Assembly (NCBI RefSeq): GCF_013409065.1 | Contig: NZ_JACBZP010000001.1 | Coordinates: 310,001-374,000 of the forward strand | Length of the DNA: 64,000 nt | Origin: Spelaeicoccus albus | Lineage (GTDB): Bacteria; Actinomycetota; Actinomycetes; Actinomycetales; Brevibacteriaceae | Reading direction: 5' to 3' | Shown: positions 1 to 64,000 of the stretch, piece by piece | How the letters are laid out: the number at the start of each line of letters is the position of its first letter | Position numbering within the stretch: the stretch's first letter is position 1 | Notes under the pieces: generated by a model | The model's input: the letters and a program-made list of their open reading frames with translations, nothing else | Told to the model about the DNA's origin: nothing | Databases searched by the model: none | Translations under genes and position numbers: made by a program

Positions 1-1268
1 GGTTCGGCTTCGGCACGGCGACGAGCGCCACGGCCGGCGCGACCGGCGGCGATGTCGTGCGCGGCCGCGTCGGCGAACACGAGTCCTTCGAGCAGCGAGT
101 TCGAGGCGAGCCGGTTGGCGCCGTGCACGCCGGTGCACGCGGTCTCGCCGACGGCGTAGAGCCCGGGCAACGAGGTTCGGCCCCGTTTGTCGGTGCGGAC
201 GCCGCCCATCCAGTAATGCGCGGACGGCGTGACGGGGATCGGGTGGCGGGCCCAGTCGAATCCATTGGCGCGGCACGCCGCATCGATGCCGGGGAATCGG
301 GCGGCAAGACGTGCGGCGCCGCCAAGTCGTCGGGCCAAGCCTGTCGCATCCAGCCTGGCCGGGCGCCCGTCCTGCGCGGCCATGGTTCGGGCGATTCCGC
401 GTGCCACGACGTCCCGCGGAGCAAGTTCGGCATCCGGATGCAGGCCCGTCATAAAACGACGTCCGGCCTCATCGACGAGAACCGCGCCCTCGCCGCGAAC
501 GGCTTCGGAGATGAGGAAATCCTGCCTGGCGGCAAGCGCCGTGGGGTGGAATTGGAAGAATTCGGCATCGGAGATCACGGCGCCGGCCCGCCACGCCGCA
601 GCAGTGCCGTCACCGGTGGCGACCGCCGGGTTCGTCGTGTGCGCATACAGCTGCCCGGCGCCGCCGCTGGCCAGCACGACGGCGTCCGCGGCAATGTCGC
701 GCCGCACGCCGTCCGGGCCGATCAGCCGAACGCCGGTCACCCGCGCGATGTCCGCCCCCGGGCGAGCCTCGGTGAGCAGATCGGCCACGAATGTGTGTTC
801 GTGGGTAGTGATTCCGGCTCGGCGTGCGCGCTCGAGCAGCGCCGTTTCGATGACGGAGCCCGTGGCATCGCCGCCGGCATGCACGATTCGGGCGCGGGAA
901 TGCGCGCCTTCTCGGCCACGGGCCAATGATTCGATACCGGACTCGATACCGGTAGCCGCCCGCCCACTCGCCCGGTCGAAGGCCACGCCGCTTTCGATCA
1001 GGTCGCGAACGAGCCGGGGGCCGTGAGTGCACAGGAACCGGACGGCGTCCGGATCGGCAAGCCCGGCGCCGGCGCTCAGCGTGTCGGCAACATGCGAATC
1101 GACGGTGTCGCCGGCGAACAATGCGGCGGCGATACCGCCTTGCGCGAACCGGGTGTTGCAGTCGGCGGCCGCGGATTTGGTGACGATAGCGATCGGCCCG
1201 GCGCCGAGTCGGCGGAGCGTGAGCGCCGCCGTCAGGCCGGCGATGCCGCTGCCGACAATGACGATCAT
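1..1268 (-). CDS. nadB: L-aspartate oxidase NadB (partial, 3' end outside window)
   Basis: Flavoprotein that oxidises L-aspartate to iminoaspartate, the first step of de novo NAD synthesis; NadA uses the product. About 422 N-terminal residues are in the window and the C-terminal part lies beyond position 1. The protein opens with an FAD-binding dinucleotide fold (VIVGSGIAGLTAAL) and carries the succinate dehydrogenase/fumarate reductase-type signatures RFAQGGIAAA, ASGGAGQLYAHTTNP and HYWMGGVRTD, then GANRLASNSLLEGLVF. The ATG at 1268-1266 overlaps the nadA stop as ATGA, so translation is probably coupled. Third gene of nrtR-nadA-nadB; nadC would be expected next, outside the window. Confidence 0.95.
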   Translation of the reverse strand, partial: MIVIVGSGIAGLTAALTLRRLGAGPIAIVTKSAAADCNTRFAQGGIAAALFAGDTVDSHVADTLSAGAGLADPDAVRFLCTHGPRLVRDLIESGVAFDRASGRAATGIESGIESLARGREGAHSRARIVHAGGDATGSVIETALLERARRAGITTHEHTFVADLLTEARPGADIARVTGVRLIGPDGVRRDIAADAVVLASGGAGQLYAHTTNPAVATGDGTAAAWRAGAVISDAEFFQFHPTALAARQDFLISEAVRGEGAVLVDEAGRRFMTGLHPDAELAPRDVVARGIARTMAAQDGRPARLDATGLARRLGGAARLAARFPGIDAACRANGFDWARHPIPVTPSAHYWMGGVRTDKRGRTSLPGLYAVGETACTGVHGANRLASNSLLEGLVFADAAAHDIAAGRAGRGARRRAEAE

Positions 1269-2530
1269 GGTGTGGTCGCCAGCATTCGCTCGAGCGCGCG
1301 GGTGGCCGGGATCGCGACGTCATCGCCGACGGAGATCTGGTTGATCACGCGGCCGCGAACAAGCGATTCGAGCACCCACGCCAGATAACCGGGGTGGATC
1401 CGGTACATCGTCGAACACGGGCACACCACCGGGTCCAGGCAGAAGATCGTGTGCTGCGGATTTTCCGAGGCGAGCCTGTTGACCAGGTTGATTTCGGTGC
1501 CGATGGCGAAGGTCGTCCCGGCCGGTGCCGCGGCGATGGCTTTTGTAATGTAGTCGGTCGAGCCCGATTCGTCCGCGGCGTCCACGACGGGCATCGGGCA
1601 TTCGGGGTGCACGATGACCCGTACGTTCGGGAACGTCTCGCGTGCCTTCTCTATCTGCCGGACCGTAAAGCGCTTGTGCACCGAGCAAAATCCGTTCCAC
1701 AAGATCACCTGCGCGTCGCGGAGCTGCTCGGGCGTCATCCCGCCCAGTGGCTTGTTCGGCATCCACAGCGGCATGCGCTCTTCCGGCACGCCCATGGCCT
1801 TGGCCGTATTGCGGCCGAGATGCTGGTCCGGGAAGAACAGCACGCGGCGTCCGCGCTCGAACGCCCAGTCAAGTACGGTGCGCGCATTGGACGATGTGCA
1901 GACGATGCCGCCGTGCCGTCCGCAAAATCCCTTGAGGGCAGCGGACGAGTTCATATAGGTCACCGGGATGACCGGGGCGAGGCCGTCGGCGTCCGGGCCC
2001 GCGCCAAGAGCGTCGTCGAGTTCCTGCCAGCATTGTTCCACCTGGTCGATATTCGCCATATCGGCCATCGAGCAGCCGGCGGCCAGGTTGGGCAGGATCA
2101 CCGACTGTTCGTCGCCCGAGAGCAGGTCGGCCGTTTCGGCCATGAAGTGCACGCCGCAGAACACTATTGCCTCGGCGTCGGGTTTGGCCCGTGCGGCGCG
2201 GGCCAGTTGGAATGAATCGCCGACGAAATCGGCGTACTGCACGACCTCGTCGCGTTGATAGAAGTGGCCGAGGACGACGGCCCGGTCGCCGAGCGTGCGT
2301 TTTGCCGCGCGAATGCGGGAGTCAAGCTCGGCTGCGGTCGCCTGCTTGTATTCGCTGGGCAGCGCGCCTTGCCGCGGTGCCGCGGCCGGAATCGGGTCGG
2401 CCGCGGAGGCGCCGGGACCGTATCCGGGCATCGAGTCGAATGCCCACGTGTCTTTTTCCAGGCCGGAGTCGCAGTTCTCGCCGGCGCCGCCGGCGGCCAT
2501 GAGCTTCAATTTTTCGTCAATGGATGTCAT
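1265..2530 (-). CDS. nadA: Quinolinate synthase NadA
   Basis: Condenses iminoaspartate with dihydroxyacetone phosphate to quinolinate on a [4Fe-4S] cluster. The 421-residue protein is of the long actinobacterial type with a roughly 60-residue N-terminal extension. Candidate cluster cysteines are seen in CGVHFMAE (Cys125), GIVCTSSNA (Cys211) and VVCPCSTMYRIHPGYL (around Cys370). Other NadA motifs are VVLGHFYQRDEV, YADFVGDSF and FFPDQHLGRNTA. The gene overlaps nrtR upstream and nadB downstream by ATGA junctions, so all three form one tightly coupled operon, probably controlled by NrtR and NAD metabolites. Confidence 0.97.
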   Translation of the reverse strand: MTSIDEKLKLMAAGGAGENCDSGLEKDTWAFDSMPGYGPGASAADPIPAAAPRQGALPSEYKQATAAELDSRIRAAKRTLGDRAVVLGHFYQRDEVVQYADFVGDSFQLARAARAKPDAEAIVFCGVHFMAETADLLSGDEQSVILPNLAAGCSMADMANIDQVEQCWQELDDALGAGPDADGLAPVIPVTYMNSSAALKGFCGRHGGIVCTSSNARTVLDWAFERGRRVLFFPDQHLGRNTAKAMGVPEERMPLWMPNKPLGGMTPEQLRDAQVILWNGFCSVHKRFTVRQIEKARETFPNVRVIVHPECPMPVVDAADESGSTDYITKAIAAAPAGTTFAIGTEINLVNRLASENPQHTIFCLDPVVCPCSTMYRIHPGYLAWVLESLVRGRVINQISVGDDVAIPATRALERMLATTP

Positions 2531-3252
2531 GAGGCAGTGCTCCCTTGGGCTAGTTCGGGCTTATAGCGGTAGAGGCGCGGCGGTCGGTGCCGGGCGCCGG
2601 CAAGTACCTGATCGGTTTCGATGAGTGTGTTCGAGGCAAGCATTTGGCGGCGAAAGTTGGCCGGATCCAGCCGGCGGCCGATGACGCTTTCGTAGACCTC
2701 GCGCAGCTGGGCGAGCGTGAATGTGTCCCCCAGAAAGTTTTGCGCGATGCGGCTGTATTCCATTTTGTTGCGCAGCCGCCAGACTGCGTAGTCCACGATG
2801 TCGCGGTGGTCAAAGGCGAGTTCGGGCAGATTGCCGGTGCGGAACCATCGCACGTTGTCGCCGGTGACTGCCTTGTCGGCTTCGACGGGCCGCACCAGCG
2901 CCCAGTACACGATCGACACGACGCGCAGGTCCGGTGATCTGTCGGTGCCGCCGAACGCGTAAAGCTGTTCGAGATAGTTCGGCGTCATGTCCGTGGTTTC
3001 GTGCAAATTGCGCCGGGCTGCCGCTTCCAGGGATTCGTTCCACGCAATCGGGCCGCCGGGGAGCGCCCACGTGTTCCGGTACGGCTCGCGAATGCGCCGA
3101 ACCAGCGGAAGCCACAGCGTCGCGCCGTCGGCGGTCGACTCGTCGTCCGCGGAGTTTCCCGCACCGGCGCTCAGGGCGAAGACGACCGTCGAGATCGCCA
3201 ACGACGGCGGGTCAAACCGTCGTTCGCTGACATTTGCCATCGGAGCGGGCAT
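2527..3252 (-). CDS. nrtR: Nudix-related transcriptional regulator NrtR/NdnR-like, NAD operon repressor
   Basis: The 241-residue protein has an N-terminal Nudix domain and a C-terminal winged-helix region (about residues 155-235). The Nudix box (residues 66-88) is degenerate: it keeps the glycine, the first glutamate and the arginine, but the REXXEE core reads RNLHET. This is typical of NrtR proteins, which sense ADP-ribose or related NAD metabolites rather than hydrolyse them. NrtR/NdnR regulators are known to repress nadABC operons in actinobacteria, and here the gene is first in the operon with nadA and nadB. A perfect palindrome 44 bp upstream is a candidate operator. A catalytically active Nudix hydrolase is the less likely alternative. 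Confidence 0.85.
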   Translation of the reverse strand: MPAPMANVSERRFDPPSLAISTVVFALSAGAGNSADDESTADGATLWLPLVRRIREPYRNTWALPGGPIAWNESLEAAARRNLHETTDMTPNYLEQLYAFGGTDRSPDLRVVSIVYWALVRPVEADKAVTGDNVRWFRTGNLPELAFDHRDIVDYAVWRLRNKMEYSRIAQNFLGDTFTLAQLREVYESVIGRRLDPANFRRQMLASNTLIETDQVLAGARHRPPRLYRYKPELAQGSTAS

Positions 3253-3295
3253 GGGCCGACTTTCGGTTGCGGGATTGCGTGTGACATCGCGTTAA

Positions 3296-3308
3296 AGTCA
3301 TAATGACT
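3296..3308. promoter_or_regulatory. Candidate NrtR operator: perfect palindrome upstream of nrtR-nadA-nadB
   Basis: AGTCAT-A-ATGACT is a perfect inverted repeat of 6-bp arms around one base, 44 bp before the nrtR start and lying in an AT-richer stretch of otherwise GC-rich DNA. Its placement fits an operator for the autoregulated NAD operon. Assignment to NrtR is inference from position and symmetry. Confidence 0.55.
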
Positions 3309-3367
3309 AGAACTCATGATACACCCGACGGGCCGAAGACGCCCCGTGTGCGCCGACAAGGGCCGCT

Positions 3368-4750
3368 CTAGTGTGCGTGCCCCCAACGGGCACCGTTGTC
3401 CCAGTAGCCCCGGATCTCCTCAAGACTTCGGCCCTTCGTCTCCGGGGCCAGTCGGAGCACGAAAATCCATGCGATGATCGACAACGCCATGAACGCGCCA
3501 AACGTCCACCCGCCTCCGGCCGAGTCGAGGGCGACCAAGAACACCTGCGCGACGATCAGGTTCGCCACCAGGTCGGACGTCAACAGCAACGACGACCCCG
3601 CACCGCGCAGCCTGGCCGGGAAACACTCCGATGCGTAGACCCACACCAACGAGCCGAGGCTGAAGTTGAAGGCCATGTTGAACACCATGATGCTGGCAAA
3701 CGCCAAGTACTGCCCCGCCCCGTCGAACGACCCGGTGACGAACAAGGCAGCCATCGCGCCGGCGGAGACGGCCATGGCCGCGACGCCGATCAACAGTGTC
3801 GGACGGCGTCCGGCCCGGTCGACGACGAAGAACGCCACAATCTCGGCGATAAAGGCAGCGACTTGGATGACTGCGCCGACCAATATGGCCTCGGTGATCG
3901 GCAAGCCGATGCTTTGGAAGATGATCGGCGCGTAGTAAATGATCGCGTTGATGCCGGTGATCTGCACCAGGAAACCGAACCCGATGACGAAGAAGGTCGC
4001 CTTGGCGAACCGCTTGGTGAAAAGCTCGCGCACCTTCCCGCTGCTACTTGCCAAGTCTTCGTCGATCTCGGCCAGGCGGGCATCGACGAGCTCCGGCGGT
4101 TCGATCTTGCGAAGAGCCGCGACGCCGCGTTCACGCAGACCCTTGAGAAGGTACCAGCGCGGCGTGTCGGGGAACCGCGCCAAGACGATCGCTATGCCGA
4201 ACGCCGGTACGCATGCGATGCCGAGCATGAATTCCCAGTTGCCGGAGAACGAAAAACCGTAGCCGACGAAATTCGCTGCGATGATGCCGATGGTCTGTGC
4301 AATTTGGAAACCGACGAGCAACGAGCCGCGTCTTTTCGACGGCGCGAATTCGGCGATGAACATCGGCGCCACGACGATCGACGTGCCAATGCACAACCCC
4401 ATGCACGTGCGCATGGGCAGCAGCCACCAGATTCCGACGGGGATAGCGCTGAGCAGCGCGAACACGCCGAATCCCAGGGCAATCAGCAGCATCATCTTCT
4501 TGCGGCCGATGGTGTCGGCCAATCGGCCGCCGACGATGGCGCCGACGATGCTTCCGAACACCGTGACGCTCGTCACGGCGCCCTGCATCGATGCCGATAA
4601 GTGGAACTGTTTGGTCAGGAAGGGCAATGCGCCGCTGATCGAGCCGTTATCGTACCCGTAGATCAGCCCGACTGTTGCAGCGACGATCGCCATGATCGTC
4701 GGAAACCGTGCGGAGAAAACCGTGCTCTCGGTCGTGCCGGTCGAACTCAA
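3368..4750 (-). CDS. Sugar porter family MFS transporter
   Basis: A 460-residue proton:sugar symporter of the sugar porter family (MFS), a 12-helix inner-membrane protein. Family signatures are present: GGRLADTIGRKKMM in loop 2-3, PDTPRWYLLKG after helix 6, VDRAGRRPTLL in loop 8-9 and PETKGRSLEEI after helix 12, along with QITGINAIIYYAP in helix 7, the sugar-binding region. The start is TTG at 4750, preceded by AAGGT at good spacing. Related proteins carry xylose, galactose, glucose or myo-inositol; the substrate cannot be told here. The gene stands alone between rlmB and nrtR. Confidence 0.88.
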   Translation of the reverse strand: MSSTGTTESTVFSARFPTIMAIVAATVGLIYGYDNGSISGALPFLTKQFHLSASMQGAVTSVTVFGSIVGAIVGGRLADTIGRKKMMLLIALGFGVFALLSAIPVGIWWLLPMRTCMGLCIGTSIVVAPMFIAEFAPSKRRGSLLVGFQIAQTIGIIAANFVGYGFSFSGNWEFMLGIACVPAFGIAIVLARFPDTPRWYLLKGLRERGVAALRKIEPPELVDARLAEIDEDLASSSGKVRELFTKRFAKATFFVIGFGFLVQITGINAIIYYAPIIFQSIGLPITEAILVGAVIQVAAFIAEIVAFFVVDRAGRRPTLLIGVAAMAVSAGAMAALFVTGSFDGAGQYLAFASIMVFNMAFNFSLGSLVWVYASECFPARLRGAGSSLLLTSDLVANLIVAQVFLVALDSAGGGWTFGAFMALSIIAWIFVLRLAPETKGRSLEEIRGYWDNGARWGHAH

Positions 4751-4840
4751 AACTTACCTTGATGCGTCGTGGATCGTGCGGGGGCCGTCTCCACACTACG
4801 CCGTCCCCGCGCGAGACTGTCGGCGGGTGGCTTGCTTCGG

Positions 4841-4900
4841 CGCCGGGGTCGTTTGTCCGCCACGGTGCCGAAAATGCGGCCCCGTCCGGGACAAACCGCA
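4841..4900 (-). terminator. Imperfect hairpin downstream of rlmB
   Basis: GTTTGTCC (4851-4858) pairs exactly with GGACAAAC (4889-4896), and flanking bases extend the stem with mismatches. It lies 17-76 bp past the rlmB stop and before the transporter gene, so it probably ends the cysS-rlmB transcript. No clear U-tract is seen. Confidence 0.45.
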
Positions 4901-4916
4901 CCGTAAGCAGCGAAAG

Positions 4917-5897
4917 CTACCGGGCCCGAATGCGCGAGACCTCGTAGAGCGCGACGGCGCCGGCGATACCGGCGTTGAGGGACTCGGTGGCCGAGTCGAT
5001 GGGGATGGACACGATTTGGTCGCAGGTCTGCGCGACCAGCCGGGCCAGGCCCTTGCCCTCCGAGCCGACGACTATCACGACGGGTTCGGCTCCCAGCTTG
5101 ATGTCGGGCAGCGACACGTCGCCGTCCCCGTCAAGGCCCAGCACGAACAACCCCTGGCTCTTGTACGCCTCCAGGGTGCGAGTGAGATTGCCGGCCTTGG
5201 CCACGGGGATGCGCGCTGCGGCCCCGGCCGCCGTCTTCCACGCGGACGCCGTCATGCTTGCGGCGCGCCGCTCCGGCACGACCACGCCGTGGCCGCCGAA
5301 CGCAGCGGTCGACCGGATGATGGCGCCCAGGTTCCGCGGATCGGTGATGCCGTCGAGCGCCACGATGAGCGGCGTTTCGCCTTTGTCCGCTGCCAATCCG
5401 GGCAGGTCGTCGGGATGCGCGTATTCGTACGGCGGGATCTGCAGTGCCAGGCCCTGGTGAAACGCGCCGTCGGTCAACCTGTCCAGGTCGACCTTCGACG
5501 CCTCGAGCAAGGCGATGCCGCGGCCCCCGGCCAAGCTGATCGCCTCTTTCACCCGGTCGTCGCTTTCCACCTTGTGCGCCACGTACAACGCCGTCGCCGG
5601 GATCTTTTCCCGCAATGCCTCGACTACCGAGTTCCGGCCGGCGATCACCTCGGTGGCCGTCGACCCGCGAGCTCCGCGCGATCCGCCGGAGCCGCGCCGG
5701 CGAGTATCGCGGGCCGGCTGCTTCTTCTTCGCGTCTTGCGCCCGCTTGTACGCGGGATGGTATTCGCGTTCTTCGGCCTTCGGCGTCGGCCCGCGGCCGG
5801 CCAGCGAGCGCCGCTTTTGACCGCCCGTGCCCTTTTGCGGGCCCTTCTTGGTCGAGGACTTGCGCACTGCCCCGGGGCGGGGTTTCTTAGGGCTCAA
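4917..5897 (-). CDS. rlmB: 23S rRNA (guanosine-2'-O-)-methyltransferase RlmB, SPOUT family
   Basis: TrmH/SpoU-family 2'-O-methyltransferase, 326 residues, predicted to modify 23S rRNA. The three SPOUT knot motifs are seen: [33 protein letters not shown] and [20 protein letters not shown]. The first ~85 residues are a basic, lysine/arginine/glycine-rich tail common in actinobacterial homologues, followed by the substrate-binding domain ([13 protein letters not shown]). The start is TTG, overlapping the cysS stop as TTGA, so it is translationally coupled to cysS. The cysS-rlmB pair is conserved in mycobacteria and streptomycetes. Confidence 0.93.
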
Positions 5898-7312
5898 TTC
5901 ATGCCTTCCAGGGTGTACCTCGCGCCGTGCGGGGTGTCTTCGATGGTGATTCCGGCTGCCTTCAGCCTGTCACGGATTGCGTCGGCTGCCGCAAAATCCT
6001 TTGCCGCGCGTGCATCGGCCCGCGCCGTCAATTCGGCGCCGACCAGCGCGTCCAACGCGGCCTTGCCGGCGTCCGGGCCTCCGGACGACGCCCACGGCTC
6101 GTCGAGCGGGGAAAGGCCCAGCACCCGCAGCATGGCCAGAACATCGGAAAGCGCGGACGCCGCGTCGGCGCCCCTGCCGGCGTCCAGTGCCGTGTTGCCG
6201 GCGCGCACGCGCTCGTGCAGGACGGCCAGCGCGCTGGGGATGGACAAATCGTCGTTCATGGCTTTGGCGAACTCGTCCGGCACCGCACCGGCGGGCTCGG
6301 GAGCGTCGCCGGCGGGATCGGAAGCCCGCTCGATGAACGTCTCGATGCGTTCGAACGCGGCGCCGGCCTCGGCAAGCGCTTCCGGCGAGAAGTCGAGCGT
6401 CGACCGGTAGTGCGCGCTGCCGAGGTAATACCGCAGCACTATCGGTCGGCCGCCGGCCAGCAAGTCGGCCGCAAAGAGCGAATTACCCAGCGATTTCGAC
6501 ATCTTGTCGCCGCCGACGGTCAAGAGGCCGGCATGCATCCAGTAGTCGGCGAAATCGTCGCCGGCCGCACGGGACTGCGCTTGCTCGTTCTCGTGATGCG
6601 GGAAACGCAGGTCAAGCCCGCCGCCGTGAATGTCGAACCGCGGTCCGAGATATTTCGTTGCCATGGCGGAGCATTCGAGGTGCCAGCCGGGCCGTCCTCG
6701 CCCCCACGGCGTCGGCCAGGACGCCGTCGCGGGCTCGCCGTCCTTGTGGCCTTTCCACAACGCGAAATCGCGCGGATCCCGTTTGCCGGCCGGCCCGGCG
6801 TCCTCGGCCGGCTGCATGTCGGCCGGCGACTGATTGGTCAGCCGCCCATAGTCCGGCCAACTCGCGGCGTCGAAGTACACGTCCCCCGAGGAATCCTCGG
6901 CCGGATACGCGTGGCCCGCGTCGATCAGCCGTGCAATCAGCTCGACCATTTCGGTGACGTGGCCGGTGGCACGCGGTTCGTAGGTGGGCCTGGCCACCCC
7001 GAGGGCGTCATGCGCCGCGGTGAACTCCTGCTCGTACTTGTAGGCGTGCGCGAACCAGGGCCGGCCGGCCTCCGCCGCTTTGGCCAGGATCTTGTCATCG
7101 ATGTCCGTCACGTTGCGCACAAGCGTGACGTCGTAGCCGAGATAGCCGAGCCAGCGGGTCAATTGGTCGAACACGACTGCCGTGCGCAGGTGCCCGATAT
7201 GCGGTGAGCCCTGCACTGTGGCGCCGCACACGTACAGCCCTGCCTTGCCCGGCTCGCGGGGCACGAATTCGCGGACCTGACGGGTCTGAGTGTCATAAAG
7301 CGTGAATGTCAC
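5894..7312 (-). CDS. cysS: Cysteinyl-tRNA synthetase
   Basis: Charges tRNA-Cys with cysteine; class I synthetase of about 472 residues with zinc-dependent cysteine recognition. [10 protein letters not shown] is the HIGH motif (near residue 40), Cys29 in YVCGATVQ is a zinc ligand, and [11 protein letters not shown] is the KMSKS loop. The open frame continues upstream to 7834, but that part is antisense to the alarmone synthetase gene and lacks homology; GTG at 7312 gives the canonical start ([20 protein letters not shown]). A 58-bp divergent promoter region separates it from the plus-strand gene at 7371. In relatives cysS directly follows ispF; here they are 24 kb apart. Confidence 0.96.
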
Positions 7313-7370
7313 TGATCCAGGGTACCTGCGCAACCGGCTAGTGTGTCCGGAGTAGGGAAAGGACCGAGCC

Positions 7371-8480
7371 ATGAGCACACCGTGGGACGATCTCGACGAC
7401 CGGTCGCGACAGGCCGTTGACGCGAGCGTCGAGACGTTTGCGCGGATCCGCCCGGCGTTGGACGCAGTGCGGCAGGACGCCGAGGCGAGACTGCGCGACG
7501 CGTTCGCCGGATCCGATCTGGTGCCGTTGTTCTTCTCCAGCCGCACCAAGTCCGTCGAATCGTTCCGGGCCAAGGCCTCGCGCACGGAGCCGGGCCAATC
7601 CGGCGACGGGCCGCCAACACTTGTTTTCCCGAAACCGCTCGCACAAATCGCCGATCTGGTCGGCGTGCGCGTGATCACGACATTGCCGGAGGAGAACAGC
7701 AGTGCCGCGAACCTGATCAAACGGCAGCGCTCGCAATTCGATTGCCGTAGCGACCGCGAGAAGGACATCGGCTCGATCGAGTCGGGCACGTACGGGTATT
7801 CAAGCCGCCATCTGATCCTGCGCACTATCCACAACGACGTCGTCCGGGAATTCCAGCGTCAGCTCGAACCGGACGCGAAGCCGACCGGCAACTACGCGTT
7901 CGAGGTGCAAATCCGCACCATCTTCGCGCACGCCTGGTCGGAGATCGAGCATGATATCCGGTTCAAGGCCGACGATCCGCGCGCGTGGAGCCCGCATTTC
8001 GACCGCCAGTTCACTGCGACGGCGGCAATGCTCGAATCGGTCGAGCACGCGTTCTCCGACTTGAACGAGAATTACAACCGGGTGCGCAGCTACTGGGATC
8101 CGGACGGCGAGGGCGCCGCCCCGCTGACTGCCGAACGGATCCGCGAGGTGTGGCAAACACTGTTGCCGCACGTCGACCGCAAGTCCCGGGACGACTGGGC
8201 ATGGGCAATTGAGCTGCTCGACGCGCACGGCATCGACACCACGCTGGGGCTGGTCGAGCTCTTGCAGGCCGACGCGATCTCGGATGTGCGCAAAGCGCTC
8301 GAGCACAGGTACTCCCCCGGGCCGGACCGGCTGCTCGACGACTTGCTGTTGTGGCGGTTCGGCACCGACCACATCGATGCGACGGCCGAGCCGGCCGGCG
8401 CCGATTCGACGCCGCGGCGCGACAGTTTGCAGCGCCGGCTGGCGCAAATGCGCCGCTACCGCGACCAGCAGCCCGAATAA
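7371..8480 (+). CDS. RelA/SpoT-domain (p)ppGpp synthetase-like protein
   Basis: A 369-residue protein with a RelA/SpoT synthetase domain (about residues 50-205) but no HD hydrolase, TGS or ACT domain, so it resembles a small alarmone synthetase with a long C-terminal helical extension. Synthetase motifs are intact: [13 protein letters not shown] (residues 56-68), DLVGVRV (95-101), YGYSSRH (141-147) and [19 protein letters not shown] (177-195), which include the ATP- and GTP-binding basic residues and the catalytic glutamate. It would make (p)ppGpp from GTP/GDP and ATP. It is divergent from cysS. The C-terminal 160 residues are not recognised. Loss of activity cannot be excluded from sequence. 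Confidence 0.8.
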
Positions 8481-8499
8481 GGGGCTGCGCCGAACGACT

Positions 8500-10590
8500 T
8501 CAGCGCGGCCGGGCGTGCGTGTTGACGATGGAGTACACGGAGCGCAGCTCGGCCCGGACCCCCTCGAGCGCTGCCTCGTCGGGCAGCGGCATGTCCCTCG
8601 GCCGGCGCTCGCTGCGAGTCGATTCGACGATTTCACGCATGGCATCGATGGCCTGCCGGGCGCCGGCCTCGCTCACGCCGTCCTCTCCGTGCTCGGCGCG
8701 CAGCGCGACGGCCGTCGTCGCATCGGTGAGCCGTTCCAGCGCAACGATGGCCGGCCACCACGCCGATGCCCGGGTGCTGACGGGCGGCGGTTCGGACATG
8801 GCTTGTTGAAATGCCGTCCGCAGGTCGGACAGGCTCCGGTACGTGTGCCGGCGCACCCAGCTGCGGTCTCCGCCCTCGCGGGCCAGGGCCACTCGCATAT
8901 AAGTCAGCACTATCCGTGCCGTGACGGCGATGCGCTCACCGATCCGGGTCCGCGATCGCCACGTGCTCGGCCACGGCAGATACCCGACGAGCAGCACGAT
9001 GGCGCAGCCGATCGCCGTATCGATGAGGCGATATTCGACGAGCGTTTGCGCGTTGTGATGAATGAGGTCCAGCAGCAAAACGATGAGCGGGGTGACGAAC
9101 GTGGCAAGCATGCCGTAATTGCGGCGGATCGAGATCGGCAGCATGAAGGCGAAGAAGGCCACGGGGATGAGCATCCACGCGCCGGACGGGACTACCGCGA
9201 CAACTGCAGCACCGATGGCCACACCGATCACAGTGCCCAGAGTTCGTTGCACGGCTCTGGCGAATACGGACCCGAAATCCGGCTTCATCACGACGGCGAC
9301 GGACAGCACTACCCAAAATGAGCGTTCGAGTCCGAGCATCTGGCCGACCGCATCGGCGACCCCCAGGGAAAGGATCAGCCGAACCGTCTGCCACCACGTC
9401 TCGCGGCCGCCGACTATTGTCTCGCGGAATCCGACGAGCCGGTCGTGCGCGCTTGCCCGGGGCGGCCGCGACTTGTCGGGCGCCGGCGTCCGGCCGGACA
9501 CTATCGACTTGGCCGAGCGGATCCCCGCTTCCAACGCTTCCAAGGCCGGCGCGCTCGTGTCGATACGCGGCATTTCAATAGTGTCCGGTCTGCGCGTGGC
9601 GGCCGTGTCGTCAGCCGCGTCGCCCGCAGCCGCGTCGTCCGCACCCGAACCGTTCGCGGCCGGCCCTCCGGACGCCGTCCGGCGCACGGACGTGCCGGAC
9701 TTTCCCGGGACGGCGCGCTTGGGCAGGGCCCGTGCGCCATTGCTGCGTCCGCCGCCGGCGATAGCCAGGCCGATCTCGTCCACGGCGGCCGGGATATCGG
9801 CCGGGATGACCCGTCCGTCCCGAATGATCGTCAATGCGGCTTCAACGATCGGCGTGGCGCCGTTGAGCAGTGCCGTGAGGCGGCTGGACCGGTTCTCGGT
9901 GCCGCCGGACTGCTCGCGGTTCGTCAGCACCGCATCGTATGCGGCGTTCATGGCGGTCGTGATCGCTTGCCGCGCCGTATCGGTTCGGCGGACGCGTTCG
10001 GCGGCCTGGGCCGTGTCGATCCGGGACGCGTCGAGCAGCGCGGCGAGCCGCCGGTACACGTCGGCCACGAGCGCCTGCTGCGGCGCGCTGGTTCTGCCGA
10101 TCCCCGTCGACAAGGACAACGTCATCGTCCACAGTCCGCCGATCGCGTACAGGACCGACGGCACCCAGACGGGCAACGGGCCGAAGCTGATTCCCGACGA
10201 GACGATGGTGAAAAGGAGAAACTGCAAGGCGCCGGTGGACGCGATCGCCGACAGGCGGCTCATCAGGCTGGAAATCAGACCCGCCGCCATCACTACCGCG
10301 ACGGTGAGGAGGCCGTGGCCGTACGCGGTCCCGCCGATGAGGAAGCCGGTGGCGCCGCTGACGATGACTGTGGCAAAGCGAGCCAGCCGAGTGCGGTACG
10401 GACCGCCCTTGTCCGAAAACGACGAGGACATCGCACCGAGCGAACACAGCACGGTGGGCACGACGTTGCCGACGGCCATGCCGACCGTGACGGGGGTGGC
10501 CACCGCCACGGCCGTGCGAACGCCCCTGCCCCACGGAGCGGCGTCCTGCTTCGGCACGACCAGCTGCCTTACCCAAAGAGGTATTCGCAT
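8500..10590 (-). CDS. FUSC-family (aromatic acid exporter-like) integral membrane protein
   Basis: A 696-residue membrane protein made of two hydrophobic blocks, each with about five to six helices (roughly residues 25-165 and 420-545), separated by a cytosolic stretch whose residues 280-340 are rich in G, A, D and R and look disordered. This double arrangement is the FUSC layout also found in AaeB and YccS. Members are linked to export of aromatic acids or to envelope stress, but substrates are mostly unknown. It ends 19 bp after the alarmone synthetase stop (convergent). Nothing nearby points to a substrate. Confidence 0.78.
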   Translation of the reverse strand: MRIPLWVRQLVVPKQDAAPWGRGVRTAVAVATPVTVGMAVGNVVPTVLCSLGAMSSSFSDKGGPYRTRLARFATVIVSGATGFLIGGTAYGHGLLTVAVVMAAGLISSLMSRLSAIASTGALQFLLFTIVSSGISFGPLPVWVPSVLYAIGGLWTMTLSLSTGIGRTSAPQQALVADVYRRLAALLDASRIDTAQAAERVRRTDTARQAITTAMNAAYDAVLTNREQSGGTENRSSRLTALLNGATPIVEAALTIIRDGRVIPADIPAAVDEIGLAIAGGGRSNGARALPKRAVPGKSGTSVRRTASGGPAANGSGADDAAAGDAADDTAATRRPDTIEMPRIDTSAPALEALEAGIRSAKSIVSGRTPAPDKSRPPRASAHDRLVGFRETIVGGRETWWQTVRLILSLGVADAVGQMLGLERSFWVVLSVAVVMKPDFGSVFARAVQRTLGTVIGVAIGAAVVAVVPSGAWMLIPVAFFAFMLPISIRRNYGMLATFVTPLIVLLLDLIHHNAQTLVEYRLIDTAIGCAIVLLVGYLPWPSTWRSRTRIGERIAVTARIVLTYMRVALAREGGDRSWVRRHTYRSLSDLRTAFQQAMSEPPPVSTRASAWWPAIVALERLTDATTAVALRAEHGEDGVSEAGARQAIDAMREIVESTRSERRPRDMPLPDEAALEGVRAELRSVYSIVNTHARPR

Positions 10591-10642
10591 GCTCCCAGCT
10601 TAGGTTTCCGTAGGACGCGGCCGGCGCGACGGTGACCGCTCA

Positions 10643-10681
10643 TCGTCAGGGTTCGTCGTCAGGGTTCGTCGTCTGGGCCCG
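10643..10681. repeat. Three 13-bp tandem repeats (third degenerate)
   Basis: TCGTCAGGGTTCG occurs twice head to tail (10643-10655, 10656-10668) and a third, diverged unit TCGTCTGGGCCCG follows. It lies in the divergent region between the FUSC gene and the mycothiol dehydrogenase gene, about 110 bp before the latter's start. Function is unknown; simple slippage is the default explanation. Confidence 0.5.
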
Positions 10682-10792
10682 CCGTCCGGGCCGAAACGAT
10701 ACCGCCCGGGCGCAGCGCGAACCGCGAATTTGCCGATAGGCTGATCTCATCGGCGGCCCGCTCCACCGGGCGCTCGAAGCTTGGAGGATTAC

Positions 10793-11905
10793 GTGTCAAC
10801 AACCGTGAAGGGCGTCATTGCGCGCGCCAAAGGGCAACCCGTCGAATTGACGGACATCGTCGTTCCCGACCCGGGCCCGGGCGAGGTGATCGTCGATATC
10901 GAGTCGTGCGGCGTCTGCCATACCGATCTGCACTACCGCGAGGGCGGCATCACCGACGACTTCCCGTTCCTATTGGGCCACGAGGCCGCCGGCCGGGTCA
11001 GCGTACTGGGCGAGGGCGTGACGAACGTCGAGGTCGGCGATTTCGTGGTCCTGAACTGGCGCGCCGTGTGCGGGCAGTGCCGGGCCTGCAAACGCGGACG
11101 GCCCTGGTACTGCTTCGACACCTTCAACGCCGAGCAGAAGATGACGCTCACCGACGGCACCGAGCTCGAGCCGGCGCTGGGGATCGGCGCGTTTTGTGAA
11201 AAAACGCTCGTGCACTCCGGCCAGTGCACCAAGGTGAACCCGGACGCCGATCCGGCGGCTGTCGGCCTACTGGGCTGCGGCATCATGGCCGGTCTCGGCG
11301 CGGCAATGAACACCGGCGCGGTCGGTCGCGGCGATTCGGTCGCGGTCATCGGCTGCGGCGGCGTCGGCGATGCCGCAATCGTCGGCGCACACTTGGCCGG
11401 CGCCACCACCATCGTGGCGATCGACAGGGAGGACCGGAAGCTCGAGATGGCCGAGCAACTCGGCGCCACGCACGCAATCAACTCGTCGACGCTCAGCGAA
11501 GACGAAGTCGTCGCCGCCGTCGGGCGGCTCACCGGCGGGTTCGGCGCGGACGTCGTGATCGACGCGGTCGGTGTGCCAGCCACCTGGCGGCAAGCGTTCT
11601 ACGCACGAGATCTGGCCGGCACCGTCGTCCTGGTCGGCGTGCCGAACCCGGAAATGGAGTTGACCATTCCGCTGCTGGACGTCTTTGGCCGCGGCGGCTC
11701 GTTGAAATCGTCCTGGTACGGCGATTGCCTTCCCGAACGGGACTTCCCCATGCTCACCGAGCTGTACCTGCAAGGACGCCTGCCATTGGACAAATTCGTC
11801 AGCGAGCGCATCGACATCACCGGCATTGACGCCGCATTCGATCGGATGGGATCCGGGGACGTGCTGCGCTCGGTCGTTGAAATGAAGAGCGGAGGCACGG
11901 CATGA
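10793..11905 (+). CDS. mscR: S-(hydroxymethyl)mycothiol dehydrogenase (mycothiol-dependent formaldehyde dehydrogenase)
   Basis: Zinc-dependent medium-chain dehydrogenase of 370 residues that oxidises the formaldehyde-mycothiol adduct to S-formylmycothiol with NAD+; related MscR proteins also reduce S-nitrosomycothiol. Seen: catalytic zinc site [14 protein letters not shown] and GHEAAG, structural zinc cysteines [15 protein letters not shown], and the NAD-binding glycines [12 protein letters not shown]. An upstream TTG at 10781 would put the ribosome site GGAGG (10783-10787) inside the gene, so GTG at 10793 is chosen. It overlaps the next gene by ATGA. The pairing with an MBL-fold hydrolase matches the mycobacterial arrangement and implies a two-gene formaldehyde/NO detoxification operon. 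Confidence 0.93.
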
Positions 11906-12534
11906 CGGCGCGGATCGACCACCTGGTCACCAGCGGCACGTTCACATTGGACGGCGGCAGTTGGGACGTCGACAACAACGTGTGGATTCTTGGCAATGAC
12001 GACGAATGCGTAGTCATCGATGCGGCCCACGACGGCGATGCCATCTTGTCCGCGGTCGGCGATCGGACGCTGAAGGCGGTGTTTTTGTCGCACGGCCACG
12101 ACGATCACATCGATGCGGTCGGCGATCTGGTCGAGGGGCAGCCGGAACTGCGGATCTATCTGCACCCGGACGACAGGATGCTGTGGGACCGGATCTACCC
12201 GGACGACGCCCCCGACCTCGAGTTGGCCGACGGGCAGGTGCTGCAGGCGGCGGGCACCGACGTACACGTGCTGCACACTCCCGGCCATTCGCCGGGCGCC
12301 TGCTGCTTTTACGTACCCGAACTCGGCACGCTGTTTTCCGGCGACACATTGTTCTCCGGCGGCCCGGGAGCCACTGACAAGTCGTTCAGCGATTTCGACA
12401 CGATCATCGAGTCGATCCGCGGCAAACTGGCGGGTCTTCCGCCCGGCACCGTGGTACGCACCGGCCACGGCGACGCCACGACTATCGGCGACGAGGTCGG
12501 ACACCTCGACGAATGGGTCGCCCGCGGCTACTGA
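11902..12534 (+). CDS. MBL-fold metallo-hydrolase, partner of the mycothiol dehydrogenase
   Basis: A 210-residue glyoxalase II-like hydrolase with the HxHxDH metal site ([10 protein letters not shown], near residues 57-66), [11 protein letters not shown], the bridging aspartate in FSGDTLF and a late histidine in RTGHGDAT. Such hydrolases regularly follow mscR in actinobacteria and are presumed to release the acyl group from S-formylmycothiol or a related thioester, returning mycothiol; this role is inferred. ATGA overlap with the dehydrogenase gene shows coupled translation. Confidence 0.88.
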
Positions 12535-12576
12535 CGACGGAAAATCCGACCGAACTTTCCGGGGTGCGCCGCTCGC

Positions 12577-12634
12577 GGGGTGGTTTGTCGCCTGTGGAGC
12601 TGTAACTACAACCCCACGGGCGACAAACCACCCC
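12577..12634. terminator. Long-stem hairpin between convergent mycothiol operon and SorC regulator
   Basis: GGGGTGGTTTGTCGCC (12577-12592) is exactly complementary to 12619-12634, and the next five bases (TGTGG with CCACG) continue the stem with one G-T pair, giving 21 paired bases around a 16-base loop. It sits between the 3' ends of two convergent genes and is likely a bidirectional terminator. Confidence 0.7.
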
Positions 12635-12645
12635 TCCGACGGCCA

Positions 12646-13602
12646 TCATTGCCGGGCCATCAGGTCGGCGGCGGTCGGCTCGTCGATGACGAGGTCCGTG
12701 ATGAGATGCGAGCGCAGGGCCGCGCGCAGGGCCGGCACCTTGTTGCGCCCCGTGACGACGCAGAGTCGGCGGTGCACGCGGCGCAGGTCTTCCGGGGGCA
12801 TGCCGGACGCCCGATCGTTCAGTGAGATTCCGGAATGGCTGCCGTCGGACCGGATGAACACCGTGGACAGGTCTCCCACAACCCGTTCACGGCGCAGCGC
12901 GGCAAAGTCGCTCCGGTCGAGATAGCCGGCCGAGTAAACGTGACTGGGGACGCCGCCGGCAACCGCTCCCAGGCTGAACAGACACACATCGGCCTGCCGC
13001 TGCAGGCCGAGAATGCGCTGAATGGAGCGTTCCTTCCACATGGCCGACCGGGTCGCGGCATAGTCGAAGAACGCCGGAACCGGGAATTGCTGCACGGTTG
13101 CGTCAAACGCCCTGCCGAACCGCTCGATGATATCGGCGGCATACTGCAGCCCCGTCGTCGCCGGATTGGCCGCGCCGTTGAGTTGCACGATCCGGGCACC
13201 GGAGGTGGCCTTGTGCTCCAAATGGCGGCCGACCGCTGCGATGGTCGTTCCCCAGGCCACGCCCAACAGCATGTTCGCGCCGTACACCGTGTCCAGCACG
13301 CGCGCGCCTTCGGAGGCGACGAGTTCGAGCCGTTCCAGTTCGGTGGACGCCGCCGGCACCGGAACCACGCTCCCGGTCACCCCGTATTCGCGGTGCAGCG
13401 ATTTTGCCAGCCTGTCGGCGTCCCCTGTCGGCAAGTTGAGCGTGATCTCCACCAGATTCTTTTGCCGTGCGTATTTCAGCAGCCTCGACACCGTCGACCG
13501 TGAGCCGCCGAACTCCCGGGCGATGGCGTCCATTTTCTCGCCCCGCACGTAGTAGAGATTCGCGGCCCGCAAGGCGAGCCGATTCTTTTCCGCGTCCTGC
13601 AC
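12646..13602 (-). CDS. SorC/DeoR-type sugar-binding transcriptional regulator of the glycerol genes
   Basis: A 318-residue SorC-family regulator: an N-terminal helix-turn-helix (about residues 15-50, DAIAREFGGSRSTVSRLLKYAR) and a C-terminal effector-binding domain of NagB/RpiA-like fold, with GVAWGTTIAAVG and LGAVAGG matching the phosphosugar-binding loop. Family members respond to phosphorylated sugars or polyols. The open frame extends to 14082 across glpD1, but homology begins at GTG 13602. It is divergent from glpD1 and separated from it by dyad motifs; control of the glp genes is inferred from position. Effector candidates are glycerol-3-phosphate or dihydroxyacetone phosphate. Confidence 0.87.
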   Translation of the reverse strand: MQDAEKNRLALRAANLYYVRGEKMDAIAREFGGSRSTVSRLLKYARQKNLVEITLNLPTGDADRLAKSLHREYGVTGSVVPVPAASTELERLELVASEGARVLDTVYGANMLLGVAWGTTIAAVGRHLEHKATSGARIVQLNGAANPATTGLQYAADIIERFGRAFDATVQQFPVPAFFDYAATRSAMWKERSIQRILGLQRQADVCLFSLGAVAGGVPSHVYSAGYLDRSDFAALRRERVVGDLSTVFIRSDGSHSGISLNDRASGMPPEDLRRVHRRLCVVTGRNKVPALRAALRSHLITDLVIDEPTAADLMARQ

Positions 13603-13671
13603 GTTAGTGCCGTCCGTTCTCCGATCGATGCGGCCACACACGTTGTGTCCGCGCGCAGTGCCACTTAAAAA

Positions 13672-13707
13672 TGCACGTTCGTGCAGTCTATTTGAATTCC
13701 ACTGCAC
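13672..13707. promoter_or_regulatory. Overlapping dyads, candidate SorC operators in the regulator/glpD1 divergent promoter
   Basis: TGCACG-TT-CGTGCA (13672-13685) is a perfect inverted repeat. GTGCAGT (13681-13687) and ACTGCAC (13701-13707) form a second one with a 13-bp AT-rich spacer that shares bases with the first. A third small palindrome, ACACA-CGT-TGTGT, lies at 13636-13648. All are in the 157-bp gap between the divergent SorC gene and glpD1, where an autoregulator and its target promoter would overlap. Confidence 0.5.
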
Positions 13708-13759
13708 AATCGACTGGTCTATTGAGTGATCCACGACGCACGACAGGAGCAACGAAGCC

Positions 13760-15529
13760 ATGCAGACCACAGCGCTGTCCCCAATGCAGCGGCAGAAGTC
13801 CATTGACGCGCTGAAGGACCGGACGCTCGACGTCCTGGTCATCGGGGGCGGTGTCACGGGGGCCGGCGCGGCGCTGGACGCCGTGACCCGCGGACTCGAC
13901 GTCGGACTGATCGAAGCACGCGATTGGGCGTCGGGCACGTCGTCCCGCTCAAGCAAATTGATCCACGGCGGTTTGCGGTACCTGCAAATGCTCGACTTCA
14001 AGCTGGTGCGCGAAGCACTCACGGAGCGCGGCCGCCTGCTCACCACCATCGCGCCGTACCTTGTCGAAGCGTTGCCGTTCATCTACCCGCTGACGCATAA
14101 GGTGTGGGAGCGCGCATACGTCGGCGCCGGACTCATGCTCTACGACGCGTTGAGCTTTGCGCCCGGTATCAAACGCGGCGTCCCGCTGCACCGGCATTTG
14201 AGCGCGCGCGGCGTCAAGCGGCTCTTCCCCGACCTCGCCGATTCGGCTGCGGTCGGCGGCATCCGCTACTACGACGCGCGGGTGGACGACGCCCGGCTCG
14301 TTGCCACGCTGGTCCGCACGGCCGTCGGCCACGGAGCTCTTGCGGCAAGTCGCACGCAAGCGATCGGGTACCTCTCCGAACACGGCACGGTGGTGGGAGT
14401 TCGCGCCCGCGACCTCGAATCCGGCGCCGAGTTCGACATCCGCGCTCGGCACGTCATCGGCGCTACCGGGGTATGGACCGACGAGACCGAATCGCTCGAT
14501 GGCCTGCCGTCGCACGCCGATGCGGCCGCGGCGACGTCCCCGAGCGGCCGCGGCCTGAAGGTACGGGCTTCCAAGGGCATGCACATAGTGGTGCCCGGCG
14601 ACCGGATCACCGGCACGGCCGGCATCATTTCGCAGACGGAAAAGAGCGTCCTGTTCATCATCCCGTGGGACGGCTACTGGGTGATCGGCACGACCGACAC
14701 CGATTGGACCCAGTCCAAAGCGCATCCGGTCGCCAACGCCACCGATGTCGACTACCTGCTCGAACACGCCAATTCGGTGCTGGCCACGACTCTCACCACC
14801 GCCGACGTGATGGGCACGTACGCCGGCCTGCGACCGCTTCTGCAGCCCGTGGCCGACGAGGCCAAGAGTACGGCCAAGGTCTCCCGCGAGCACACGGCCG
14901 CCACCCCCGCCCCGGGCCTGACCGTCATTGCCGGCGGAAAGTTCACCACCTACCGCGTGATGGCCGAGGACGTCGTCGATCAGGCTCTCGGATCCCAGGC
15001 GCGGGCAAATCCGTCCATCACGGCCGGCTTGCCGCTGGCCGGGACCGAAGGATTCGCCGTCCGGCGTCGGCAGCGCGCCGCTCTGGCCCGCCGCTACGGC
15101 TGGCGGCTCGAGCAGGTCGATCACCTGCTCGGCAGGTACGGAAGCTTGATCGACGAAGTGCTCGAGTTGATCGATGCCGACCCGTCGCTCGGCGAGCCGC
15201 TGCCGGGTGCCGACCGGTACCTGAAGGCCGAGATCGTGTACGCCGCGGCAAACGAAGGCGCACTGCACCTCGAGGACGTGCTCACGCGGCGCACCCGGAT
15301 GTCGTATGACCAGCGCGAGCGCGGCATCGCCGTCGCTCCGGCCGTTGCCGATCTGATGGCCCCGATCCTGGGGTGGGACGCCGCCGCCAAAGCCGCCGAA
15401 GTGCAAAGCTACCGCGATCGCACCGAAGCCGAACTTGCCGCGCAGCTCGAGCCGGATGACGCGCATGCCGCGGCCATCCGCGAATCAGCCTCCGAGATCC
15501 GGCCGACCGCTGCCGGCGCCGTCCGCTAA
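13760..15529 (+). CDS. glpD1: Aerobic glycerol-3-phosphate dehydrogenase GlpD, copy 1
   Basis: FAD-dependent, membrane-associated dehydrogenase (589 residues) that oxidises glycerol-3-phosphate to dihydroxyacetone phosphate and passes electrons to quinone. Seen: FAD motif VIGGGVTGAGAALDA near residue 28, the GlpD signature SSKLIHGGLRYLQ, IPWDGYWVIGTTDTDW in the substrate domain, GGKFTTYRVMAEDVVD, and a C-terminal helical DAO domain. A ribosome site (AGGAG) precedes ATG 13760. First gene of glpD1-glpF-glpK-glpD2, divergent from the SorC regulator. A second, very similar copy lies at 18187. Confidence 0.95.
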   Translation: MQTTALSPMQRQKSIDALKDRTLDVLVIGGGVTGAGAALDAVTRGLDVGLIEARDWASGTSSRSSKLIHGGLRYLQMLDFKLVREALTERGRLLTTIAPYLVEALPFIYPLTHKVWERAYVGAGLMLYDALSFAPGIKRGVPLHRHLSARGVKRLFPDLADSAAVGGIRYYDARVDDARLVATLVRTAVGHGALAASRTQAIGYLSEHGTVVGVRARDLESGAEFDIRARHVIGATGVWTDETESLDGLPSHADAAAATSPSGRGLKVRASKGMHIVVPGDRITGTAGIISQTEKSVLFIIPWDGYWVIGTTDTDWTQSKAHPVANATDVDYLLEHANSVLATTLTTADVMGTYAGLRPLLQPVADEAKSTAKVSREHTAATPAPGLTVIAGGKFTTYRVMAEDVVDQALGSQARANPSITAGLPLAGTEGFAVRRRQRAALARRYGWRLEQVDHLLGRYGSLIDEVLELIDADPSLGEPLPGADRYLKAEIVYAAANEGALHLEDVLTRRTRMSYDQRERGIAVAPAVADLMAPILGWDAAAKAAEVQSYRDRTEAELAAQLEPDDAHAAAIRESASEIRPTAAGAVR

Positions 15530-15660
15530 CCCCGACACGGCCCGCAAGTCACGGCCTGCAAGTCACGGCCGTTTCCCAGCCCGGTGTGCCGGCCCATCCC
15601 TACGGGCTTCCGGCACGCCGTCCGCAAGAGAAATATCCATCAACGAAGAGAGATAGACAC

Positions 15661-16452
15661 GTGCATCCGTTTTCATTACTGCAGGTGGCGAACGACGCGT
15701 CGCCGACCCTCATGCAGGTTTTCACGTCCGAAGTGATCGGCACCGGAATGCTGACGCTTCTCGGCGTCGGCGTCGTCGCCAACGTTCTGTTGAAAGGCAC
15801 CAAGGGCAACGGCCCGGACTGGCTGATGATCAGCTTCGGGTGGGGGCTGGCCGTCTTCGTTGGTGTCTTGGCGGCCTCGAAGTCCGGTGCACATTTGAAC
15901 CCGGCGGTGACTATCGGTTTGCTCACGTCCGGCGCCAAAGAATACGCGCCGGGCGTGGACGTGACCACGGCTTCGACTTTGACCTATTTTGCCGGCGAAA
16001 TGGTCGGCGCGTTCCTCGGCGCCGTCGCAGTATGGCTGGCGTACAAGCAGCACTACGACACCGACACCGAAGCGGCGGTGAAGCTCGGAACGTTCTCCAC
16101 CGGCCCGGAGATCCGGTCCTACGGATGGAACCTCGTCACCGAAGTCATCGGCACGTTCGTGCTGGTCTTCGGGATCCTTTCCGTGAACTTCATCAGCAAC
16201 AACGACGGCGCCTGGCCATCGGCGCTCGGGCCGCTTCCGGTCGCGCTCATCGTCGTCGTGATCGGTACCAGTCTCGGCGGGCCGACCGGGTACGCCATCA
16301 ACCCGGCCCGCGATCTGGGCCCACGCATTGCGCACGCCGTCCTGCCGATCAAGGGCAAGGGGACGTCCGACTGGTCCTACGCTTGGGTGCCGGTCGTCGG
16401 GCCGCTGCTCGGTGGAGTGATTGCCGGCACGACCGCGATGGCATTGTACTGA
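15661..16452 (+). CDS. glpF: Glycerol uptake facilitator (aquaglyceroporin)
   Basis: MIP-family channel of 263 residues from GTG 15661, with six helices and two half-helices bearing the NPA boxes HLNPAVT and INPARDLGPR. The aspartate after the second NPA-R, typical of glycerol facilitators, is present. It lets glycerol diffuse in, where GlpK traps it. The open frame reaches back to 15586 but that segment is low in hydrophobicity and has no homology; an ATG at 15712 is a second possible start. Just upstream (15543-15568) a 13-bp sequence GCAAGTCACGGCC is repeated in tandem. Confidence 0.93.
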   Translation: MHPFSLLQVANDASPTLMQVFTSEVIGTGMLTLLGVGVVANVLLKGTKGNGPDWLMISFGWGLAVFVGVLAASKSGAHLNPAVTIGLLTSGAKEYAPGVDVTTASTLTYFAGEMVGAFLGAVAVWLAYKQHYDTDTEAAVKLGTFSTGPEIRSYGWNLVTEVIGTFVLVFGILSVNFISNNDGAWPSALGPLPVALIVVVIGTSLGGPTGYAINPARDLGPRIAHAVLPIKGKGTSDWSYAWVPVVGPLLGGVIAGTTAMALY

Positions 16453-16543
16453 CCCTCCCATTCCCGCCCGTCCCTCCAGAGCTCTGTACTAATCGCATCT
16501 TCTGCGGCAGAGTTAAAACACGCATAGTGAAAGGTCAAACGCA

Positions 16544-18058
16544 ATGACGCAATATGTGGTAGCAATCGATCAGGGCACGACAAGCACGCGTGCCATCGTC
16601 TTCGATCATGCAGGCACCATCGTCTCCAGCGGCCAGATCGAGCACGAGCAGATCTTCCCGCACGCCGGCTGGGTTGAACACGACCCCATGGAGATCTGGC
16701 ACAACACTCGCCAAGTCATCGGCGAAGCCCTGTCCAAAGCGGACATCACCCGCCACAGCGTGGATGCCATCGGCATCACGAACCAGCGCGAAACGACGGT
16801 GGTCTGGGACAAGAACACCGGACAACCCGTGTACAACGCGATCGTGTGGCAGGATACCCGCACGCAGCCGATCGTCGATCGGCTGGCCAAGGTCGGCGGC
16901 CCGGAACGGTTCAAGCCCACTGTCGGCCTGCCGCTCGCCACGTATTTCGCGGGCACCAAGATCGTCTGGATCTTGGAAAACGTGGACGGGGCCCGGGAAA
17001 AAGCGGACGCCGGCGACCTGCTGTTCGGCACGACCGACTCGTGGGTCCTGTGGAACCTCACGGGCGGTGTCAACGGCGGCGTGCACGCCACCGACGTGAC
17101 GAACGCGTCGCGCACCATGTTCATGGATCTGAAGACCCTGCAATGGGACGACGAGATCCTGAAGACGTTCGGCGTGCCCAAATCGATGCTTCCGGAGATC
17201 AAGAGCTCGTCCGAAGTGTACGGCAACGCCGAGTCGTCGTCGCTGCTGCGCGAGGTGCCGATCGCCGGCATCCTCGGCGATCAACAGGCCGCCACGTTCG
17301 GACAGGCGGCGTTCGATCCGGGTGAGGCAAAGAACACGTACGGTACCGGTAACTTCGTCATCTTCAACACGGGCGAAGAGATCGTGCACTCCGAGAACGG
17401 CCTGCTCACCACGCTCGGGTACAAGCTCGGCGACGACAAGCCGCATTACGCATTGGAGGGTTCGATCGCCGTCACCGGCTCGCTCGTTCAGTGGCTGCGC
17501 GACAACCTCGGCCTCATCAAGTCGGCTCCGGAAGTCGAGGAGCTCGCCAAAACCGTCGACGACAACGGCGGCGCCTACTTTGTGCCGGCGTTCTCCGGCC
17601 TGTTCGCCCCGTACTGGCGCTCGGATGCGCGCGGCGCGCTGGTCGGAATGACCCGGTTCGTCAACAAGGGCCACATGGCCCGGGCCGCGCTCGAAGCCAC
17701 CGCGTTCCAGACGCGTGAGGTGCTGGACGCCGTGAACGCCGACTCGGGTGTGCCGCTGTCCGAACTCAAGGTCGACGGCGGCATGACCGGCAACGACCTG
17801 CTCATGCAGTTCCAGGCCGATGTGCTCGACGTCCCGGTCGTCCGGCCGGTCGTGTCCGAGACCACTGCTCTCGGCGCGGCGTACGCGGCAGGCTTGGCCG
17901 TCGGCTACTGGTCGGATCTGGACGAGCTCCGATCCAACTGGCAAGAAGACAGCCGCTGGACGCCGAACATCGACCCCGATGAACGCGATCGTCAGATCCG
18001 CAACTGGAAGAAGGCAGTGACGAAGACCTTTGGCTGGGTCGACGAGGACGTCCAGTAA
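16544..18058 (+). CDS. glpK: Glycerol kinase
   Basis: FGGY-family kinase, 504 residues, phosphorylates glycerol to sn-glycerol-3-phosphate with ATP. Motifs: the ATP phosphate loop [13 protein letters not shown] (residues 8-20), [20 protein letters not shown], the FGGY signature region [18 protein letters not shown] and [18 protein letters not shown]. The length is usual for GlpK. It lies between glpF and glpD2, with a ribosome site (AAAGG) ahead of ATG 16544. A 13-bp stem-loop follows it. Confidence 0.97.
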
Positions 18059-18091
18059 ACGGCGCCTGCAGTCCACTCGAGGTCAACCTAC

Positions 18092-18133
18092 GCGAGGGCG
18101 GCGTTCCAGGCACCCGCCGGACGCCGCCCTCGC
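18092..18133 (+). terminator. Stem-loop between glpK and glpD2
   Basis: GCGAGGGCGGCGT (18092-18104) pairs perfectly with 18121-18133 around a 16-base loop, 34 bases after the glpK stop and about 50 bases before glpD2. There is no U-tract, so it may be a terminator, an attenuator or an mRNA-stabilising structure that sets a lower level of glpD2. Confidence 0.6.
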
Positions 18134-18186
18134 CGGTCGGCAACGCCGAAATCGGCAGGCACCATCTACGTTCGTGAGGAGTATCC

Positions 18187-19956
18187 ATGAAGGCAGCAGC
18201 TCTCTCCCAGTCGTCGCGGTTGGAAGCCGTCGAGGCGCTCGGCAGTCGAGAATTCGACGTATTGGTGATCGGCGGCGGTGTGACAGGGGCCGGCACGGCG
18301 CTCGACGCTGCCAGCCGGGGCCTTTCGGTGGCGCTCGTCGAGGCCCGGGATTACGCGTCCGGCACGTCGTCGCGCGCCAGCAAGCTCATCCACGGCGGGC
18401 TGCGCTATTTGCAGATGCTCGACTTCAAGCTGGTGCGCGAGGCGCTGACCGAACGCGGCCGCCTGCTCACGGCCATCGCACCGCACTTGGTGCAGCCGGT
18501 TCCGTTCATTTACCCGTTCACGCACAAAGTCTGGGAACGGGGGTACATCGGCGCCGGGCTGATGCTCTACGACGGGCTCAGCTTTGCGCCCGGCGTCCAC
18601 CGCGGCGTCCCGCTGCACCGGCACTTGAGCCGGCGGAGCATGCAAAAGCTCTTTCCCGAAATGCGCGAGGACGCCGCCGTCGGCGGACTGCGCTACTACG
18701 ACGCCAAGGTCGACGATGCGCGGTTCGTCGCCACGCTGATCCGCACTGCCACGTCGCACGGCGCCGTCACGGCCAGCCGGATGCAGGCCACCGAGTATTT
18801 GACCGACCACGGCCATATCACCGGTGTCGTGGCCGACGACCTCGAATCCGGCCAAACCGTGCAGATCCGCGCCCGGCACGTCATCTCGGCCACCGGCGTG
18901 TGGACCGAAGCCACCGAGAACCTGCCCGGCTTCCCGGCCAGTCCGGACGCGGGCGCCTCGACGTCGCCCACCAGCCGCGGATTGAAGGTACGCGCGTCCA
19001 AGGGGATCCACATCGTGGTGCCGGGTGACCGGATCGTCGGCAATGCCGGCATGATCTTGAACACCGAGAAGAGCGTCTTGTTCATCATCCCGTGGGACGG
19101 CTACTGGGTGATCGGCACGACCGACACCGATTGGCAGCTGCCCAAGGCTCATCCGGTCGCGAACGCCACCGACATCGACTACCTGCTCGACCACGTCAAC
19201 GCCGTGCTGAAGAACCCGCTCACGCGCGACGACGTGATCGGCACGTACTCGGGCCTGCGACCGCTGTTGCAGCCCGTCAGCACCGACGCGCAAAGCACGG
19301 CAAAGGTGTCCCGCGAGCACACGGCCGCGACGCCCGCCCCCGGCCTGACCGCGATCGCCGGCGGCAAATTCACCACCTACCGCGTGATGGCCGAGGACGT
19401 CGTCGACCAAGCTCTCGGCCCGGAAGCGAAGGGCAATCCGTCGATCACCGCGAATCTTCCGATGCTCGGCGCCGAAGGGTTCAAGGTGCGGATGCGCCAA
19501 CGCGGCCGGATTGCCGCGAAGTACGGCTGGGAGATCGGCCGCGTCAACCACCTGCTGCGCCGTTACGGCGGTCTCATCGACGAGATCCTCGAGTTGATCG
19601 ACGCCGACCCGTCCCTTGGCGAGCCGCTCCCGGGCGCCGAGCAGTATCTGAAGGCCGAGGTCACCTATGCAGTCACGCACGAGGGGGCGCTGCATCTCGA
19701 GGACGTGCTGACCCGCCGCACCCGGCTGTCCTATGAGCAGCCCGAACGCGGACTTGCTGCTTCCGACACCATTGCCGATTTGATGGGCCGGGAGCTCGGC
19801 TGGTCGGATCAAGAACGCAACGACGAGATCGCCGCTTATCGGGCTCGCGTGGACGCCGAGCGGGCCGCCGAGCTCGAACCGGACGACGAGTCGGCGGCGG
19901 CAGTGCGTGCCCGCGCCGAGGAGATCATGCCGCCGGAGGGTTCATCCCTCGCCTGA
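18187..19956 (+). CDS. glpD2: Aerobic glycerol-3-phosphate dehydrogenase GlpD, copy 2
   Basis: Second 589-residue FAD-dependent glycerol-3-phosphate dehydrogenase, the same length as copy 1 and closely similar throughout (shared blocks include the FAD motif VIGGGVTGAGTALDA, SKLIHGGLRYLQMLDFK, IPWDGYWVIGTTDTDW and GGKFTTYRVMAEDVVD). It is probably a local duplicate or a fixed paralogue pair. GAGGAG ahead of ATG 18187 is a good ribosome site. Differences cluster in the first ~20 residues and in the C-terminal helical domain. Whether the copies differ in quinone partner or regulation cannot be judged here. Confidence 0.95.
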   Translation: MKAAALSQSSRLEAVEALGSREFDVLVIGGGVTGAGTALDAASRGLSVALVEARDYASGTSSRASKLIHGGLRYLQMLDFKLVREALTERGRLLTAIAPHLVQPVPFIYPFTHKVWERGYIGAGLMLYDGLSFAPGVHRGVPLHRHLSRRSMQKLFPEMREDAAVGGLRYYDAKVDDARFVATLIRTATSHGAVTASRMQATEYLTDHGHITGVVADDLESGQTVQIRARHVISATGVWTEATENLPGFPASPDAGASTSPTSRGLKVRASKGIHIVVPGDRIVGNAGMILNTEKSVLFIIPWDGYWVIGTTDTDWQLPKAHPVANATDIDYLLDHVNAVLKNPLTRDDVIGTYSGLRPLLQPVSTDAQSTAKVSREHTAATPAPGLTAIAGGKFTTYRVMAEDVVDQALGPEAKGNPSITANLPMLGAEGFKVRMRQRGRIAAKYGWEIGRVNHLLRRYGGLIDEILELIDADPSLGEPLPGAEQYLKAEVTYAVTHEGALHLEDVLTRRTRLSYEQPERGLAASDTIADLMGRELGWSDQERNDEIAAYRARVDAERAAELEPDDESAAAVRARAEEIMPPEGSSLA

Positions 19957-20170
19957 CATTGTGAGTTGCCACCCGGCTTCGCCATATCGGTCGCGGCGCC
20001 GGACGTCGCGCTGCCATTGGACATTGTCCGTCCGGTGGTGCTGACCGTCGTACTCGATGCCGATCTTCAACCGGCGGTATGCCAGGTCGGGTTGAAAGAG
20101 CTTTTTGATGACTGACCACGGATCCGGGCCGCGACCCGACCGCTGCAACACAGCGCAAAAACAAATCGTG
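19942..20170 (-). pseudogene. Remnant of a DUF559 (Vsr-like endonuclease domain) protein
   Basis: In this frame the sequence FQPDLAYRRLKIGIEYDGQHHRTD...QWQRDVRRRDRYGEAGWQL matches the consensus of the C-terminal DUF559/Vsr-like nuclease domain common in actinobacterial AbiEi-like proteins (the P-D-L-A-Y, E-Y-D-G and H-H-R blocks). The N-terminal part of such a protein is absent and the domain stops early, inside the glpD2 3' end. It is therefore a decayed fragment sitting in the gap between two operons of opposite direction. The left boundary is estimated. Confidence 0.5.
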
Positions 20171-20242
20171 CGCGGCCCCACTGTGGACGGCCGCAGCGCG
20201 GACACCGCCTGTGGACGCAAGTCCACCCCGCGCCGCGCGGCG

Positions 20243-20713
20243 TCAGCAGCCTTGGTCGGCCGCCTCGTACTCCCCGATGGCCGCGACCTTTTCGGCCGAC
20301 GAACTAGCCGGATCGAACGTGTACCCGAGCCATTCGGAGGCGAGTTTACGGGCCAGTTCGAGGCCGACGACGCGCTGGCCCATACACAGCACTTGAGCGT
20401 TGTTGGACTTGATGGCACGTTCTACCGAGTATCCGTCGTGCGCCGTCACGGCGCGGATGCCGGGAACCTTGTTGGCGCTGATGGCCACCCCCAGGCCGGT
20501 GCCGCACACGAGCAGTGCCCGGTCGACCTCGCCGTCGGCCACCTTGCGGGCCGCAGCCACGGCCACATGCGGATAGGCGGTGTGGGACTCGGAGTCCACG
20601 CCGACGTCCACGACTTCACCGACCCGCGGGTCCGCCTCGAGATCGTGCTTGAGCGCTTCTTTGTAGTCGTAGCCGGCGTCGTCCGACCCGACAACTATTC
20701 GTAGATCACTCAT
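20243..20713 (-). CDS. RpiB/LacAB-family sugar-phosphate isomerase (ribose- or tetrulose-phosphate isomerase)
   Basis: A 156-residue isomerase of the RpiB/LacA/LacB family. Seen: [18 protein letters not shown] at the N-terminus, [24 protein letters not shown] containing the active-site cysteine and loop, and [13 protein letters not shown]. Start ATG 20713 has AAGGA upstream. RpiB interconverts ribose- and ribulose-5-phosphate, but homologues beside a DerK-type kinase act on D-erythrulose-4-phosphate in the mycobacterial tetritol pathway (DerI) and as EryI in Brucella. Because it follows a DerK-like gene by 23 bp, a tetrulose-phosphate role is favoured. It ends the minus-strand operon. Confidence 0.82.
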
Positions 20714-20736
20714 TGGAAGTCCTTTCTCATCGATGA

Positions 20737-22476
20737 TCAGTCGTCCGGCCACGCGGCGTCCGCCGCCGCCGTCACGACCATACCCAGCGAGGTGGCACCC
20801 GCGTCGGGAGTTCCGACACTCTTATCGGCAAGCGGCCGCGCGCGCCCGAGCTTCGGCGTCAGGTCGGCTGTCTGCCGGGCCGCCGTTGTCGCGGCTTCCG
20901 CGGCCCGCCGCCAGGCAACTCCGGACGCCGAGTCGGACGACGATCCGGCCGCCTCCTTTAACGAGTCTACGAACGGCACGAGGGCGTCGACAAGAGTCTT
21001 GTCGCCGACCTGGGCCTTGCCGAGATTCCGGACAGCGTCCAACGCGGCCTCCGCGGCGGCGGCCAAATCGGCCGTTTCGCACCGGTGATCGCCGGGCAGC
21101 CGGGCGCCGAACGCGGCAAGCGCGGCGCCCCACAGCACCCCGGACGTGCCCCCGGCTTCGGTTGCCCACGCATCGCCGGCGATGCGCAACGCATCGGCCG
21201 GTCCGGCGTCCTTTTCTGCGGCGGCCCGGGCAGTGCGGAGGCAAGCGTCGATGCCCTTGACCATGCCGCGGCCGTGATCGCCGTCGCCGGCGACGGCATC
21301 GATCCTGCCGAGTTCGTCCTCGTGGTCGTGCAGGACATCGCCGACGGCCTCCAGAGCGGCAAGGATCCGCCCGGTGGTCCGGCGTCCCTGCTCACCGGCC
21401 GGTTCGATGCCGGCCATCGGGTCGAGCTCGGCCGGATCGATCGCGGCGGCGCGCTCGCCCTCGGACACCTCCCAACCGGCAGCCGGGGCCTTTGTATAGG
21501 CCGGCGAGAGCGCGGGTGCGGACCACCAGCGTTCAAGATCGTCGTCCAGGAAGACGAGGGTGAGCGAACAGCCGGCCATGTCCAGGCTGGTCACGAGTTC
21601 CCCGACCTCCGGCGCGGCCACATCGAGCCCTTCATCGCGCAGCAACGCGGCAACAGCCTTCCACACGATGAACAGTTCTTCGTACTTGGTGCGGCCCAGA
21701 CCGTTGAGAATGGCGGTGACGCGCGTTCCGGCGCCGGCCGGCCGTTCGGCAAGCACGCCGTCGACCAGCAGCCGCGCAAGTTCATCGGCGGTCATGGATT
21801 CGTGCTCGGAAATGCCCGGTTCGCCGTGGATGCCGAGGCCGAGCGCGACCTTGCCGTCCGGCACCGTGAACAACGGCTCGTCGGCGCCGGGCATGGTGCA
21901 TCCGTCGAAGGCGACGCCGAGGCTGCGGGTTGCTGCGTTTGCGCGGGTGGCCGCGTCCGCCACGCCGTCCAGGTCGAGTCCTTCTTCCGCGGCCGCGGAG
22001 GCGATCTTGAAGACCGCGAAGTCGCCGGCGATCCCGCGGCGTTTGCCTTCCTCGTCGGCCGATGCGCTGGCGACGTCGTCCGTGACCAGCACCGTCCGGG
22101 CCGGGATTCCGGCGTCGTTCAACCGTTGTTCGGCAAGGCCGAAGTTCATCACGTCGCCGGCGTAGTTGCCGTAGGTCAACAGCACGCCGCCGCCGGCGTC
22201 GGCGGCGCGGGCCACCGTGACGGCCTGCCGGGTGGACGGTGAGGTGAAGACGTTGCCCACGACTGCGCCGTCGGCGAATCCGGGTCCGACGACGCCGCAA
22301 AACGCCGGGTAGTGACCCGACCCGCCGCCGACCACGACGGCGACCTTGCCCTTTCGCGGCCGCGGTGCCCGTACGACGCCGCCCGGCACTGCGCGCACCA
22401 GGTCGTCGTGGGCATCGACGAATCCGGCCAGCATGTCATCGGCGAATTTCGCGGGATCGTTGTAGAGCGTGGTCAT
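20737..22476 (-). CDS. Single-chain DhaK-DhaL kinase, DerK-like (dihydroxyacetone or D-erythrulose kinase)
   Basis: A 579-residue ATP-dependent ketose kinase: DhaK domain (residues 1-330) with [10 protein letters not shown] and the substrate-binding histidine in [10 protein letters not shown], and DhaL domain (about 365-579) with [12 protein letters not shown], whose aspartates bind Mg-ATP, and GGTSGVLWG. Fusion of both domains marks the ATP-dependent type, unlike the PTS-type DhaK and DhaL encoded separately at 28.6 kb. DerK of Mycobacterium smegmatis has this architecture and phosphorylates D-erythrulose. It is coupled by ATGA to the aldolase gene upstream and followed by the RpiB-like isomerase. 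Confidence 0.88.
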
Positions 22477-23156
22477 GATTGCCTCTTCCTCTCGTCATCG
22501 TGTGCGGTTCCGGGTTGTCCGTAGGTGGCGAACTTCGCGGCAGCGGCATCCAGCTCGCCGTCCGGCAGCAGCGCCGGCGTGCCGGCGGCCGCGGCGATCA
22601 GGTACACGCGGCACGCCCACTCGAGTTGCGTGACGCGTTCGTATGCGCCGGCCAGGTCGCCGCCGACGGCGATGCTTCCGTGATTGGCCATCAACGCGGC
22701 CGTCCGCCCGGTCATGGCACGGCGCACGTTCTCGGCAAGCGCGTCGGTGCCGTACGTGGCGTAATCGGCCACTCGGACCGATCCGCCGCACAGCGCCAGC
22801 ACGTAGTGGACGGCCGGCACTTCGCGGGTCAGGGTCGACACGGCAGTGGCGTAGGTGGCGTGGGTGTGCACTATTGCGCCGACCGGTTCGCGGTCGGCGT
22901 CGGCGTACAGGCCGAGGTGGAGCGGTACTTCGCTGGTGGGGGCCATCCGCCCGCCGACCTGCTCGCCGTCCAGTGTCAATATCGGCAGGTCTTCGGGCGT
23001 CAACGCGTCGTACGGGACCCCCGTGGGCGTGACCACTATCTGGTCGCCGACTCGCGCCGACACATTGCCGGACGTCGCGACGACGAGCCCGTCGCGCAGC
23101 ATCCGCCGGGCAGTGGCGAGCACCTGCGTGCGGACGTCGTCCGGCGGCCCCGTCAT
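22473..23156 (-). CDS. Class II aldolase (L-fuculose-phosphate aldolase-like)
   Basis: A 227-residue zinc-dependent aldolase/epimerase of the AraD/FucA family. HTHATYATAVS supplies two zinc histidines (around residue 90), MANHGSIAVG the third, and TSGNVSAR near residue 28 binds the substrate phosphate. Such enzymes split ketose-1-phosphates into dihydroxyacetone phosphate and an aldehyde. A longer reading frame extends to 23426, but ATG 23156 overlaps the kinase stop as ATGA and matches the family length. Its stop overlaps the DerK-like start in the same way, so kinase, aldolase and DerK are translated as a chain. The substrate is unknown. Confidence 0.88.
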   Translation of the reverse strand: MTGPPDDVRTQVLATARRMLRDGLVVATSGNVSARVGDQIVVTPTGVPYDALTPEDLPILTLDGEQVGGRMAPTSEVPLHLGLYADADREPVGAIVHTHATYATAVSTLTREVPAVHYVLALCGGSVRVADYATYGTDALAENVRRAMTGRTAALMANHGSIAVGGDLAGAYERVTQLEWACRVYLIAAAAGTPALLPDGELDAAAAKFATYGQPGTAHDDERKRQS

Positions 23157-24610
23157 CGCCCGCTCCACAATGCGCGGGCCGAGTCGAGCTGCTCGCGGTA
23201 TCCGGTATAGCCGCGATCGTAGAATTCGACGCGCTGCGGATCCGGGGTGAAGACGCGGCGGCGCTGCTTCCATTCCGCTCTGTCGACCGGGTCCCCGAGA
23301 GCGTCCCAGGCGGCCATGGCGGCTCCCCGGGCGCCCACGCCGGTTTCGATGGGCAGGTGGATCTCGCGGCCGACGACGTCGGCGAAGATCTGGGCCCATT
23401 CGGCCGATTTCATTCCGCCGCCGCACGCGGACAACTCGCCGTCCAGGCCTCCGGCCTCAAGGCAGTGCCGTGCCGCGAAGGCGATGCCTTCGCACAACGC
23501 CCGGGCGATATCGGCGGGGTTGGTGTCAAGGGAGAGCCCGCTCAGCTGGCCGCGCGCATTCGGGTCGACGAATGGCGCCCGCTCCCCCGACGGCGACAGG
23601 AACGACAGGGCGTTGACGCCATTGGCGCCGGGCGGCGACTGGTCGAGCAGCTCGCCGACGTGCCAGGCGCGCCGTCCGAAGAGGTTCATCAGCCAGTCGA
23701 TGCTGGCCGTGCCGACCATGGCGGGCATGACGCGCATGTATTCGTCCGGATGCGGCGTGGCCAGCCACATGCCGGCCGGTTCACCGTCCGGGTCGATGAC
23801 CGGGTCGTCGCTGAGCACCTCACAGCCGAGCGTGGTGCCGACCACGAGAGTACCGTCGCCCGGCTCGGTGACCCCCGATCCGAACGCGCACGCGGGCAGG
23901 TCGAACGGGCCGGCCGTCAGCGGAGTGCCGATCGGAAGACCGAGCTGGTCGGCGCCGCTCCGGCTGAGTCGGAAGACGTGTCCGGGCGGGGCCGGGTCGG
24001 CGAGCAGACGCCGATAGTCGCCGATGCCGCACGCTTCGAGAGCGTCGAGCGAGTACTCACGGGTGCGGACGTTCAAGAACGGCAGCGAGGCGTCGGACGC
24101 GTCGACCGTGATTTCACCGGTCAGGGCTCCGACGACGGCGTCGACGCAATAACCGGCGACCGCCGCCCGGTCCAAGTTCTCGGGTTCGTGATCGGCCATC
24201 CATTTCAACAGCGGAGCGGCACATCCCGGGAAGATGCCCGATCCCGTGCTGCGGTACACCCGGTGGGCGACCGAGTCGCGGCCGCCGCGGCTCCAATCGG
24301 ACACGATCCGGGAGCCGCGCCCGTCCATCCAGGAGATCGGATTGCGCACCGGGCGGCCGTCGGCATCGCGCAGCCACAGTCCGTCACCTTGGCCCGTGAT
24401 GGCGATGCCTTCGATGTCGTCGGCGGACGCGGCGACTTCGCGGACGACGTATCGCACCGTGGCGAGGACGTCGTCGAAGTCCTGCTCGACCATGCCGCCG
24501 GGCATTTGGTTCACGACCGATTCCTTGGTCGCGGTGAGAAGGGAGTCGCCGCTACGGGTGATCAGTGACGCCTTCGTCAACGACGTGCCGATATCGACGC
24601 CGATGATCAT
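23153..24610 (-). CDS. FGGY-family carbohydrate kinase, erythritol kinase (EryA)-like
   Basis: A 485-residue FGGY kinase with the phosphate loop GVDIGTSLTKASLI and the sequence GMVEQDF, followed by AITGQGDGLWL, which recalls EryA-type erythritol kinases, as do the ASIDWL block and SPSGERAPFVDPNARGQLSGL. The FGGY signature lies in SACGGGMKSAEWAQIFADV. It would phosphorylate a small polyol or ketose. LsrK-, xylulokinase- or apulose kinase-like functions are alternatives. The open frame extends to 24742; ATG 24610 gives the family start. It is coupled to the class II aldolase by ATGA, suggesting that the aldolase uses the kinase product or a derivative. Confidence 0.82.
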   Translation of the reverse strand: MIIGVDIGTSLTKASLITRSGDSLLTATKESVVNQMPGGMVEQDFDDVLATVRYVVREVAASADDIEGIAITGQGDGLWLRDADGRPVRNPISWMDGRGSRIVSDWSRGGRDSVAHRVYRSTGSGIFPGCAAPLLKWMADHEPENLDRAAVAGYCVDAVVGALTGEITVDASDASLPFLNVRTREYSLDALEACGIGDYRRLLADPAPPGHVFRLSRSGADQLGLPIGTPLTAGPFDLPACAFGSGVTEPGDGTLVVGTTLGCEVLSDDPVIDPDGEPAGMWLATPHPDEYMRVMPAMVGTASIDWLMNLFGRRAWHVGELLDQSPPGANGVNALSFLSPSGERAPFVDPNARGQLSGLSLDTNPADIARALCEGIAFAARHCLEAGGLDGELSACGGGMKSAEWAQIFADVVGREIHLPIETGVGARGAAMAAWDALGDPVDRAEWKQRRRVFTPDPQRVEFYDRGYTGYREQLDSARALWSGR

Positions 24611-24647
24611 CGTGTTCTTCTTTCTGTCATGGCCGTCGCAGTCCGGG

Positions 24648-25697
24648 TCACTGCCTGTCGTACACTGCCGGGTTGGCGACGAAACGCGGCCGTTCGCCGT
24701 CCAGATAGGCGGCGATCTCGCCGGCCACGATGTCTGCGGCACGGTGCGCGGTCTGCCGCGTGGCGCCGGCCAGGTGCGGGGTCGTGATCACGTTCGGCGC
24801 GTCGAACAGCGGCCACGACGGGCCCGGCGGTTCTTCGTCGTAGACGTCGAGCGCGACGGCGCCGAGTTGGCCCGACCGCAACATGTCGGGCAACGGCGAG
24901 TAGTCGAGCAGGCCGCCGCGGGCCATGTTGATCAGTATCGCGCCGGATGGAAGGAGCGACAGGTTGTCGCGGTTCAGCAGATGGTGGGTCTCGTCGGTCA
25001 GGCGGGCGTGGATGGACACGACGAACGACCGGCGCAGCAGATCGTCGAGTGCGGCCACGGCTTCGACGCCGTCCGCGGCGAGTTTCTCGGCGTCCGTGTA
25101 CGGATCGTAGGCCAGCACGTGCGCGCCGAATGCCCGCAGCACACCCGCCACGATCTTGCCGATGGCTCCGTATCCGACAAGCCCGATGGTGGTGCCGTCG
25201 ACTTCGATGCCGGCATTGTCGTAGGCATAATAGTCGCCGCGCCAGGTGCCGCTTTTCAGCTCGGCGTCGGCCACCGTGATGCGGCGCATGGCATCGAGGA
25301 TGAGCCCGATGGCGAACTCGGCGGCTCCCGTCGCATTGCGGCCCGGCGCAAAGGTCACGACGACGCCGTGGCGCGTGGCGGCCTCCAAGTCCACGTTGAC
25401 GGGGCCGCCGCGGCTGACGCTGACCAACTTGAGGTTCGGGCAGGCGGTGAAGACCTCGTCGGTCAACGGCGACATCTGCGTGGCCACGATCTCGGCATCG
25501 CCTATCGCTTCAATGGCCTCGGCGACGGTGCCGCTCGCCTCGTTGACGGTGTCGACCGGGCCGAACGGCACGTTCGGCCATTCCAGCTTCGCCCGGTCGA
25601 TCGTCAATTGGTGCCGGCCGGCCGTCGCCCGCTCGATGGCGTCGACGAACAGGTCCGGATCGATGAAGTGGTCCCCCACCGCGAGTATCTTCCGCAT
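24648..25697 (-). CDS. NAD-dependent D-2-hydroxyacid dehydrogenase family protein
   Basis: A 349-residue dehydrogenase of the D-isomer 2-hydroxyacid family. The Rossmann motif GLVGYGAIGKIVA, the arginine in SVSRGGPVNVD, the glutamate in YDEEPPGPS and the histidine in TPHLAGAT form the usual substrate-binding and catalytic set. It is longer than typical because of an N-terminal domain of about 150 residues. Ribosome site AAAGG precedes ATG 25697; the open frame to 26336 is antisense drift over the HAD gene region. In this operon it may oxidise or reduce an acid or ketose intermediate, which is inferred only. Confidence 0.82.
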   Translation of the reverse strand: MRKILAVGDHFIDPDLFVDAIERATAGRHQLTIDRAKLEWPNVPFGPVDTVNEASGTVAEAIEAIGDAEIVATQMSPLTDEVFTACPNLKLVSVSRGGPVNVDLEAATRHGVVVTFAPGRNATGAAEFAIGLILDAMRRITVADAELKSGTWRGDYYAYDNAGIEVDGTTIGLVGYGAIGKIVAGVLRAFGAHVLAYDPYTDAEKLAADGVEAVAALDDLLRRSFVVSIHARLTDETHHLLNRDNLSLLPSGAILINMARGGLLDYSPLPDMLRSGQLGAVALDVYDEEPPGPSWPLFDAPNVITTPHLAGATRQTAHRAADIVAGEIAAYLDGERPRFVANPAVYDRQ

Positions 25698-25717
25698 CGG
25701 GCTCTCGCCTTTCTTCT

Positions 25718-26428
25718 TCAGTAGTCGGTCTCGGGCCGGCCCAAGGCTTCCAGCAGGATCCGGCGAATATCGGCATGGTCGGCCGCTACGGACGCCGCGA
25801 GCGCCAGAGCGTCGGGCGCCGGCGCGTAGACCGGGTTCGGGATGGCGACGACAGTCATGTCGGCGGCCGCGGCCGCCCGCAGTCCATTGCTGGAATCCTC
25901 GACGGCCAGGCAGGCTCGCGGATCCACGCCGAGCCGGCTCGCGGCTTCCCGGTAGACGTCGGGTTGCGGTTTGCCGCGCGGCACTTCGGCACTGGAGACC
26001 GTTGCGGTGAACCGTTTCGTCAAGCCGTGATGGGCCAGCACCGCATCGATGACACGGCGGGTCGCCGACGAGGCCATGGCGATCGGCACGAGGTCGCTGA
26101 CGTCCTCGACAAGCGTGCGGGCCCCGTCCAGCAGCTCGATCCGGCCGTTGTCGAGCGCTTCGAGCATGCCGTCGACGACAATGCGCTCGGTTTCCGCGGG
26201 GGACTCGGCGCCGCCGGCGAAGTCCGTCAAGTACTGCGACCATTCCGGGGCGCTCATTCCCTGGCAGTCCGTGGTCTGGCGGCGGGTCCAGTCGGCACTG
26301 CGATCCGCGGCAAAGGCGGCCCACATCTCTTCCCACAGATGTTCGCTTTCGACTATGACGCCGTCCATATCGAATACGACGGCGCGAAAGCCGGCCGGAC
26401 GGATGCTTCCACCTCCGGATGCGGTCAT
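25718..26428 (-). CDS. HAD-superfamily phosphatase / beta-phosphoglucomutase-like
   Basis: A 236-residue subfamily IA HAD hydrolase: motif I VFDMDGVIVESE, motif II in MASSATRR, lysine motif III in RGKPQPDVY and motif IV in AVEDSSNGLRAA. The cap domain lies between residues 30 and 95. Homologues dephosphorylate small sugar or polyol phosphates or mutate phosphoglucose; neither can be chosen here. First gene of the six-gene minus-strand operon, with GAGG seven bases before ATG 26428. Divergent from the DeoR regulator, so the 137-bp gap must hold the operon promoter and operator. Confidence 0.83.
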   Translation of the reverse strand: MTASGGGSIRPAGFRAVVFDMDGVIVESEHLWEEMWAAFAADRSADWTRRQTTDCQGMSAPEWSQYLTDFAGGAESPAETERIVVDGMLEALDNGRIELLDGARTLVEDVSDLVPIAMASSATRRVIDAVLAHHGLTKRFTATVSSAEVPRGKPQPDVYREAASRLGVDPRACLAVEDSSNGLRAAAAADMTVVAIPNPVYAPAPDALALAASVAADHADIRRILLEALGRPETDY

Positions 26429-26434
26429 GGGCAA

Positions 26435-26565
26435 ACCTCCCTGGCGCCGGGCTTTGCCCAGCTTGGTCTCAATCTACCGTACGTAATGATATTTATACCA
26501 TGATTTTTGCGATATTCGGGTCGGTCGGATGTACATGAGCAACCTCCTCGCGGCACACTGTACGC
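26435..26565. promoter_or_regulatory. Divergent promoter region, DeoR regulator / catabolic operon
   Basis: The gap contains the only strongly AT-rich stretch nearby (about 26475-26515, with TAATGATATTTATACCATG), which is where overlapping promoters and a DeoR operator would be expected. The 5-bp motif ATGAT occurs twice in it. No exact -35/-10 pair is claimed. Confidence 0.4.
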
Positions 26566-27366
26566 ATGACGACGAAGAAGCGCAGCCCCCGCGAGGTACG
26601 GCAGCGGCGGATCATCGACCACGTCCTGACCGCCGGATTCGCGTCGACGGCGGAACTGACGGAGCTGACCGGCGCCAGCACCATGACGACGCACCGCGAT
26701 ATCGACGAGCTCGCCCATCGCGGCATTCTGCGCAAATTCCACGGCGGCGTCTCGGCCAGGCCGTCGACGGTGTTCGAGAGCAGTTCGGACTTCCGCCTGC
26801 ACAGCCAGCCCGAGGCCAAGGAAAGCCTTGCCGACGTGGCGCTCGGCATGGTCGAACCGGGCATGTCCGTTTTGCTCGACGACTCCACGACCGGCCTGGC
26901 GCTTGCCCGCCGATTGCACGAGGTCGGCCCCCTGACGGTTGTCACGAATTACCGCCTGGCCATCGAGGTCCTCCGCGAGGACGAGGACATCCGCCTGATC
27001 TCCCTCGGCGGCGAATACTCACGCACGCACGACTCCTTCATCGGCCTTCCCAGCCAAGCCTCCCTGTCGGCGCTCTCCGTCGATATCGCGTTCCAATCCA
27101 CGTCTGCCATGACGGCGCACATGGCCTTCCACCAGGAACAAGAAATCATCATGATGAAGCGGGCCATGCTTGAAACGGCGGCGACAAAGGTCTTGATGAT
27201 GGACTCGTCCAAAGTCGGTCGCACTGCGCTGCACAGGTTTGTGCCGACAAGTGCTTTCGACACGATCATCGTGACCGACGACGCTCCGGCGAACCTGCTC
27301 GACGTGTTGCGCGAGGAAACCACAGTGGCGCTGGCACCGGCGGCGCAATCGGACCCGGAGCCGTGA
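26566..27366 (+). CDS. DeoR-family transcriptional regulator of the adjacent catabolic operon
   Basis: A 266-residue DeoR-type repressor with an N-terminal helix-turn-helix (about residues 12-62; STAELTELTGASTMTTHRDIDELAHRG is the recognition region) and a C-terminal phosphosugar sensor domain (LLDDSTTGLALARRL, TNYRLAIEVL, SLGGEYSR, MMDSSKVG). Family members are released from DNA by phosphorylated sugars. It is divergent from the HAD gene, so it probably represses the HAD-to-RpiB operon and itself. It may also influence the aquaporin-dha genes that start 180 bp downstream on the same strand. Confidence 0.87.
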   Translation: MTTKKRSPREVRQRRIIDHVLTAGFASTAELTELTGASTMTTHRDIDELAHRGILRKFHGGVSARPSTVFESSSDFRLHSQPEAKESLADVALGMVEPGMSVLLDDSTTGLALARRLHEVGPLTVVTNYRLAIEVLREDEDIRLISLGGEYSRTHDSFIGLPSQASLSALSVDIAFQSTSAMTAHMAFHQEQEIIMMKRAMLETAATKVLMMDSSKVGRTALHRFVPTSAFDTIIVTDDAPANLLDVLREETTVALAPAAQSDPEP

Positions 27367-27545
27367 CGACGACGCACCGGATCCACCACGTTCATTGGTA
27401 CTTATTCCGCACAACTTGATAATTTTCCCGCCGAAACCGTCCAATTCATCCGTGCGGCGCATTTCGTTGCCACACCCTCCGAGCGGGGCTAGCATGAGAT
27501 TATTCTGCAAGTCAAATCGCAGGTGTCCAGTCTAGGAGCTTGGCA

Positions 27546-28601
27546 ATGAGCGATGTTTCAGCGTTGAGAACGACTCTTCGTCACGGCAGTGGACTCAAGA
27601 GATTGAACGGAACGTGGGGCGAGTGTCTTGCCGAATTCCTCGGCACGTTCGTCCTGCTGGCTATCGGCGACGGATCGGTGGCAATGACGGTGGCCGGGTT
27701 GCCCGGATCCGGACGTACCCAAGGGGCCACAACCATTTTCCTCGGCCCCAGTGACTGGCTGATCATCGCCTGGGGCTGGGCGTTCGCCGTCGCCTTCGGC
27801 GTCTATGTCGCCGGCGGCGTCTCGGGCGCCCACATCAATCCGGCCGTCACCTTGGCGTTTGCAGTGCGCCGGAAGTTCCCGTGGAAAAAGGTCGGCCCGT
27901 ACATCGTGGCGCAGGTCGTCGGCGCGTTCGTCGGTGCCGCGGTCGTCTACATGACCTACCACCAGGCCATCGATGCCTACAACAAGGCGGCGCACGTGGC
28001 CTCCCGCAGCGATCCGGGCGGCTACGTGACCTTCTCCATCTTTGCGACGTTCCCGGCACCGTATTTCAACGGCGGCTGGACCGGCCCGCTCATCGACCAG
28101 ATAGTGGGCACGGGGTTCCTCGTCATGTTCATCGCGGCAGTCATCGACATGCGCAATACGGCGGTCAAGGCCAATATGGGTCCGCTGATCATCGGCTTCA
28201 CCGTCGCCGCGGTCGGAATGACATACGGCGCGAACGCCGGATACGCCATCAACCCGGCCCGTGACTTCGGCCCGCGCGTTTTCGCCTGGCTCGAAGGATG
28301 GGGCAATGTGGCGATGCCGGGGACCGTGCACGGCGCCGGCGTGGACTACAGCTGGTACTTCTGGATACCCATAGTGGGGCCGATCATCGGCGGCATCATC
28401 GGTATCGTCCTGTACGACTTCTTCGTCGGCGACGTTTTGCATTCACGCCAGCTGAACGTCACCCCTGCCGGCCCGGCCACGGCGGAATTCGTCGACGAGG
28501 CACGGGAGACGGGCGCCGACCGGACCGATGCGCCGGGTCGCGGTGCCCACGCGGCTGACGAGAAAGCGGATGACGGCCCGTCGGCATCCGATGAGGAATA
28601 G
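27546..28601 (+). CDS. Aquaporin / glycerol facilitator with acidic C-terminal tail
   Basis: MIP-family channel of 351 residues, second in the window. Both NPA boxes are seen (HINPAVTLAF, INPARDFGPRVF), again with the aspartate of aquaglyceroporins. It differs from GlpF at 15661 by a long loop before helix 4 and a hydrophilic, Asp/Glu/Ala-rich tail of about 50 residues. AGGAG at 27534-27538 fixes ATG 27546 rather than the upstream TTG. It precedes dhaK by 24 bp, so it probably admits dihydroxyacetone, glycerol or a related small polyol for the DhaKLM system. Confidence 0.9.
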   Translation: MSDVSALRTTLRHGSGLKRLNGTWGECLAEFLGTFVLLAIGDGSVAMTVAGLPGSGRTQGATTIFLGPSDWLIIAWGWAFAVAFGVYVAGGVSGAHINPAVTLAFAVRRKFPWKKVGPYIVAQVVGAFVGAAVVYMTYHQAIDAYNKAAHVASRSDPGGYVTFSIFATFPAPYFNGGWTGPLIDQIVGTGFLVMFIAAVIDMRNTAVKANMGPLIIGFTVAAVGMTYGANAGYAINPARDFGPRVFAWLEGWGNVAMPGTVHGAGVDYSWYFWIPIVGPIIGGIIGIVLYDFFVGDVLHSRQLNVTPAGPATAEFVDEARETGADRTDAPGRGAHAADEKADDGPSASDEE

Positions 28602-28625
28602 CGCAAGCGATCCGGGAGGTACACA

Positions 28626-29624
28626 GTGAAGAAACTCATCAACGATCCCGACACCGTCGTCGCGGACGCGTTGAAAGGCATCGATGCCGCGCATCCGGAG
28701 CTCACCGTCGATTACGAGAACCGGCTCGTGCTCCGGACGCCGGCGGCCACCGACGGCAAGGTCGGGCTCGTCTCGGGAGGCGGCAGCGGACACGAGCCCC
28801 TGCACGGCGGCTTCGTCGGCAAAGGCATGCTGGACGCCGCATGCGCCGGCGAGATCTTCACGTCGCCGACACCCGACCAGATGACCGCCGCCACCAAAGC
28901 GGTGGACGGCGGCGCCGGCGTCCTGCATATCGTGAAGAACTATACCGGCGACGTGATGAATTTCGAGATGGCCGCCGAACTCGTGGCGGCCGAGACCGGC
29001 ACTGCCGTCGAGTCGGTGGTGACGAATGACGACGTCGCGGTGCAGGATTCGCTGTTCACGGCCGGACGACGCGGGGTCGGCGTCACGGTGTTCGTCGAAA
29101 AGATCGCCGGCGCGGCCGCCGACGAGGGTCGCGACTTGCCGGCCGTGGCCGACATGGCGCGGCGGGTGGCCGACTCGGGCAGGTCCATGGGCGTGGCACT
29201 GACCAGCTGCGTCGTGCCGTCGGCCGGCAAACCGACGTTCGACCTGCCGGACGACGAGATCGAGGTCGGCATCGGCATCCACGGCGAACCCGGCCGGCAC
29301 CGCGAACCGATCCGACCGGCCCGGGACATTGCGGCGAGCCTCGTCGAGCCGATCCTTGCCGACCGCGATTTCACCGGCGCCCCCGCCATCGTCATGATGA
29401 ACGGCATGGGCGCCACCCCCTTGCTGGAGCTTTACCTCATGTACGGCGAGGTCAAGGCCCTGCTCGACAAGGCCGGAATCGACGTGGCGCGGAACTTGGT
29501 CGGCAATTACATCACGTCATTGGACATGGCCGGGTGCTCGCTGACGGTACTCGGCGCAACCGACGAGATGATCCGGCTGTGGGATGCTCCAGTCAATACG
29601 CCGGGGTTACGCTGGGGTACCTGA
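28626..29624 (+). CDS. dhaK: PTS-dependent dihydroxyacetone kinase, substrate-binding subunit DhaK
   Basis: A 332-residue subunit that binds dihydroxyacetone covalently through a histidine and presents it to DhaL. Seen: GGGSGHEPLHGGFVG, IVKNYTGDVMNFEMA, and the hemiaminal-forming histidine in GIGIHGEPG. It starts at GTG 28626 after GGGAGG. Separate DhaK and DhaL followed by DhaM defines the phosphotransferase-driven enzyme rather than the ATP-dependent kinase. Second gene of the aquaporin-dhaK-dhaL-dhaM operon. Confidence 0.95.
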   Translation: MKKLINDPDTVVADALKGIDAAHPELTVDYENRLVLRTPAATDGKVGLVSGGGSGHEPLHGGFVGKGMLDAACAGEIFTSPTPDQMTAATKAVDGGAGVLHIVKNYTGDVMNFEMAAELVAAETGTAVESVVTNDDVAVQDSLFTAGRRGVGVTVFVEKIAGAAADEGRDLPAVADMARRVADSGRSMGVALTSCVVPSAGKPTFDLPDDEIEVGIGIHGEPGRHREPIRPARDIAASLVEPILADRDFTGAPAIVMMNGMGATPLLELYLMYGEVKALLDKAGIDVARNLVGNYITSLDMAGCSLTVLGATDEMIRLWDAPVNTPGLRWGT

Positions 29625-29645
29625 ACCTGCGAAAGGGGTACGCAA

Positions 29646-30281
29646 GTGGCTGCCGACACGCTGTCCGTCCGCGAGTTGACCGATTGGATGACCAGATTCG
29701 CCGACAGCGTGGCTGCCCGGCGAGAGTATTTGACCGATCTCGACTCCGCCATCGGCGACGCCGACCACGGCACGAATATGACCCGCGGCATGCAAGCGGT
29801 CACCAGCAAGCTTGAGTCCGACCCTTCCGAGACGATCGACGCCTTGTTCCGCGCCGTCGGGATGGCGCTGGTCAGCAGCGTCGGCGGGGCCAGCGGGCCG
29901 TTGTACGGTACGTTCTTCCTCCGGTTCGGCGGGGCGGCCGCCGGCGCGGCGACTCTCGACGTCGGCGCTCTCGGCACCTGTCTGCGCGCGGGGTTGGACG
30001 GCGTGATCGCTCGCGGCAAGGCCGAGCTCGGCGACAAGACGATGCTTGACGCCATGATCCCGGCCGTCGACGCGTTCGACGGCGCCGCGGATGACTTGCT
30101 CGCCGCGGTGACCGCCGCGCGCGATGCGGCAGCCACCGGGCGCGACGCCACCGAGCCGTTGACCGCCCGTAAGGGCAGGGCCAGCTATCTGGGTGATCGC
30201 AGTGTCGGCCATGTCGACCCCGGAGCCACGTCCACCGCGTTGCTGTTCGACGCGTTGGCCGCCGCCGTGGCCGGGGAGTAG
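29646..30281 (+). CDS. dhaL: PTS-dependent dihydroxyacetone kinase, ADP-binding subunit DhaL
   Basis: A 211-residue subunit carrying a permanently bound ADP that is rephosphorylated by DhaM and passes phosphate to DHA on DhaK. The nucleotide and magnesium site is in SAIGDADHGTNMTRGM, with conserved GGASGPLYGTFF and SVGHVDPGATS. It starts at GTG 29646 after AAAGGGG. It lies 21 bp after dhaK and 5 bp before dhaM. Confidence 0.94.
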   Translation: MAADTLSVRELTDWMTRFADSVAARREYLTDLDSAIGDADHGTNMTRGMQAVTSKLESDPSETIDALFRAVGMALVSSVGGASGPLYGTFFLRFGGAAAGAATLDVGALGTCLRAGLDGVIARGKAELGDKTMLDAMIPAVDAFDGAADDLLAAVTAARDAAATGRDATEPLTARKGRASYLGDRSVGHVDPGATSTALLFDALAAAVAGE

Positions 30282-30286
30282 CACCG

Positions 30287-31711
30287 GTGATAGGGATCGT
30301 CGTCGTCTCCCACAGCGCCGAGCTGGGCAATGCGGCGGTAGGTCTTGCCCTGCAAATGGCCGGCGACTCGCCGCCGCCGATCGAAGTCGCGGCCGGCTCG
30401 GGCGACGGGTTCGGCACCGAGGCCACGGCGATCGCCGATGCCATCGGTCGCGTCGATTCTCCGGACGGCGTGCTGGTGCTGATGGATCTCGGTTCGGCGG
30501 TGCTGAACGCCGAAATGGCCCTGGAGCTGTCGGCGCCGTCCGGGCCGGTCCGGCTCACCCCTGCCCCGCTGGTCGAGGGGCTTGTCGCGGCAGTGGTCAG
30601 CGCGGTCGGCGGCGCGGGCTTGGCCGCGGTGGATGCCGAGGCGCGGCGCGGGCTGATGGCCAAAGAACAGCATCTCGGCAACGAGCCGGGCTCCGGGCCC
30701 GGGGATGAGCCCGGGGACGAACTCAGGGACGGATCCGAATCGACGGCCCCGGACGCCGAGGCGGTGCAGGCGGACGTGCGCGTCACGGGCCGGGACGGGC
30801 TACACGCGCGGCCGGCGGCGGCGTTGGTGCGGGCCGTATCGAAATTTCGCGCGACCGTGACAGTGTCACGGCCCGGCGGACAGCCGGCGTCGGCGTCCAG
30901 CGTCAGCGCCCTGGCCGCGCTCGATGTGCGCTTGGGCGACGTGGTGCGCGTGAGCGCGACCGGTGACGACGCCCAGGCCGCCGTCGACGAGGTCGTCCGG
31001 CTTGCCGCACTGGACGACGGCCACGCCGGGGACGACGCTTCGGCGCAGGACAACGAATCGGGATCCGAGGTGGCGGTCGGACCGGCGGTGTTTCAGGACC
31101 CTCCCAACTGCGAACCACCTGCCGCGTTTGTCGAACGTGACGACCGTCCGGCCGAACGCGACAAGGTCAGCGAGGCCTCGCGGGTCGTCGCAGACGTGCT
31201 TGCCGAACGGGCCGGCAAGGTCGACGGCGATGTCAGCACCATCCTGCGGGCCGATGCGGCAATGGCCGGGGACCCCGCGTTCGTGCGAGCAGCGCATCAG
31301 TTCATCGATGCCGACGGAGTGAGCGCGCCGGCGGCAGTGTGGCGGGCCGCGCAAACGATCATCGACGCTCTCAGCCACGGCCGGCTTGCCGAACGAGCCG
31401 CCGACCTGGTCGGAGTGCGCGACAGGATGATCGCCGAGCTCGCCGGCCGGGACTGGCCCGGTCTGCCGACGCGGGACTTCCGGTTCGTGCTGATTGCCGA
31501 CGATCTGACGCCGGCGGACGCGGCCGAACTCGACGCTTCGACGTGCGCCGCAGTCGTCACTGTCCACGGCGGGCCGAAGTCGCATACGGCGATCATTGCG
31601 CGCGGGCTCGGCATCCCGGCCGTGTCGAACGCCGACCTACCGGACGGCCTCACGGAAGGCATGATGGTGCGGGTGGACGCGGGCCGTCAGAGCGTCACTC
31701 TCGCGGAGTGA
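30287..31711 (+). CDS. dhaM: Three-domain phosphotransferase DhaM (EIIA-HPr-EI N-domain)
   Basis: A 474-residue phosphoryl donor for DhaL. Domains: a mannose-type EIIA domain with His9 in VVSHSAELG (about residues 1-130), an acidic linker, an HPr domain with His173 in [13 protein letters not shown] (about 160-245), and the N-terminal part of enzyme I with His433 in [15 protein letters not shown]. The PEP-binding domain of enzyme I is missing, as in the Escherichia coli DhaM, which has the same order and nearly the same length. Start GTG 30287. The 3' end overlaps ispF by 17 bp on the other strand. Phosphate must come from general EI and HPr encoded elsewhere. Confidence 0.93.
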
Positions 31712-32168
31712 TCAACGCCGTTGCGATAGCAGCGATTCCTTCTCCCCTGCCGGTCAGGCCGAGGCCGTCGCTCGTTGTCGCGCTGACGCTCACCGGGGCA
31801 CCCGCGGCCGTGCTCATTGCCTGTTCGGCTTCCCGCCGCCGCGGTGCGAACTTGGGCCGGTTCCCGACGATTTGCACCGCAATATTGCCGATGTCGAAGC
31901 CCGCTTCCCGGGCGGCCGCGACCGCGTCGGCCAACAGGCGCGCCCCCGAGGCGCCGGCGACCTCCGGCCGGTCGGTGCCGCACAAGGAGCCGATGTCGCC
32001 GAGCCCGCCGGCCGACAGCACGGCGTCCACGCACGCGTGCGCTGCGACATCGGCGTCCGAATGTCCGGCGAGGCCCGTCTCCCCCGGCCATTCCAGCCCG
32101 GCCAGCCACAACGGACGACCGGCGGCAAAAGCATGGACGTCGGTGCCGATTCCAATGCGCGGAATCAC
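31695..32168 (-). CDS. ispF: 2-C-methyl-D-erythritol 2,4-cyclodiphosphate synthase
   Basis: A 157-residue MEP-pathway enzyme that cyclises CDP-methylerythritol phosphate to MEcPP for isoprenoid synthesis. The zinc site [23 protein letters not shown] and the [20 protein letters not shown]-terminal block are intact. It starts at GTG 32168, overlapping the ispD stop as GTGA. Its last 17 bases overlap the end of dhaM on the opposite strand. In many actinobacteria cysS follows directly; here it does not. Confidence 0.95.
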
Positions 32169-32863
32169 GTCGTGCACTTCCGTTGCGTTTGCGGTGTCGT
32201 CGGGCCGGCCGACTCGTGTGCCACCAGCCGTTCGACGGCGTCCAAATCGGCACGGGTCGTCACCTTCATGGCCCGCAGGTCGCCGTCGATCACCACCGAG
32301 CGTCCGCCGAGTCGTTCGACGAGCGCGGCATCGTCGGTGGCGGATCGGCCGGAGCGGTGGGCGCGTTCCAGCGCGGCGCGACGGAAACCTTGCGGCGTTT
32401 GCACGGCACGCAGGAATGCGCGATCGGGGGTGTCGGTCACGGTGCCGTCGGCGTCCACGTACTTGATGGTGTCCGGCACGGGCAACCCCGGGACGACGGC
32501 GTCCGGCCCGCTGCAAACGGCCTGCGCAACGGCGTCGAAGAGTTCGGGCGGCGCGCCGGCCCGGGCGGCGTCGTGCACCAGCACGATCTCGATGTCCGGC
32601 GGAAGTGCGGCCAGACCGGCCGCCACCGAATTCGTCCGCTCGGCACCGCCGGCGACGATGATCGGCCGCTGCCCCACCAGGGCGGCGAACTGCTCGAGGT
32701 GTCCATCGGGCGCCACCACCACGATGGTGCCGGTGCAGCCGGCCGCCGCGGCGTTGCGTACCGCCCGCACGATCATCGGCTCACCGTCGATCTCGACGAG
32801 CGCCTTCGGCATTCCGGCGCCGAGGCGCGTGCCGAAGCCGGCGGCAACGACAATGACGCCCAC
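32165..32863 (-). CDS. ispD: 2-C-methyl-D-erythritol 4-phosphate cytidylyltransferase
   Basis: A 232-residue MEP-pathway enzyme joining CTP and methylerythritol phosphate. The nucleotidyltransferase loop [28 protein letters not shown], the [10 protein letters not shown] block and [12 protein letters not shown] are all present. It starts at GTG 32863, 47 bp after carD, and is coupled to ispF. The order carD-ispD-ispF is conserved across actinobacteria. Confidence 0.95.
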
Positions 32864-32910
32864 TGCCCGATGACAGGCAGGGGCGTCACCGATTGTCGAT
32901 TTCGAGTCGT

Positions 32911-33393
32911 TCAGGAGGCGAGAACCTCGTCCAGGATGGCTTCGGCCTTTTCTTCTTCGGTCTTCTCGGCAAGCGCCAGCTCGGATACCAGGATCTGCCG
33001 GGCCTTCGACAGCATCCGCTTTTCGCCGGCCGACAGTCCTCGATCCTGATCACGGCGCCACAGATCGCGGACGACCTCGGCTACCTTGATGACATCGCCC
33101 GATGCGAGCTTCTCCAGATTGGCCTTATACCGCCTGGACCAGTTGGTCGGCTCTTCGGTGAACTCGGCACGCAACACGTCAAAGACGCGGTCGAGCCCGT
33201 CCTGTCCGACGACGTCGCGGACACCGACGAGGTCGCAATTATCGGCGGGGACCTCAATGGTCAGATCACCCTGCGCTACTTTCAGCTTCAAATATAATTT
33301 ATCTTCGCCCTTGACACTGCGGGTCTTGATTTCTTCGATGAGCGCTGCCCCGTGGTGAGGGTAGACAACAGTTTCTCCGACCTGAAAAGTCAT
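32911..33393 (-). CDS. carD: CarD-family RNA polymerase-binding transcription factor
   Basis: A 160-residue global regulator that binds the RNA polymerase beta subunit through its N-terminal Tudor-like domain ([17 protein letters not shown]) and stabilises open promoter complexes through a C-terminal helical domain. The conserved tryptophan region [14 protein letters not shown] and [16 protein letters not shown] are seen. Essential in mycobacteria. The first gene before ispD-ispF; its divergent upstream region contains TTAGACT about 28 bp ahead of the start on the minus strand, a plausible -10 element. Confidence 0.96.
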
Positions 33394-33673
33394 GTGGTTC
33401 GGTCCCCTTTCGCGGTAACCAGTCTAACATGACTCGCCGATGTTCTATGGACTGTTTGTCCTGGCCAGACGGTGTATGATGCCGTCGCACATCAGCGCTG
33501 CCGAACGAGGCGGGGGTCTTGACAGCCGTCGAATTTTCTGCGTCGCCCCCGAGTGCGCCAACCGATCGCGTCTGCGGTTAATATGGAAGCGGTCCGCGGA
33601 CGCTTGCGTCGATACGCGGACGGCCGGATTTGTCCGCCGGCCCGGAGAACTCCGTACACGACGAGGAGCACTT

Positions 33674-34186
33674 GTGAAACGCCACGCCCGACTAACTGCG
33701 GCGCTGATCGCTGCGGCGCTGATCGCCCCCGCATCGGGATGCGCGGCAATCATCACACCGCAGGCAACCGAGCACAAATACGCGGCCGGGGACGGTGCGG
33801 CCGCCGCCATCGGCGATCTGAAGATCCGCGGCGTCATGGTCATCACCAAGGGCAAGGGCAAGCCCGGTCAGCTCCTCGCCACGGTGTTCAACTCGTCGCA
33901 GAGCCCCAAGACCGCAAAGATCTCGACTCCCTCGTTCTCGACGACGGTGCGGGTGAAGCCGGAGAGCGAGGTCAGGCTCGACCCGAAAGACGGCAAGAAC
34001 GTCGTCATACCGTCGGTGAGCACCAAGCCGGGCGAATTGCTGAAGGTCACACTTCAATCGGGCTCGAAGAGCAAGCGCTTCAGTTCGCAGGTCTTCAACG
34101 GCGCGTTGCCGCAGTACAAGAAGTACTTGCCGTCGCCGAAACCCTCGAAGTCGCAGAACAAGTCGCAGAACAAGTCGCAGCCCTAG
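33674..34186 (+). CDS. Putative secreted lipoprotein next to regX3
   Basis: A 170-residue protein with a signal peptide (basic VKRHAR, then a hydrophobic run) and a lipobox APASGC, giving a lipid-anchored cysteine near residue 24. The mature part is small and beta-rich in appearance; the tail is Lys/Ser/Gln-rich with three near-identical KSQN repeats. Similar lipoproteins neighbour the phosphate two-component genes in related actinobacteria. Function is unknown. GAGGAG precedes GTG 33674. Its stop overlaps the regX3 stop on the other strand as CTAG. Confidence 0.75.
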   Translation: MKRHARLTAALIAAALIAPASGCAAIITPQATEHKYAAGDGAAAAIGDLKIRGVMVITKGKGKPGQLLATVFNSSQSPKTAKISTPSFSTTVRVKPESEVRLDPKDGKNVVIPSVSTKPGELLKVTLQSGSKSKRFSSQVFNGALPQYKKYLPSPKPSKSQNKSQNKSQP

Positions 34187-34863
34187 GGTTCGAACTTGTA
34201 TCCGAGACCCCGGACCGTCACCACGTGCCGGGGCACGGCAGGGTCGACTTCGACCTTGCCGCGAATTCGTTTGATGTGCACGTCGAGGGTTTTCGTGTCG
34301 CCAACGTAGTCTTCGCCCCACACCCTGTCGATCAGTTGTCCGCGCGTGAGCACGCGGCCCGCGTTGCGTAGCAGCAGTTCGAGCAGTTCGAACTCCTTCA
34401 GCGGCATCGCCACGTCGGAACCGCGAATGCTCGCCACATGCCTTTCGACGTCCACCTTCACGCCTGATACCTCCACCGACGAGTCGGCCGCGTCGACCGA
34501 GTCGGTACGCCGTCGAAGCACTGCTCGGATCCGTGCAATCAGTTCGCGGCTCGAATACGGCTTCGTCACATAGTCGTCGGCACCCAGTTCGAGCCCGACC
34601 ACCTTGTCGATCTCCGAGTCCTTGGCCGTGAGCATGATGATCGGCACCGTCGATGCGGCGCGGATCTCCCGGCACACGTCGGTGCCGGACATGCCCGGCA
34701 GCATCAGGTCGAGGAGCACGAGGTCGGCGCCGCGCCTGTCGAACTGCGTCAGCGCATCCAAGCCGTCCGCGGCGACGCTCACGTCGAACCCTTCCTTGCC
34801 GAGCAGGTACGCCAACGGATCGGCTATCGATTCTTCGTCTTCGACTACAAGTATTCTGCTCAC
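34183..34863 (-). CDS. regX3: Response regulator RegX3 (OmpR/PhoB type)
   Basis: A 226-residue DNA-binding regulator of phosphate-limitation genes. Receiver domain (1-115) with acidic pocket VVEDEES, phospho-acceptor aspartate in LVLLDLMLPG and lysine in TKPYSSREL; C-terminal winged helix (130-226) with LTRGQLIDRVWGED and TLDVHIKRIRGKVE. It follows senX3 by 9 bp. The senX3-regX3 pair and its proximity to gpmA and mshA match the mycobacterial order. Expected targets are pst, ppk and phosphate-scavenging genes. Confidence 0.92.
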   Translation of the reverse strand: MSRILVVEDEESIADPLAYLLGKEGFDVSVAADGLDALTQFDRRGADLVLLDLMLPGMSGTDVCREIRAASTVPIIMLTAKDSEIDKVVGLELGADDYVTKPYSSRELIARIRAVLRRRTDSVDAADSSVEVSGVKVDVERHVASIRGSDVAMPLKEFELLELLLRNAGRVLTRGQLIDRVWGEDYVGDTKTLDVHIKRIRGKVEVDPAVPRHVVTVRGLGYKFEP

Positions 34864-34872
34864 GTCCGGTTT

Positions 34873-36066
34873 CTATCCTTCGTTCGGGTAGCGGGTGGCG
34901 GATGCCGGCACGTCGTCCGGCACATCGTTTGACGCGTCGTCCGGCGCGGGCGAGGCGCCGGCGTCCAGCGGGAGCACCAACGTGAATGTGGACCCGGCGC
35001 CCGGCGCGCTTTTCACGCGCACGCTGCCGCCATGGCTCATCGCCACGTGTTTGACGATGCTCAGCCCCAGGCCGGTGCCGCCGGTCGAGCGGGAACGGGC
35101 CGTATCGACGCGGTAAAAGCGTTCGAAGATGCGTTCCGTCTCTTCGTCGGCCAGCCCGATGCCTTGATCGGTCACCGACAACCGGACGGTGTCGCCGTCG
35201 CCGGTCATCCACAGATCGACGACAGTATGTTCCGGCGAATAAGCCACTGCGTTGTCGATCAAGTTCTTCACGGCCGTGATGAGCAATTCGCGGCTGCCGC
35301 GCACGCAGTACGTGTCACCGGGCTCGATGCGCAACCGCACATCCTTTCCGTCGGCGGCAAAGCGACAACGTGCCGCCGCCTCGCTCATCACGTCGCGCGC
35401 ATCGACCGGCTCGTCGTCGGCCCCCGCGGTGTCCTGCAGCCTGGACAGGTCGATGATCTCTTGCACGAGAGCCGTCAGCCTGGACGATTCCTGCGCGATC
35501 TTGCCGCTGAAGCGTCGGACGGCGTCCGCGTCGTCCGGCGAACCGGCGATCGCTTCGGACAACAGTGAAATCGCACCGACCGGAGTCTTCAACTCGTGCG
35601 AGACGTTTGCCACGAAATCGCGACGGATTTCCTCAACCCGCCTGGCCTCGGTGAAATCGTCGCACAGGATGAGCACGTAGTACGAGCCCAACGGCGCAAC
35701 GCGCACGTGCAACGACCGGTACCGGTTGCCGGCATGCCGCGGCACTTCGACGTCGAATTCCTCGATCAGGCCGGACGCTTGCACGACCCGGGCGGCTTCG
35801 TCGAGCCGGGAATGCGTGACTGCGTGCGCTTTGACCAAGCCGAAGGAGTACGCGGCAGGGCTCGCCTTGACGACGTCGATACCGGCATCGACGACTATCG
35901 CCGCCGACGGCAGCACGGCAAGCACCTCGCTGATGCCGTCGGGCACTGCCGGGCCGACGTCGCCGGTGGTGTCTCGCGGTTTCGAGAATTGGAACGCCAG
36001 GACGGCGGCCAGGCCCACGACAAGGCCGAGCGCGCCGAACACGATGGCGACCACAGACACGTCCAC
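34873..36066 (-). CDS. senX3: Sensor histidine kinase SenX3
   Basis: A 397-residue membrane sensor: one clear N-terminal transmembrane segment, a PAS-like region (about 50-140), HisKA with the phosphorylated histidine in VANVSHELKTPVG, and a HATPase domain with NLIDNAVAYSPEH, DQGIGLADEE and GGTGLGLSIVKHV. It phosphorylates RegX3 when phosphate is scarce. It starts at ATG 36066. A two-unit GTTCA-type direct repeat lies 50-71 bp upstream and may mediate autoregulation. phoU, often adjacent in relatives, is not present here. Confidence 0.92.
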   Translation of the reverse strand: MDVSVVAIVFGALGLVVGLAAVLAFQFSKPRDTTGDVGPAVPDGISEVLAVLPSAAIVVDAGIDVVKASPAAYSFGLVKAHAVTHSRLDEAARVVQASGLIEEFDVEVPRHAGNRYRSLHVRVAPLGSYYVLILCDDFTEARRVEEIRRDFVANVSHELKTPVGAISLLSEAIAGSPDDADAVRRFSGKIAQESSRLTALVQEIIDLSRLQDTAGADDEPVDARDVMSEAAARCRFAADGKDVRLRIEPGDTYCVRGSRELLITAVKNLIDNAVAYSPEHTVVDLWMTGDGDTVRLSVTDQGIGLADEETERIFERFYRVDTARSRSTGGTGLGLSIVKHVAMSHGGSVRVKSAPGAGSTFTLVLPLDAGASPAPDDASNDVPDDVPASATRYPNEG

Positions 36067-36115
36067 GCATCAAGCTTATGGGGTGCGGGCGGCCGTCCGC
36101 TCCGCCGCCGGGCCG

Positions 36116-36137
36116 GTTCATGCAGAGTTCACTCAAG
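36116..36137 (+). promoter_or_regulatory. Candidate PHO box (RegX3/PhoP-type 11-bp direct repeats) upstream of senX3
   Basis: GTTCATGCAGA (36116-36126) and GTTCACTCAAG (36127-36137) are abutting 11-bp units of the GTTCA-type repeat known from actinobacterial phosphate-regulon operators. They lie 50-71 bp upstream of the senX3 start, fitting autoregulation. Only two units are seen and the second half of each is loosely conserved. Confidence 0.5.
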
Positions 36138-36182
36138 CGGTGCCGGCCGTTCCGCGGAACGCCAAGGGCGGAAGGCGGAGGG

Positions 36183-36935
36183 TCAGCGGCCCTGATTCGC
36201 CACCGCGGCCGCGGCCGATTCGGCGGCCTCCGGATCGAGATAGGTACCTTCGCCGATCGGACGGCAATCGGCGTCCAGCTGGTACACCAACGGGATGCCC
36301 GTCGGGATGTTGAGCCCGGCGATATCGGCGTCGCTGATGCCGTCGAGATGCTTCACGAGAGCCCGCAGCGAATTTCCGTGCGCCACAACGAGCACCGTCC
36401 TGCCCGCTTGCAAATCGGGCACCAGGTGGTCGAACCAGTACGGCAGCATGCGGTGCACGACGTCCTTGAGACATTCGGTGCGCGGCAGCGCGTCGAGCAG
36501 ATTCGCATACCGCGGATCGTCCGCCTGCGAGAACTCGCTCGAATCGTCGAGTTCGGGCGGCGGAGTGTCGTAGGAGCGGCGCCACAGCATGAACTGTTCC
36601 TCGCCGAACTGTTCCTTCGTCTCCTTCTTGTTCTTGCCCTGCAAGGCACCGTAATGGCGCTCGTTCAGTCGCCAGGAACGATGGACGTCGATCCAGGACC
36701 GCCCGGCCGTGTCAAGGGTGATGTTCGCCGTCGCGATGGCGCGCTGCAGCCTGGAGGTGTGGACGACGTCGGGCAGCAACCCGTCGGCGGCCAGTAGCTC
36801 TCCGGCGCGGCGTCCTTCGTCGCGGCCGGTGTCGGTCAACGGCACGTCGACCCATCCGGTGAAGAGGTTCTTCAAGTTCCAGTCGCTCTCGCCGTGGCGG
36901 AGCAGAATCAAGGTTCGCGAGGAATTGTCAGCCAT
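36183..36935 (-). CDS. gpmA: 2,3-bisphosphoglycerate-dependent phosphoglycerate mutase
   Basis: Glycolytic enzyme of 250 residues interconverting 3- and 2-phosphoglycerate. The phosphohistidine motif [20 protein letters not shown] is at the N-terminus; the second histidine is in [15 protein letters not shown]. Further motifs are [14 protein letters not shown] and DRPYWFDH-like [11 protein letters not shown] longer frame reaches 37016 but ATG 36935 begins the family homology. The order mshA-ybjN-gpmA-senX3-regX3 matches Mycobacterium. Confidence 0.95.
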
Positions 36936-36957
36936 ACGGCCATTGTTCCATGCCCGA

Positions 36958-37479
36958 CTATTCGTCGCCGGACAGCAGGTGGGCAAACGCGTCGAGGTTG
37001 CGAGTGGACTCCCCACGCGAGAGCCGCCACTGCCATTCCCGCTTCATCGACGACAAGAACCCCAGCGCAAGCAGTTCGTTGAACGACTCGTCGGCCGTGG
37101 CCAGCAGATGGCCCATCAGCTTGTCGCATGCGGCATCGTCGAAGGCGGCGATCGGCAGCTCGGCAACCAGGTAGATGTCGCCGAGCGAATCAATCATGAA
37201 TGCGGCCCCGTGCAGCCGCGCATTTCGCTGCAACAGCCACGAGTGCACGTCGGCGGTCCGCTCATCCGGGTGCCGCACCACGAACGCCAGCGCACGGACC
37301 GAATATTCGCCGAACTTGACCGCGACGGTCGTGGCGAGCTTCTTTTCGCCGGGCAATTGCACGGCTACCAAATTCGCATCGGCCCGTTCGGCATCGACGC
37401 CGGCGTCGTCCGCCCAGTCCTCCAGCACCCGCAATGCCCGATTTATCGGGCCCGGTTGCTCCGAAACGTTGTCAGCCAC
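36958..37479 (-). CDS. YbjN-domain protein
   Basis: A 173-residue protein of the YbjN fold, related in fold to type III secretion chaperones and of unknown role. It corresponds by position and content to the YbjN-like gene between mshA and gpm1 in mycobacteria. GTG 37479 has GGGGGA ahead and overlaps the mshA end by 8 bp; upstream in-frame starts would lie deep within mshA. C-terminal [16 protein letters not shown] is acidic and helical. Confidence 0.8.
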
Positions 37480-38740
37480 TTCGTCCCCCGATCTCTTCAA
37501 ATGCGCCACGCTCATTGCATTCGCGCGCGGTTCCGTACACGTGCATGGTTTCATCGGCGGTGCGCGACCAGTCGAATTTGGCAACCGTGACGGGAGCTGC
37601 CCGCCCCATTCGGGCTCGCAATTCGGCATTGCCGAGGACGCGGCTCAACGCCTCCGCCCAGTCCGACGGATCGTGCCCGCCGACCAGGACACCGCTGACG
37701 CCGTCGTCCACCAGTTCGCTCAAACCGCCGATATCGGCGGCGATGACGGGTGTGCCGGACGCTTCGGCTTCGGCCGCGACAAGGCCGAACGATTCACTGC
37801 GCGAGGGCACTGCCACGACGTCCGCGGCCCGGTACCAGTCGACAAGGATCGACGGGCGCACCGGCTCGGCGAACATGACGGCGTCCGACACCCCGCACGC
37901 GGCGGCCTGCCTGGTCAGACCGGCAATGCCCTGACCGCGGCCGCCGCTGTCACCGCCGATCATCACGGCCGCCACGCGCCGGGCCAGCCCGGGCGACCGG
38001 GACGCAAGCACGGCAAGCGCGTCAATGACGACGTCCGCGCCCTTGAGATGCTGGATCCTGCCGACGACCAGCACGATCAGGTCGCGGCCGGTCAGCCCCA
38101 GACGCCGGCGGGCCGCCGCAGCGTCGCCCGGTGTGAAGACGTCGTGGTTGACGCCGGGGTGCACCACTTCGACGCGTTCCGGGTCGGCCCCGTACAGGTT
38201 GACGAGGTCGCGTGCTTCACGTTCGGTATTGGCGATCAGACACGCGCGGCGGGCAAGTGCGTCTTCCGCGCCGACCCGTTCGACGTGTTCGCCGGCGTGG
38301 TTGAAATCGCGATATTTCACCTTGGCCATGGTGTGCATGGTATGCACGATCGGCATGCCGATCATCCGCCTCAATTCGAGCGCGACGACGCCGCTGAGCC
38401 AGTAATGCGAATGGACGACGCACGCCCGCTGCACTGCCGGTTCGGCCGCCAACCGGGCCGCCAGGTCGCCGGCATCGAAATCGTCCCGCGTGATCCTGCC
38501 GGGCCCCGCAGCGGCCAGCTGGTGCACGCGCAGGCCGGGGGCGACGTCGATCACGTCGCCGCGGGAGTCGTCGACGTCGAGCGTGTAGATGTCGACGGTG
38601 ACCCCGCGGCCGGCCAATTGCCGGGCCAGCTCGCGCACGTACACGTTGAGTCCGCCCGCGTCCCCGGAGCCGGGCTGCACCAGCGGCGAGGTATGCAGCG
38701 AGAGCATGACGACGCTGTCGATGGCGCGCTCAACCGTCAT
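37472..38740 (-). CDS. mshA: D-inositol-3-phosphate glycosyltransferase MshA (mycothiol synthesis)
   Basis: A 422-residue GT4 glycosyltransferase for the first step of mycothiol synthesis: transfer of GlcNAc from UDP-GlcNAc to inositol-3-phosphate. Seen: MLSLHTSPLVQPGSGDAGGLNVYVREL with the donor loop, VHSHYWLSG, VVHPGVNHDVF, and the nucleotide-binding segment SRSESFGLVAAEAEASGTPVIA. It overlaps the upstream hydrolase gene by 11 bp and the downstream YbjN gene by 8 bp. Together with mshD at 60.2 kb and mscR at 10.8 kb it shows the organism makes and uses mycothiol. Confidence 0.95.
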   Translation of the reverse strand: MTVERAIDSVVMLSLHTSPLVQPGSGDAGGLNVYVRELARQLAGRGVTVDIYTLDVDDSRGDVIDVAPGLRVHQLAAAGPGRITRDDFDAGDLAARLAAEPAVQRACVVHSHYWLSGVVALELRRMIGMPIVHTMHTMAKVKYRDFNHAGEHVERVGAEDALARRACLIANTEREARDLVNLYGADPERVEVVHPGVNHDVFTPGDAAAARRRLGLTGRDLIVLVVGRIQHLKGADVVIDALAVLASRSPGLARRVAAVMIGGDSGGRGQGIAGLTRQAAACGVSDAVMFAEPVRPSILVDWYRAADVVAVPSRSESFGLVAAEAEASGTPVIAADIGGLSELVDDGVSGVLVGGHDPSDWAEALSRVLGNAELRARMGRAAPVTVAKFDWSRTADETMHVYGTARECNERGAFEEIGGRSG

Positions 38741-39500
38741 TGAAGAATCCTTGGATAGCGCTGCGCACCTCGCTGCGTCCGAGCCACAGGATCGATCCGG
38801 CCGGCAGCACTATCAGCTTCGCTTGCGGCAGCGCCGCAGCGTAGGCCTCGGCCACCGACACGGGATGCGCTTCGTCGCCTTCGTGGGTGAGGACGAGCGT
38901 CGGCACGTCCACGGCCGCCAATGACTCGATATCGTCGACAGCGACCTCGCCGGGCAGGTTCAGCCCGTATTTGGCGTCGGTGGTCACGAGCAGTTCGGCA
39001 CGGTGCGTCAGCCATGCCTGCGCCGCCGGCAAATCGCGCACCGGTGCCGGTTCGCGGGCAGCGAGTTCGGCGCGCACGGCTGCGACGTCGCCGTTCGCGG
39101 CAAGTGCCGCTACGTGCCGCATCCGTTCGGCCGACAGCGCCCGCTCCTCGGCTCCGCGGCGCGCGTCCAAGGCTGCCGGAAGTACGAACGCGGCCTTGTC
39201 GAACCGGTCGGGCGTCTCACTGAGCACGCGCGCCAGGGCGCCGGCTCCCATCGAGACTCCGAGCGCCCGGGTCGCACCGACGGCGTCCGCGGTCTCGCGC
39301 AGCTCACCGGCCAGCCCGGCGTAGGTCCACGGCTCGTGCGGTGCCGGACGACCGCCGTGGCCGCGGAAATGCATGAAGGTTTTGCTGCCGTGCACGCCGG
39401 TACCGAACGGCCGCGTATCGCGTATCGACCCGCCGAATCCGTGCGCGAAAAGAGTTGTCGGCTCGCCGTCGCCAAAGGTCTCGAAGTACCTCTCCGGCAT
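38730..39500 (-). CDS. Alpha/beta hydrolase
   Basis: A 256-residue alpha/beta-hydrolase fold protein: oxyanion-region FAHGFGGS, nucleophile elbow GVSMGAGAL (serine near residue 104), and an aspartate/histidine region in VLTHEGDEAHPVSV. The substrate is unknown; the expected late catalytic histidine is not obvious, since the C-terminus reads LPAGSILWLGRS. ATG 39500 overlaps the DUF2516 stop as TAATG. It is part of the DUF2516-hydrolase-mshA-ybjN-gpmA run. Confidence 0.8.
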   Translation of the reverse strand: MPERYFETFGDGEPTTLFAHGFGGSIRDTRPFGTGVHGSKTFMHFRGHGGRPAPHEPWTYAGLAGELRETADAVGATRALGVSMGAGALARVLSETPDRFDKAAFVLPAALDARRGAEERALSAERMRHVAALAANGDVAAVRAELAAREPAPVRDLPAAQAWLTHRAELLVTTDAKYGLNLPGEVAVDDIESLAAVDVPTLVLTHEGDEAHPVSVAEAYAAALPQAKLIVLPAGSILWLGRSEVRSAIQGFFNDG

Positions 39501-39829
39501 TACCAGCCGCCGTACGGCCCGGTTCGCTTGGTGCGCCCGGGGCCATTGATTCGGATCGCCGGGCGCACATCGGCAAGGAAGACGCCGGCAAAGACCACGG
39601 CGATGACGTTGATCCAGTACGGCATGATGCCGACGAAGAGCGGCAGGGCCAGGACGCCGACGAATGTTGCGCCGGCCAGGATCGACACCCAGAATGTCTT
39701 GGTGCGCTTTCCGGCCCGTTCAAAACTGTCGCCGCTGTGCCGAGCAGCCTCGACGAGAGCGAACAGTTCCATGCCGAGTGCGACGAGCGATAACGCCAGC
39801 AGCAGGTAGGCCTGAATAATCCCAATCAC
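39500..39829 (-). CDS. DUF2516 family small membrane protein
   Basis: A 109-residue protein with about three transmembrane helices (residues 4-28, 47-66 and 70-88) and a basic tail, matching DUF2516, a family restricted to actinobacteria and without assigned function. First gene of the operon leading into mshA. Only about 40 bp of native upstream sequence remain before the transposon-like end at 39870, so its original promoter is probably displaced. Confidence 0.8.
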   Translation of the reverse strand: MIGIIQAYLLLALSLVALGMELFALVEAARHSGDSFERAGKRTKTFWVSILAGATFVGVLALPLFVGIMPYWINVIAVVFAGVFLADVRPAIRINGPGRTKRTGPYGGW

Positions 39830-39864
39830 GGTACCAGCCTAACGCGCGGCGGCCGGCCGGGCGT

Positions 39865-39869
39865 CACTG
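39865..39869. repeat. Left target-site duplication CACTG
   Basis: CACTG abuts the left inverted repeat at 39870 and recurs immediately outside the right repeat (45780-45784). Tn402/Tn5053-family elements make 5-bp duplications on insertion. Confidence 0.75.
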
Positions 39870-39894
39870 TGTCATTTTCAGAAGCTGACTGCAC
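39870..39894 (+). repeat. Left terminal inverted repeat (IRt-like, 25 bp)
   Basis: It starts TGTCATTTTCAGAAG and ends CTGACTGCAC. It contains the first of two 19-bp subterminal repeats (39877-39895). In Tn402/Tn5053 ends, such 19-bp repeats are transposase TniA binding sites. Confidence 0.8.
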
Positions 39895-39898
39895 AAAG

Positions 39899-39917
39899 TT
39901 CAAAAGTTGACTGCACA
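39899..39917 (+). repeat. Second 19-bp subterminal repeat of the left end
   Basis: TTCAAAAGTTGACTGCACA matches 39877-39895 (TTCAGAAGCTGACTGCACA) at 17 of 19 positions, 22 bp apart in direct orientation, as in class 1 integron ends. It also encodes the last residues of the resolvase. Confidence 0.75.
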
Positions 39918-40523
39918 GATGATTGAGGGACCGCCGGCACCGGCCGTTTTCCGTTGCGCTCGCTCGATAGCGCGGTAGACCGTAGATTTTCCAACGGAAA
40001 ATAGCTCGGCCAGCTCACGCTTGCTGTAATCGCCCGTGGCATGCAATTTACCCAAGTGTGCTTCCTGCTTGGCCGTGAGTTTCGGCTGCTTGCCACGTAG
40101 TCGGCCTCTGGCCTTGGCGACTTTCATTCTCTCGCGAGTCCGGGATCGAATAAGGTCGGCTTTGAACTCGGCGCCCATCGCTAAGACGTTGAACAGTAGT
40201 TTTCCGATGGGATCAGTCGGGTCATGGACCGACCCGCCGATGCTGAGTTTCACTTCCCTCTCGGCGAGGTCATCGGCAATTTCGTGGGCATCGCGAACAG
40301 AGCGGGCCAGGCGGTCGAGTTTGGTAACGAAGAACGTGTCCCCGGCACGGCACGCTGCCAGTGCTTCACGCAAGCCAGCGCGGTTCCTATTTCTACCAGT
40401 CAGCCCATGGTCAACATAAATTCGCTCCGGCTTGATCCCAAGCGCCTTCAACGCGTCGTTTTGGGCGGTGAGATCTTGCTTGTCCGTGGAGCATCGTGCG
40501 TAGCCGACCGTTAATTCAGACAT
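39900..40523 (-). CDS. Serine recombinase (TniR-like resolvase)
   Basis: A 207-residue small serine recombinase of the resolvase/invertase family. Catalytic serine in GYARCSTDKQDL (Ser10), conserved TGRNRNRAGL, FFVTKLDRLARSVRD with the LDR active-site arginine region, and a C-terminal helix-turn-helix (KRELAELFSVGKSTVYRAIER). Such enzymes resolve transposition cointegrates. The final residues IICAVNF are encoded by the element's inner 19-bp end repeat and the stop lies in the spacer between the two repeats, so the gene abuts the terminus. It starts at ATG 40523; longer frames upstream run through the res-like region without homology. Confidence 0.92.
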   Translation of the reverse strand: MSELTVGYARCSTDKQDLTAQNDALKALGIKPERIYVDHGLTGRNRNRAGLREALAACRAGDTFFVTKLDRLARSVRDAHEIADDLAEREVKLSIGGSVHDPTDPIGKLLFNVLAMGAEFKADLIRSRTRERMKVAKARGRLRGKQPKLTAKQEAHLGKLHATGDYSKRELAELFSVGKSTVYRAIERAQRKTAGAGGPSIICAVNF

Positions 40524-40533
40524 GCCGTTCAAT

Positions 40534-40586
40534 GTCGCATATAGGGCCCCGTCACCGGTCACTTCACCAGACCACCTATATGGGAC
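40534..40586. promoter_or_regulatory. Candidate res site upstream of the resolvase
   Basis: GTCGCATATAGG (40534-40545) and CCTATATGGGAC (40575-40586) are inverted with 11 of 12 matches across a 29-bp spacer, starting 11 bp before the resolvase gene. Outer bases CAGACA (40518-40523) and TGTCTG (just after 40588) add a further pair. Resolvases of this type bind dyads in exactly this position to resolve cointegrates and to repress themselves. Confidence 0.55.
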
Positions 40587-40754
40587 GGTGTCTGCCGCGC
40601 CACTCAAACAGCGCAGTTCAGCACCACAAGTAACCGGTTGGGGTTGGGCTTGCGGACAGGGTGCTCGGCCACCTCCCAGTTTGGGGACATGTGCGCCGAA
40701 CTCGGACCCGTAAGGGTGGTCGGTCCAGTCGTGGATTCGAGTAGTGTTTGCTTC

Positions 40755-41510
40755 ATGCCTGACGCTATCTTTTCCCATCCGCGGGTGGCCCATGTCTACG
40801 ATCCGCTCGATCCCGACCGAAGTGATCTGAACACTTACTTGGATGTCGTGGACGAATTCGAGGCTACGGCGGCCCTGGATGTGGGCTGCGGAACCGGAAC
40901 GTTGGCCTGCTGCTTGGCGGCCCGCGAATTACGAGTAGTGGGGGTCGATCCCGCCCGAGCCTCGGTCGAAGTTGCACAGATGAAGGCCAATGCTGACAAA
41001 GTCGACTGGGTTGTAGGAATTGCGCTGGACGTTGCCGCAGTGGCGACCTACCAGGGACGATTCGACCTGGCCACGATGACCGCCAATGTGGCCCAGGTCT
41101 TCCTCGGTGACGATGAGTGGCACTCGAACCTGAAAGCAATCCGCTCTTGTTTGCGTCCTGGTGGACACCTCGCTTTCGAGAGTCGAAATCCCGCTGATCG
41201 CGCGTGGGAACGCTGGACGAAAGAGCAAACGCGTCAGCTTGTCGAAGTCGACGGAGAAGGCCCGGTCGAGGACTGGGTACAGGTAACCTCCGTGAACGAC
41301 GAGTTAGTGACGTTTAATTCGCCCACGATCTTTCACGCTGATGGCCAGCGCGTTGACTCCACATCGACCCTGCGTTTCCGGACCGAGGAGGAACTACGAG
41401 AGTCGCTCGTTCGGGCAGGCTTTGCAGATATCGAAGTTCGGGATCTTCCCTATGCGCCCGGCCGCGGTTGGCTGATTGTTGCGGCGGCGCCTGACCCGGA
41501 GAGGAATTGA
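40755..41510 (+). CDS. Class I SAM-dependent methyltransferase
   Basis: A 251-residue methyltransferase with motif I ALDVGCGTGTLACCLA (around residue 40), the acidic post-I residue in VVGVDPARAS, and SCLRPGGHLAFESRNP as a motif III region. The last 60 residues form a lid-like domain ending RGWLIVAAAP. The substrate is unknown; small-molecule methylation is as likely as any. ATG 40755 is chosen because homology starts there; the open frame back to 40638 has no support. Cargo of the transposon-like island, divergent from the resolvase. Confidence 0.82.
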   Translation: MPDAIFSHPRVAHVYDPLDPDRSDLNTYLDVVDEFEATAALDVGCGTGTLACCLAARELRVVGVDPARASVEVAQMKANADKVDWVVGIALDVAAVATYQGRFDLATMTANVAQVFLGDDEWHSNLKAIRSCLRPGGHLAFESRNPADRAWERWTKEQTRQLVEVDGEGPVEDWVQVTSVNDELVTFNSPTIFHADGQRVDSTSTLRFRTEEELRESLVRAGFADIEVRDLPYAPGRGWLIVAAAPDPERN

Positions 41511-41639
41511 AGCCACATTCGCCGTGCGAGTGATTTTCGAGACTCCGATACCCTCGCCACCCGGCCTACGGTGACGTGCAACGTTGCACTCACAGCAAGG
41601 GCCCGAGGGGACGCTGGCCATGTCTCACTCGGCGATCGT

Positions 41640-42086
41640 TCAACGGGGTGCTTCTGCGGTGGTGTAGCGCAGTGCGTTTGTCTCACGTCGTTCGAACCCC
41701 ATTGACTCATAAACCCTAAGTGCCGACTCCCGCGAAGGTCGAGTCGTGAGATCGAGAGTTCGTAACCCACGCTCGCGTGCGGCCTTTGTCATAGTTTCCA
41801 ATAGGAGGCGTGCGATCCCGGACCCGCGGTGGTCGGCGTCGACGACGACATCCTCAACATGGCCGCGCAGACCGGTAGGCAGAGGAAACGTCACAAGAGT
41901 GGCCATACCCACGATCTCGTCATCGATTGATGCGACGATCAACTCTGTCGCGTCGTGTTCGATGATCGCTTCGAGCCGGTTCCGGTCGAATATCGCAGAC
42001 CGGGACAATTGCGGCAGCAGCTGCGAGACCGCTTCGATGTCAGTGTCGCTGAGTGATTTAAGGACACGTATGTTCGGGACAGGCAT
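41640..42086 (-). CDS. GNAT-family N-acetyltransferase (1)
   Basis: A 148-residue GCN5-related acetyltransferase. The acetyl-CoA pyrophosphate loop is in VVVDADHRGSGIARLLLETM (about residues 80-100), and the terminal signature LRVYESMGFERRE is present. The acceptor cannot be inferred; members modify drugs, peptides or metabolites. The open frame reaches 42143 but ATG 42086 fits the family start. Island cargo. Confidence 0.82.
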   Translation of the reverse strand: MPVPNIRVLKSLSDTDIEAVSQLLPQLSRSAIFDRNRLEAIIEHDATELIVASIDDEIVGMATLVTFPLPTGLRGHVEDVVVDADHRGSGIARLLLETMTKAARERGLRTLDLTTRPSRESALRVYESMGFERRETNALRYTTAEAPR

Positions 42087-42242
42087 ACAGCGACAATATA
42101 GGGAGCAGCGCATAGCGCCCAGACCACCCAGCGACGGCAACAACTCGACGCCGTGTCATCTCACAAAATGGCTGCCAGCCATCACCGCTAGAGGATCCGT
42201 GACTGACATGGGCTAGCCCGGTGCAGTGCGCCGCAGCAGCTG

Positions 42243-42623
42243 TCAGAGTGCGGTGTGGAGCACCCGCCGTGCAGCCTCGAGACTGTTGCCGCCGTCCGTG
42301 TTAAAGGCGATCGCCGCGTCGGGCAGATGTTGACGGATGAGGTTGATGACTTCTTCGAAGAACTCGACGAGCGGTTCCGGTTTGCGGATGCCGCCTCCGA
42401 CAACGACGCAGTCGTAGCTCTCACGGGAGAGAGCCTCGATGACTCGAGATTCGGCAGAGTCATCGAGCGGAACGAGGTGCTGGTCGGCGGACAGTTCCGA
42501 TTCGTCGAATCTGGCAAGCCCGGCGTCCAGTGCCGAGTTGATTTCGTCGGCGTCGATCCCCGGAATCGTGGCCGGATCCAGTCCCAAGACCAGAACCCGA
42601 TATTGCGTCGCATCTTGATTCAT
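42243..42623 (-). CDS. Conserved hypothetical protein divergent from a TetR regulator
   Basis: A 126-residue soluble protein not assigned to a named family. It begins QYRVLVLGLDPATI, with a middle block YDCVVVGGGIRKPEPLVEFFEEVI and a late FNTDGGNSLEAARRVL, suggesting an alpha/beta nucleotide-like fold. It is divergent from the TetR gene and shares a dyad-bearing 85-bp promoter region, so it is the likely TetR target. Confidence 0.65.
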   Translation of the reverse strand: MNQDATQYRVLVLGLDPATIPGIDADEINSALDAGLARFDESELSADQHLVPLDDSAESRVIEALSRESYDCVVVGGGIRKPEPLVEFFEEVINLIRQHLPDAAIAFNTDGGNSLEAARRVLHTAL

Positions 42624-42638
42624 CGTTTTGACATCTCC

Positions 42639-42671
42639 GTATACATTGTATATGAGACGTACAACGTATAC
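42639..42671. promoter_or_regulatory. TetR-type operator dyad
   Basis: GTATACATTGTA (42639-42650) and TACAACGTATAC (42660-42671) are inverted repeats matching at 11 of 12 positions with a 9-bp spacer, in an AT-rich divergent promoter between the hypothetical gene and the TetR gene. Size and symmetry suit a TetR dimer pair. Confidence 0.65.
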
Positions 42672-42708
42672 TCAATGAATGATGCACGCAAACTATTTGT
42701 GAGGTTCC

Positions 42709-43452
42709 GTGACACGTGAACTCTCGCCACCGCCGATCTGGTCGTTACCCGCTCCACCGAAACGTCGCCGAGACTTAAGCCGCGACGAGATCGTCCGCGC
42801 CGCGATTGCCATCGCCAACGCCGGCGGGGCGGAGGCCGTCACCATGCGGGCAGTTGCTGCCCGGCTCGGCTCCTCGGCTCCGATGTCGCTCTACCGCTAT
42901 GTCCGCAACAAAGACGGCTTGGTCGATCTGATGCTCGACGCCGCCATGGCAGAAGTTCGGACGCCGTCCGAAAGTGTCGTTGATTGGCGCGAAGGTCTGG
43001 CTCGCCTTGCGCGCTCCATGTGGGAGATGACCAAGCAGCATCGCTGGTATGCCCGGCTCGTCCACACGCGTCCGCCCGCCGGACCGAATGCTTGCCGGAT
43101 ACACGAGTACGTTCTCACCGTTTTTGCCGATCTCGGTGTCGGCCTGCAGACAGCATCGGATTTCTACCTGCTCATCAATCGCCACGTCATCGGACTTGCA
43201 CTCCAATATGCCGACACGGCATACGTGCAGTCCGACGCCGATCTCACGGTGGACGAGATCCGACAAACGGCACGCTCCTGGTGGGGACAAATGGACACCG
43301 AAAGCCCTTACCCACACCTGCAGCAACTCATGCGTCGGTTCCTTGATGAGCACAATCCAACCGACGGATGGGCCGGCCCGGATACGCAACTCGAGATCGG
43401 ACTCGGGTGCCTACTCGACGGCATCGCCAACCGAATCGGCAATCCCGGCTAG
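42709..43452 (+). CDS. TetR/AcrR-family transcriptional regulator
   Basis: A 247-residue repressor with an N-terminal helix-turn-helix (about 24-70: LSRDEIVRAAIAIANAGGAEA, then AARLGSSAPMSLYRYVRNKD) and a large C-terminal ligand domain of the TetR_C type. It starts at GTG 42709 behind GAGG. Autoregulation through the dyad at 42639-42671 is likely. The efflux pump gene on the opposite strand 130 bp downstream ends facing it, so a link to that gene is possible but not shown by promoter position. Confidence 0.88.
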   Translation: MTRELSPPPIWSLPAPPKRRRDLSRDEIVRAAIAIANAGGAEAVTMRAVAARLGSSAPMSLYRYVRNKDGLVDLMLDAAMAEVRTPSESVVDWREGLARLARSMWEMTKQHRWYARLVHTRPPAGPNACRIHEYVLTVFADLGVGLQTASDFYLLINRHVIGLALQYADTAYVQSDADLTVDEIRQTARSWWGQMDTESPYPHLQQLMRRFLDEHNPTDGWAGPDTQLEIGLGCLLDGIANRIGNPG

Positions 43453-43581
43453 GGCCGCTTCGCCCGTACCTACCACGACGCCCCAACGTCGATGAGGAAA
43501 CCATCACGATAGACGCGTCCGAAATGGACTCCGGAAACCGGGATGATCATCACAAGGCGATCCCCTTGCGGCGTGTACGTC

Positions 43582-44952
43582 TTATGCCGCTGTGCGTTTG
43601 GCAATGAGAACCCCACCCGCCCCGAATACGGTAACCACAGCCAGGATCGCTGCGGTCAGTGACAGTGCGTGGTCGGTGCCGCGTGCCAGGACGGATCCGA
43701 TGATGGCGTAGGCCATCAGCGCGCCGGTTTGACGGGTGGTGTTCTGCAACGCCGACCCCAGGCCGATGTCGGCCGGGGGTGTGCGCGAGACCAGCAGCGA
43801 GGTGAGGGCGGAGAAACAGATCGTGCTCGCGCCACCGATCAACAGCATGGTGGGAATGATCGCCAGATACGTCACGCCAAAGTCCGCAAAGGAAAGTCCC
43901 ATGGCCCCGAGGATCACGGCGATGAAACCGGCTGTCAAAATGCTTGCGGGATGGTGCCGGCGGGCGAGGCGGCGGTAAGCGAACACCGGGCCCACGGTGC
44001 TGGCGACGGTCATCGGCAGCAGACCGATCCCGGCCTGCAGTGCGGACCAGCCACGACCGGTCTGCAACGCGATGGATAGTGCGAGCAGCGCACCGTAGAA
44101 CCCGAAGCCCATCACCCCCGCGCTGGCGATCGCCGCCGTGCGCAACGGATCACGCAGCATCCTGCTCGGTATCAGCGGCGCAGGTGAACGGTGCTGGCTC
44201 CAAACAAAGACCAGCACTGCGACCATCCCGGCCGCCACGCAGCCCAGCACCGGCGACGATGACCATGCATGCGTACCGGTCAGGATCGCTCCAGTGGCCA
44301 GCAGAGTGAGGCCGACTATGATCAGTAGCTGCCCGGCAGGGTTCATCGATACCGTCGGAATTCGCGGCGTCTCATTGGCCGCTGACCGTATCAGCACCAG
44401 CGCGACCACCCCGGCGGGCAGGTTGATCAAGAAGATGCTGCGCCAGCCCGCCAGCTCGATCAACGCCCCGCCCAGCAGGGGCGCAGCCGCCATTGCCACG
44501 GCACCGGTGCCGACCCACCGCACCGTCGCCCGATCCCGAACCTCTTGGTCCGGGTACAGATGCGGGATCAACGCCAACGTCGCCGGGAGCAAGATGGCTG
44601 CGCCCACACCCTGCGCCACTCGGCACCCAGTCAACCAGGCGATGCTCGGCGAGGCCGCGCACCCGGCGGATGCCACTATGAACACGGTCAGGCCCGCCAG
44701 CAGCACCCGCCGGTGCCCGTACCGATCCCCCACTCGCCCAGACGTCAGCAGCAACGCCGCCAACGGAAGCGTGTACCCGTCCAGCACCCACTGCGCACTG
44801 GCCAACGAGGTGCCCAGGCCGTCGCGGATGGTGGGCAGTGCCAGGTTCAGCACCCCGGCATCCAGGATGATCAAGAAGTACGCGATGCACAGCCCGAGCA
44901 GACCTCGCCCCCTCGCCGGGCGTCTCTTATTGTGAGATTCTAATCGCGTCAT
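43582..44952 (-). CDS. MFS multidrug efflux transporter, DHA2 (EmrB/QacA-like)
   Basis: A 456-residue drug:proton antiporter. Hallmarks: ALPTIRDGL in helix 1, WVLDGYTLPLAALLLTSGRVGDRYGHRRVLL (helix 2 and motif A), RVAQGVGAAILLPATLALI (helix 4, motif B) and LGGALIELAGWRSIFLINLPAG (motif C and the W-R-x-I-F-x-I-N-x-P signature of DHA2). Its length fits 12-14 helices. ATG 44952 begins the homology; the frame up to 45207 is unsupported. Island cargo, suggesting resistance to a drug or toxic metabolite, of unknown identity. Confidence 0.88.
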   Translation of the reverse strand: MTRLESHNKRRPARGRGLLGLCIAYFLIILDAGVLNLALPTIRDGLGTSLASAQWVLDGYTLPLAALLLTSGRVGDRYGHRRVLLAGLTVFIVASAGCAASPSIAWLTGCRVAQGVGAAILLPATLALIPHLYPDQEVRDRATVRWVGTGAVAMAAAPLLGGALIELAGWRSIFLINLPAGVVALVLIRSAANETPRIPTVSMNPAGQLLIIVGLTLLATGAILTGTHAWSSSPVLGCVAAGMVAVLVFVWSQHRSPAPLIPSRMLRDPLRTAAIASAGVMGFGFYGALLALSIALQTGRGWSALQAGIGLLPMTVASTVGPVFAYRRLARRHHPASILTAGFIAVILGAMGLSFADFGVTYLAIIPTMLLIGGASTICFSALTSLLVSRTPPADIGLGSALQNTTRQTGALMAYAIIGSVLARGTDHALSLTAAILAVVTVFGAGGVLIAKRTAA

Positions 44953-45195
44953 ACGAGATTTTATGTGCTGCGACTCTTGACCGCGAGACTCATCCCACAC
45001 CACAAGACCCCGACTATGGGCGAGCTCTGGTCGCAATATGTCGTCACGCCACGAGATGACGGGTCCGCGAGGGCCTCCTGCTGTGTCGCCGCGAGCCCCG
45101 TTCGCGGATCCGCAAACGGACACCGTAATCGACGCAGTCGTCGGCAGGTCAGAGCGTGGGGTTGACCGTTGAACGGTCTGCGCGACATTGGTCAA

Positions 45196-45684
45196 GTGAG
45201 AAAGCAAAGTGCAGTCTTCAACATACGAGGAGCTTCGCGTTCGGATCTCACTGGCTTGCTTGAGGTTCAGCGCCAGGCGGGGCGATCAACCTCGTCGCGC
45301 TTTTGTGACGCGATTTCCCAGTCGATATCTGACCCCTCATTGCGTTTCGTAGTGGCCAAGTCAGATGACGTGCTCGTCGGCTGGGCAAAGACGAAGCATT
45401 TCGAAGACCCGGATAAGGCGGCGCCAGCCGGACACTATCTGATGGGAGTTACCGTCGCCCCGAACTTCCGCCGGATGGGTGTGGCCTCAGCTCTGGTGAA
45501 GACCCGCTTGGACTGGATCCGGCAACGAGACAATCTCGCTTACTACTTCACGAACGTGAGCAATGAAGCGTCGATAGCGCTACACCGAAATCCTGACTTT
45601 TACGAGTTTGCACGCGGACCACAGTTTCGCAGCATCCCATTCGACGGAGAACATGGAATACTCTCCTGCGCCAATTTACGCTGA
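45196..45684 (+). CDS. GNAT-family N-acetyltransferase (2)
   Basis: An acetyltransferase of about 162 residues. FNIRGASRSDLTGLLEVQRQ is the usual N-terminal beta-alpha start; the acetyl-CoA loop is in MGVTVAPNFRRMGVASALVKTRL (R-x-x-G-x-A type), and NVSNEASIALHRNPDFYEFAR gives the late signature. The start is uncertain: GTG 45196 is used, TTG 45169 is possible. Last gene inside the island, about 70 bp before the right inverted repeat. Confidence 0.8.
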   Translation: MRKQSAVFNIRGASRSDLTGLLEVQRQAGRSTSSRFCDAISQSISDPSLRFVVAKSDDVLVGWAKTKHFEDPDKAAPAGHYLMGVTVAPNFRRMGVASALVKTRLDWIRQRDNLAYYFTNVSNEASIALHRNPDFYEFARGPQFRSIPFDGEHGILSCANLR

Positions 45685-45755
45685 TCATGACCACGAAAAC
45701 TCGGTAAAGGGGTCGGCAACTGACACGGCTTTGCCGCACCTCCGGCAGTTGTTTT

Positions 45756-45779
45756 GTACAGTCGGCTTCGGAAAAGACA
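45756..45779 (-). repeat. Right terminal inverted repeat (24 bp, one base deleted)
   Basis: Read inward from the outer end on the minus strand it runs TGTCTTTTCCGAAG then CCGACTGTAC, matching the left end except for one missing base and three substitutions. No clear second 19-bp repeat follows inward, so the right end appears decayed. Confidence 0.7.
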
Positions 45780-45784
45780 CACTG
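45780..45784. repeat. Right target-site duplication CACTG
   Basis: Identical to 39865-39869 and abutting the right inverted repeat, as expected for a single insertion event. Confidence 0.75.
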
Positions 45785-45900
45785 ACCGCTCACGACGTCC
45801 GGCAGCGCAGCCCTTGCCCGACCGTGTCCGGGCGCCCTCAAAACGCCGGACGCCGCTCCCTCGGCCACCCGAGTCGAGCGGAAGGTGTTTGACTAGGCGT

Positions 45901-48582
45901 GTGAACTCCTCGAATCTGACCCGGCAGGAAACCTCCGAACGAGCCGCACATTTGGCGGTGAGCGACTATACGGTGCGGATCGACGTTTCCAACGCGACGG
46001 ACCCGCATGCCGCGACGTACTCCTCGCGGACCAGCGTGCGGTTCACGTCGGACGTCGAATGGTCGCCGTTCATCGACTTGATAGCTCCGGACGTGGAGCG
46101 GGTGACGCTGAACGGCGCGGATTTGGCGCCCGGCGACGTATTCGACGGCGCCCGGGTGAACCTTCCCGGCGTCCGCGCGGGCGAAAACCATCTCGAGGTG
46201 CATGCCCGCGCCGCCTATTCGCGCACCGGCGAGGGGCTACACCGTTTCGTGGACCCGGCCGACGGCCAGACGTATCTCTACACCCAGTACGAGCCGACCG
46301 ATGCGCGCCGCGTGTTCGCCAATTTCGACCAACCCGACCTGAAGGCGAAGTTCGCATTCGACGTGACGGCTCCGGCCGGCTGGCTCGTATTGTCGAATTC
46401 GCCGACGCCGGAACCCGTCGACCCCGAGTCGGCCGATGCCGGGTCTGCCGACGGCGACTCTCCGGACGGCGTCCGGCGTTATATTTTTGCGCCGACTCGC
46501 CTCCAGTCGAGCTACATCACGTGCCTTGCGGCGGGACCGTACGTCCGCCGCACCGACACCTGGACGTCGCCGGGCGACGACAGCGAGGGCGGCGAGCCGT
46601 TCAGCATCGAGCTGGGCGTATCGACTCGCCGGTCGCTGGCCGAGTACATGGAGGCCGAGGAAATCTTCGCCGTGACGAAGGCCGGTCTCGACTTCTTCCA
46701 CCGGATGTTCGGCGTGCCGTATCCGTGGGGCAAGTACGACCAGATCTTCGTGCCCGAATACAACCTCGGCGCCATGGAGAACCCCGGGCTCGTCACGTTC
46801 ACGGACGACTATATTTTCCACGCGGCCGTCACCGATAACCAGCACGAGGCCCGCGCCAACACGATCATGCACGAGATGGCGCATATGTGGTTCGGCGATC
46901 TCGTCACAATGGTGTGGTGGGACGATCTGTGGCTCAAGGAGTCGTTCGCCGACTTCATGGGAGCACTGGCCGTTGTCGAATCCACCCAGTGGACGGACGC
47001 GTGGGTCACGTTCGCCACCAAGCGCAAGGCGTGGGCGTACCGGCAGGATCAGCTTCCCACGACGCATCCGATAGTTGCCGATATCGAGGACGTCGAGGCG
47101 GCCAAACTCAACTTCGACGGCATCACCTATGCCAAGGGCGCGGCAGTGTTGCGGCAGCTGGTGGCGTACGTGGGTCGGGACGAATTCTTCGACGGCGCCC
47201 GCCGCTACTTCCGCGATCATGCCTGGGGGAATACGCGGCTGGCGGACTTCTTGGCGGCTCTCGACGCAGCGGCTCCCGAGCGGCAGGTCGAGGAATGGGC
47301 GACGGCTTGGCTGCAAACCGCGGGCATCTCAACCCTCACCCCTGAAATCGCCGAGACGGACGGCGTCATCGACGAGTTCGCGATTCGTCAATCCGGCGAA
47401 GACCCGCGCACCGGCGAGCCCGGGCTCCGCCCGCACCGCATTGCGATCGGGTGCTACTCGCTGGTCGGCGGATCCCTCGCGCGGACCGACCGGGTGGAAG
47501 TCGATGTGCGCGGCGAGCGCACGGTTGTTGCGCAGCTGGCGGGCATGCGGCGTCCCGATCTGGTCATCGTCAACGACGACGACCTGACGTACGCCAAGGT
47601 GCGGCTCGACGACGTCTCGCTTGCCACGGTGCGCCGTCACTTCGATGCCGTGGCCGACGCGATGCCGCGCAGCCTCGTCTGGTCGATGCTGTGGAACGCC
47701 ATTCGCGATGCGCTGATGCCGGCGTCCGACTTTCTCGAGCTGTTCGACAACTTCGCGTTCGCGGAGACGAACTCGGGCGTTCGTTCCATGTTGCACGGCC
47801 AGGCCATCACGGCCCTCGATGCGTACGTGCCGGGCGAATACCGGCCGGTCGTGGCCGCCGACTTGCTCGGCAGCGCGCTGGCGGCCGTTCGGGCGGACCC
47901 GGCCGGGTCCGATGCGCAATTGCTGGACATGTTGTTCGTCGTTCGTATGACCGGCCGCATCACGCCCGACCACCCGTCGTCCTCGGCGGCCGATGCACGG
48001 GCACTGCTGTCCGGGCTGCTGCGGATGTCGCCCGATCAGGACGCCGGCCAAGCGGCCGGGCTGCCGGGCCTGAAGGTCGATTCCGAGCTGCGGTGGGCGA
48101 TTCTCACGGCGTTGGCCGCGACCGGCCACGCCGACGTCGACGAGATCGATGCCGAAGCGGCCGCCGATCGGACCGGCGCTGCCGCAACGCATGCGGTGCA
48201 GGCTCGCGCGTCCCGCCCGTTGCCGGTGGTCAAGGCGCGGGCCTGGGCCGCGGCGGTCGAGTCCGATGAGCTGAGCAACGACCATTTGTCGGCGACGATC
48301 GCGGGATTCACGCACCCCTCCGGTCGGCACTTGCTGGACGGCTATGTCGACCAATACTTCGGGATGGTGGAGGACATCTGGGCCTCGCGCAGCATCGAGA
48401 TCGCCCGGCGAATCGTTCGCGGGCTGTATCCGTCGTGGGCGCCGAATCGCGAGGACGCGCTGACGCGCACGAGGGCCTGGCTCGACGGGCACCCGGACGC
48501 TCCGGCGTCGCTGCGGCGTTTGATCATCGAAGACGGCGATGACCTGGCCCGTTCGGTTCGCGCCGCCGCGCTGCTGGCCTGA
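45901..48582 (+). CDS. pepN: Aminopeptidase N (M1 family)
   Basis: A zinc metallopeptidase of about 893 residues that removes N-terminal residues from peptides. The exopeptidase motif NLGAMENPGLVTF (near residue 288) and the zinc site HEMAHMWFGD (His324) with the downstream glutamate in WLKESFADF are intact; the C-terminal ERAP1-like helical domain fills residues 530-893. GTG 45901 gives the family N-terminus (NSSNLTRQETSERA); TTG 45889, closer to GGAAGG, is an alternative. The transposon-like element ends about 120 bp upstream. Confidence 0.93.
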   Translation: MNSSNLTRQETSERAAHLAVSDYTVRIDVSNATDPHAATYSSRTSVRFTSDVEWSPFIDLIAPDVERVTLNGADLAPGDVFDGARVNLPGVRAGENHLEVHARAAYSRTGEGLHRFVDPADGQTYLYTQYEPTDARRVFANFDQPDLKAKFAFDVTAPAGWLVLSNSPTPEPVDPESADAGSADGDSPDGVRRYIFAPTRLQSSYITCLAAGPYVRRTDTWTSPGDDSEGGEPFSIELGVSTRRSLAEYMEAEEIFAVTKAGLDFFHRMFGVPYPWGKYDQIFVPEYNLGAMENPGLVTFTDDYIFHAAVTDNQHEARANTIMHEMAHMWFGDLVTMVWWDDLWLKESFADFMGALAVVESTQWTDAWVTFATKRKAWAYRQDQLPTTHPIVADIEDVEAAKLNFDGITYAKGAAVLRQLVAYVGRDEFFDGARRYFRDHAWGNTRLADFLAALDAAAPERQVEEWATAWLQTAGISTLTPEIAETDGVIDEFAIRQSGEDPRTGEPGLRPHRIAIGCYSLVGGSLARTDRVEVDVRGERTVVAQLAGMRRPDLVIVNDDDLTYAKVRLDDVSLATVRRHFDAVADAMPRSLVWSMLWNAIRDALMPASDFLELFDNFAFAETNSGVRSMLHGQAITALDAYVPGEYRPVVAADLLGSALAAVRADPAGSDAQLLDMLFVVRMTGRITPDHPSSSAADARALLSGLLRMSPDQDAGQAAGLPGLKVDSELRWAILTALAATGHADVDEIDAEAAADRTGAAATHAVQARASRPLPVVKARAWAAAVESDELSNDHLSATIAGFTHPSGRHLLDGYVDQYFGMVEDIWASRSIEIARRIVRGLYPSWAPNREDALTRTRAWLDGHPDAPASLRRLIIEDGDDLARSVRAAALLA

Positions 48583-48620
48583 ACGCATCGCCCCACCGAC
48601 CGCGACGCCCCGCCCCGGTG

Positions 48621-48660
48621 TTCGGCGTGGGCCTGTAGCACGCACCAGGCCCACGCGGAA
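48621..48660. terminator. Bidirectional terminator hairpin between pepN and glgC
   Basis: TTCGGCGTGGGCCTG (48621-48635) pairs with 48646-48660 at 14 of 15 positions around a 10-base loop, between the convergent 3' ends of pepN and glgC. A diverged third copy of the arm follows at about 48661-48680. Confidence 0.65.
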
Positions 48661-48702
48661 TGCGTAGGCCCGCGCGGAACGAAAAGGGCGGGCGGCAAAA
48701 CC

Positions 48703-49929
48703 TTAACGCGGCTCGATTTGCTGACCCTTGCCCAAAACGGTGATGCCGTCGTCGGTGACGTGGAATCCGGATTTGCGATCGGCGTCGGCATCGATGCCGA
48801 TCTCGAATCCCGGTGGTACCACCACGTTCTTGTCCAGGATGGCGTTGTTGATCCGAGCGCCGCGGCCGATGCTGACGTTCTCCATGACCACGCTGCGAGC
48901 AATATCGGCGCCGGTCTCGACCTGCACGTTCGTGCCGAGAACGGAGGAATGCACCGACGCGCCCGACACTATCGATCCCGAGCACACTATCGCATCTTCC
49001 ACGCGTGCGTTTTGCACGAATTTCGCCCCCGGCAGCTGCGGATGCGACGTGAAGATCGGCCATTCGTTGTTGTAAAGGTTGAACGTGGGCTCGACCGACA
49101 CCAGGTCGAGGTTGGCCTCGTGGTACGACCCGATGGTGCCGACGTCGCGCCAATAGTTCGCGTCGCGTTCGAGGGCGCCGGGTACGATGTTGCGTTTGAA
49201 GTCGTAAACGCCCGCCTCGCCGCGGTCGACAAGCATTGGAATGACATCGCCGCCGACATCGTGCCGCGATTCCGGATTGTCGGCATCGGCACGGAGCGCA
49301 TCGAAGAGCGTGTCGGCCGAGAAGACATAATTGCCCATCGACGCGTACGACTCGTCGGGACTGTCGGCAAGTCCCGGCGGATCGGCCGGCTTTTCCAGAA
49401 AGCGTTCGATCCGGACGCCGTCGTCCGCGGCCTTGATCACGCCGAACTGGTGTGCCTCGCGGCGCGGTACGCGGATGCCCGCCACCGACACGCCCGCTCC
49501 CGACTCGATATGCGCTTCGACCATGGCCCGTGCGTCCATCCGATACACGTGATCGGCGCCGAACACGACGATGATGTCCGGCTTCTCGTCGTTCATCAGG
49601 TTCATCGATTGCAAGAGCGCGTCCGCGCTGCCCAAATACCATTGCTTGCCCAACCGCTGTTGAGCCGGGACCGTCGCCACGTAGTTGCCGAGCATCGTCG
49701 ACATCCGCCACGTCAGCGAAATGTGCCGGTCCAATGAATCGGACTTGTACTGGGTGAGCACGCAGATCTTCAAATAACCCGCGTTCACCAAATTCGACAA
49801 CGCGAAGTCGATGAGCCGGTAGCTACCGCCGAACGGCACGGCCGGTTTCGCCCGGTCGAGTGTGAGCGGCATCAGCCGCTTACCTTCGCCACCTGCCAGG
49901 ACAATCGCGAGAACCTTGGGAGCAGCCAT
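48703..49929 (-). CDS. glgC: Glucose-1-phosphate adenylyltransferase
   Basis: A 408-residue enzyme forming ADP-glucose for glycogen and, in actinobacteria, maltose-1-phosphate synthesis. Nucleotide loop [26 protein letters not shown] (residues 12-37), [32 protein letters not shown], and the C-terminal left-handed beta-helix with hexapeptide repeats ([19 protein letters not shown]). Divergent from glgA across a 97-bp promoter region, a conserved actinobacterial arrangement. Confidence 0.96.
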
Positions 49930-50026
49930 GACGAGAGACTACCGCGAGTATCCGGGATTTCTTAAGCACGGCCGTTAATTCGTGATCAATCGTGACGAAG
50001 TCGCGCGATCCCGCTAAGGTCAAGGC

Positions 50027-51193
50027 ATGCATGTGGGACTGTTGACTCGCGAGTTTCCTCCGGCCATTTACGGAGGCGCCGGCGTACACGTCGATTTCCT
50101 TTCGCGACATCTGCAATCGCTCGTCGACTTGCGCGTGTTGTGCATGGGGGACGCGCGTCCCGACGACGGCCGGGACGTGCGCGCATTCGCGGAACGGGAT
50201 CCGCGGTTTTCGAAGGCGAACTCCGCGTTGAACGTCTTGTCGACCGATCTGGAAATGACAGCTGCCTGCAACGGACTCGATCTCGTGCATTCGCACACGT
50301 GGTATGCAAATATGGCCGGGCATCTGTCGAAACTCCTGTACGGGATTCCGCACGTGGTGAGCGCGCATTCGCTCGAGCCGTTGCGACCGTGGAAGGCCGA
50401 ACAGCTCGGCGGCGGGTATGCGCTGTCGTCGTGGGCCGAGCGCACCGCATACCTGGCCGCGGATGCCGTCATCGCCGTCAGCGAGGGCATGGCCCGCGAT
50501 ATCCGCAGCGCCTATCCGGAGATACCCGCCGACCGGCTGCACGTCATCTACAACGGCATCGACGCCGACTTTTACCATCCGGACGCGGCGGACGACGTCC
50601 CGCGCAGCCTCGGGATCGACCCCGAACGGCCGTATGTGACGTTCGTCGGCCGCATCACCAGACAAAAAGGCGTACCGCATCTGCTGCGCGCGGCCAAACG
50701 GTTCGACCCGGCGGTGCAGATCCTGTTGTTGGCGGGCGCTGCGGACACCCCGGAGTTGAAGGCGGAGACCGATGCCTTGATCGATGAGCTCCAATCGTCG
50801 CGGGACGGCGTGGTGGTCGTCAGCGAGATGCTTCCGCGCGAGAGCGTCCGCCAGGTGCTGACGCACGCCTTGGCGTTCCTCTGCCCGTCCGTGTACGAGC
50901 CCCTCGGCATCGTGAATCTTGAGGCCATGGCGTGCGAGACGGCCGTGGTGGCCAGTGCAGTCGGCGGTATCCCGGAGGTGGTGGCGGACGGCGAGACCGG
51001 CTACTTGGTCGATTACGACCCGGATGCGCCGTCCGGCCTCGAAGCAGGGCTGGCCGACCGCGTCAACCGACTTGCCGCGGATCCGAACCTGGCCCACCGC
51101 TTCGGGGTAGCCGGGCGGAAGCGTGCGGTGGAGAACTTCGATTGGGCGGCTATCGCCCGGCAGACGGCGGACCTGTACGCCGCCCTGCTTTAA
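50027..51193 (+). CDS. glgA: Glycogen synthase / alpha-maltose-1-phosphate synthase (GT4)
   Basis: A 388-residue GT4 glucosyltransferase of the actinobacterial GlgA/GlgM type. N-terminal donor-acceptor region LLTREFPPAIYGGAGVHVDFL, HSHTWYANMAGHLSKLLY, VIYNGIDADFY and TFVGRITRQKG, and the nucleotide site SVYEPLGIVNLEAMACETAVVA. In mycobacteria the equivalent enzyme makes maltose-1-phosphate from ADP-glucose. ATG 50027 follows AAGG. Divergent partner of glgC, which supplies ADP-glucose. Confidence 0.92.
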   Translation: MHVGLLTREFPPAIYGGAGVHVDFLSRHLQSLVDLRVLCMGDARPDDGRDVRAFAERDPRFSKANSALNVLSTDLEMTAACNGLDLVHSHTWYANMAGHLSKLLYGIPHVVSAHSLEPLRPWKAEQLGGGYALSSWAERTAYLAADAVIAVSEGMARDIRSAYPEIPADRLHVIYNGIDADFYHPDAADDVPRSLGIDPERPYVTFVGRITRQKGVPHLLRAAKRFDPAVQILLLAGAADTPELKAETDALIDELQSSRDGVVVVSEMLPRESVRQVLTHALAFLCPSVYEPLGIVNLEAMACETAVVASAVGGIPEVVADGETGYLVDYDPDAPSGLEAGLADRVNRLAADPNLAHRFGVAGRKRAVENFDWAAIARQTADLYAALL

Positions 51194-51235
51194 CCAACAA
51201 GGCGCGCCAGTTCTCGTGCCCTGCTGCAGCCCTTA

Positions 51236-51309
51236 CCGCAAAACGCCCCGCGCGGTATAAAACGCGTAGTCATGACGACGCGCCCTATACGCCGCGGGGC
51301 GTTTTACGG
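51236..51309. terminator. Long bidirectional hairpin between glgA and the LLM oxidoreductase
   Basis: 51236-51258 and 51287-51309 are 23-base arms complementary at 20 positions (CCGCAAAACGCCCCGCG in the left arm) around a 28-base loop. It lies between convergent 3' ends. The A-run inside the left arm becomes a U-run on the opposite strand, so it can act in both directions. Confidence 0.7.
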
Positions 51310-51319
51310 AAGGTGGCGC

Positions 51320-52363
51320 CTACGCGACCTCGGCTGCCAGCGCCGTGATCGTCTCTTCGCGGGCCGTAGCAGTGCGCGCCGATTCGCCGCGGTGCGCCGA
51401 GCCGACCGGATTGATCATCACCTCGTCGACGTCGAACGACGCTGCGAGCTCGGTGAGCTGCTTGGCCACGGCGGACGGCGTACCGATCAGCCAGCGGCGG
51501 CGCATCACCGCGATCATTTCGTTCAGCCGGGGGTCCAGGTCCGCTGCCGCGGCGTCCTCGATCAAGGCAAGCGGCTCGAGCTTCCCCGAACGAAGTTTGG
51601 CCATCGATTGCAGCTGGGGCAACGCGCGGGCGTCGGCTTCCTCCTGCGTGTCGGCCACGACCGCGTTGACGGTGAGGAAGGTCTGCGGCTCGGACGAATA
51701 CTCCGACGGCTTGAACGACGACCGGTATGCTCCGAGCGCGGCAGCCGTCCCTTCACCCGAGAAGTGGTGTGCGAACACGTACGGCAGTCCCTTCGCCGCG
51801 GCCAGCTGCGCCGAATATCCGGACGACCCGAGCAGCCACACGGTTGGTTCGCTGACCGGCGACGGCGTGCCGTGCAAGTGATACGTTTGTCCGCCGTGCA
51901 TCGGGATCTGCACGCCGTCCGGACTCATCAGCGAAATGACTTCGTCAACGTAATCCGGGAAGTTCTCGAGATCTTTGTTGCCCTGCGAGGCGGGCCCGCG
52001 AAGTGCCATCGCCGTCACCGGATCACTGCCGGGCGCCCGGCCGATACCAAGGTCGATGCGGCCGGGATATGCGGCCTCGAGCAGCGCGAACTGCTCGGCC
52101 ACCGCCAGCGGAGCATGGTTCGGCAACATCACGCCGCCGGACCCGATGCGAATCCGGTCGGTGCGCGCGGCCAAATGCGAGATGACGACGGGCGGACTCG
52201 TGGCGCCCACGGCCGGCATATTGTGATGCTCGGCGACCCAGTACCGGGTGAATCCGGCGGCGTCGGCGGCTCGGGCCACCCCAACCGTGGCGGTCAGCGC
52301 GTCCGCGGTCGTCTGGTCGGTGCGAACAGGGATCAAGTCAAGTGCGGAAAGTTTGATGCTCAC
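51320..52363 (-). CDS. LLM-class flavin-dependent oxidoreductase
   Basis: A luciferase-like (beta/alpha)8 barrel monooxygenase or reductase of about 347 residues that uses FMN or F420. N-terminal KLSALDLIPVRTDQTTADAL, YWVAEHHNMPAVGATSP and GSGGVMLPNHAPLAVAEQFALLE, then GRIDLGIGRAPGSDP, are typical of the bacterial luciferase family's alkanal monooxygenase-like branch. The substrate is unknown. GTG 52363 (or GTG 52372, three codons upstream) is the start. Single gene between two hairpins. Confidence 0.85.
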   Translation of the reverse strand: MSIKLSALDLIPVRTDQTTADALTATVGVARAADAAGFTRYWVAEHHNMPAVGATSPPVVISHLAARTDRIRIGSGGVMLPNHAPLAVAEQFALLEAAYPGRIDLGIGRAPGSDPVTAMALRGPASQGNKDLENFPDYVDEVISLMSPDGVQIPMHGGQTYHLHGTPSPVSEPTVWLLGSSGYSAQLAAAKGLPYVFAHHFSGEGTAAALGAYRSSFKPSEYSSEPQTFLTVNAVVADTQEEADARALPQLQSMAKLRSGKLEPLALIEDAAAADLDPRLNEMIAVMRRRWLIGTPSAVAKQLTELAASFDVDEVMINPVGSAHRGESARTATAREETITALAAEVA

Positions 52364-52451
52364 ACACGCCACAACCAGCCGGCCGCCGATTAACTTCCCG
52401 GCACACGCGACGGATTTTCATTCGAGCGGTTCGTCGAGGACCCGGCACCGG

Positions 52452-52510
52452 CCGAGTGGTGGCGAATGGCTGCGAAATCGGCGATTTCGCAGCCATTCGC
52501 CACCACTCGG
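52452..52510. repeat. 59-bp perfect palindrome between gabT and the LLM gene
   Basis: The 29-base arm 52452-52480 (starts CCGAGTGGTGG, ends GCGAAATCG) is the exact reverse complement of 52482-52510 with one central base. It lies 26 bp beyond the gabT stop and about 90 bp upstream of the LLM start on the same strand. It may be the gabT terminator, but the arms are unusually long and exact and leave almost no loop. Confidence 0.85.
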
Positions 52511-52536
52511 GGCAAGGTGGGACGCGGCGGGCGGAG

Positions 52537-53901
52537 CTACTTGTCGACGGCGTCGAACGCGTCGGACAGCACACCGAGCCCTTCGCGCAGCAACTCCTCG
52601 GAAATGACGAGCGGAGGCAGGAACCGCAAAATGTTCGAGTACGTCCCCGTGACGAGGACGACCAGCCCGTTGGCGTGGGCTTCTGCCGCGACCGCCGCGG
52701 TGAGTTCGGGGTCCGGCTCGAGAGTTCCCGGCTTCGTGATTTCGATGGCGATCATGGCGCCGCGTCCGCGAATGTCCGCGATGGCCGAATGCTGCGCACG
52801 AATGGTGGTCAGCTCGCCCAGCATGATCTCGCCGATGTGGGCGGCCTTGGCGGGCAGGTCGTCGCGTTCGAACGTCTCGATGGCGCCCAACGCGGCAGCG
52901 CAGGCTACCGGGTTGCCGCCGTACGTGCCGCCGAGTCCACCGCCGTGCACGGCGTCCATGATCTCGGCTCGTCCCGTCACCGCCGACAACGGCAGGCCGC
53001 CGGCGATCCCCTTGGCCGTGGTGATGATGTCGGGGACGACGCCTTCGTCCTCGCAGGCGAACATCTGGCCGGTGCGTGCGAACCCGGTCTGCACCTCATC
53101 GGCGACGAACACGACGTCGTTGTCGTTGCACCAGGCCTGCAAGGCCGGCAGGAAACCCTTGGCCGGCACGATGAATCCGCCCTCGCCCTGAATCGGCTCG
53201 ATGACTATGGCGGCGAGGCTGTCGGCGCCAACCTGCTTTTCAATCTGTGAAATGGCGCGTTTTGCGGCGTCCTCGCCGGACAGTTTGGTGCCGGCGGCTT
53301 CGTTGTCGCGCAGCGGATACGACATCGGCGCACGGTAGACCTCGGAGGCGAACGGGCCGAAACCCTTCTTGTACGGCATGTTCTTGGCAGTCATGGCCAT
53401 GGTGAGGTTGGTGCGCCCGTGATAGGCGTGGTCGAACACGACGACGGCGTCGCGTCCGGTGGACCGACGCGCGATCTTGACGGCGTTCTCCACGGCTTCG
53501 GCGCCCGAGTTGAACAGCGCGCTCTTTTTCGGATGGTCGCCGGGCGTGAGCCGATTGAGCGCCTCGGCCACCTCGACGTACCCCTCGTACGGCGTCACCA
53601 TGAAGCAGGTGTGCGTGAATGCGGCCACCTGCTCCTGCACGCGCGAGACGACGTCCGGGTTGGCATTGCCCGCGTTCACGACGGCAATGCCTGCACCGAA
53701 GTCGATCAGCTGGTTGCCGTCGATATCGCGGAGGATTCCGCCGCCGGCCGCCGTAATGTAAATGGGCAGGGTCTGGCTGACCCCGTTCGCGACTGCCGCA
53801 GCTTTGCGGGCGTGGAGTTCTTGCGAGCGCGGGCCGGGGATCGACGTGACGACGCGGCGTTCTTGGGCGAGGCCGGGGCCTCCTGATTCAACTGTGGTCA
53901 T
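52537..53901 (-). CDS. gabT: 4-aminobutyrate--2-oxoglutarate transaminase
   Basis: A class III PLP transaminase, 454 residues, converting GABA to succinate semialdehyde. Seen: NSGAEAVENAVKIAR, FDHAYHGRTNLTMAMTAK, IEPIQGEGGFIVPAKGFL, FVADEVQTGFARTG and the PLP lysine in TTAKGIAGGLPLSAVTGR, with GTYGGNPVACAA. The set of active-site blocks matches GabT better than ornithine transaminase. ATG 53901 has AGGA upstream. It follows the flavin amine oxidase gene on the same strand, so the two may share a route for amines or amino acids; no gabD is adjacent. Confidence 0.92.
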   Translation of the reverse strand: MTTVESGGPGLAQERRVVTSIPGPRSQELHARKAAAVANGVSQTLPIYITAAGGGILRDIDGNQLIDFGAGIAVVNAGNANPDVVSRVQEQVAAFTHTCFMVTPYEGYVEVAEALNRLTPGDHPKKSALFNSGAEAVENAVKIARRSTGRDAVVVFDHAYHGRTNLTMAMTAKNMPYKKGFGPFASEVYRAPMSYPLRDNEAAGTKLSGEDAAKRAISQIEKQVGADSLAAIVIEPIQGEGGFIVPAKGFLPALQAWCNDNDVVFVADEVQTGFARTGQMFACEDEGVVPDIITTAKGIAGGLPLSAVTGRAEIMDAVHGGGLGGTYGGNPVACAAALGAIETFERDDLPAKAAHIGEIMLGELTTIRAQHSAIADIRGRGAMIAIEITKPGTLEPDPELTAAVAAEAHANGLVVLVTGTYSNILRFLPPLVISEELLREGLGVLSDAFDAVDK

Positions 53902-54024
53902 GGCCAAATCCTACGCGGTCGGCCCTCGCCTTGTCCCGCGGGATTCCGGGCCGGACGTCGTACTGTTCGCCGCGGGCGGCGGGCCGGCCGTCGGCGGCTC
54001 GGAGGCGGCCGGCCGAGCAGGCCC

Positions 54025-55713
54025 CTACTCCGGTAAGCGCAGCGGCTTCAGCTCGTCGAACTTGTCACCGGGGCCGGGATTGTCGGCCGGGGCGCTGCCG
54101 CCGAACTGTTTCATGATGCCCCATACGGCGTTCAGGCCGGTGGTCACGGCGCCCTCGGCCCACGCGGCCGTCCAGGAGATCCCGTCGCCGGCCAGGTAGA
54201 TGCCGCGTTCGTCGTCGTTCAAGTCGCGTTGCATGAAGTGTGAGAACAGCCGCTCCTGATACCTGTAATGGCCGGGCAAGTTGCCGTTGAAGGCGCCCAT
54301 GAAGTTCGGGTCGGATTCCCATGACACGGTGATCGGCTCGCCAACGATGTGCGAGGCGATGTCCACATCGGGGTAAATGTGTCCGAGCGACTGGAGCATC
54401 ATGCGCACTCGTTGATCCTTCGGCACCGTCAGGAACTTCAACGCGTCGTCCATCCACGTGTAGCTCAAGCAGATGACCGCCGGGCGGTCCGGCCCGTCGT
54501 CCATCAGATAGGTCGCGCGGGTCATCCGGTCGGTCAGCGTCATCGACATCGTCCGGCGTCCGGTTTTCGGATCGACGTCGCGCCAGAACGGCCTGTCGAC
54601 CATGACGAACGTTTTGGACGAAAGCATGAAGTGGCTGCGATCCATGGCCATCCAGGTCCGCTGCGGGAACAAGCGCTCGTCGGTCTCCATCCGGGCCGAC
54701 AAGAGCCACGGCTGACAGGTGACGAGCACGGCCGGGTAGGTCCTGCGGGAGCCCCATTTATCGGTGATGGCGATCTCGTCCGGCCCGATGCGTTCGAGTT
54801 TCGCCGCGCCCGGCATCGGCGAGCCGCCCATCAGCGTTTCGAGGCTGGTCCCGGCCGGCCAATGCACGATGTCCTCCGGAGCCTTCTTCCACAGCCGGAC
54901 CGGCAGCTGCTGGGCGCCGCCCAGGATGCGACGCTGGTGGTCGTCGCATTCGGTGCTGCACACCCGCAAGATCTCCAGGATCGAGTTCGGGAAGTCGGTG
55001 TCCCAGCCGCCGGTGCCGAACCCGACCTGGCCGAACGCTTCGCGGTATTCGTACGGCTTTTCGCCAAACGCTTTGGACGCCGCGAGGAATCCGTAAAAGC
55101 TCACTTCGTCCAGGTGCGGTACCAGCGAGTTCCAGATCCGCTTCACGGTCGCCGTGTCCCGGTCCCGAATCGCGTCCTGCAGCTTGGTGAAGTCGGCGCC
55201 CTCTTCCAGCGCGTCGGCCCACGAGCGGGCCACTTCGCTGAAGAAATCGGGCAGGTCGTCGAGGGTCTCGGCATAATGGGTGCGCCCCACCAGGTCGATG
55301 ACGGTGCTCGGCGTATCCGGCGCCAGCGGGTTCGGGAACGCTTCGGTGCTCAAGCCGACTTCGTCGACGTAGTGGTAAAACGACCGCCCCGACACCGGGA
55401 ATCGCATTGCGCCGAGATCGGCCACCACGCCGTCCGCGCCTTCGAATTTTCCGGTCCGCATCCGTCCGCCGATTTCGGCGGATTCGTAGATGACGGGCTT
55501 GAGGCCCATCTTCATCAGTTCGTAGGACGCGACGATGCCGGACATGCCGGCGCCGATCACCGCTACCTCCTGGCCGTGGTGTTCGGCCGGGATGCTGCCG
55601 AGGCCCGACGGAGACTTCAAGTATTCGTCATAGCCGAAAGGGAAATCCGGCACGAGCATGGTGACGGGTTTTTCGTCCGGATCTTTCGGCTGCGTCTCCG
55701 ACGAGACGGTCAT
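54025..55713 (-). CDS. Flavin monoamine oxidase family protein (amino acid/amine oxidase)
   Basis: A 562-residue FAD enzyme. FAD motif VAVIGAGMSGIVASYELM (around residue 50), the GG doublet region ESAEIGGRMRTG, LGAMRFPVSGRSFYHYV, and the C-terminal FAD block GIYLAGDGISWTAAWAEGAVTTGLNAVWGI. Length and the 'LGAMRFP' block recall bacterial tryptophan or phenylalanine 2-monooxygenases (IaaM type), which make amides by oxidative decarboxylation, but plain L-amino-acid or amine oxidation is equally possible. It lies downstream of ygfZ and upstream of gabT on the minus strand. Confidence 0.82.
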   Translation of the reverse strand: MTVSSETQPKDPDEKPVTMLVPDFPFGYDEYLKSPSGLGSIPAEHHGQEVAVIGAGMSGIVASYELMKMGLKPVIYESAEIGGRMRTGKFEGADGVVADLGAMRFPVSGRSFYHYVDEVGLSTEAFPNPLAPDTPSTVIDLVGRTHYAETLDDLPDFFSEVARSWADALEEGADFTKLQDAIRDRDTATVKRIWNSLVPHLDEVSFYGFLAASKAFGEKPYEYREAFGQVGFGTGGWDTDFPNSILEILRVCSTECDDHQRRILGGAQQLPVRLWKKAPEDIVHWPAGTSLETLMGGSPMPGAAKLERIGPDEIAITDKWGSRRTYPAVLVTCQPWLLSARMETDERLFPQRTWMAMDRSHFMLSSKTFVMVDRPFWRDVDPKTGRRTMSMTLTDRMTRATYLMDDGPDRPAVICLSYTWMDDALKFLTVPKDQRVRMMLQSLGHIYPDVDIASHIVGEPITVSWESDPNFMGAFNGNLPGHYRYQERLFSHFMQRDLNDDERGIYLAGDGISWTAAWAEGAVTTGLNAVWGIMKQFGGSAPADNPGPGDKFDELKPLRLPE

Positions 55714-55780
55714 GAACTACCTCCGTTGCTGAGAAAGACTGTGCCCCGTCCCACGGGTTGAGACGATCACGGCCTCAAGC

Positions 55781-56905
55781 TTAACGGCGCAGCTCTCGTC
55801 GGTTCGGGGGCAGGCCCACCCGCCGTTCGCGATCACGGGCGACAATCGTTTCTTGCGCCGCGTCAATCGGCCCGTCGTCGCCGTCGACCAGGAGTGCGGC
55901 ATCGACAGCCGTGTTCCGCTTGATCACGGCAAGCGCAATCGGGCCGAGGTCGTAATGCCAGCCCGCCGAGGTGATGCGCCCGACGGTCTTTTCGCCGTTC
56001 TTGACGGGCGCGCCCGGATCGGGAAGCGTGTGCCCGGACCCGTCGAGGTTCAAAAACACGAGTCGGCGCGGCGGCATGCCCAAATTGTGCAGTCGCGCGA
56101 CTGCTTCCTGTCCCCGATAGCAGCCTTTGGCCAGATGGACGGCCGTGCGCAGCCAGTCGAGTTCGGCGGCGTGCGCACGGTCGTCGGTGTCGACGTCCAG
56201 CCGGGGCCGCCACGCGGCGATCCGCAATGCTTCGGACGCCGTGGTGCCGGCGGCCGTCATCCCGCTGCCCAGGCGTGCGCGCACGTAGTCCGCGGCGTGT
56301 TCGGCGGGGATCACGATCTCGCGCCATGCATAGTCGAACCCCGGATGCTCGTCGTCGCCGACGTCGGCATACGACGCCGAGCCGTCCGCCGTCCGCGGCC
56401 ACGGGTCGACCCAGGCGAAGAGCGCGGGCGGCTCGACGTCGCGCGACTGCGATGCCTCGCCGACCACCGCGAAATCGTTCGACCGGTCGGCCACCTCAAC
56501 ACGCAGCATGAACCGCATCTTGTCCAACCAGTCGACGAGCGCCGGAACGTGCGCGCGTTCGGTAAGGATCCAGCAGGTTCCGTCCAGTTCGACGACCTTG
56601 AGCGCGTGTTCGATATGGCCGGTCGGCGTGAGCACGAGGGTCTCCGTGGAATCGCCGTCCCCCAAGTCGAGCAGCCGCTGGGAGGTGAGATTGTTCAGCC
56701 AGGTCAGCCGGTCGGGTCCCGTCACCGTCACGACGCCGCGGTGCGACAAGTCGACCAACGCAGTGCCGGCTGCCAGTGCCCGCTGCTCGATCAACGGCTG
56801 CCCGTAGTGGGCCGGCACCCCGTCGTCCGGACCGGTACCCAGTACGGCCCCGGGCAAGGATGCGAATGCGTCCACAATGACCTCCCAATCATTTGAGTCC
56901 CTCAT
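55781..56905 (-). CDS. ygfZ: YgfZ/GcvT-like folate-binding protein (iron-sulfur protein maturation)
   Basis: A 374-residue folate-dependent protein that helps build or repair certain iron-sulfur enzymes. The diagnostic YgfZ motif KGCYRGQEAVAR is seen (the central K-G-C-Y-x-G-Q-E), with an N-terminal GcvT-like fold (VTGPDRLTWLNNLTSQ). The frame reaches 57082, but ATG 56905 starts the homology. In many actinobacteria this gene follows a nitrobindin/FABP-like gene, as it does here with one gene in between. Confidence 0.88.
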   Translation of the reverse strand: MRDSNDWEVIVDAFASLPGAVLGTGPDDGVPAHYGQPLIEQRALAAGTALVDLSHRGVVTVTGPDRLTWLNNLTSQRLLDLGDGDSTETLVLTPTGHIEHALKVVELDGTCWILTERAHVPALVDWLDKMRFMLRVEVADRSNDFAVVGEASQSRDVEPPALFAWVDPWPRTADGSASYADVGDDEHPGFDYAWREIVIPAEHAADYVRARLGSGMTAAGTTASEALRIAAWRPRLDVDTDDRAHAAELDWLRTAVHLAKGCYRGQEAVARLHNLGMPPRRLVFLNLDGSGHTLPDPGAPVKNGEKTVGRITSAGWHYDLGPIALAVIKRNTAVDAALLVDGDDGPIDAAQETIVARDRERRVGLPPNRRELRR

Positions 56906-56976
56906 GGGTGCAACGGCCGACGACGTCGCGATCTTCCCGCCCGTGGTTCCGTCCCGTCGGCGGGCACGTCGGCGAG

Positions 56977-57693
56977 TCAGTCCGCCGCCCCCTCCAATGC
57001 GTTCTTCCACACGTCGATGGCCTTCCGGCCATTCTTCACGGCCGTCGCCGCCGATGTGAAGGGCGCCAGGACGTCGGCCCATTGCTTCATGGTCGTTTGC
57101 AACCGCGTGATCGCGTCCTTGGTGTCGCCGCGCAGGTCGGCCGTGTCGATGGAGTCGATCTGCTTCTTAGCGTGTGTGAAGGCCGTCAACGCCGGCACGA
57201 GCTCCGGGGTCAGCCGCACGAGGCCCGGCAGCGACGACAAGCCGCCGCGTAGCGTGTGATCGTTCAGATCGATGTACCGGGCGCCCGACACGAGCACCGG
57301 CAATGCCTGATGGGACAAGAGGGTGAACGCGCCGATTGCCTTTCGGGCCGCCCGCACGTTCGGTCCGATGATCGGCACGTGCGCGCCTGCGGCGAACACC
57401 GAGGCGTGTGCGGCGTCGTCGGCGCCTGCCAATTCTCGTTGCAGACGCTGCAGTGTCGCCTCGGCGGCGTCCGGATCGTCACCGAGCTGCTCGACGAGCA
57501 CCCCGGCCGTGTCCGACGCCTTCTCCATGGACCGGCCGACGTCGCGGGCCTGCAGCGTGAACACGACGGCGGCGATCACGGCGGCGACGATCACCAGGGC
57601 GATCACACCGATGACGATGGTGCGGGCGGACCCGGACCGCGGGCGTTCCGGTGGCCGGCGTCCGGCCGATGGCCCGGGCACTTCGGTTGTCAC
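56977..57693 (-). CDS. Membrane-anchored protein resembling the N-terminal part of DUF4012
   Basis: A 238-residue protein with a Pro/Arg-rich cytosolic start, one transmembrane helix (about residues 27-48) and an extracytoplasmic helical domain. The segment HVPIIGPNVRAARKAI resembles the start of the DUF4012 domain of large surface proteins, but the usual remaining ~350 residues are absent and the gene ends with a normal stop. It may be a short family member or a truncation. GTG 57693 is 11 bp after the nitrobindin-like gene. Confidence 0.6.
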   Translation of the reverse strand: MTTEVPGPSAGRRPPERPRSGSARTIVIGVIALVIVAAVIAAVVFTLQARDVGRSMEKASDTAGVLVEQLGDDPDAAEATLQRLQRELAGADDAAHASVFAAGAHVPIIGPNVRAARKAIGAFTLLSHQALPVLVSGARYIDLNDHTLRGGLSSLPGLVRLTPELVPALTAFTHAKKQIDSIDTADLRGDTKDAITRLQTTMKQWADVLAPFTSAATAVKNGRKAIDVWKNALEGAAD

Positions 57694-57704
57694 GGAATCT
57701 CGAG

Positions 57705-58322
57705 TCAGTCGGCGGCCGCCGTATCGACCTTTTTCAATCGGGCCGATGCGTGCGATGCGAGTTCATGTCCGCCGGCGGCCATGTCCCACGCCCACATGAG
57801 CTCGCCGCCGACAAGCCCGTAGAGACGTTTGGCCGCCGAGTATTCTTTGGCGGACTGGCTGCGGGCCACGACATCGGTGGCCAGGTCGATCTGCGCGGCC
57901 TTGGCCGTTCCGATGTATTGCTCGACGATGCCGCCGGGATGCACGAGGGACACGTCGAGACCGAAGTCGCCGTTCTCGTCGCGCAGAGCCTCGATGGATT
58001 CCGCCGTCCGGTACCTACTCTCCGCCGACGGCGGGATCATGCCGGGACCGGCGTCCTCGTCGCCGCGCGGACGCGACAGCTGCCAGAACCCGGTCTCCAT
58101 GGTCAAGCGGGACGAGAGTTCGCCGTCGTCCGTCAGCAGCCACGAATGGGCGGTGTAATGCAGGTAGCCGACGCCGTGCGGGGCGACGAAGTCGATGTGC
58201 TGGCCGAACTGGCGCTCGTCGCTGCCCGGATAGCCGAGGACGCCGACGCCCTCCCAGCTGCCCACCAGCCACGCCAGCGGAACGAGTTCGGGTGCCAGCG
58301 AGGCGTCAATCTCGATCGGCAT
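57705..58322 (-). CDS. Nitrobindin / FABP-family heme-binding beta-barrel protein
   Basis: A 205-residue protein of the THAP4/nitrobindin-like barrel family (formerly DUF1794). It shows the WLVGSWEGVGVLGYP opening with GxWxGxG, YLHYTAHSWLL and METGFWQ strand motifs, and histidines in AGGHELASHASARL near the C-terminus, one of which is the expected ferric-heme ligand. Relatives bind NO or isomerise peroxynitrite. It lies 3 bp after the small membrane protein gene, so it is co-transcribed with it. Confidence 0.85.
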   Translation of the reverse strand: MPIEIDASLAPELVPLAWLVGSWEGVGVLGYPGSDERQFGQHIDFVAPHGVGYLHYTAHSWLLTDDGELSSRLTMETGFWQLSRPRGDEDAGPGMIPPSAESRYRTAESIEALRDENGDFGLDVSLVHPGGIVEQYIGTAKAAQIDLATDVVARSQSAKEYSAAKRLYGLVGGELMWAWDMAAGGHELASHASARLKKVDTAAAD

Positions 58323-58325
58323 GGA

Positions 58326-58442
58326 TCAGTTCTGCGTCTTGAACAGTCGATAAAGCACTACGACTGTGACGTACGCGATGGCGAGGACCGCAAGGATCAA
58401 CAGGCCGATGAACGTGGCCTCGTACCCAAAAGTGTTTCCCAT
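58326..58442 (-). CDS. 38-residue single-pass membrane protein
   Basis: A small reading frame (ATG 58442, stop 58328-58326). The protein is MGNTFGYEATF followed by a hydrophobic helix (about residues 10-31, IGLLILAVLAIAYVTVVV) and a basic-polar tail LYRLFKTQN. It fits exactly into the gap between two co-directional genes (17 bp after one, 3 bp before the next), which argues that it is a real gene of this operon. Function is unknown; a NO- or oxidase-linked accessory role is only a guess. Confidence 0.65.
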   Translation of the reverse strand: MGNTFGYEATFIGLLILAVLAIAYVTVVVLYRLFKTQN

Positions 58443-58459
58443 GCCGACCAGTCTACCCA

Positions 58460-59284
58460 TCAGCCGATGAAGAGACGTTCGGTGATGTACACGAGGGCGC
58501 CGCCCAGCGCGATCGGCACGGATCCGAGTCCCAGTTCCACTGTCACGAGGCTCGACCCGGCCCGATGGCTTCGGCGGCCCAGTCCGCCGCGCGCACTCCG
58601 CTTAGTCGGACGGTTCATGCCGAACAGCCGGTGGACGGCCGCGACGAGCACGCCGAGTACCGCGCCCAACACGATCCCGACCCACAGCGGGATGGCGGTG
58701 CCGGAATCGGCGGCGCCGGCGATTTCGGTCGTCCCGGCTGCCGAGGCGGCGCCGGCAAGTACCGCCAACGGCGACGTGTACACGGCCGGCCACGGCACCA
58801 TGGTCGCTGCCAGCGCAAACGCGGTTGCCACGGCACCAACTATCACGCCGGCCGAACGCGCGGGCGTTTCAACGCCCGCCAGCCAGGCGCACCCGGCCAA
58901 CACGATGACGATGCCCGTCATTTGCGAGGCGATCAACACCGTCAGCCCGCGCTCGCTGGGGCCCAGGACGAGTTGCGCCACAAAGGTGGCGAGCAGGCCG
59001 AGCGCCGCCAGCACGGACAGCCATATCAAGGTGGTGGACGGTGTCAGCCGCACCGACGCCAGGCCGAGCAGGCCTATCACCGCCACCATTCCGACTGTCG
59101 TCTTCGGATGGCGGGACTCGGCAAGAGACGGCCACCCCACCGCCACGCACAAAACCAGTAACACGCACGCCGGAAGAAAAAAGGCGTCGCCGGCCCAGCT
59201 GCTCACCGCCAGTGCGGCGGCCAGCAGTACGGCGATCACGATGCGCAGCCAGACTCTCACCCCTCCATCCTGCCGTATCGGCAT
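58460..59284 (-). CDS. Multi-pass membrane protein of unknown function
   Basis: A 274-residue, very hydrophobic protein with about seven to eight predicted helices and a cytosolic Arg-rich loop (GMNRPTKRSARGGLGRRSHR) before the last helix. No family is recognised; similar proteins are annotated as permeases in actinobacteria. ATG 59284 has GAGG upstream; GTG 59260 is a second possible start. Head of the run that includes the 38-residue protein, nitrobindin, DUF4012-like protein and ygfZ. Divergent from glnR. Confidence 0.65.
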   Translation of the reverse strand: MPIRQDGGVRVWLRIVIAVLLAAALAVSSWAGDAFFLPACVLLVLCVAVGWPSLAESRHPKTTVGMVAVIGLLGLASVRLTPSTTLIWLSVLAALGLLATFVAQLVLGPSERGLTVLIASQMTGIVIVLAGCAWLAGVETPARSAGVIVGAVATAFALAATMVPWPAVYTSPLAVLAGAASAAGTTEIAGAADSGTAIPLWVGIVLGAVLGVLVAAVHRLFGMNRPTKRSARGGLGRRSHRAGSSLVTVELGLGSVPIALGGALVYITERLFIG

Positions 59285-59396
59285 CCGGATACCTCATCGC
59301 CCGCTCCGTCGCGGCGTCGTAAAATGGATGCCGAGCATAGTACGGCAATCCACCGCGCGCCGGGCGTCGGCGTCATAACGGGGAAACCGAACCATC

Positions 59397-60221
59397 ATGA
59401 AAATCGCGCATTTGAACAAGACCGGCGGTCCGGTTCCGGCCGTCCCCGCGCTCGGGCTGCTCAATCACGACGTGGCGTATACCGGCGTCGACCCGTCGTC
59501 CTTGTTGAACGCAGCCGCACCTGACGTTCTGCTGGTCGACGGCACCTCCGATATCGCCTGGGCGAAGTCCGCGTGCGAATTGCTTGCCACGCTCGGCACG
59601 TCGGCACCGGTGATCGTGGTACTTGCGGACGGCGGCATGGTTGCCGTGGCGCCGACCTGGCAGGTTCGCGACGTGCTGGCTCCGACCGCCGGCCCGGCCG
59701 AGATCGAAGCCAGGCTGCGGTTGGCCGTCGCCGAGTCACCGCCGGACGACGAACCCGACCTGATCACGTCCGGCGCGCTCACGATCGACGCGACGGGCTA
59801 CACGGCGAAGCTGGCCGGCCGGACTCTCGACTTGACGTATAAAGAGTTCGCCTTGTTGTGCCATCTTGCCGGTCATCCGGGCCGCGTGTTCACGCGCGAT
59901 CAGCTGCTGCGCGAGATCTGGGGCGACGACTATTACGGCGGCAGCCGCACCGTCGACGTGCACGTGCGCCGCCTCCGGGCCAAGCTCGGCAACGAATACG
60001 ACGACTGCATCGCCACGGTGTGGGGCGTCGGCTACCGCTTCTCCGCGCTACGGCAGCCAAGACACAACGATCCGGACATGCGACCATCGAATGAATCCAC
60101 CGATCGCTCCCCCGGTCGACGCACCGGCCGGGCCGAGCGAGATTCCGCACAGGAGGACCATGCGAGCGACGATCCGGCAATCAGCGTCCGACCTCACGGC
60201 CGAGCACGATGCCTTCCTTGA
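59397..60221 (+). CDS. glnR: GlnR-type atypical OmpR-family transcriptional regulator
   Basis: A 274-residue nitrogen-metabolism regulator. The receiver-like domain (1-115) lacks the usual N-terminal acidic pair and looks unphosphorylated, as in GlnR; it contains DVLLVDGTSDIAWAK. The C-terminal winged helix (about 125-215) is well conserved: LDLTYKEFALLCHLAGHPGR, then DQLLREIWGDDYYGGSRTVD and HVRRLRAKLG. A disordered tail of about 50 residues follows. Location directly before mshD matches Mycobacterium. The last 62 bases overlap mshD. Confidence 0.85.
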   Translation: MKIAHLNKTGGPVPAVPALGLLNHDVAYTGVDPSSLLNAAAPDVLLVDGTSDIAWAKSACELLATLGTSAPVIVVLADGGMVAVAPTWQVRDVLAPTAGPAEIEARLRLAVAESPPDDEPDLITSGALTIDATGYTAKLAGRTLDLTYKEFALLCHLAGHPGRVFTRDQLLREIWGDDYYGGSRTVDVHVRRLRAKLGNEYDDCIATVWGVGYRFSALRQPRHNDPDMRPSNESTDRSPGRRTGRAERDSAQEDHASDDPAISVRPHGRARCLP

Positions 60222-61188
60222 CGACTGCACGCGCACCGACGGCGCCGCGCCGATCGGGGACGGGCTGCGGAACGCACTGAAACGACAAACCGAAGCGGCC
60301 AAAGCGGCCCGGAAAACCGGCGGAAAATCCGCCCGGGACGGTCGTGCCGAGCAGGCGCCGTCGACGGCGGGAACCAGCGTGTTCGAGTTGCGCGCCGGCG
60401 CGGCCGGGGAGTTGGCGGGGCTCGCCGTGCTGGGGCCGGACGGCGAGCGGCTCACCGCCGAACTGGCGGTCGGCCCCGCGTCGCGTACTCGCGGATTCGG
60501 CCGCCGGCTGACCGAATCGGTCCTCGCGGCGGCGGCCGACCGCCCCGCCTCCGATACGACCGGCGGCGAAACACCCGGCGGCGGGGGCGAGCCGTGGTTC
60601 TGGGCGCACGGCGACCATCCCGGCGCGGCCCGCCTGGCCGAGATTTTCGGCATGCGCCGCGCTCGAGAGCTCGTCCAAATGCGGCTGCGCGCCGCGGACG
60701 CAAAGCTGCCCGAGCCGCAGCTGCCCTCCGGCGTGCACTTGCGGGCGTTCCGGCCCGGCGCCGACGACGCCGAATGGCTGCGCGTGAACAACGCGGCGTT
60801 CTCATGGCATCCCGAACAAGGCGGCCAAACTGCGGAAGATCTGGAGGCTGCGGCCCGGCAAGACGATTTCGATCCGGACGGGTTCTTCCTCGCCGTGCCG
60901 GACGACGATCCCTGCCGCATCCTCGGTTTCCACTGGACCAAGGTGCATCCCGGCCCCGACCGGCTCGGCGAGGTCTTTGTGCTCGGCGTCGACCCGGGCG
61001 TCCACTCGCGCGGTCTCGGACGGGCGCTGACGTTGGCCGGTCTGAACTACTTGATTCGTCTGGGAATCCGGGAAATCGAGCTGTACACCGAAGGCGACAA
61101 CGAAAAGGCACTCGGACTGTACAAGTCGTTGGGATTCCACCTGCACGCCACCGACGTCAGTTACACTCGCGGGCACGACCGGGTCTAG
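60160..61188 (+). CDS. mshD: Mycothiol synthase MshD
   Basis: A 342-residue acetyltransferase with two GNAT domains that completes mycothiol by acetylating Cys-GlcN-Ins. N-terminal domain to about residue 165; the C-terminal catalytic domain has LRVNNAAFSWHPEQGG, GFHWTKVHPGPDRLGEVFVLGVDPG and the acetyl-CoA loop HSRGLGRALTLAGLNYL, then ELYTEGDNEKALGLYKSLGF. It starts at ATG 60160, four bases after AGGAGG, inside the 3' end of glnR in another frame. It is longer than usual because of an Ala/Gly/Lys-rich insertion near residues 45-70. Confidence 0.94.
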   Translation: MRATIRQSASDLTAEHDAFLDDCTRTDGAAPIGDGLRNALKRQTEAAKAARKTGGKSARDGRAEQAPSTAGTSVFELRAGAAGELAGLAVLGPDGERLTAELAVGPASRTRGFGRRLTESVLAAAADRPASDTTGGETPGGGGEPWFWAHGDHPGAARLAEIFGMRRARELVQMRLRAADAKLPEPQLPSGVHLRAFRPGADDAEWLRVNNAAFSWHPEQGGQTAEDLEAAARQDDFDPDGFFLAVPDDDPCRILGFHWTKVHPGPDRLGEVFVLGVDPGVHSRGLGRALTLAGLNYLIRLGIREIELYTEGDNEKALGLYKSLGFHLHATDVSYTRGHDRV

Positions 61189-61255
61189 CGCGTTACGGTT
61201 ATATCTAGCGATCACGCGCAGCGAATGATGAAACTTTGACGGGAAAGAGGTGCCG

Positions 61256-63484
61256 GTGGCAGCCAGAACGCCCGGAGCGGAGTCCGACTCCTCTTCCACA
61301 GCATTGCAAACGCGCTCGAGCCGCCGGCCGGGCACGGCCAAAGCGACCGCAAAGAAGTCGTCCGGCAAGCACAAGACCCCCCTGCCCGACGATAGGTATC
61401 TCGACCGCGAATTGAGCTGGCTGGCGTTCAACCAGCGCGTGCTGGAGCTGGCCGAAGATCCCGACCTGTTCCTCCTCGAGCGGGCGCAGTTCCTGTCCAT
61501 CTTCGCCTCGAACCTCGACGAATTCTTCATGGTGCGCGTCGCGGGCCTCAAACGCCGGATCGCCACCGGGCTCGCCGTGCCGACCATTACCGGCGTCCAG
61601 CCTCTTGAAGTGCTGCGGATGATCAGCGAGCGCGCGCACGAGCTCACGGCCCGCCACGCGCGCGTTTTCGCCGACCAAGTCCGCCCGGCCATGGAGCGCG
61701 AGGGCATCTACCTGGTCGGCTGGCCGGATCTGACCGACGCCGAGCGCAGTCGCTTGCACAAGTTCTTCACCAATCAAGTGTTCCCGGTGCTCACCCCGTT
61801 GGCTGTGGATCCCGCCCACCCGTTCCCCTACATCTCCGGTCTCTCGCTCAACTTGGCGGTCGTGTTGCGCAATCCGACGACCGGGAAGGACGTGTTCGCC
61901 CGGATCAAGCTTCCGCCGTTGCTGCCGCGGTTCGTCAATGCGGCAAATCTCGCCGATCCGCTGACTGCCACTCCCGAGTCGCCGGCCCGATACGTGCCGC
62001 TCGAAGACGTCATCGGCGAGCACCTTGATCAACTGTTCCCCGGAATGGAGGTCGTCCACAGCCACACGTTCCGGGTCACCCGCAATGAGGACCTCGAGGT
62101 CGAAGAGGACGACACCGAGAACTTGTTGCAGGCCCTGGAAAAGGAACTGCTGCGACGCAGGTTCGGGCCCGCCGTCCGGCTCGAAGTGGCCCCCGACATT
62201 CATCCGACGGTGCTCGACCTCTTGGTCCGCGAGCTCGGCGTGCACAACCGGGAGGTCTACGAGTTGCCGGCGCCGCTCGACTTGCGCGGCCTGAGCGATC
62301 TGGCCGCGATCTCCCGAGGCGACCTGCACTATCCCAAGGCGGTGCCGCGGATGAACCGGTACCTGTCGGAGGCGGAGAGTTCGAATCAGGCGGACGTGTT
62401 CGGCGCCATCCGTGCCCGCGACATCTTGTTGCACCACCCGTACGATTCGTTTTCGACGAGTGTGCAGGCGTTCTTGGAGCAGGCCGCAAACGATCCGCAG
62501 GTGCTGGCCATCAAGCAGACCCTGTACCGTACCTCGGGCGATTCACCGATCGTCGATGCGCTCATCGATGCGGCCGAAGCCGGCAAGCAAGTGCTTGCCG
62601 TTGTCGAGATCAAGGCCCGGTTCGATGAACAGGCGAACATTTCCTGGGCGCGGAAGCTCGAGCAGTCCGGCGTGCACGTGGTGTACGGCATCGTCGGGTT
62701 GAAGACCCATTCGAAGCTGTGCCTGGTGGTACGCCAAGAAGTCGACGGCCTGCGCCGCTACTGCCACGTCGGCACCGGCAACTATCATCCGAAGACGGCA
62801 CGGCTGTACGAGGATTTCGGCCTGCTGACCTGCAACGATCAGGTCGGCGACGATCTGACTCGGCTGTTCAACCAGTTGTCGGGGTACGCGCCGTCCACGA
62901 CCTACCACCGGTTGCTGGTGGCGCCGCGCAGCGTCCGCTCGGGCCTGCTCAAACTGATCAAGTCCGAGGTCGAGCACTTCGAGGCGGGCCGGGCGGCGCG
63001 CATTCGGATCAAGGTCAATTCGATCGTCGACGAGCAGATCATCGATGCGCTGTACCGGGCCTCTATGGCAGGCGTCCCGATCGAGCTGCTCGTCCGCGGC
63101 ATCTGCGCGCTCAGGCCGGGGGTGCCGGGGCTTTCCGAGACCATCCAGGTGCGCAGCGTGGTGGGCAGGTTCCTCGAACATTCGCGTGCGTTCACGTTTG
63201 CCGGCGGCGGCGATCCGACGGTGTACATCGGGTCGGCCGACATGATGCACCGCAATCTCGACCGGCGGGTGGAATCGCTGGTGCGGCTCACTTCCCCCGA
63301 GCACATCCAGGAGATCGAGGCGTTGTTCGACCTGGCATTCAGCGAAAAGACCGAAGCATGGCTGCTCGACGGCGACGGCGCGTGGACGAGGAATCATCTG
63401 GCTGAGGACGGCCACGCGCTTGTCAATCTGCAAGAGGAACTGCTCCGCGTGCACGGCAAGCGGCGAGCACGGGTGCGCAGGTGA
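61256..63484 (+). CDS. ppk: Polyphosphate kinase PPK1
   Basis: A 742-residue enzyme that reversibly polymerises ATP gamma-phosphates into polyphosphate. Four-domain PPK1 layout: after a basic, low-complexity N-tail of ~40 residues, [17 protein letters not shown]; then the catalytic phosphohistidine region [13 protein letters not shown] (autophosphorylated histidine) and [20 protein letters not shown], and [18 protein letters not shown] 61256 is preceded by GAAAGAGG. Overlaps the next gene as GTGA. Phosphate-starvation control by SenX3-RegX3 would fit but no PHO box is identified here. Confidence 0.96.
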
Positions 63485-64000
63485 CGTCCATCGTGGCCGA
63501 CGCGGCCGATTCGGCGCGCGTCAAGGCCGATGTACTGGCCGGCGGCGCCGTGTGTTGGCGCGAGCGGGACGGCGAGCTCGAAATATTGCTCGTCCATCGT
63601 CCGCGGTACAACGACTGGTCGTGGCCCAAGGGAAAAGTCGACAAGGGCGAGACTCTTCCCGAATGCGCTATCCGCGAGGTGCGCGAGGAGACCGGCTATT
63701 CAATCACTTTGGGGCTGCCCCTGCCGGAAGCCAAATACAAGGTCGGCAAGGGCGCCAAGAAGCACGTGGCCTACTGGGCGGCCGAGATCACCGGCGACGC
63801 CGATCCGGCACCGGAATCGCCCAAGGAGATCGACGAAGCCCGATGGGTGCCGACCGCCAAGGCCCGCACCATGCTCAGCCGGTACGACGACCGCGAACAG
63901 CTCGACGTCGTCGACAAGGCCTGGTCGAAAGGTAATTTGCGCGTGTGGCCGTTGATCATCGTGCGCCACGGCAAGGCCTTTCCCCGGTCGCGCTGGCACA
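63481..64000 (+). CDS. mutT1: MutT1-type Nudix hydrolase with C-terminal histidine phosphatase domain (partial)
   Basis: The first 173 residues are in the window. A full Nudix box is present, [23 protein letters not shown] (about residues 50-72), followed by [18 protein letters not shown], the RHG start of a histidine phosphatase domain that continues beyond the right edge. This fusion and its position directly after ppk match mycobacterial MutT1, which clears 8-oxo-(d)GTP and diadenosine polyphosphates. GTG 63481 overlaps the ppk stop as GTGA. Confidence 0.9.

Follow-up and report, generated by a model that had tools for sequence, protein, structure and literature searches.

In the 64,000-nucleotide stretch of Spelaeicoccus albus DNA analysed here (the window), reading frames and family searches revealed six intact minus-strand genes that form one operon (20243-26428). 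Judged from its sequence, this operon appears to serve polyol catabolism, with phosphorylation first and oxidation afterwards, a reading that we hold at a probability of about 0.6. The growth substrates are most likely small sugar alcohols, e.g. erythritol or ribitol, and the polyol dehydrogenase that seemed to be missing from the gene set is probably the 2-hydroxyacid dehydrogenase homologue (2HADH) acting on a phosphorylated polyol, which is possibly a new enzyme activity.

The operon comprises a HAD-IA phosphatase (beta-PGM/HxpB-like; 25718..26428; Pfam/NCBIfam), the RbtA-like 2HADH (24648..25697; PF02826/PF00389), an EryA-like FGGY kinase (23153..24610; FGGY_N/FGGY_C), a FucA1-like class II (FucA-type) aldolase (22473..23156; NCBIfam), a DerK-like fused Dak1-Dak2 kinase (DAK; 20737..22476; PF02733/PF02734) and a DerI/EryI-like RpiB/LacAB isomerase (20243..20713; TIGR02133). 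All six families named in an earlier note on this DNA are present and intact, and were matched by domain searches. The tight linkage it described holds for the short junctions and for two ATGA overlaps (kinase/aldolase and aldolase/DAK), but a third such overlap is absent, the other gaps being 20, 37 and 23 nt. The adjoining DeoR-family gene that it had named is present, divergent on the plus strand across a 137-nt intergenic gap (26566..27366; PF00455/PF08220), and is conserved with the cluster. The domain search found no SDR or MDR polyol dehydrogenase among the six proteins, as had been claimed; a GlpD paralogue, however, lies just past the RpiB end of the operon. This convergent neighbour, a GlpD-type FAD dehydrogenase (GlpD2; 18187..19956, plus strand; PF01266/PF16901), scores 326.7 bits against NF008899 (cut-off 360) and may serve as an alternative enzyme for oxidising the polyol phosphate. 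The region is flanked by GlpK-, aquaporin- and DhaK/DhaL-like genes (families assigned by eye), and one reading frame, an aquaporin/glycerol-facilitator-like channel (27540..28601, plus strand; family by eye), is a possible entry route for the polyol. Inspection by eye of the frames within 15000-32000 found no transporter gene of the operon's own, which counts against the preferred reading, and no MptABCDE-type set. No RNA elements or tRNAs were found in the window, a search for a DeoR operator upstream of the HAD gene returned two short inverted repeats, neither convincing, and a promoter and terminator scan at the operon start gave nothing useful.

From gene content, module conservation, rhizobial homology and conserved residues, we infer the following reactions, their substrates and control by the DeoR protein. 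The FGGY enzyme, a candidate polyol kinase, would convert a tetritol (most likely erythritol, possibly D-threitol), or perhaps a pentitol such as ribitol, into a polyol phosphate. The 2HADH, a candidate NAD(P)-dependent polyol-phosphate 2-dehydrogenase, would oxidise the carbon next to the phosphate to give a ketose 1-phosphate, namely D-erythrulose 1-phosphate, or D-ribulose 1-phosphate from ribitol. Two exits could follow. In one, the FucA-type enzyme, a candidate ketose-1-phosphate aldolase, would cleave this product into DHAP and a small aldehyde (formaldehyde for C4, glycolaldehyde for C5). In the other, the HAD protein, a candidate ketose-1-phosphate phosphatase, would strip the C1 phosphate, the DAK, a candidate D-erythrulose 4-kinase, would re-phosphorylate D-erythrulose at C4, and the RpiB-like protein, a candidate D-erythrulose-4-phosphate isomerase, would turn D-erythrulose 4-phosphate into erythrose 4-phosphate. 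The earlier proposals of a C4/C5 substrate and an EryA-like kinase are supported, the DAK/RpiB pair fits tetruloses as suggested, and the class II aldolase could indeed produce DHAP and a small aldehyde.

In a quickly built tree that gave long-branch warnings, the FGGY kinase and the rhizobial kinases at the EryA position form one clade of 122 rows (SH-aLRT 100), separate from RbtB-like, GlpK and other sampled FGGY rows. Assignments as an AI-2, fucose, rhamnose, glycerol or xylulose kinase were rejected, with 12 of 12 NCBIfam matches below their cut-offs. The HAD phosphatase retains D20, D22 and G23, invariant in 38 aligned rows, and the DAK exceeds the NF011049 cut-off, its H217 being invariant in 33 rows. 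The RpiB-like protein scores 203.6 bits with TIGR02133 (cut-off 168.2), 116.8 with the rpiB family TIGR01120, and 160.3 with NF051858, D-erythrulose-4-phosphate isomerase, below the cut-off of 240. The EryC and EryH (TpiA2) families are absent from the six operon proteins. The best NCBIfam match of the aldolase is NF053831, ribulose-1-phosphate aldolase (222 bits, short of the cut-off of 300), and it shares 42% identity with the S. meliloti FucA1-position protein; H97, H99 and H159 are kept in all 27 rows, and E76 in 26 of them.

The aldolase also matches the OtnC-type 3-oxo-tetronate 4-phosphate decarboxylase, weakly (106.8 bits), and FGGY kinases include acid kinases. These two points and the family chemistry of the 2HADH would suit a sugar-acid (tetronate or pentonate) operon, in which the 2HADH oxidises or reduces the acid at C2, the FGGY enzyme phosphorylates and the aldolase decarboxylates or cleaves. 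We regard this as improbable. The decarboxylase score is far below the cut-off of 250 and below the scores for the ribulose-1-phosphate and fuculose-phosphate aldolases, and the DUF1537 domain occurs in none of the six proteins, which lack the marks of the tetronate (Otn/Dtn) pathway, an OtnC-type decarboxylase and a DUF1537 kinase. Polyol transporters also occur in related loci, and the counterpart in rhizobia is a locus for polyols. A tetronate was ruled out as first choice by the aldolase score, the absence of DUF1537 and the transporters of the relatives; in view of these transporters and of the nearest understood locus, the branched sugar or sugar acid that the earlier note had envisaged is not supported.

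The 2HADH contains PF02826 (177 bits) and PF00389 (68 bits), and is 42-44% identical to the rbtA-position protein in two Sinorhizobium records. Its residue table holds 100 of 103 matches plus the window protein, one match having been dropped for an internal stop and two as short. The superfamily triad R260/E289/H308 is kept in 104 of 104 2HADH rows (101 actinobacterial and three rhizobial), and in the same rows the clade-specific R96, R120 and R232 are invariant; these arginines occur in none of five paralogues from the same genome and in none of the five PDB chains listed, two of which are one protein. An AlphaFold2 model from five sequences is of moderate quality (mean pLDDT 75.8), and the Foldseek matches listed for it belong to the 2-hydroxyacid dehydrogenase superfamily, with TM-scores near 0.5. 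A scan of viral contigs with the 2HADH found no relative. At somewhat less than even odds, we tentatively propose an NAD(P)-dependent polyol-phosphate 2-dehydrogenase activity for the RbtA-type branch, in which R96, R120 and R232 would hold the phosphate. This branch would form the redox centre of a widespread actinomycetotal logic for tetritols and pentitols (phosphorylate, oxidise, dephosphorylate, rephosphorylate) with exchangeable exits: phosphatase, DAK and RpiB; histidine phosphatase and RbtB-like kinase; or FucA-type aldolase. Enzymes of the 2HADH family normally require a carboxylate on the substrate, and this need, together with the complete canonical triad, is a point against a polyol-phosphate role. 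Polyol-phosphate 2-dehydrogenase activity is not known for any member of the superfamily, and our literature search, within the portions of text available, found no description of the proposed route or of an activity for this 2HADH.

Related loci were compared in a set of 114, spanning 106 genomes under 51 genus labels, with some families oversampled and the window itself outside. Picks were made by hand, mostly top entries, from five overlapping match lists (9/9, 42/43, 24/66, 19/38 and 26/32), supplemented by two loci from another list, four of seven from a named-genome scan and one plasmid. Two GlpD-bearing loci found first (L014 and L015) and L024 stand outside the table, L030-L032 were unused, and loci ending at contig edges (e.g. 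L022 and L025) were scored as absences. Homologues were called within 9 kb, at identities of at least 45% for 2HADH and at least 33% for GlpD. The six-gene grouping is more than chance: all six genes occur in 9 of 114 loci, one of which keeps the same gene order; these nine are not independent, because all fall in one family. The operon resolves into a module A of FGGY kinase and 2HADH and a module B of HAD phosphatase, DAK and RpiB, whereas a module C found elsewhere pairs a second FGGY kinase with a histidine phosphatase, RbtB-like kinases being present in 77 of 114 loci. A DeoR homologue accompanies 94 of 114 loci. RbtT/DalT/CsbX-type MFS homologues occur in 34 (the one scanned reached 544 bits with TIGR00897, cut-off 375), and Mpt-like binding protein homologues in 12, with about 42% identity between that of L018 and its Sinorhizobium counterparts.

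The distribution of the two oxidoreductases bears on a different version of the same polyol operon, in which a GlpD-type enzyme (GlpD2 or another) oxidises the polyol phosphate and the 2HADH performs another step, acting e.g. on an acid formed as a by-product or on a hydroxyacid derived from an aldehyde. This version overlaps the preferred explanation in substrate. GlpD2 adjoins the operon, the 2HADH retains its triad, EryB appears in 20 of 20 genomes in Table 2 of PMC3599248 (in the part available), and in rhizobia the loci L178 and L183 each encode a GlpD-type EryB alongside the 2HADH, a retention of both that is also a point against the preferred reading. Across the set, however, the 2HADH is present in 101 of 114 loci and GlpD in just 8, and a Shinella plasmid encodes an ABC transporter, kinase, 2HADH and aldolase consecutively, GlpD being absent from the annotation of the 21 kb covered and an SDR and an FAD-binding oxidoreductase lying further along behind a GntR gene. 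We consider this version unlikely. Of the 13 loci lacking 2HADH, 5 have GlpD, against 3 of the 101 that have 2HADH (Fisher p 4e-4; p 0.002 over 60 dereplicated patterns), and appears to stand in for the 2HADH in some loci; in L139 and L174, HAD-DAK-RpiB-FGGY is accompanied by GlpD, and 2HADH is absent. Points against the preferred reading are the 3 of 101 loci with both oxidants and the 8 of 13 with neither, two of the latter being contig-cut and three having a nearby alcohol-dehydrogenase homologue.

The operon might also be mixed, with DAK and RpiB taking free erythrulose or dihydroxyacetone made elsewhere (dehydrogenase first, as in M. smegmatis) and the FGGY kinase, 2HADH and aldolase taking a pentitol. 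Elsewhere in the genome there is a second DAK-RpiB pair without HAD or FGGY, beside SDR and TPI-like genes (L200), as well as an RbtT-type transporter adjoining an alcohol dehydrogenase, which together look like a dehydrogenase-first tetritol route; this second pair counts against the preferred reading, and in rhizobia rbtA has been linked solely to pentitols. Among the 35 DAK loci, by contrast, HAD is present in 35 and RpiB in 34, and 2HADH or GlpD in all 35 near the kinase. This constant company suggests a single linked path, and we think a mixed operon rather unlikely.

The 2-hydroxyacid dehydrogenases beside FGGY kinases recur in actinobacteria with no more than a generic annotation, and the preferred reading would give them a concrete assignment. 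It also suggests that erythritol can reach erythrose 4-phosphate by a third route, in addition to those of Brucella and Mycobacterium. According to the available part of PMC4437456, 21 of 21 Propionibacterium freudenreichii strains ferment erythritol and adonitol, and its authors could reconstruct neither pathway; the operon logic could be that of this erythritol/adonitol route, and this set of genes is a direct candidate for a search in that species. The aldolase exit is also relevant to the chemistry of erythrulose 1-phosphate and formaldehyde discussed in the available part of PMC10733421.

Comparison with the systems of S. meliloti, Brucella and M. smegmatis drew in part on the available text of PMC3599248, PMC10733421 and PMC12780249. 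By homology, the closest understood locus is the erythritol/adonitol/L-arabitol locus of S. meliloti, which the earlier note had not considered and which shares parts of the recurring six-gene set, not the whole. The 17-gene Sinorhizobium meliloti/fredii locus reads mptABCDE-eryA-rbtA-fucA1-eryB-lalA-rbtBC-eryC-eryR-tpiB-rpiB, and we found in it the order EryA-2HADH-FucA1-EryB. NGR234 lacks the aldolase and has the 2HADH, and the accessible text of PMC3599248 describes that locus as complete except for fucA1; because of the gene order and this absence, RbtA is taken as the 2HADH and FucA1 as the aldolase. The same portion reports that EryA is used for adonitol and L-arabitol as well, that lalA-rbtB-rbtC is a suboperon, that lalA-rbtABC act in adonitol/L-arabitol catabolism and are uninvolved in that of erythritol, and that fucA is dispensable for all three polyols, which counts against the preferred reading. 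Both loci have an EryA-like kinase, the RbtA-position 2HADH, the FucA1-position aldolase and an RpiB-like isomerase, and some other actinobacterial relatives also share the Mpt-like transporter and the RbtB-like kinase with a phosphatase. Compared to Sinorhizobium, the operon lacks internal EryB, EryC and TpiB, with GlpD2 only as a convergent neighbour, lacks MptABCDE and RbtB/RbtC, and differs in phosphatase type and gene order; its HAD and DAK would provide another path from ketose 1-phosphate to D-erythrulose 4-phosphate.

The Brucella/Rhizobium leguminosarum route uses EryA, EryB, EryC, EryH/TpiA2 and EryI/RpiB. It shares with the operon an initial polyol kinase and an RpiB-like final step to erythrose 4-phosphate, whereas in the operon the 2HADH (or the neighbouring GlpD2) would take the place of EryB, phosphatase and DAK would replace EryC/EryH, and the aldolase is extra. 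The tetritol route of M. smegmatis comprises DthD/EltD, DerK/LerK, LerI and DerI, and its erythrulose kinase is of the DAK family. At the level of families, a DAK-type kinase and a DerI-type isomerase, with erythrose 4-phosphate as end product, would be common to both; M. smegmatis oxidises the free polyol first, whereas in the operon the proposed polyol kinase is accompanied by an oxidoreductase from a different family. The gene set differs from both routes, as the earlier note had stated. For the aldolase, the available part of PMC10733421 gives D-erythrulose 1-phosphate as the EryC substrate and has FucA making the same isomer. The ribulose-1-phosphate aldolase of the haloarchaeal Hx-FucA pathway is its best NCBIfam relative, the cut-off not being reached; in the available part of PMC9700705, Hx-FucA cleaves a ketose 1-phosphate into DHAP and glycolaldehyde. 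That ketose phosphate derives from nucleoside ribose, whereas in the operon its proposed source is a polyol.

The operon comprises six intact genes on the minus strand of the window (20243-26428), whose reading frames encode a HAD hydrolase, a 2-hydroxyacid-dehydrogenase homologue (2HADH), an FGGY kinase, a class II aldolase, a fused Dak1-Dak2 kinase (DAK) and an RpiB-like isomerase. The kinase/aldolase and aldolase/DAK junctions are ATGA overlaps, the remaining gaps span 20, 37 and 23 nt, and a DeoR gene is transcribed divergently from the HAD gene. Family-model searches were consistent with the family names that the earlier note had assigned to the six genes. The informative models above their curated cut-offs were NF011049 for DAK and TIGR02133 for RpiB. 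The aldolase matched ribulose-1-phosphate aldolase best (222 bits, below the cut-off of 300), followed by L-fuculose-phosphate aldolase (190 bits, below the cut-off of 264). The RpiB protein scored 160 bits against NF051858, D-erythrulose-4-phosphate isomerase (cut-off 240), compared to 117 bits against the rpiB model TIGR01120. The flanks were read from window frames, the GlpD pair alone being searched against family models. On one side (13760-19956), aquaporin-like and GlpK-like genes are enclosed by a pair of 589-aa GlpD paralogues; on the other (27540-30281), a second aquaporin-like gene accompanies DhaK/DhaL-like genes, making the whole region rich in glycerol/polyol genes.

The operon is real and recurrent. 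For a large share of the kinase matches, the surrounding DNA (at most 20 kb) was retrieved, and reference proteins were mapped by tblastn onto 114 of these loci. Most frequent were 2HADH (101/114), DeoR (94/114), a second FGGY kinase termed FGGYqsv (77/114) and a histidine phosphatase (68/114), followed by HAD (40), RpiB (36), DAK (35), an RbtT-type MFS homologue (34), a FucA-type aldolase (21), an Mpt-like binding protein (12) and GlpD (8). All 35 DAK loci possess HAD and 34 of them RpiB, and 67 of the 77 FGGYqsv loci carry the histidine phosphatase. The full six-gene set occurs in nine loci of one family (L118-L122, L125, L128, L129 and L136), with the gene order of L122 identical to that of the window. 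The single MFS protein scanned belongs to the RbtT/DalT/CsbX family (544 bits, cut-off 375). Elsewhere in the window's genome, one transporter of this type lies above the cut-off (469 bits) and adjoins a zinc-type alcohol dehydrogenase gene (L195 9136-11619); the two probably form a polyol uptake and oxidation pair. A gene adjoining the cluster in two loci (L018 315-1676 and L081 17317-18663) presumably resembles AraM/sn-glycerol-1-phosphate dehydrogenase. It might reduce aldolase-derived glycolaldehyde, because a haloarchaeal glycolaldehyde reductase had been annotated as sn-glycerol-1-phosphate dehydrogenase, according to PMC9700705.

Kinase homologues at E <= 1e-80 were found in 41/394 genomes sampled from the class (the window's genome counted), 60/199 genomes of a single genus, and 33/150 and 29/60 genomes of two families. 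At 1e-50, they were found in 9/396 genomes sampled from the phylum, and 2HADH at 1e-95 in 5/396 genomes of the order, both counts including the window's genome. In the window's own family, the kinase search at 1e-60 yielded 4/60 genomes, namely the window (100%) and three at 34-35% identity. Given these counts, the cluster has a patchy distribution, and transfer may have brought it into the window's lineage.

Relatives of 2HADH were also found on rhizobial plasmids. The 17-gene locus of Sinorhizobium meliloti Ak57 runs from a regulator through five ABC genes (the binding protein and second permease lack annotation), the kinase, 2HADH, a FucA-type aldolase and GlpD to a RhaD-like aldolase, a second FGGY kinase, an interrupted HAD gene, a sugar isomerase at the EryC position, DeoR, TPI and RpiB. 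The HAD gene at the rbtC position (L178 17605-18463) is unannotated, and NGR234 has a homologous stretch at the same place. Plasmid pNGR234b of NGR234 retains the Ak57 gene order minus the FucA-type aldolase; we take it to be CP000874 of PMC3599248. That paper credits S. fredii NGR234 with every gene but fucA1 (PMC3599248). As the strain lacks both fucA1 and the FucA-type aldolase in an otherwise equal order, elimination identifies fucA1 as the FucA-type aldolase and rbtA as 2HADH. Likewise deduced here by elimination, lalA is predicted to be the RhaD-like aldolase, rbtB the second kinase and rbtC the HAD gene. The window 2HADH shares 42% and 44% identity with its Ak57 and NGR234 counterparts, respectively, compared to 42% for the aldolase and 32% for the kinase. 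In a quickly built FGGY tree with long-branch warnings (139 rows, 137 of them distinct), the window kinase falls in one clade with the EryA-position kinases (SH-aLRT 100), and RbtB groups with the actinobacterial FGGYqsv proteins (SH-aLRT 100). The operon is a new variation on the rhizobial polyol locus, and its substrates are most probably tetritols, with or without pentitols.

We put at about even odds that 2HADH is a polyol-phosphate dehydrogenase within the 2-hydroxyacid dehydrogenase superfamily. It is the sole oxidoreductase detected in most actinobacterial loci with a reference set that would miss other families, and frame calls in L065, L068 and L070 show no additional gene within the operons of these three loci. 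On a Shinella plasmid, an ABC transporter, kinase, 2HADH and FucA-type aldolase are consecutive; farther along, beyond a GntR gene and with TRAP genes, come an SDR and an FAD-binding oxidoreductase. EryB, a GlpD relative, oxidises erythritol phosphate. GlpD occurs in 5/13 loci without 2HADH, compared to 3/101 with it (Fisher p 4e-4), and dereplication to 60 patterns gave 5/10 versus 3/50 (p 0.002); in L139 and L174, GlpD accompanies HAD-DAK-RpiB-FGGY and 2HADH is absent. However, eight of the 13 loci lacking 2HADH also lack GlpD, two of them being cut by contig ends; in three of the eight, a nearby gene presumably encodes an alcohol-dehydrogenase homologue. Rhizobia, moreover, retain both 2HADH and the GlpD-type enzyme, and Table 2 of PMC3599248 lists EryB in all 20 genomes.

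Sequence comparison revealed that the usual triad (R260, E289 and H308) and three further arginines (R96, R120 and R232) show no variation across 101 actinobacterial and three rhizobial rows. At the positions of R96, R120 and R232, arginine was absent from all five further 2HADH genes of the window's genome and, read by eye, from all five PDB chains compared, which include two chains of one protein. In an AlphaFold2 model (mean pLDDT 75.8), R96, R120 and R232 sit in loops that directly follow strands, the placement expected for cleft residues, and may bind phosphate.

PMC10733421 describes EryC as a D-erythrulose 1-phosphate 3-epimerase and assigns the 3R product, D-erythrulose 1-phosphate, to both FucA and RhaD. 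Since both involve this isomer, an EryB-type product is compatible with a FucA-type aldolase; the same paper mentions a suggestion that P. pentosaceum and S. meliloti catabolise erythritol through erythrulose-1-phosphate cleavage (PMC10733421). Alternatively, D-erythrulose 1-phosphate would lose its phosphate to give D-erythrulose, on which a DerK-type kinase acts; DerI/EryI would then isomerise the kinase product to erythrose 4-phosphate. By the same geometry, derived here, the products expected from ribitol and L-arabitol would be D-ribulose 1-phosphate and L-xylulose 1-phosphate, respectively; a haloarchaeal ribulose-1-phosphate aldolase has been characterised (PMC9700705).

The window's genome has a second DAK-RpiB pair (L200 6481-11302, corresponding to C1:1660480-1665301), the RpiB of which is 82% identical to that of the window. 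The next genes encode a 3-hydroxyacyl-CoA-dehydrogenase-type protein, an SDR and a TPI-like protein, the last of which matches the protein at the TpiB position of S. meliloti at 38% over 204 residues; no HAD or FGGY gene was seen beside the pair. This gene set presumably resembles the M. smegmatis tetritol set, a likeness that supports DAK-RpiB as a putative D-erythrulose module. The locus is possibly a second, dehydrogenase-first erythrulose/tetritol locus of the same genome.

The title of a 1968 paper by Wawszkiewicz names L-erythrulose 1-phosphate in P. pentosaceum. PMC4437456 reports that each of 21 P. freudenreichii strains uses erythritol and adonitol, with neither pathway reconstructed. 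Two related variants were observed on plasmids. That of Shinella sp. WSC3-e (L014) places a close homologue of the kinase (46%) alongside GlpD, an FBA-type aldolase, TPP-dependent E1/E2 components and lipoyl synthase; as a guess, its substrate could be a methylated or deoxy polyol. In the haloarchaeon Halapricum desulfuricans (L015), an EryA-like kinase, a FucA-type aldolase, GlpABC and GlpK occur together, an arrangement that shares the kinase/oxidoreductase/aldolase logic and in which GlpABC is a possible oxidant. No description of the window gene set was found in the literature searched, much subscription literature lying outside the search. Two routes for C4 sugar alcohols are known, alpha-proteobacterial and of M. 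smegmatis, according to PMC12780249. The former has the polyol kinase in common with the window set and the latter DAK-RpiB, but the set as a whole fits neither.
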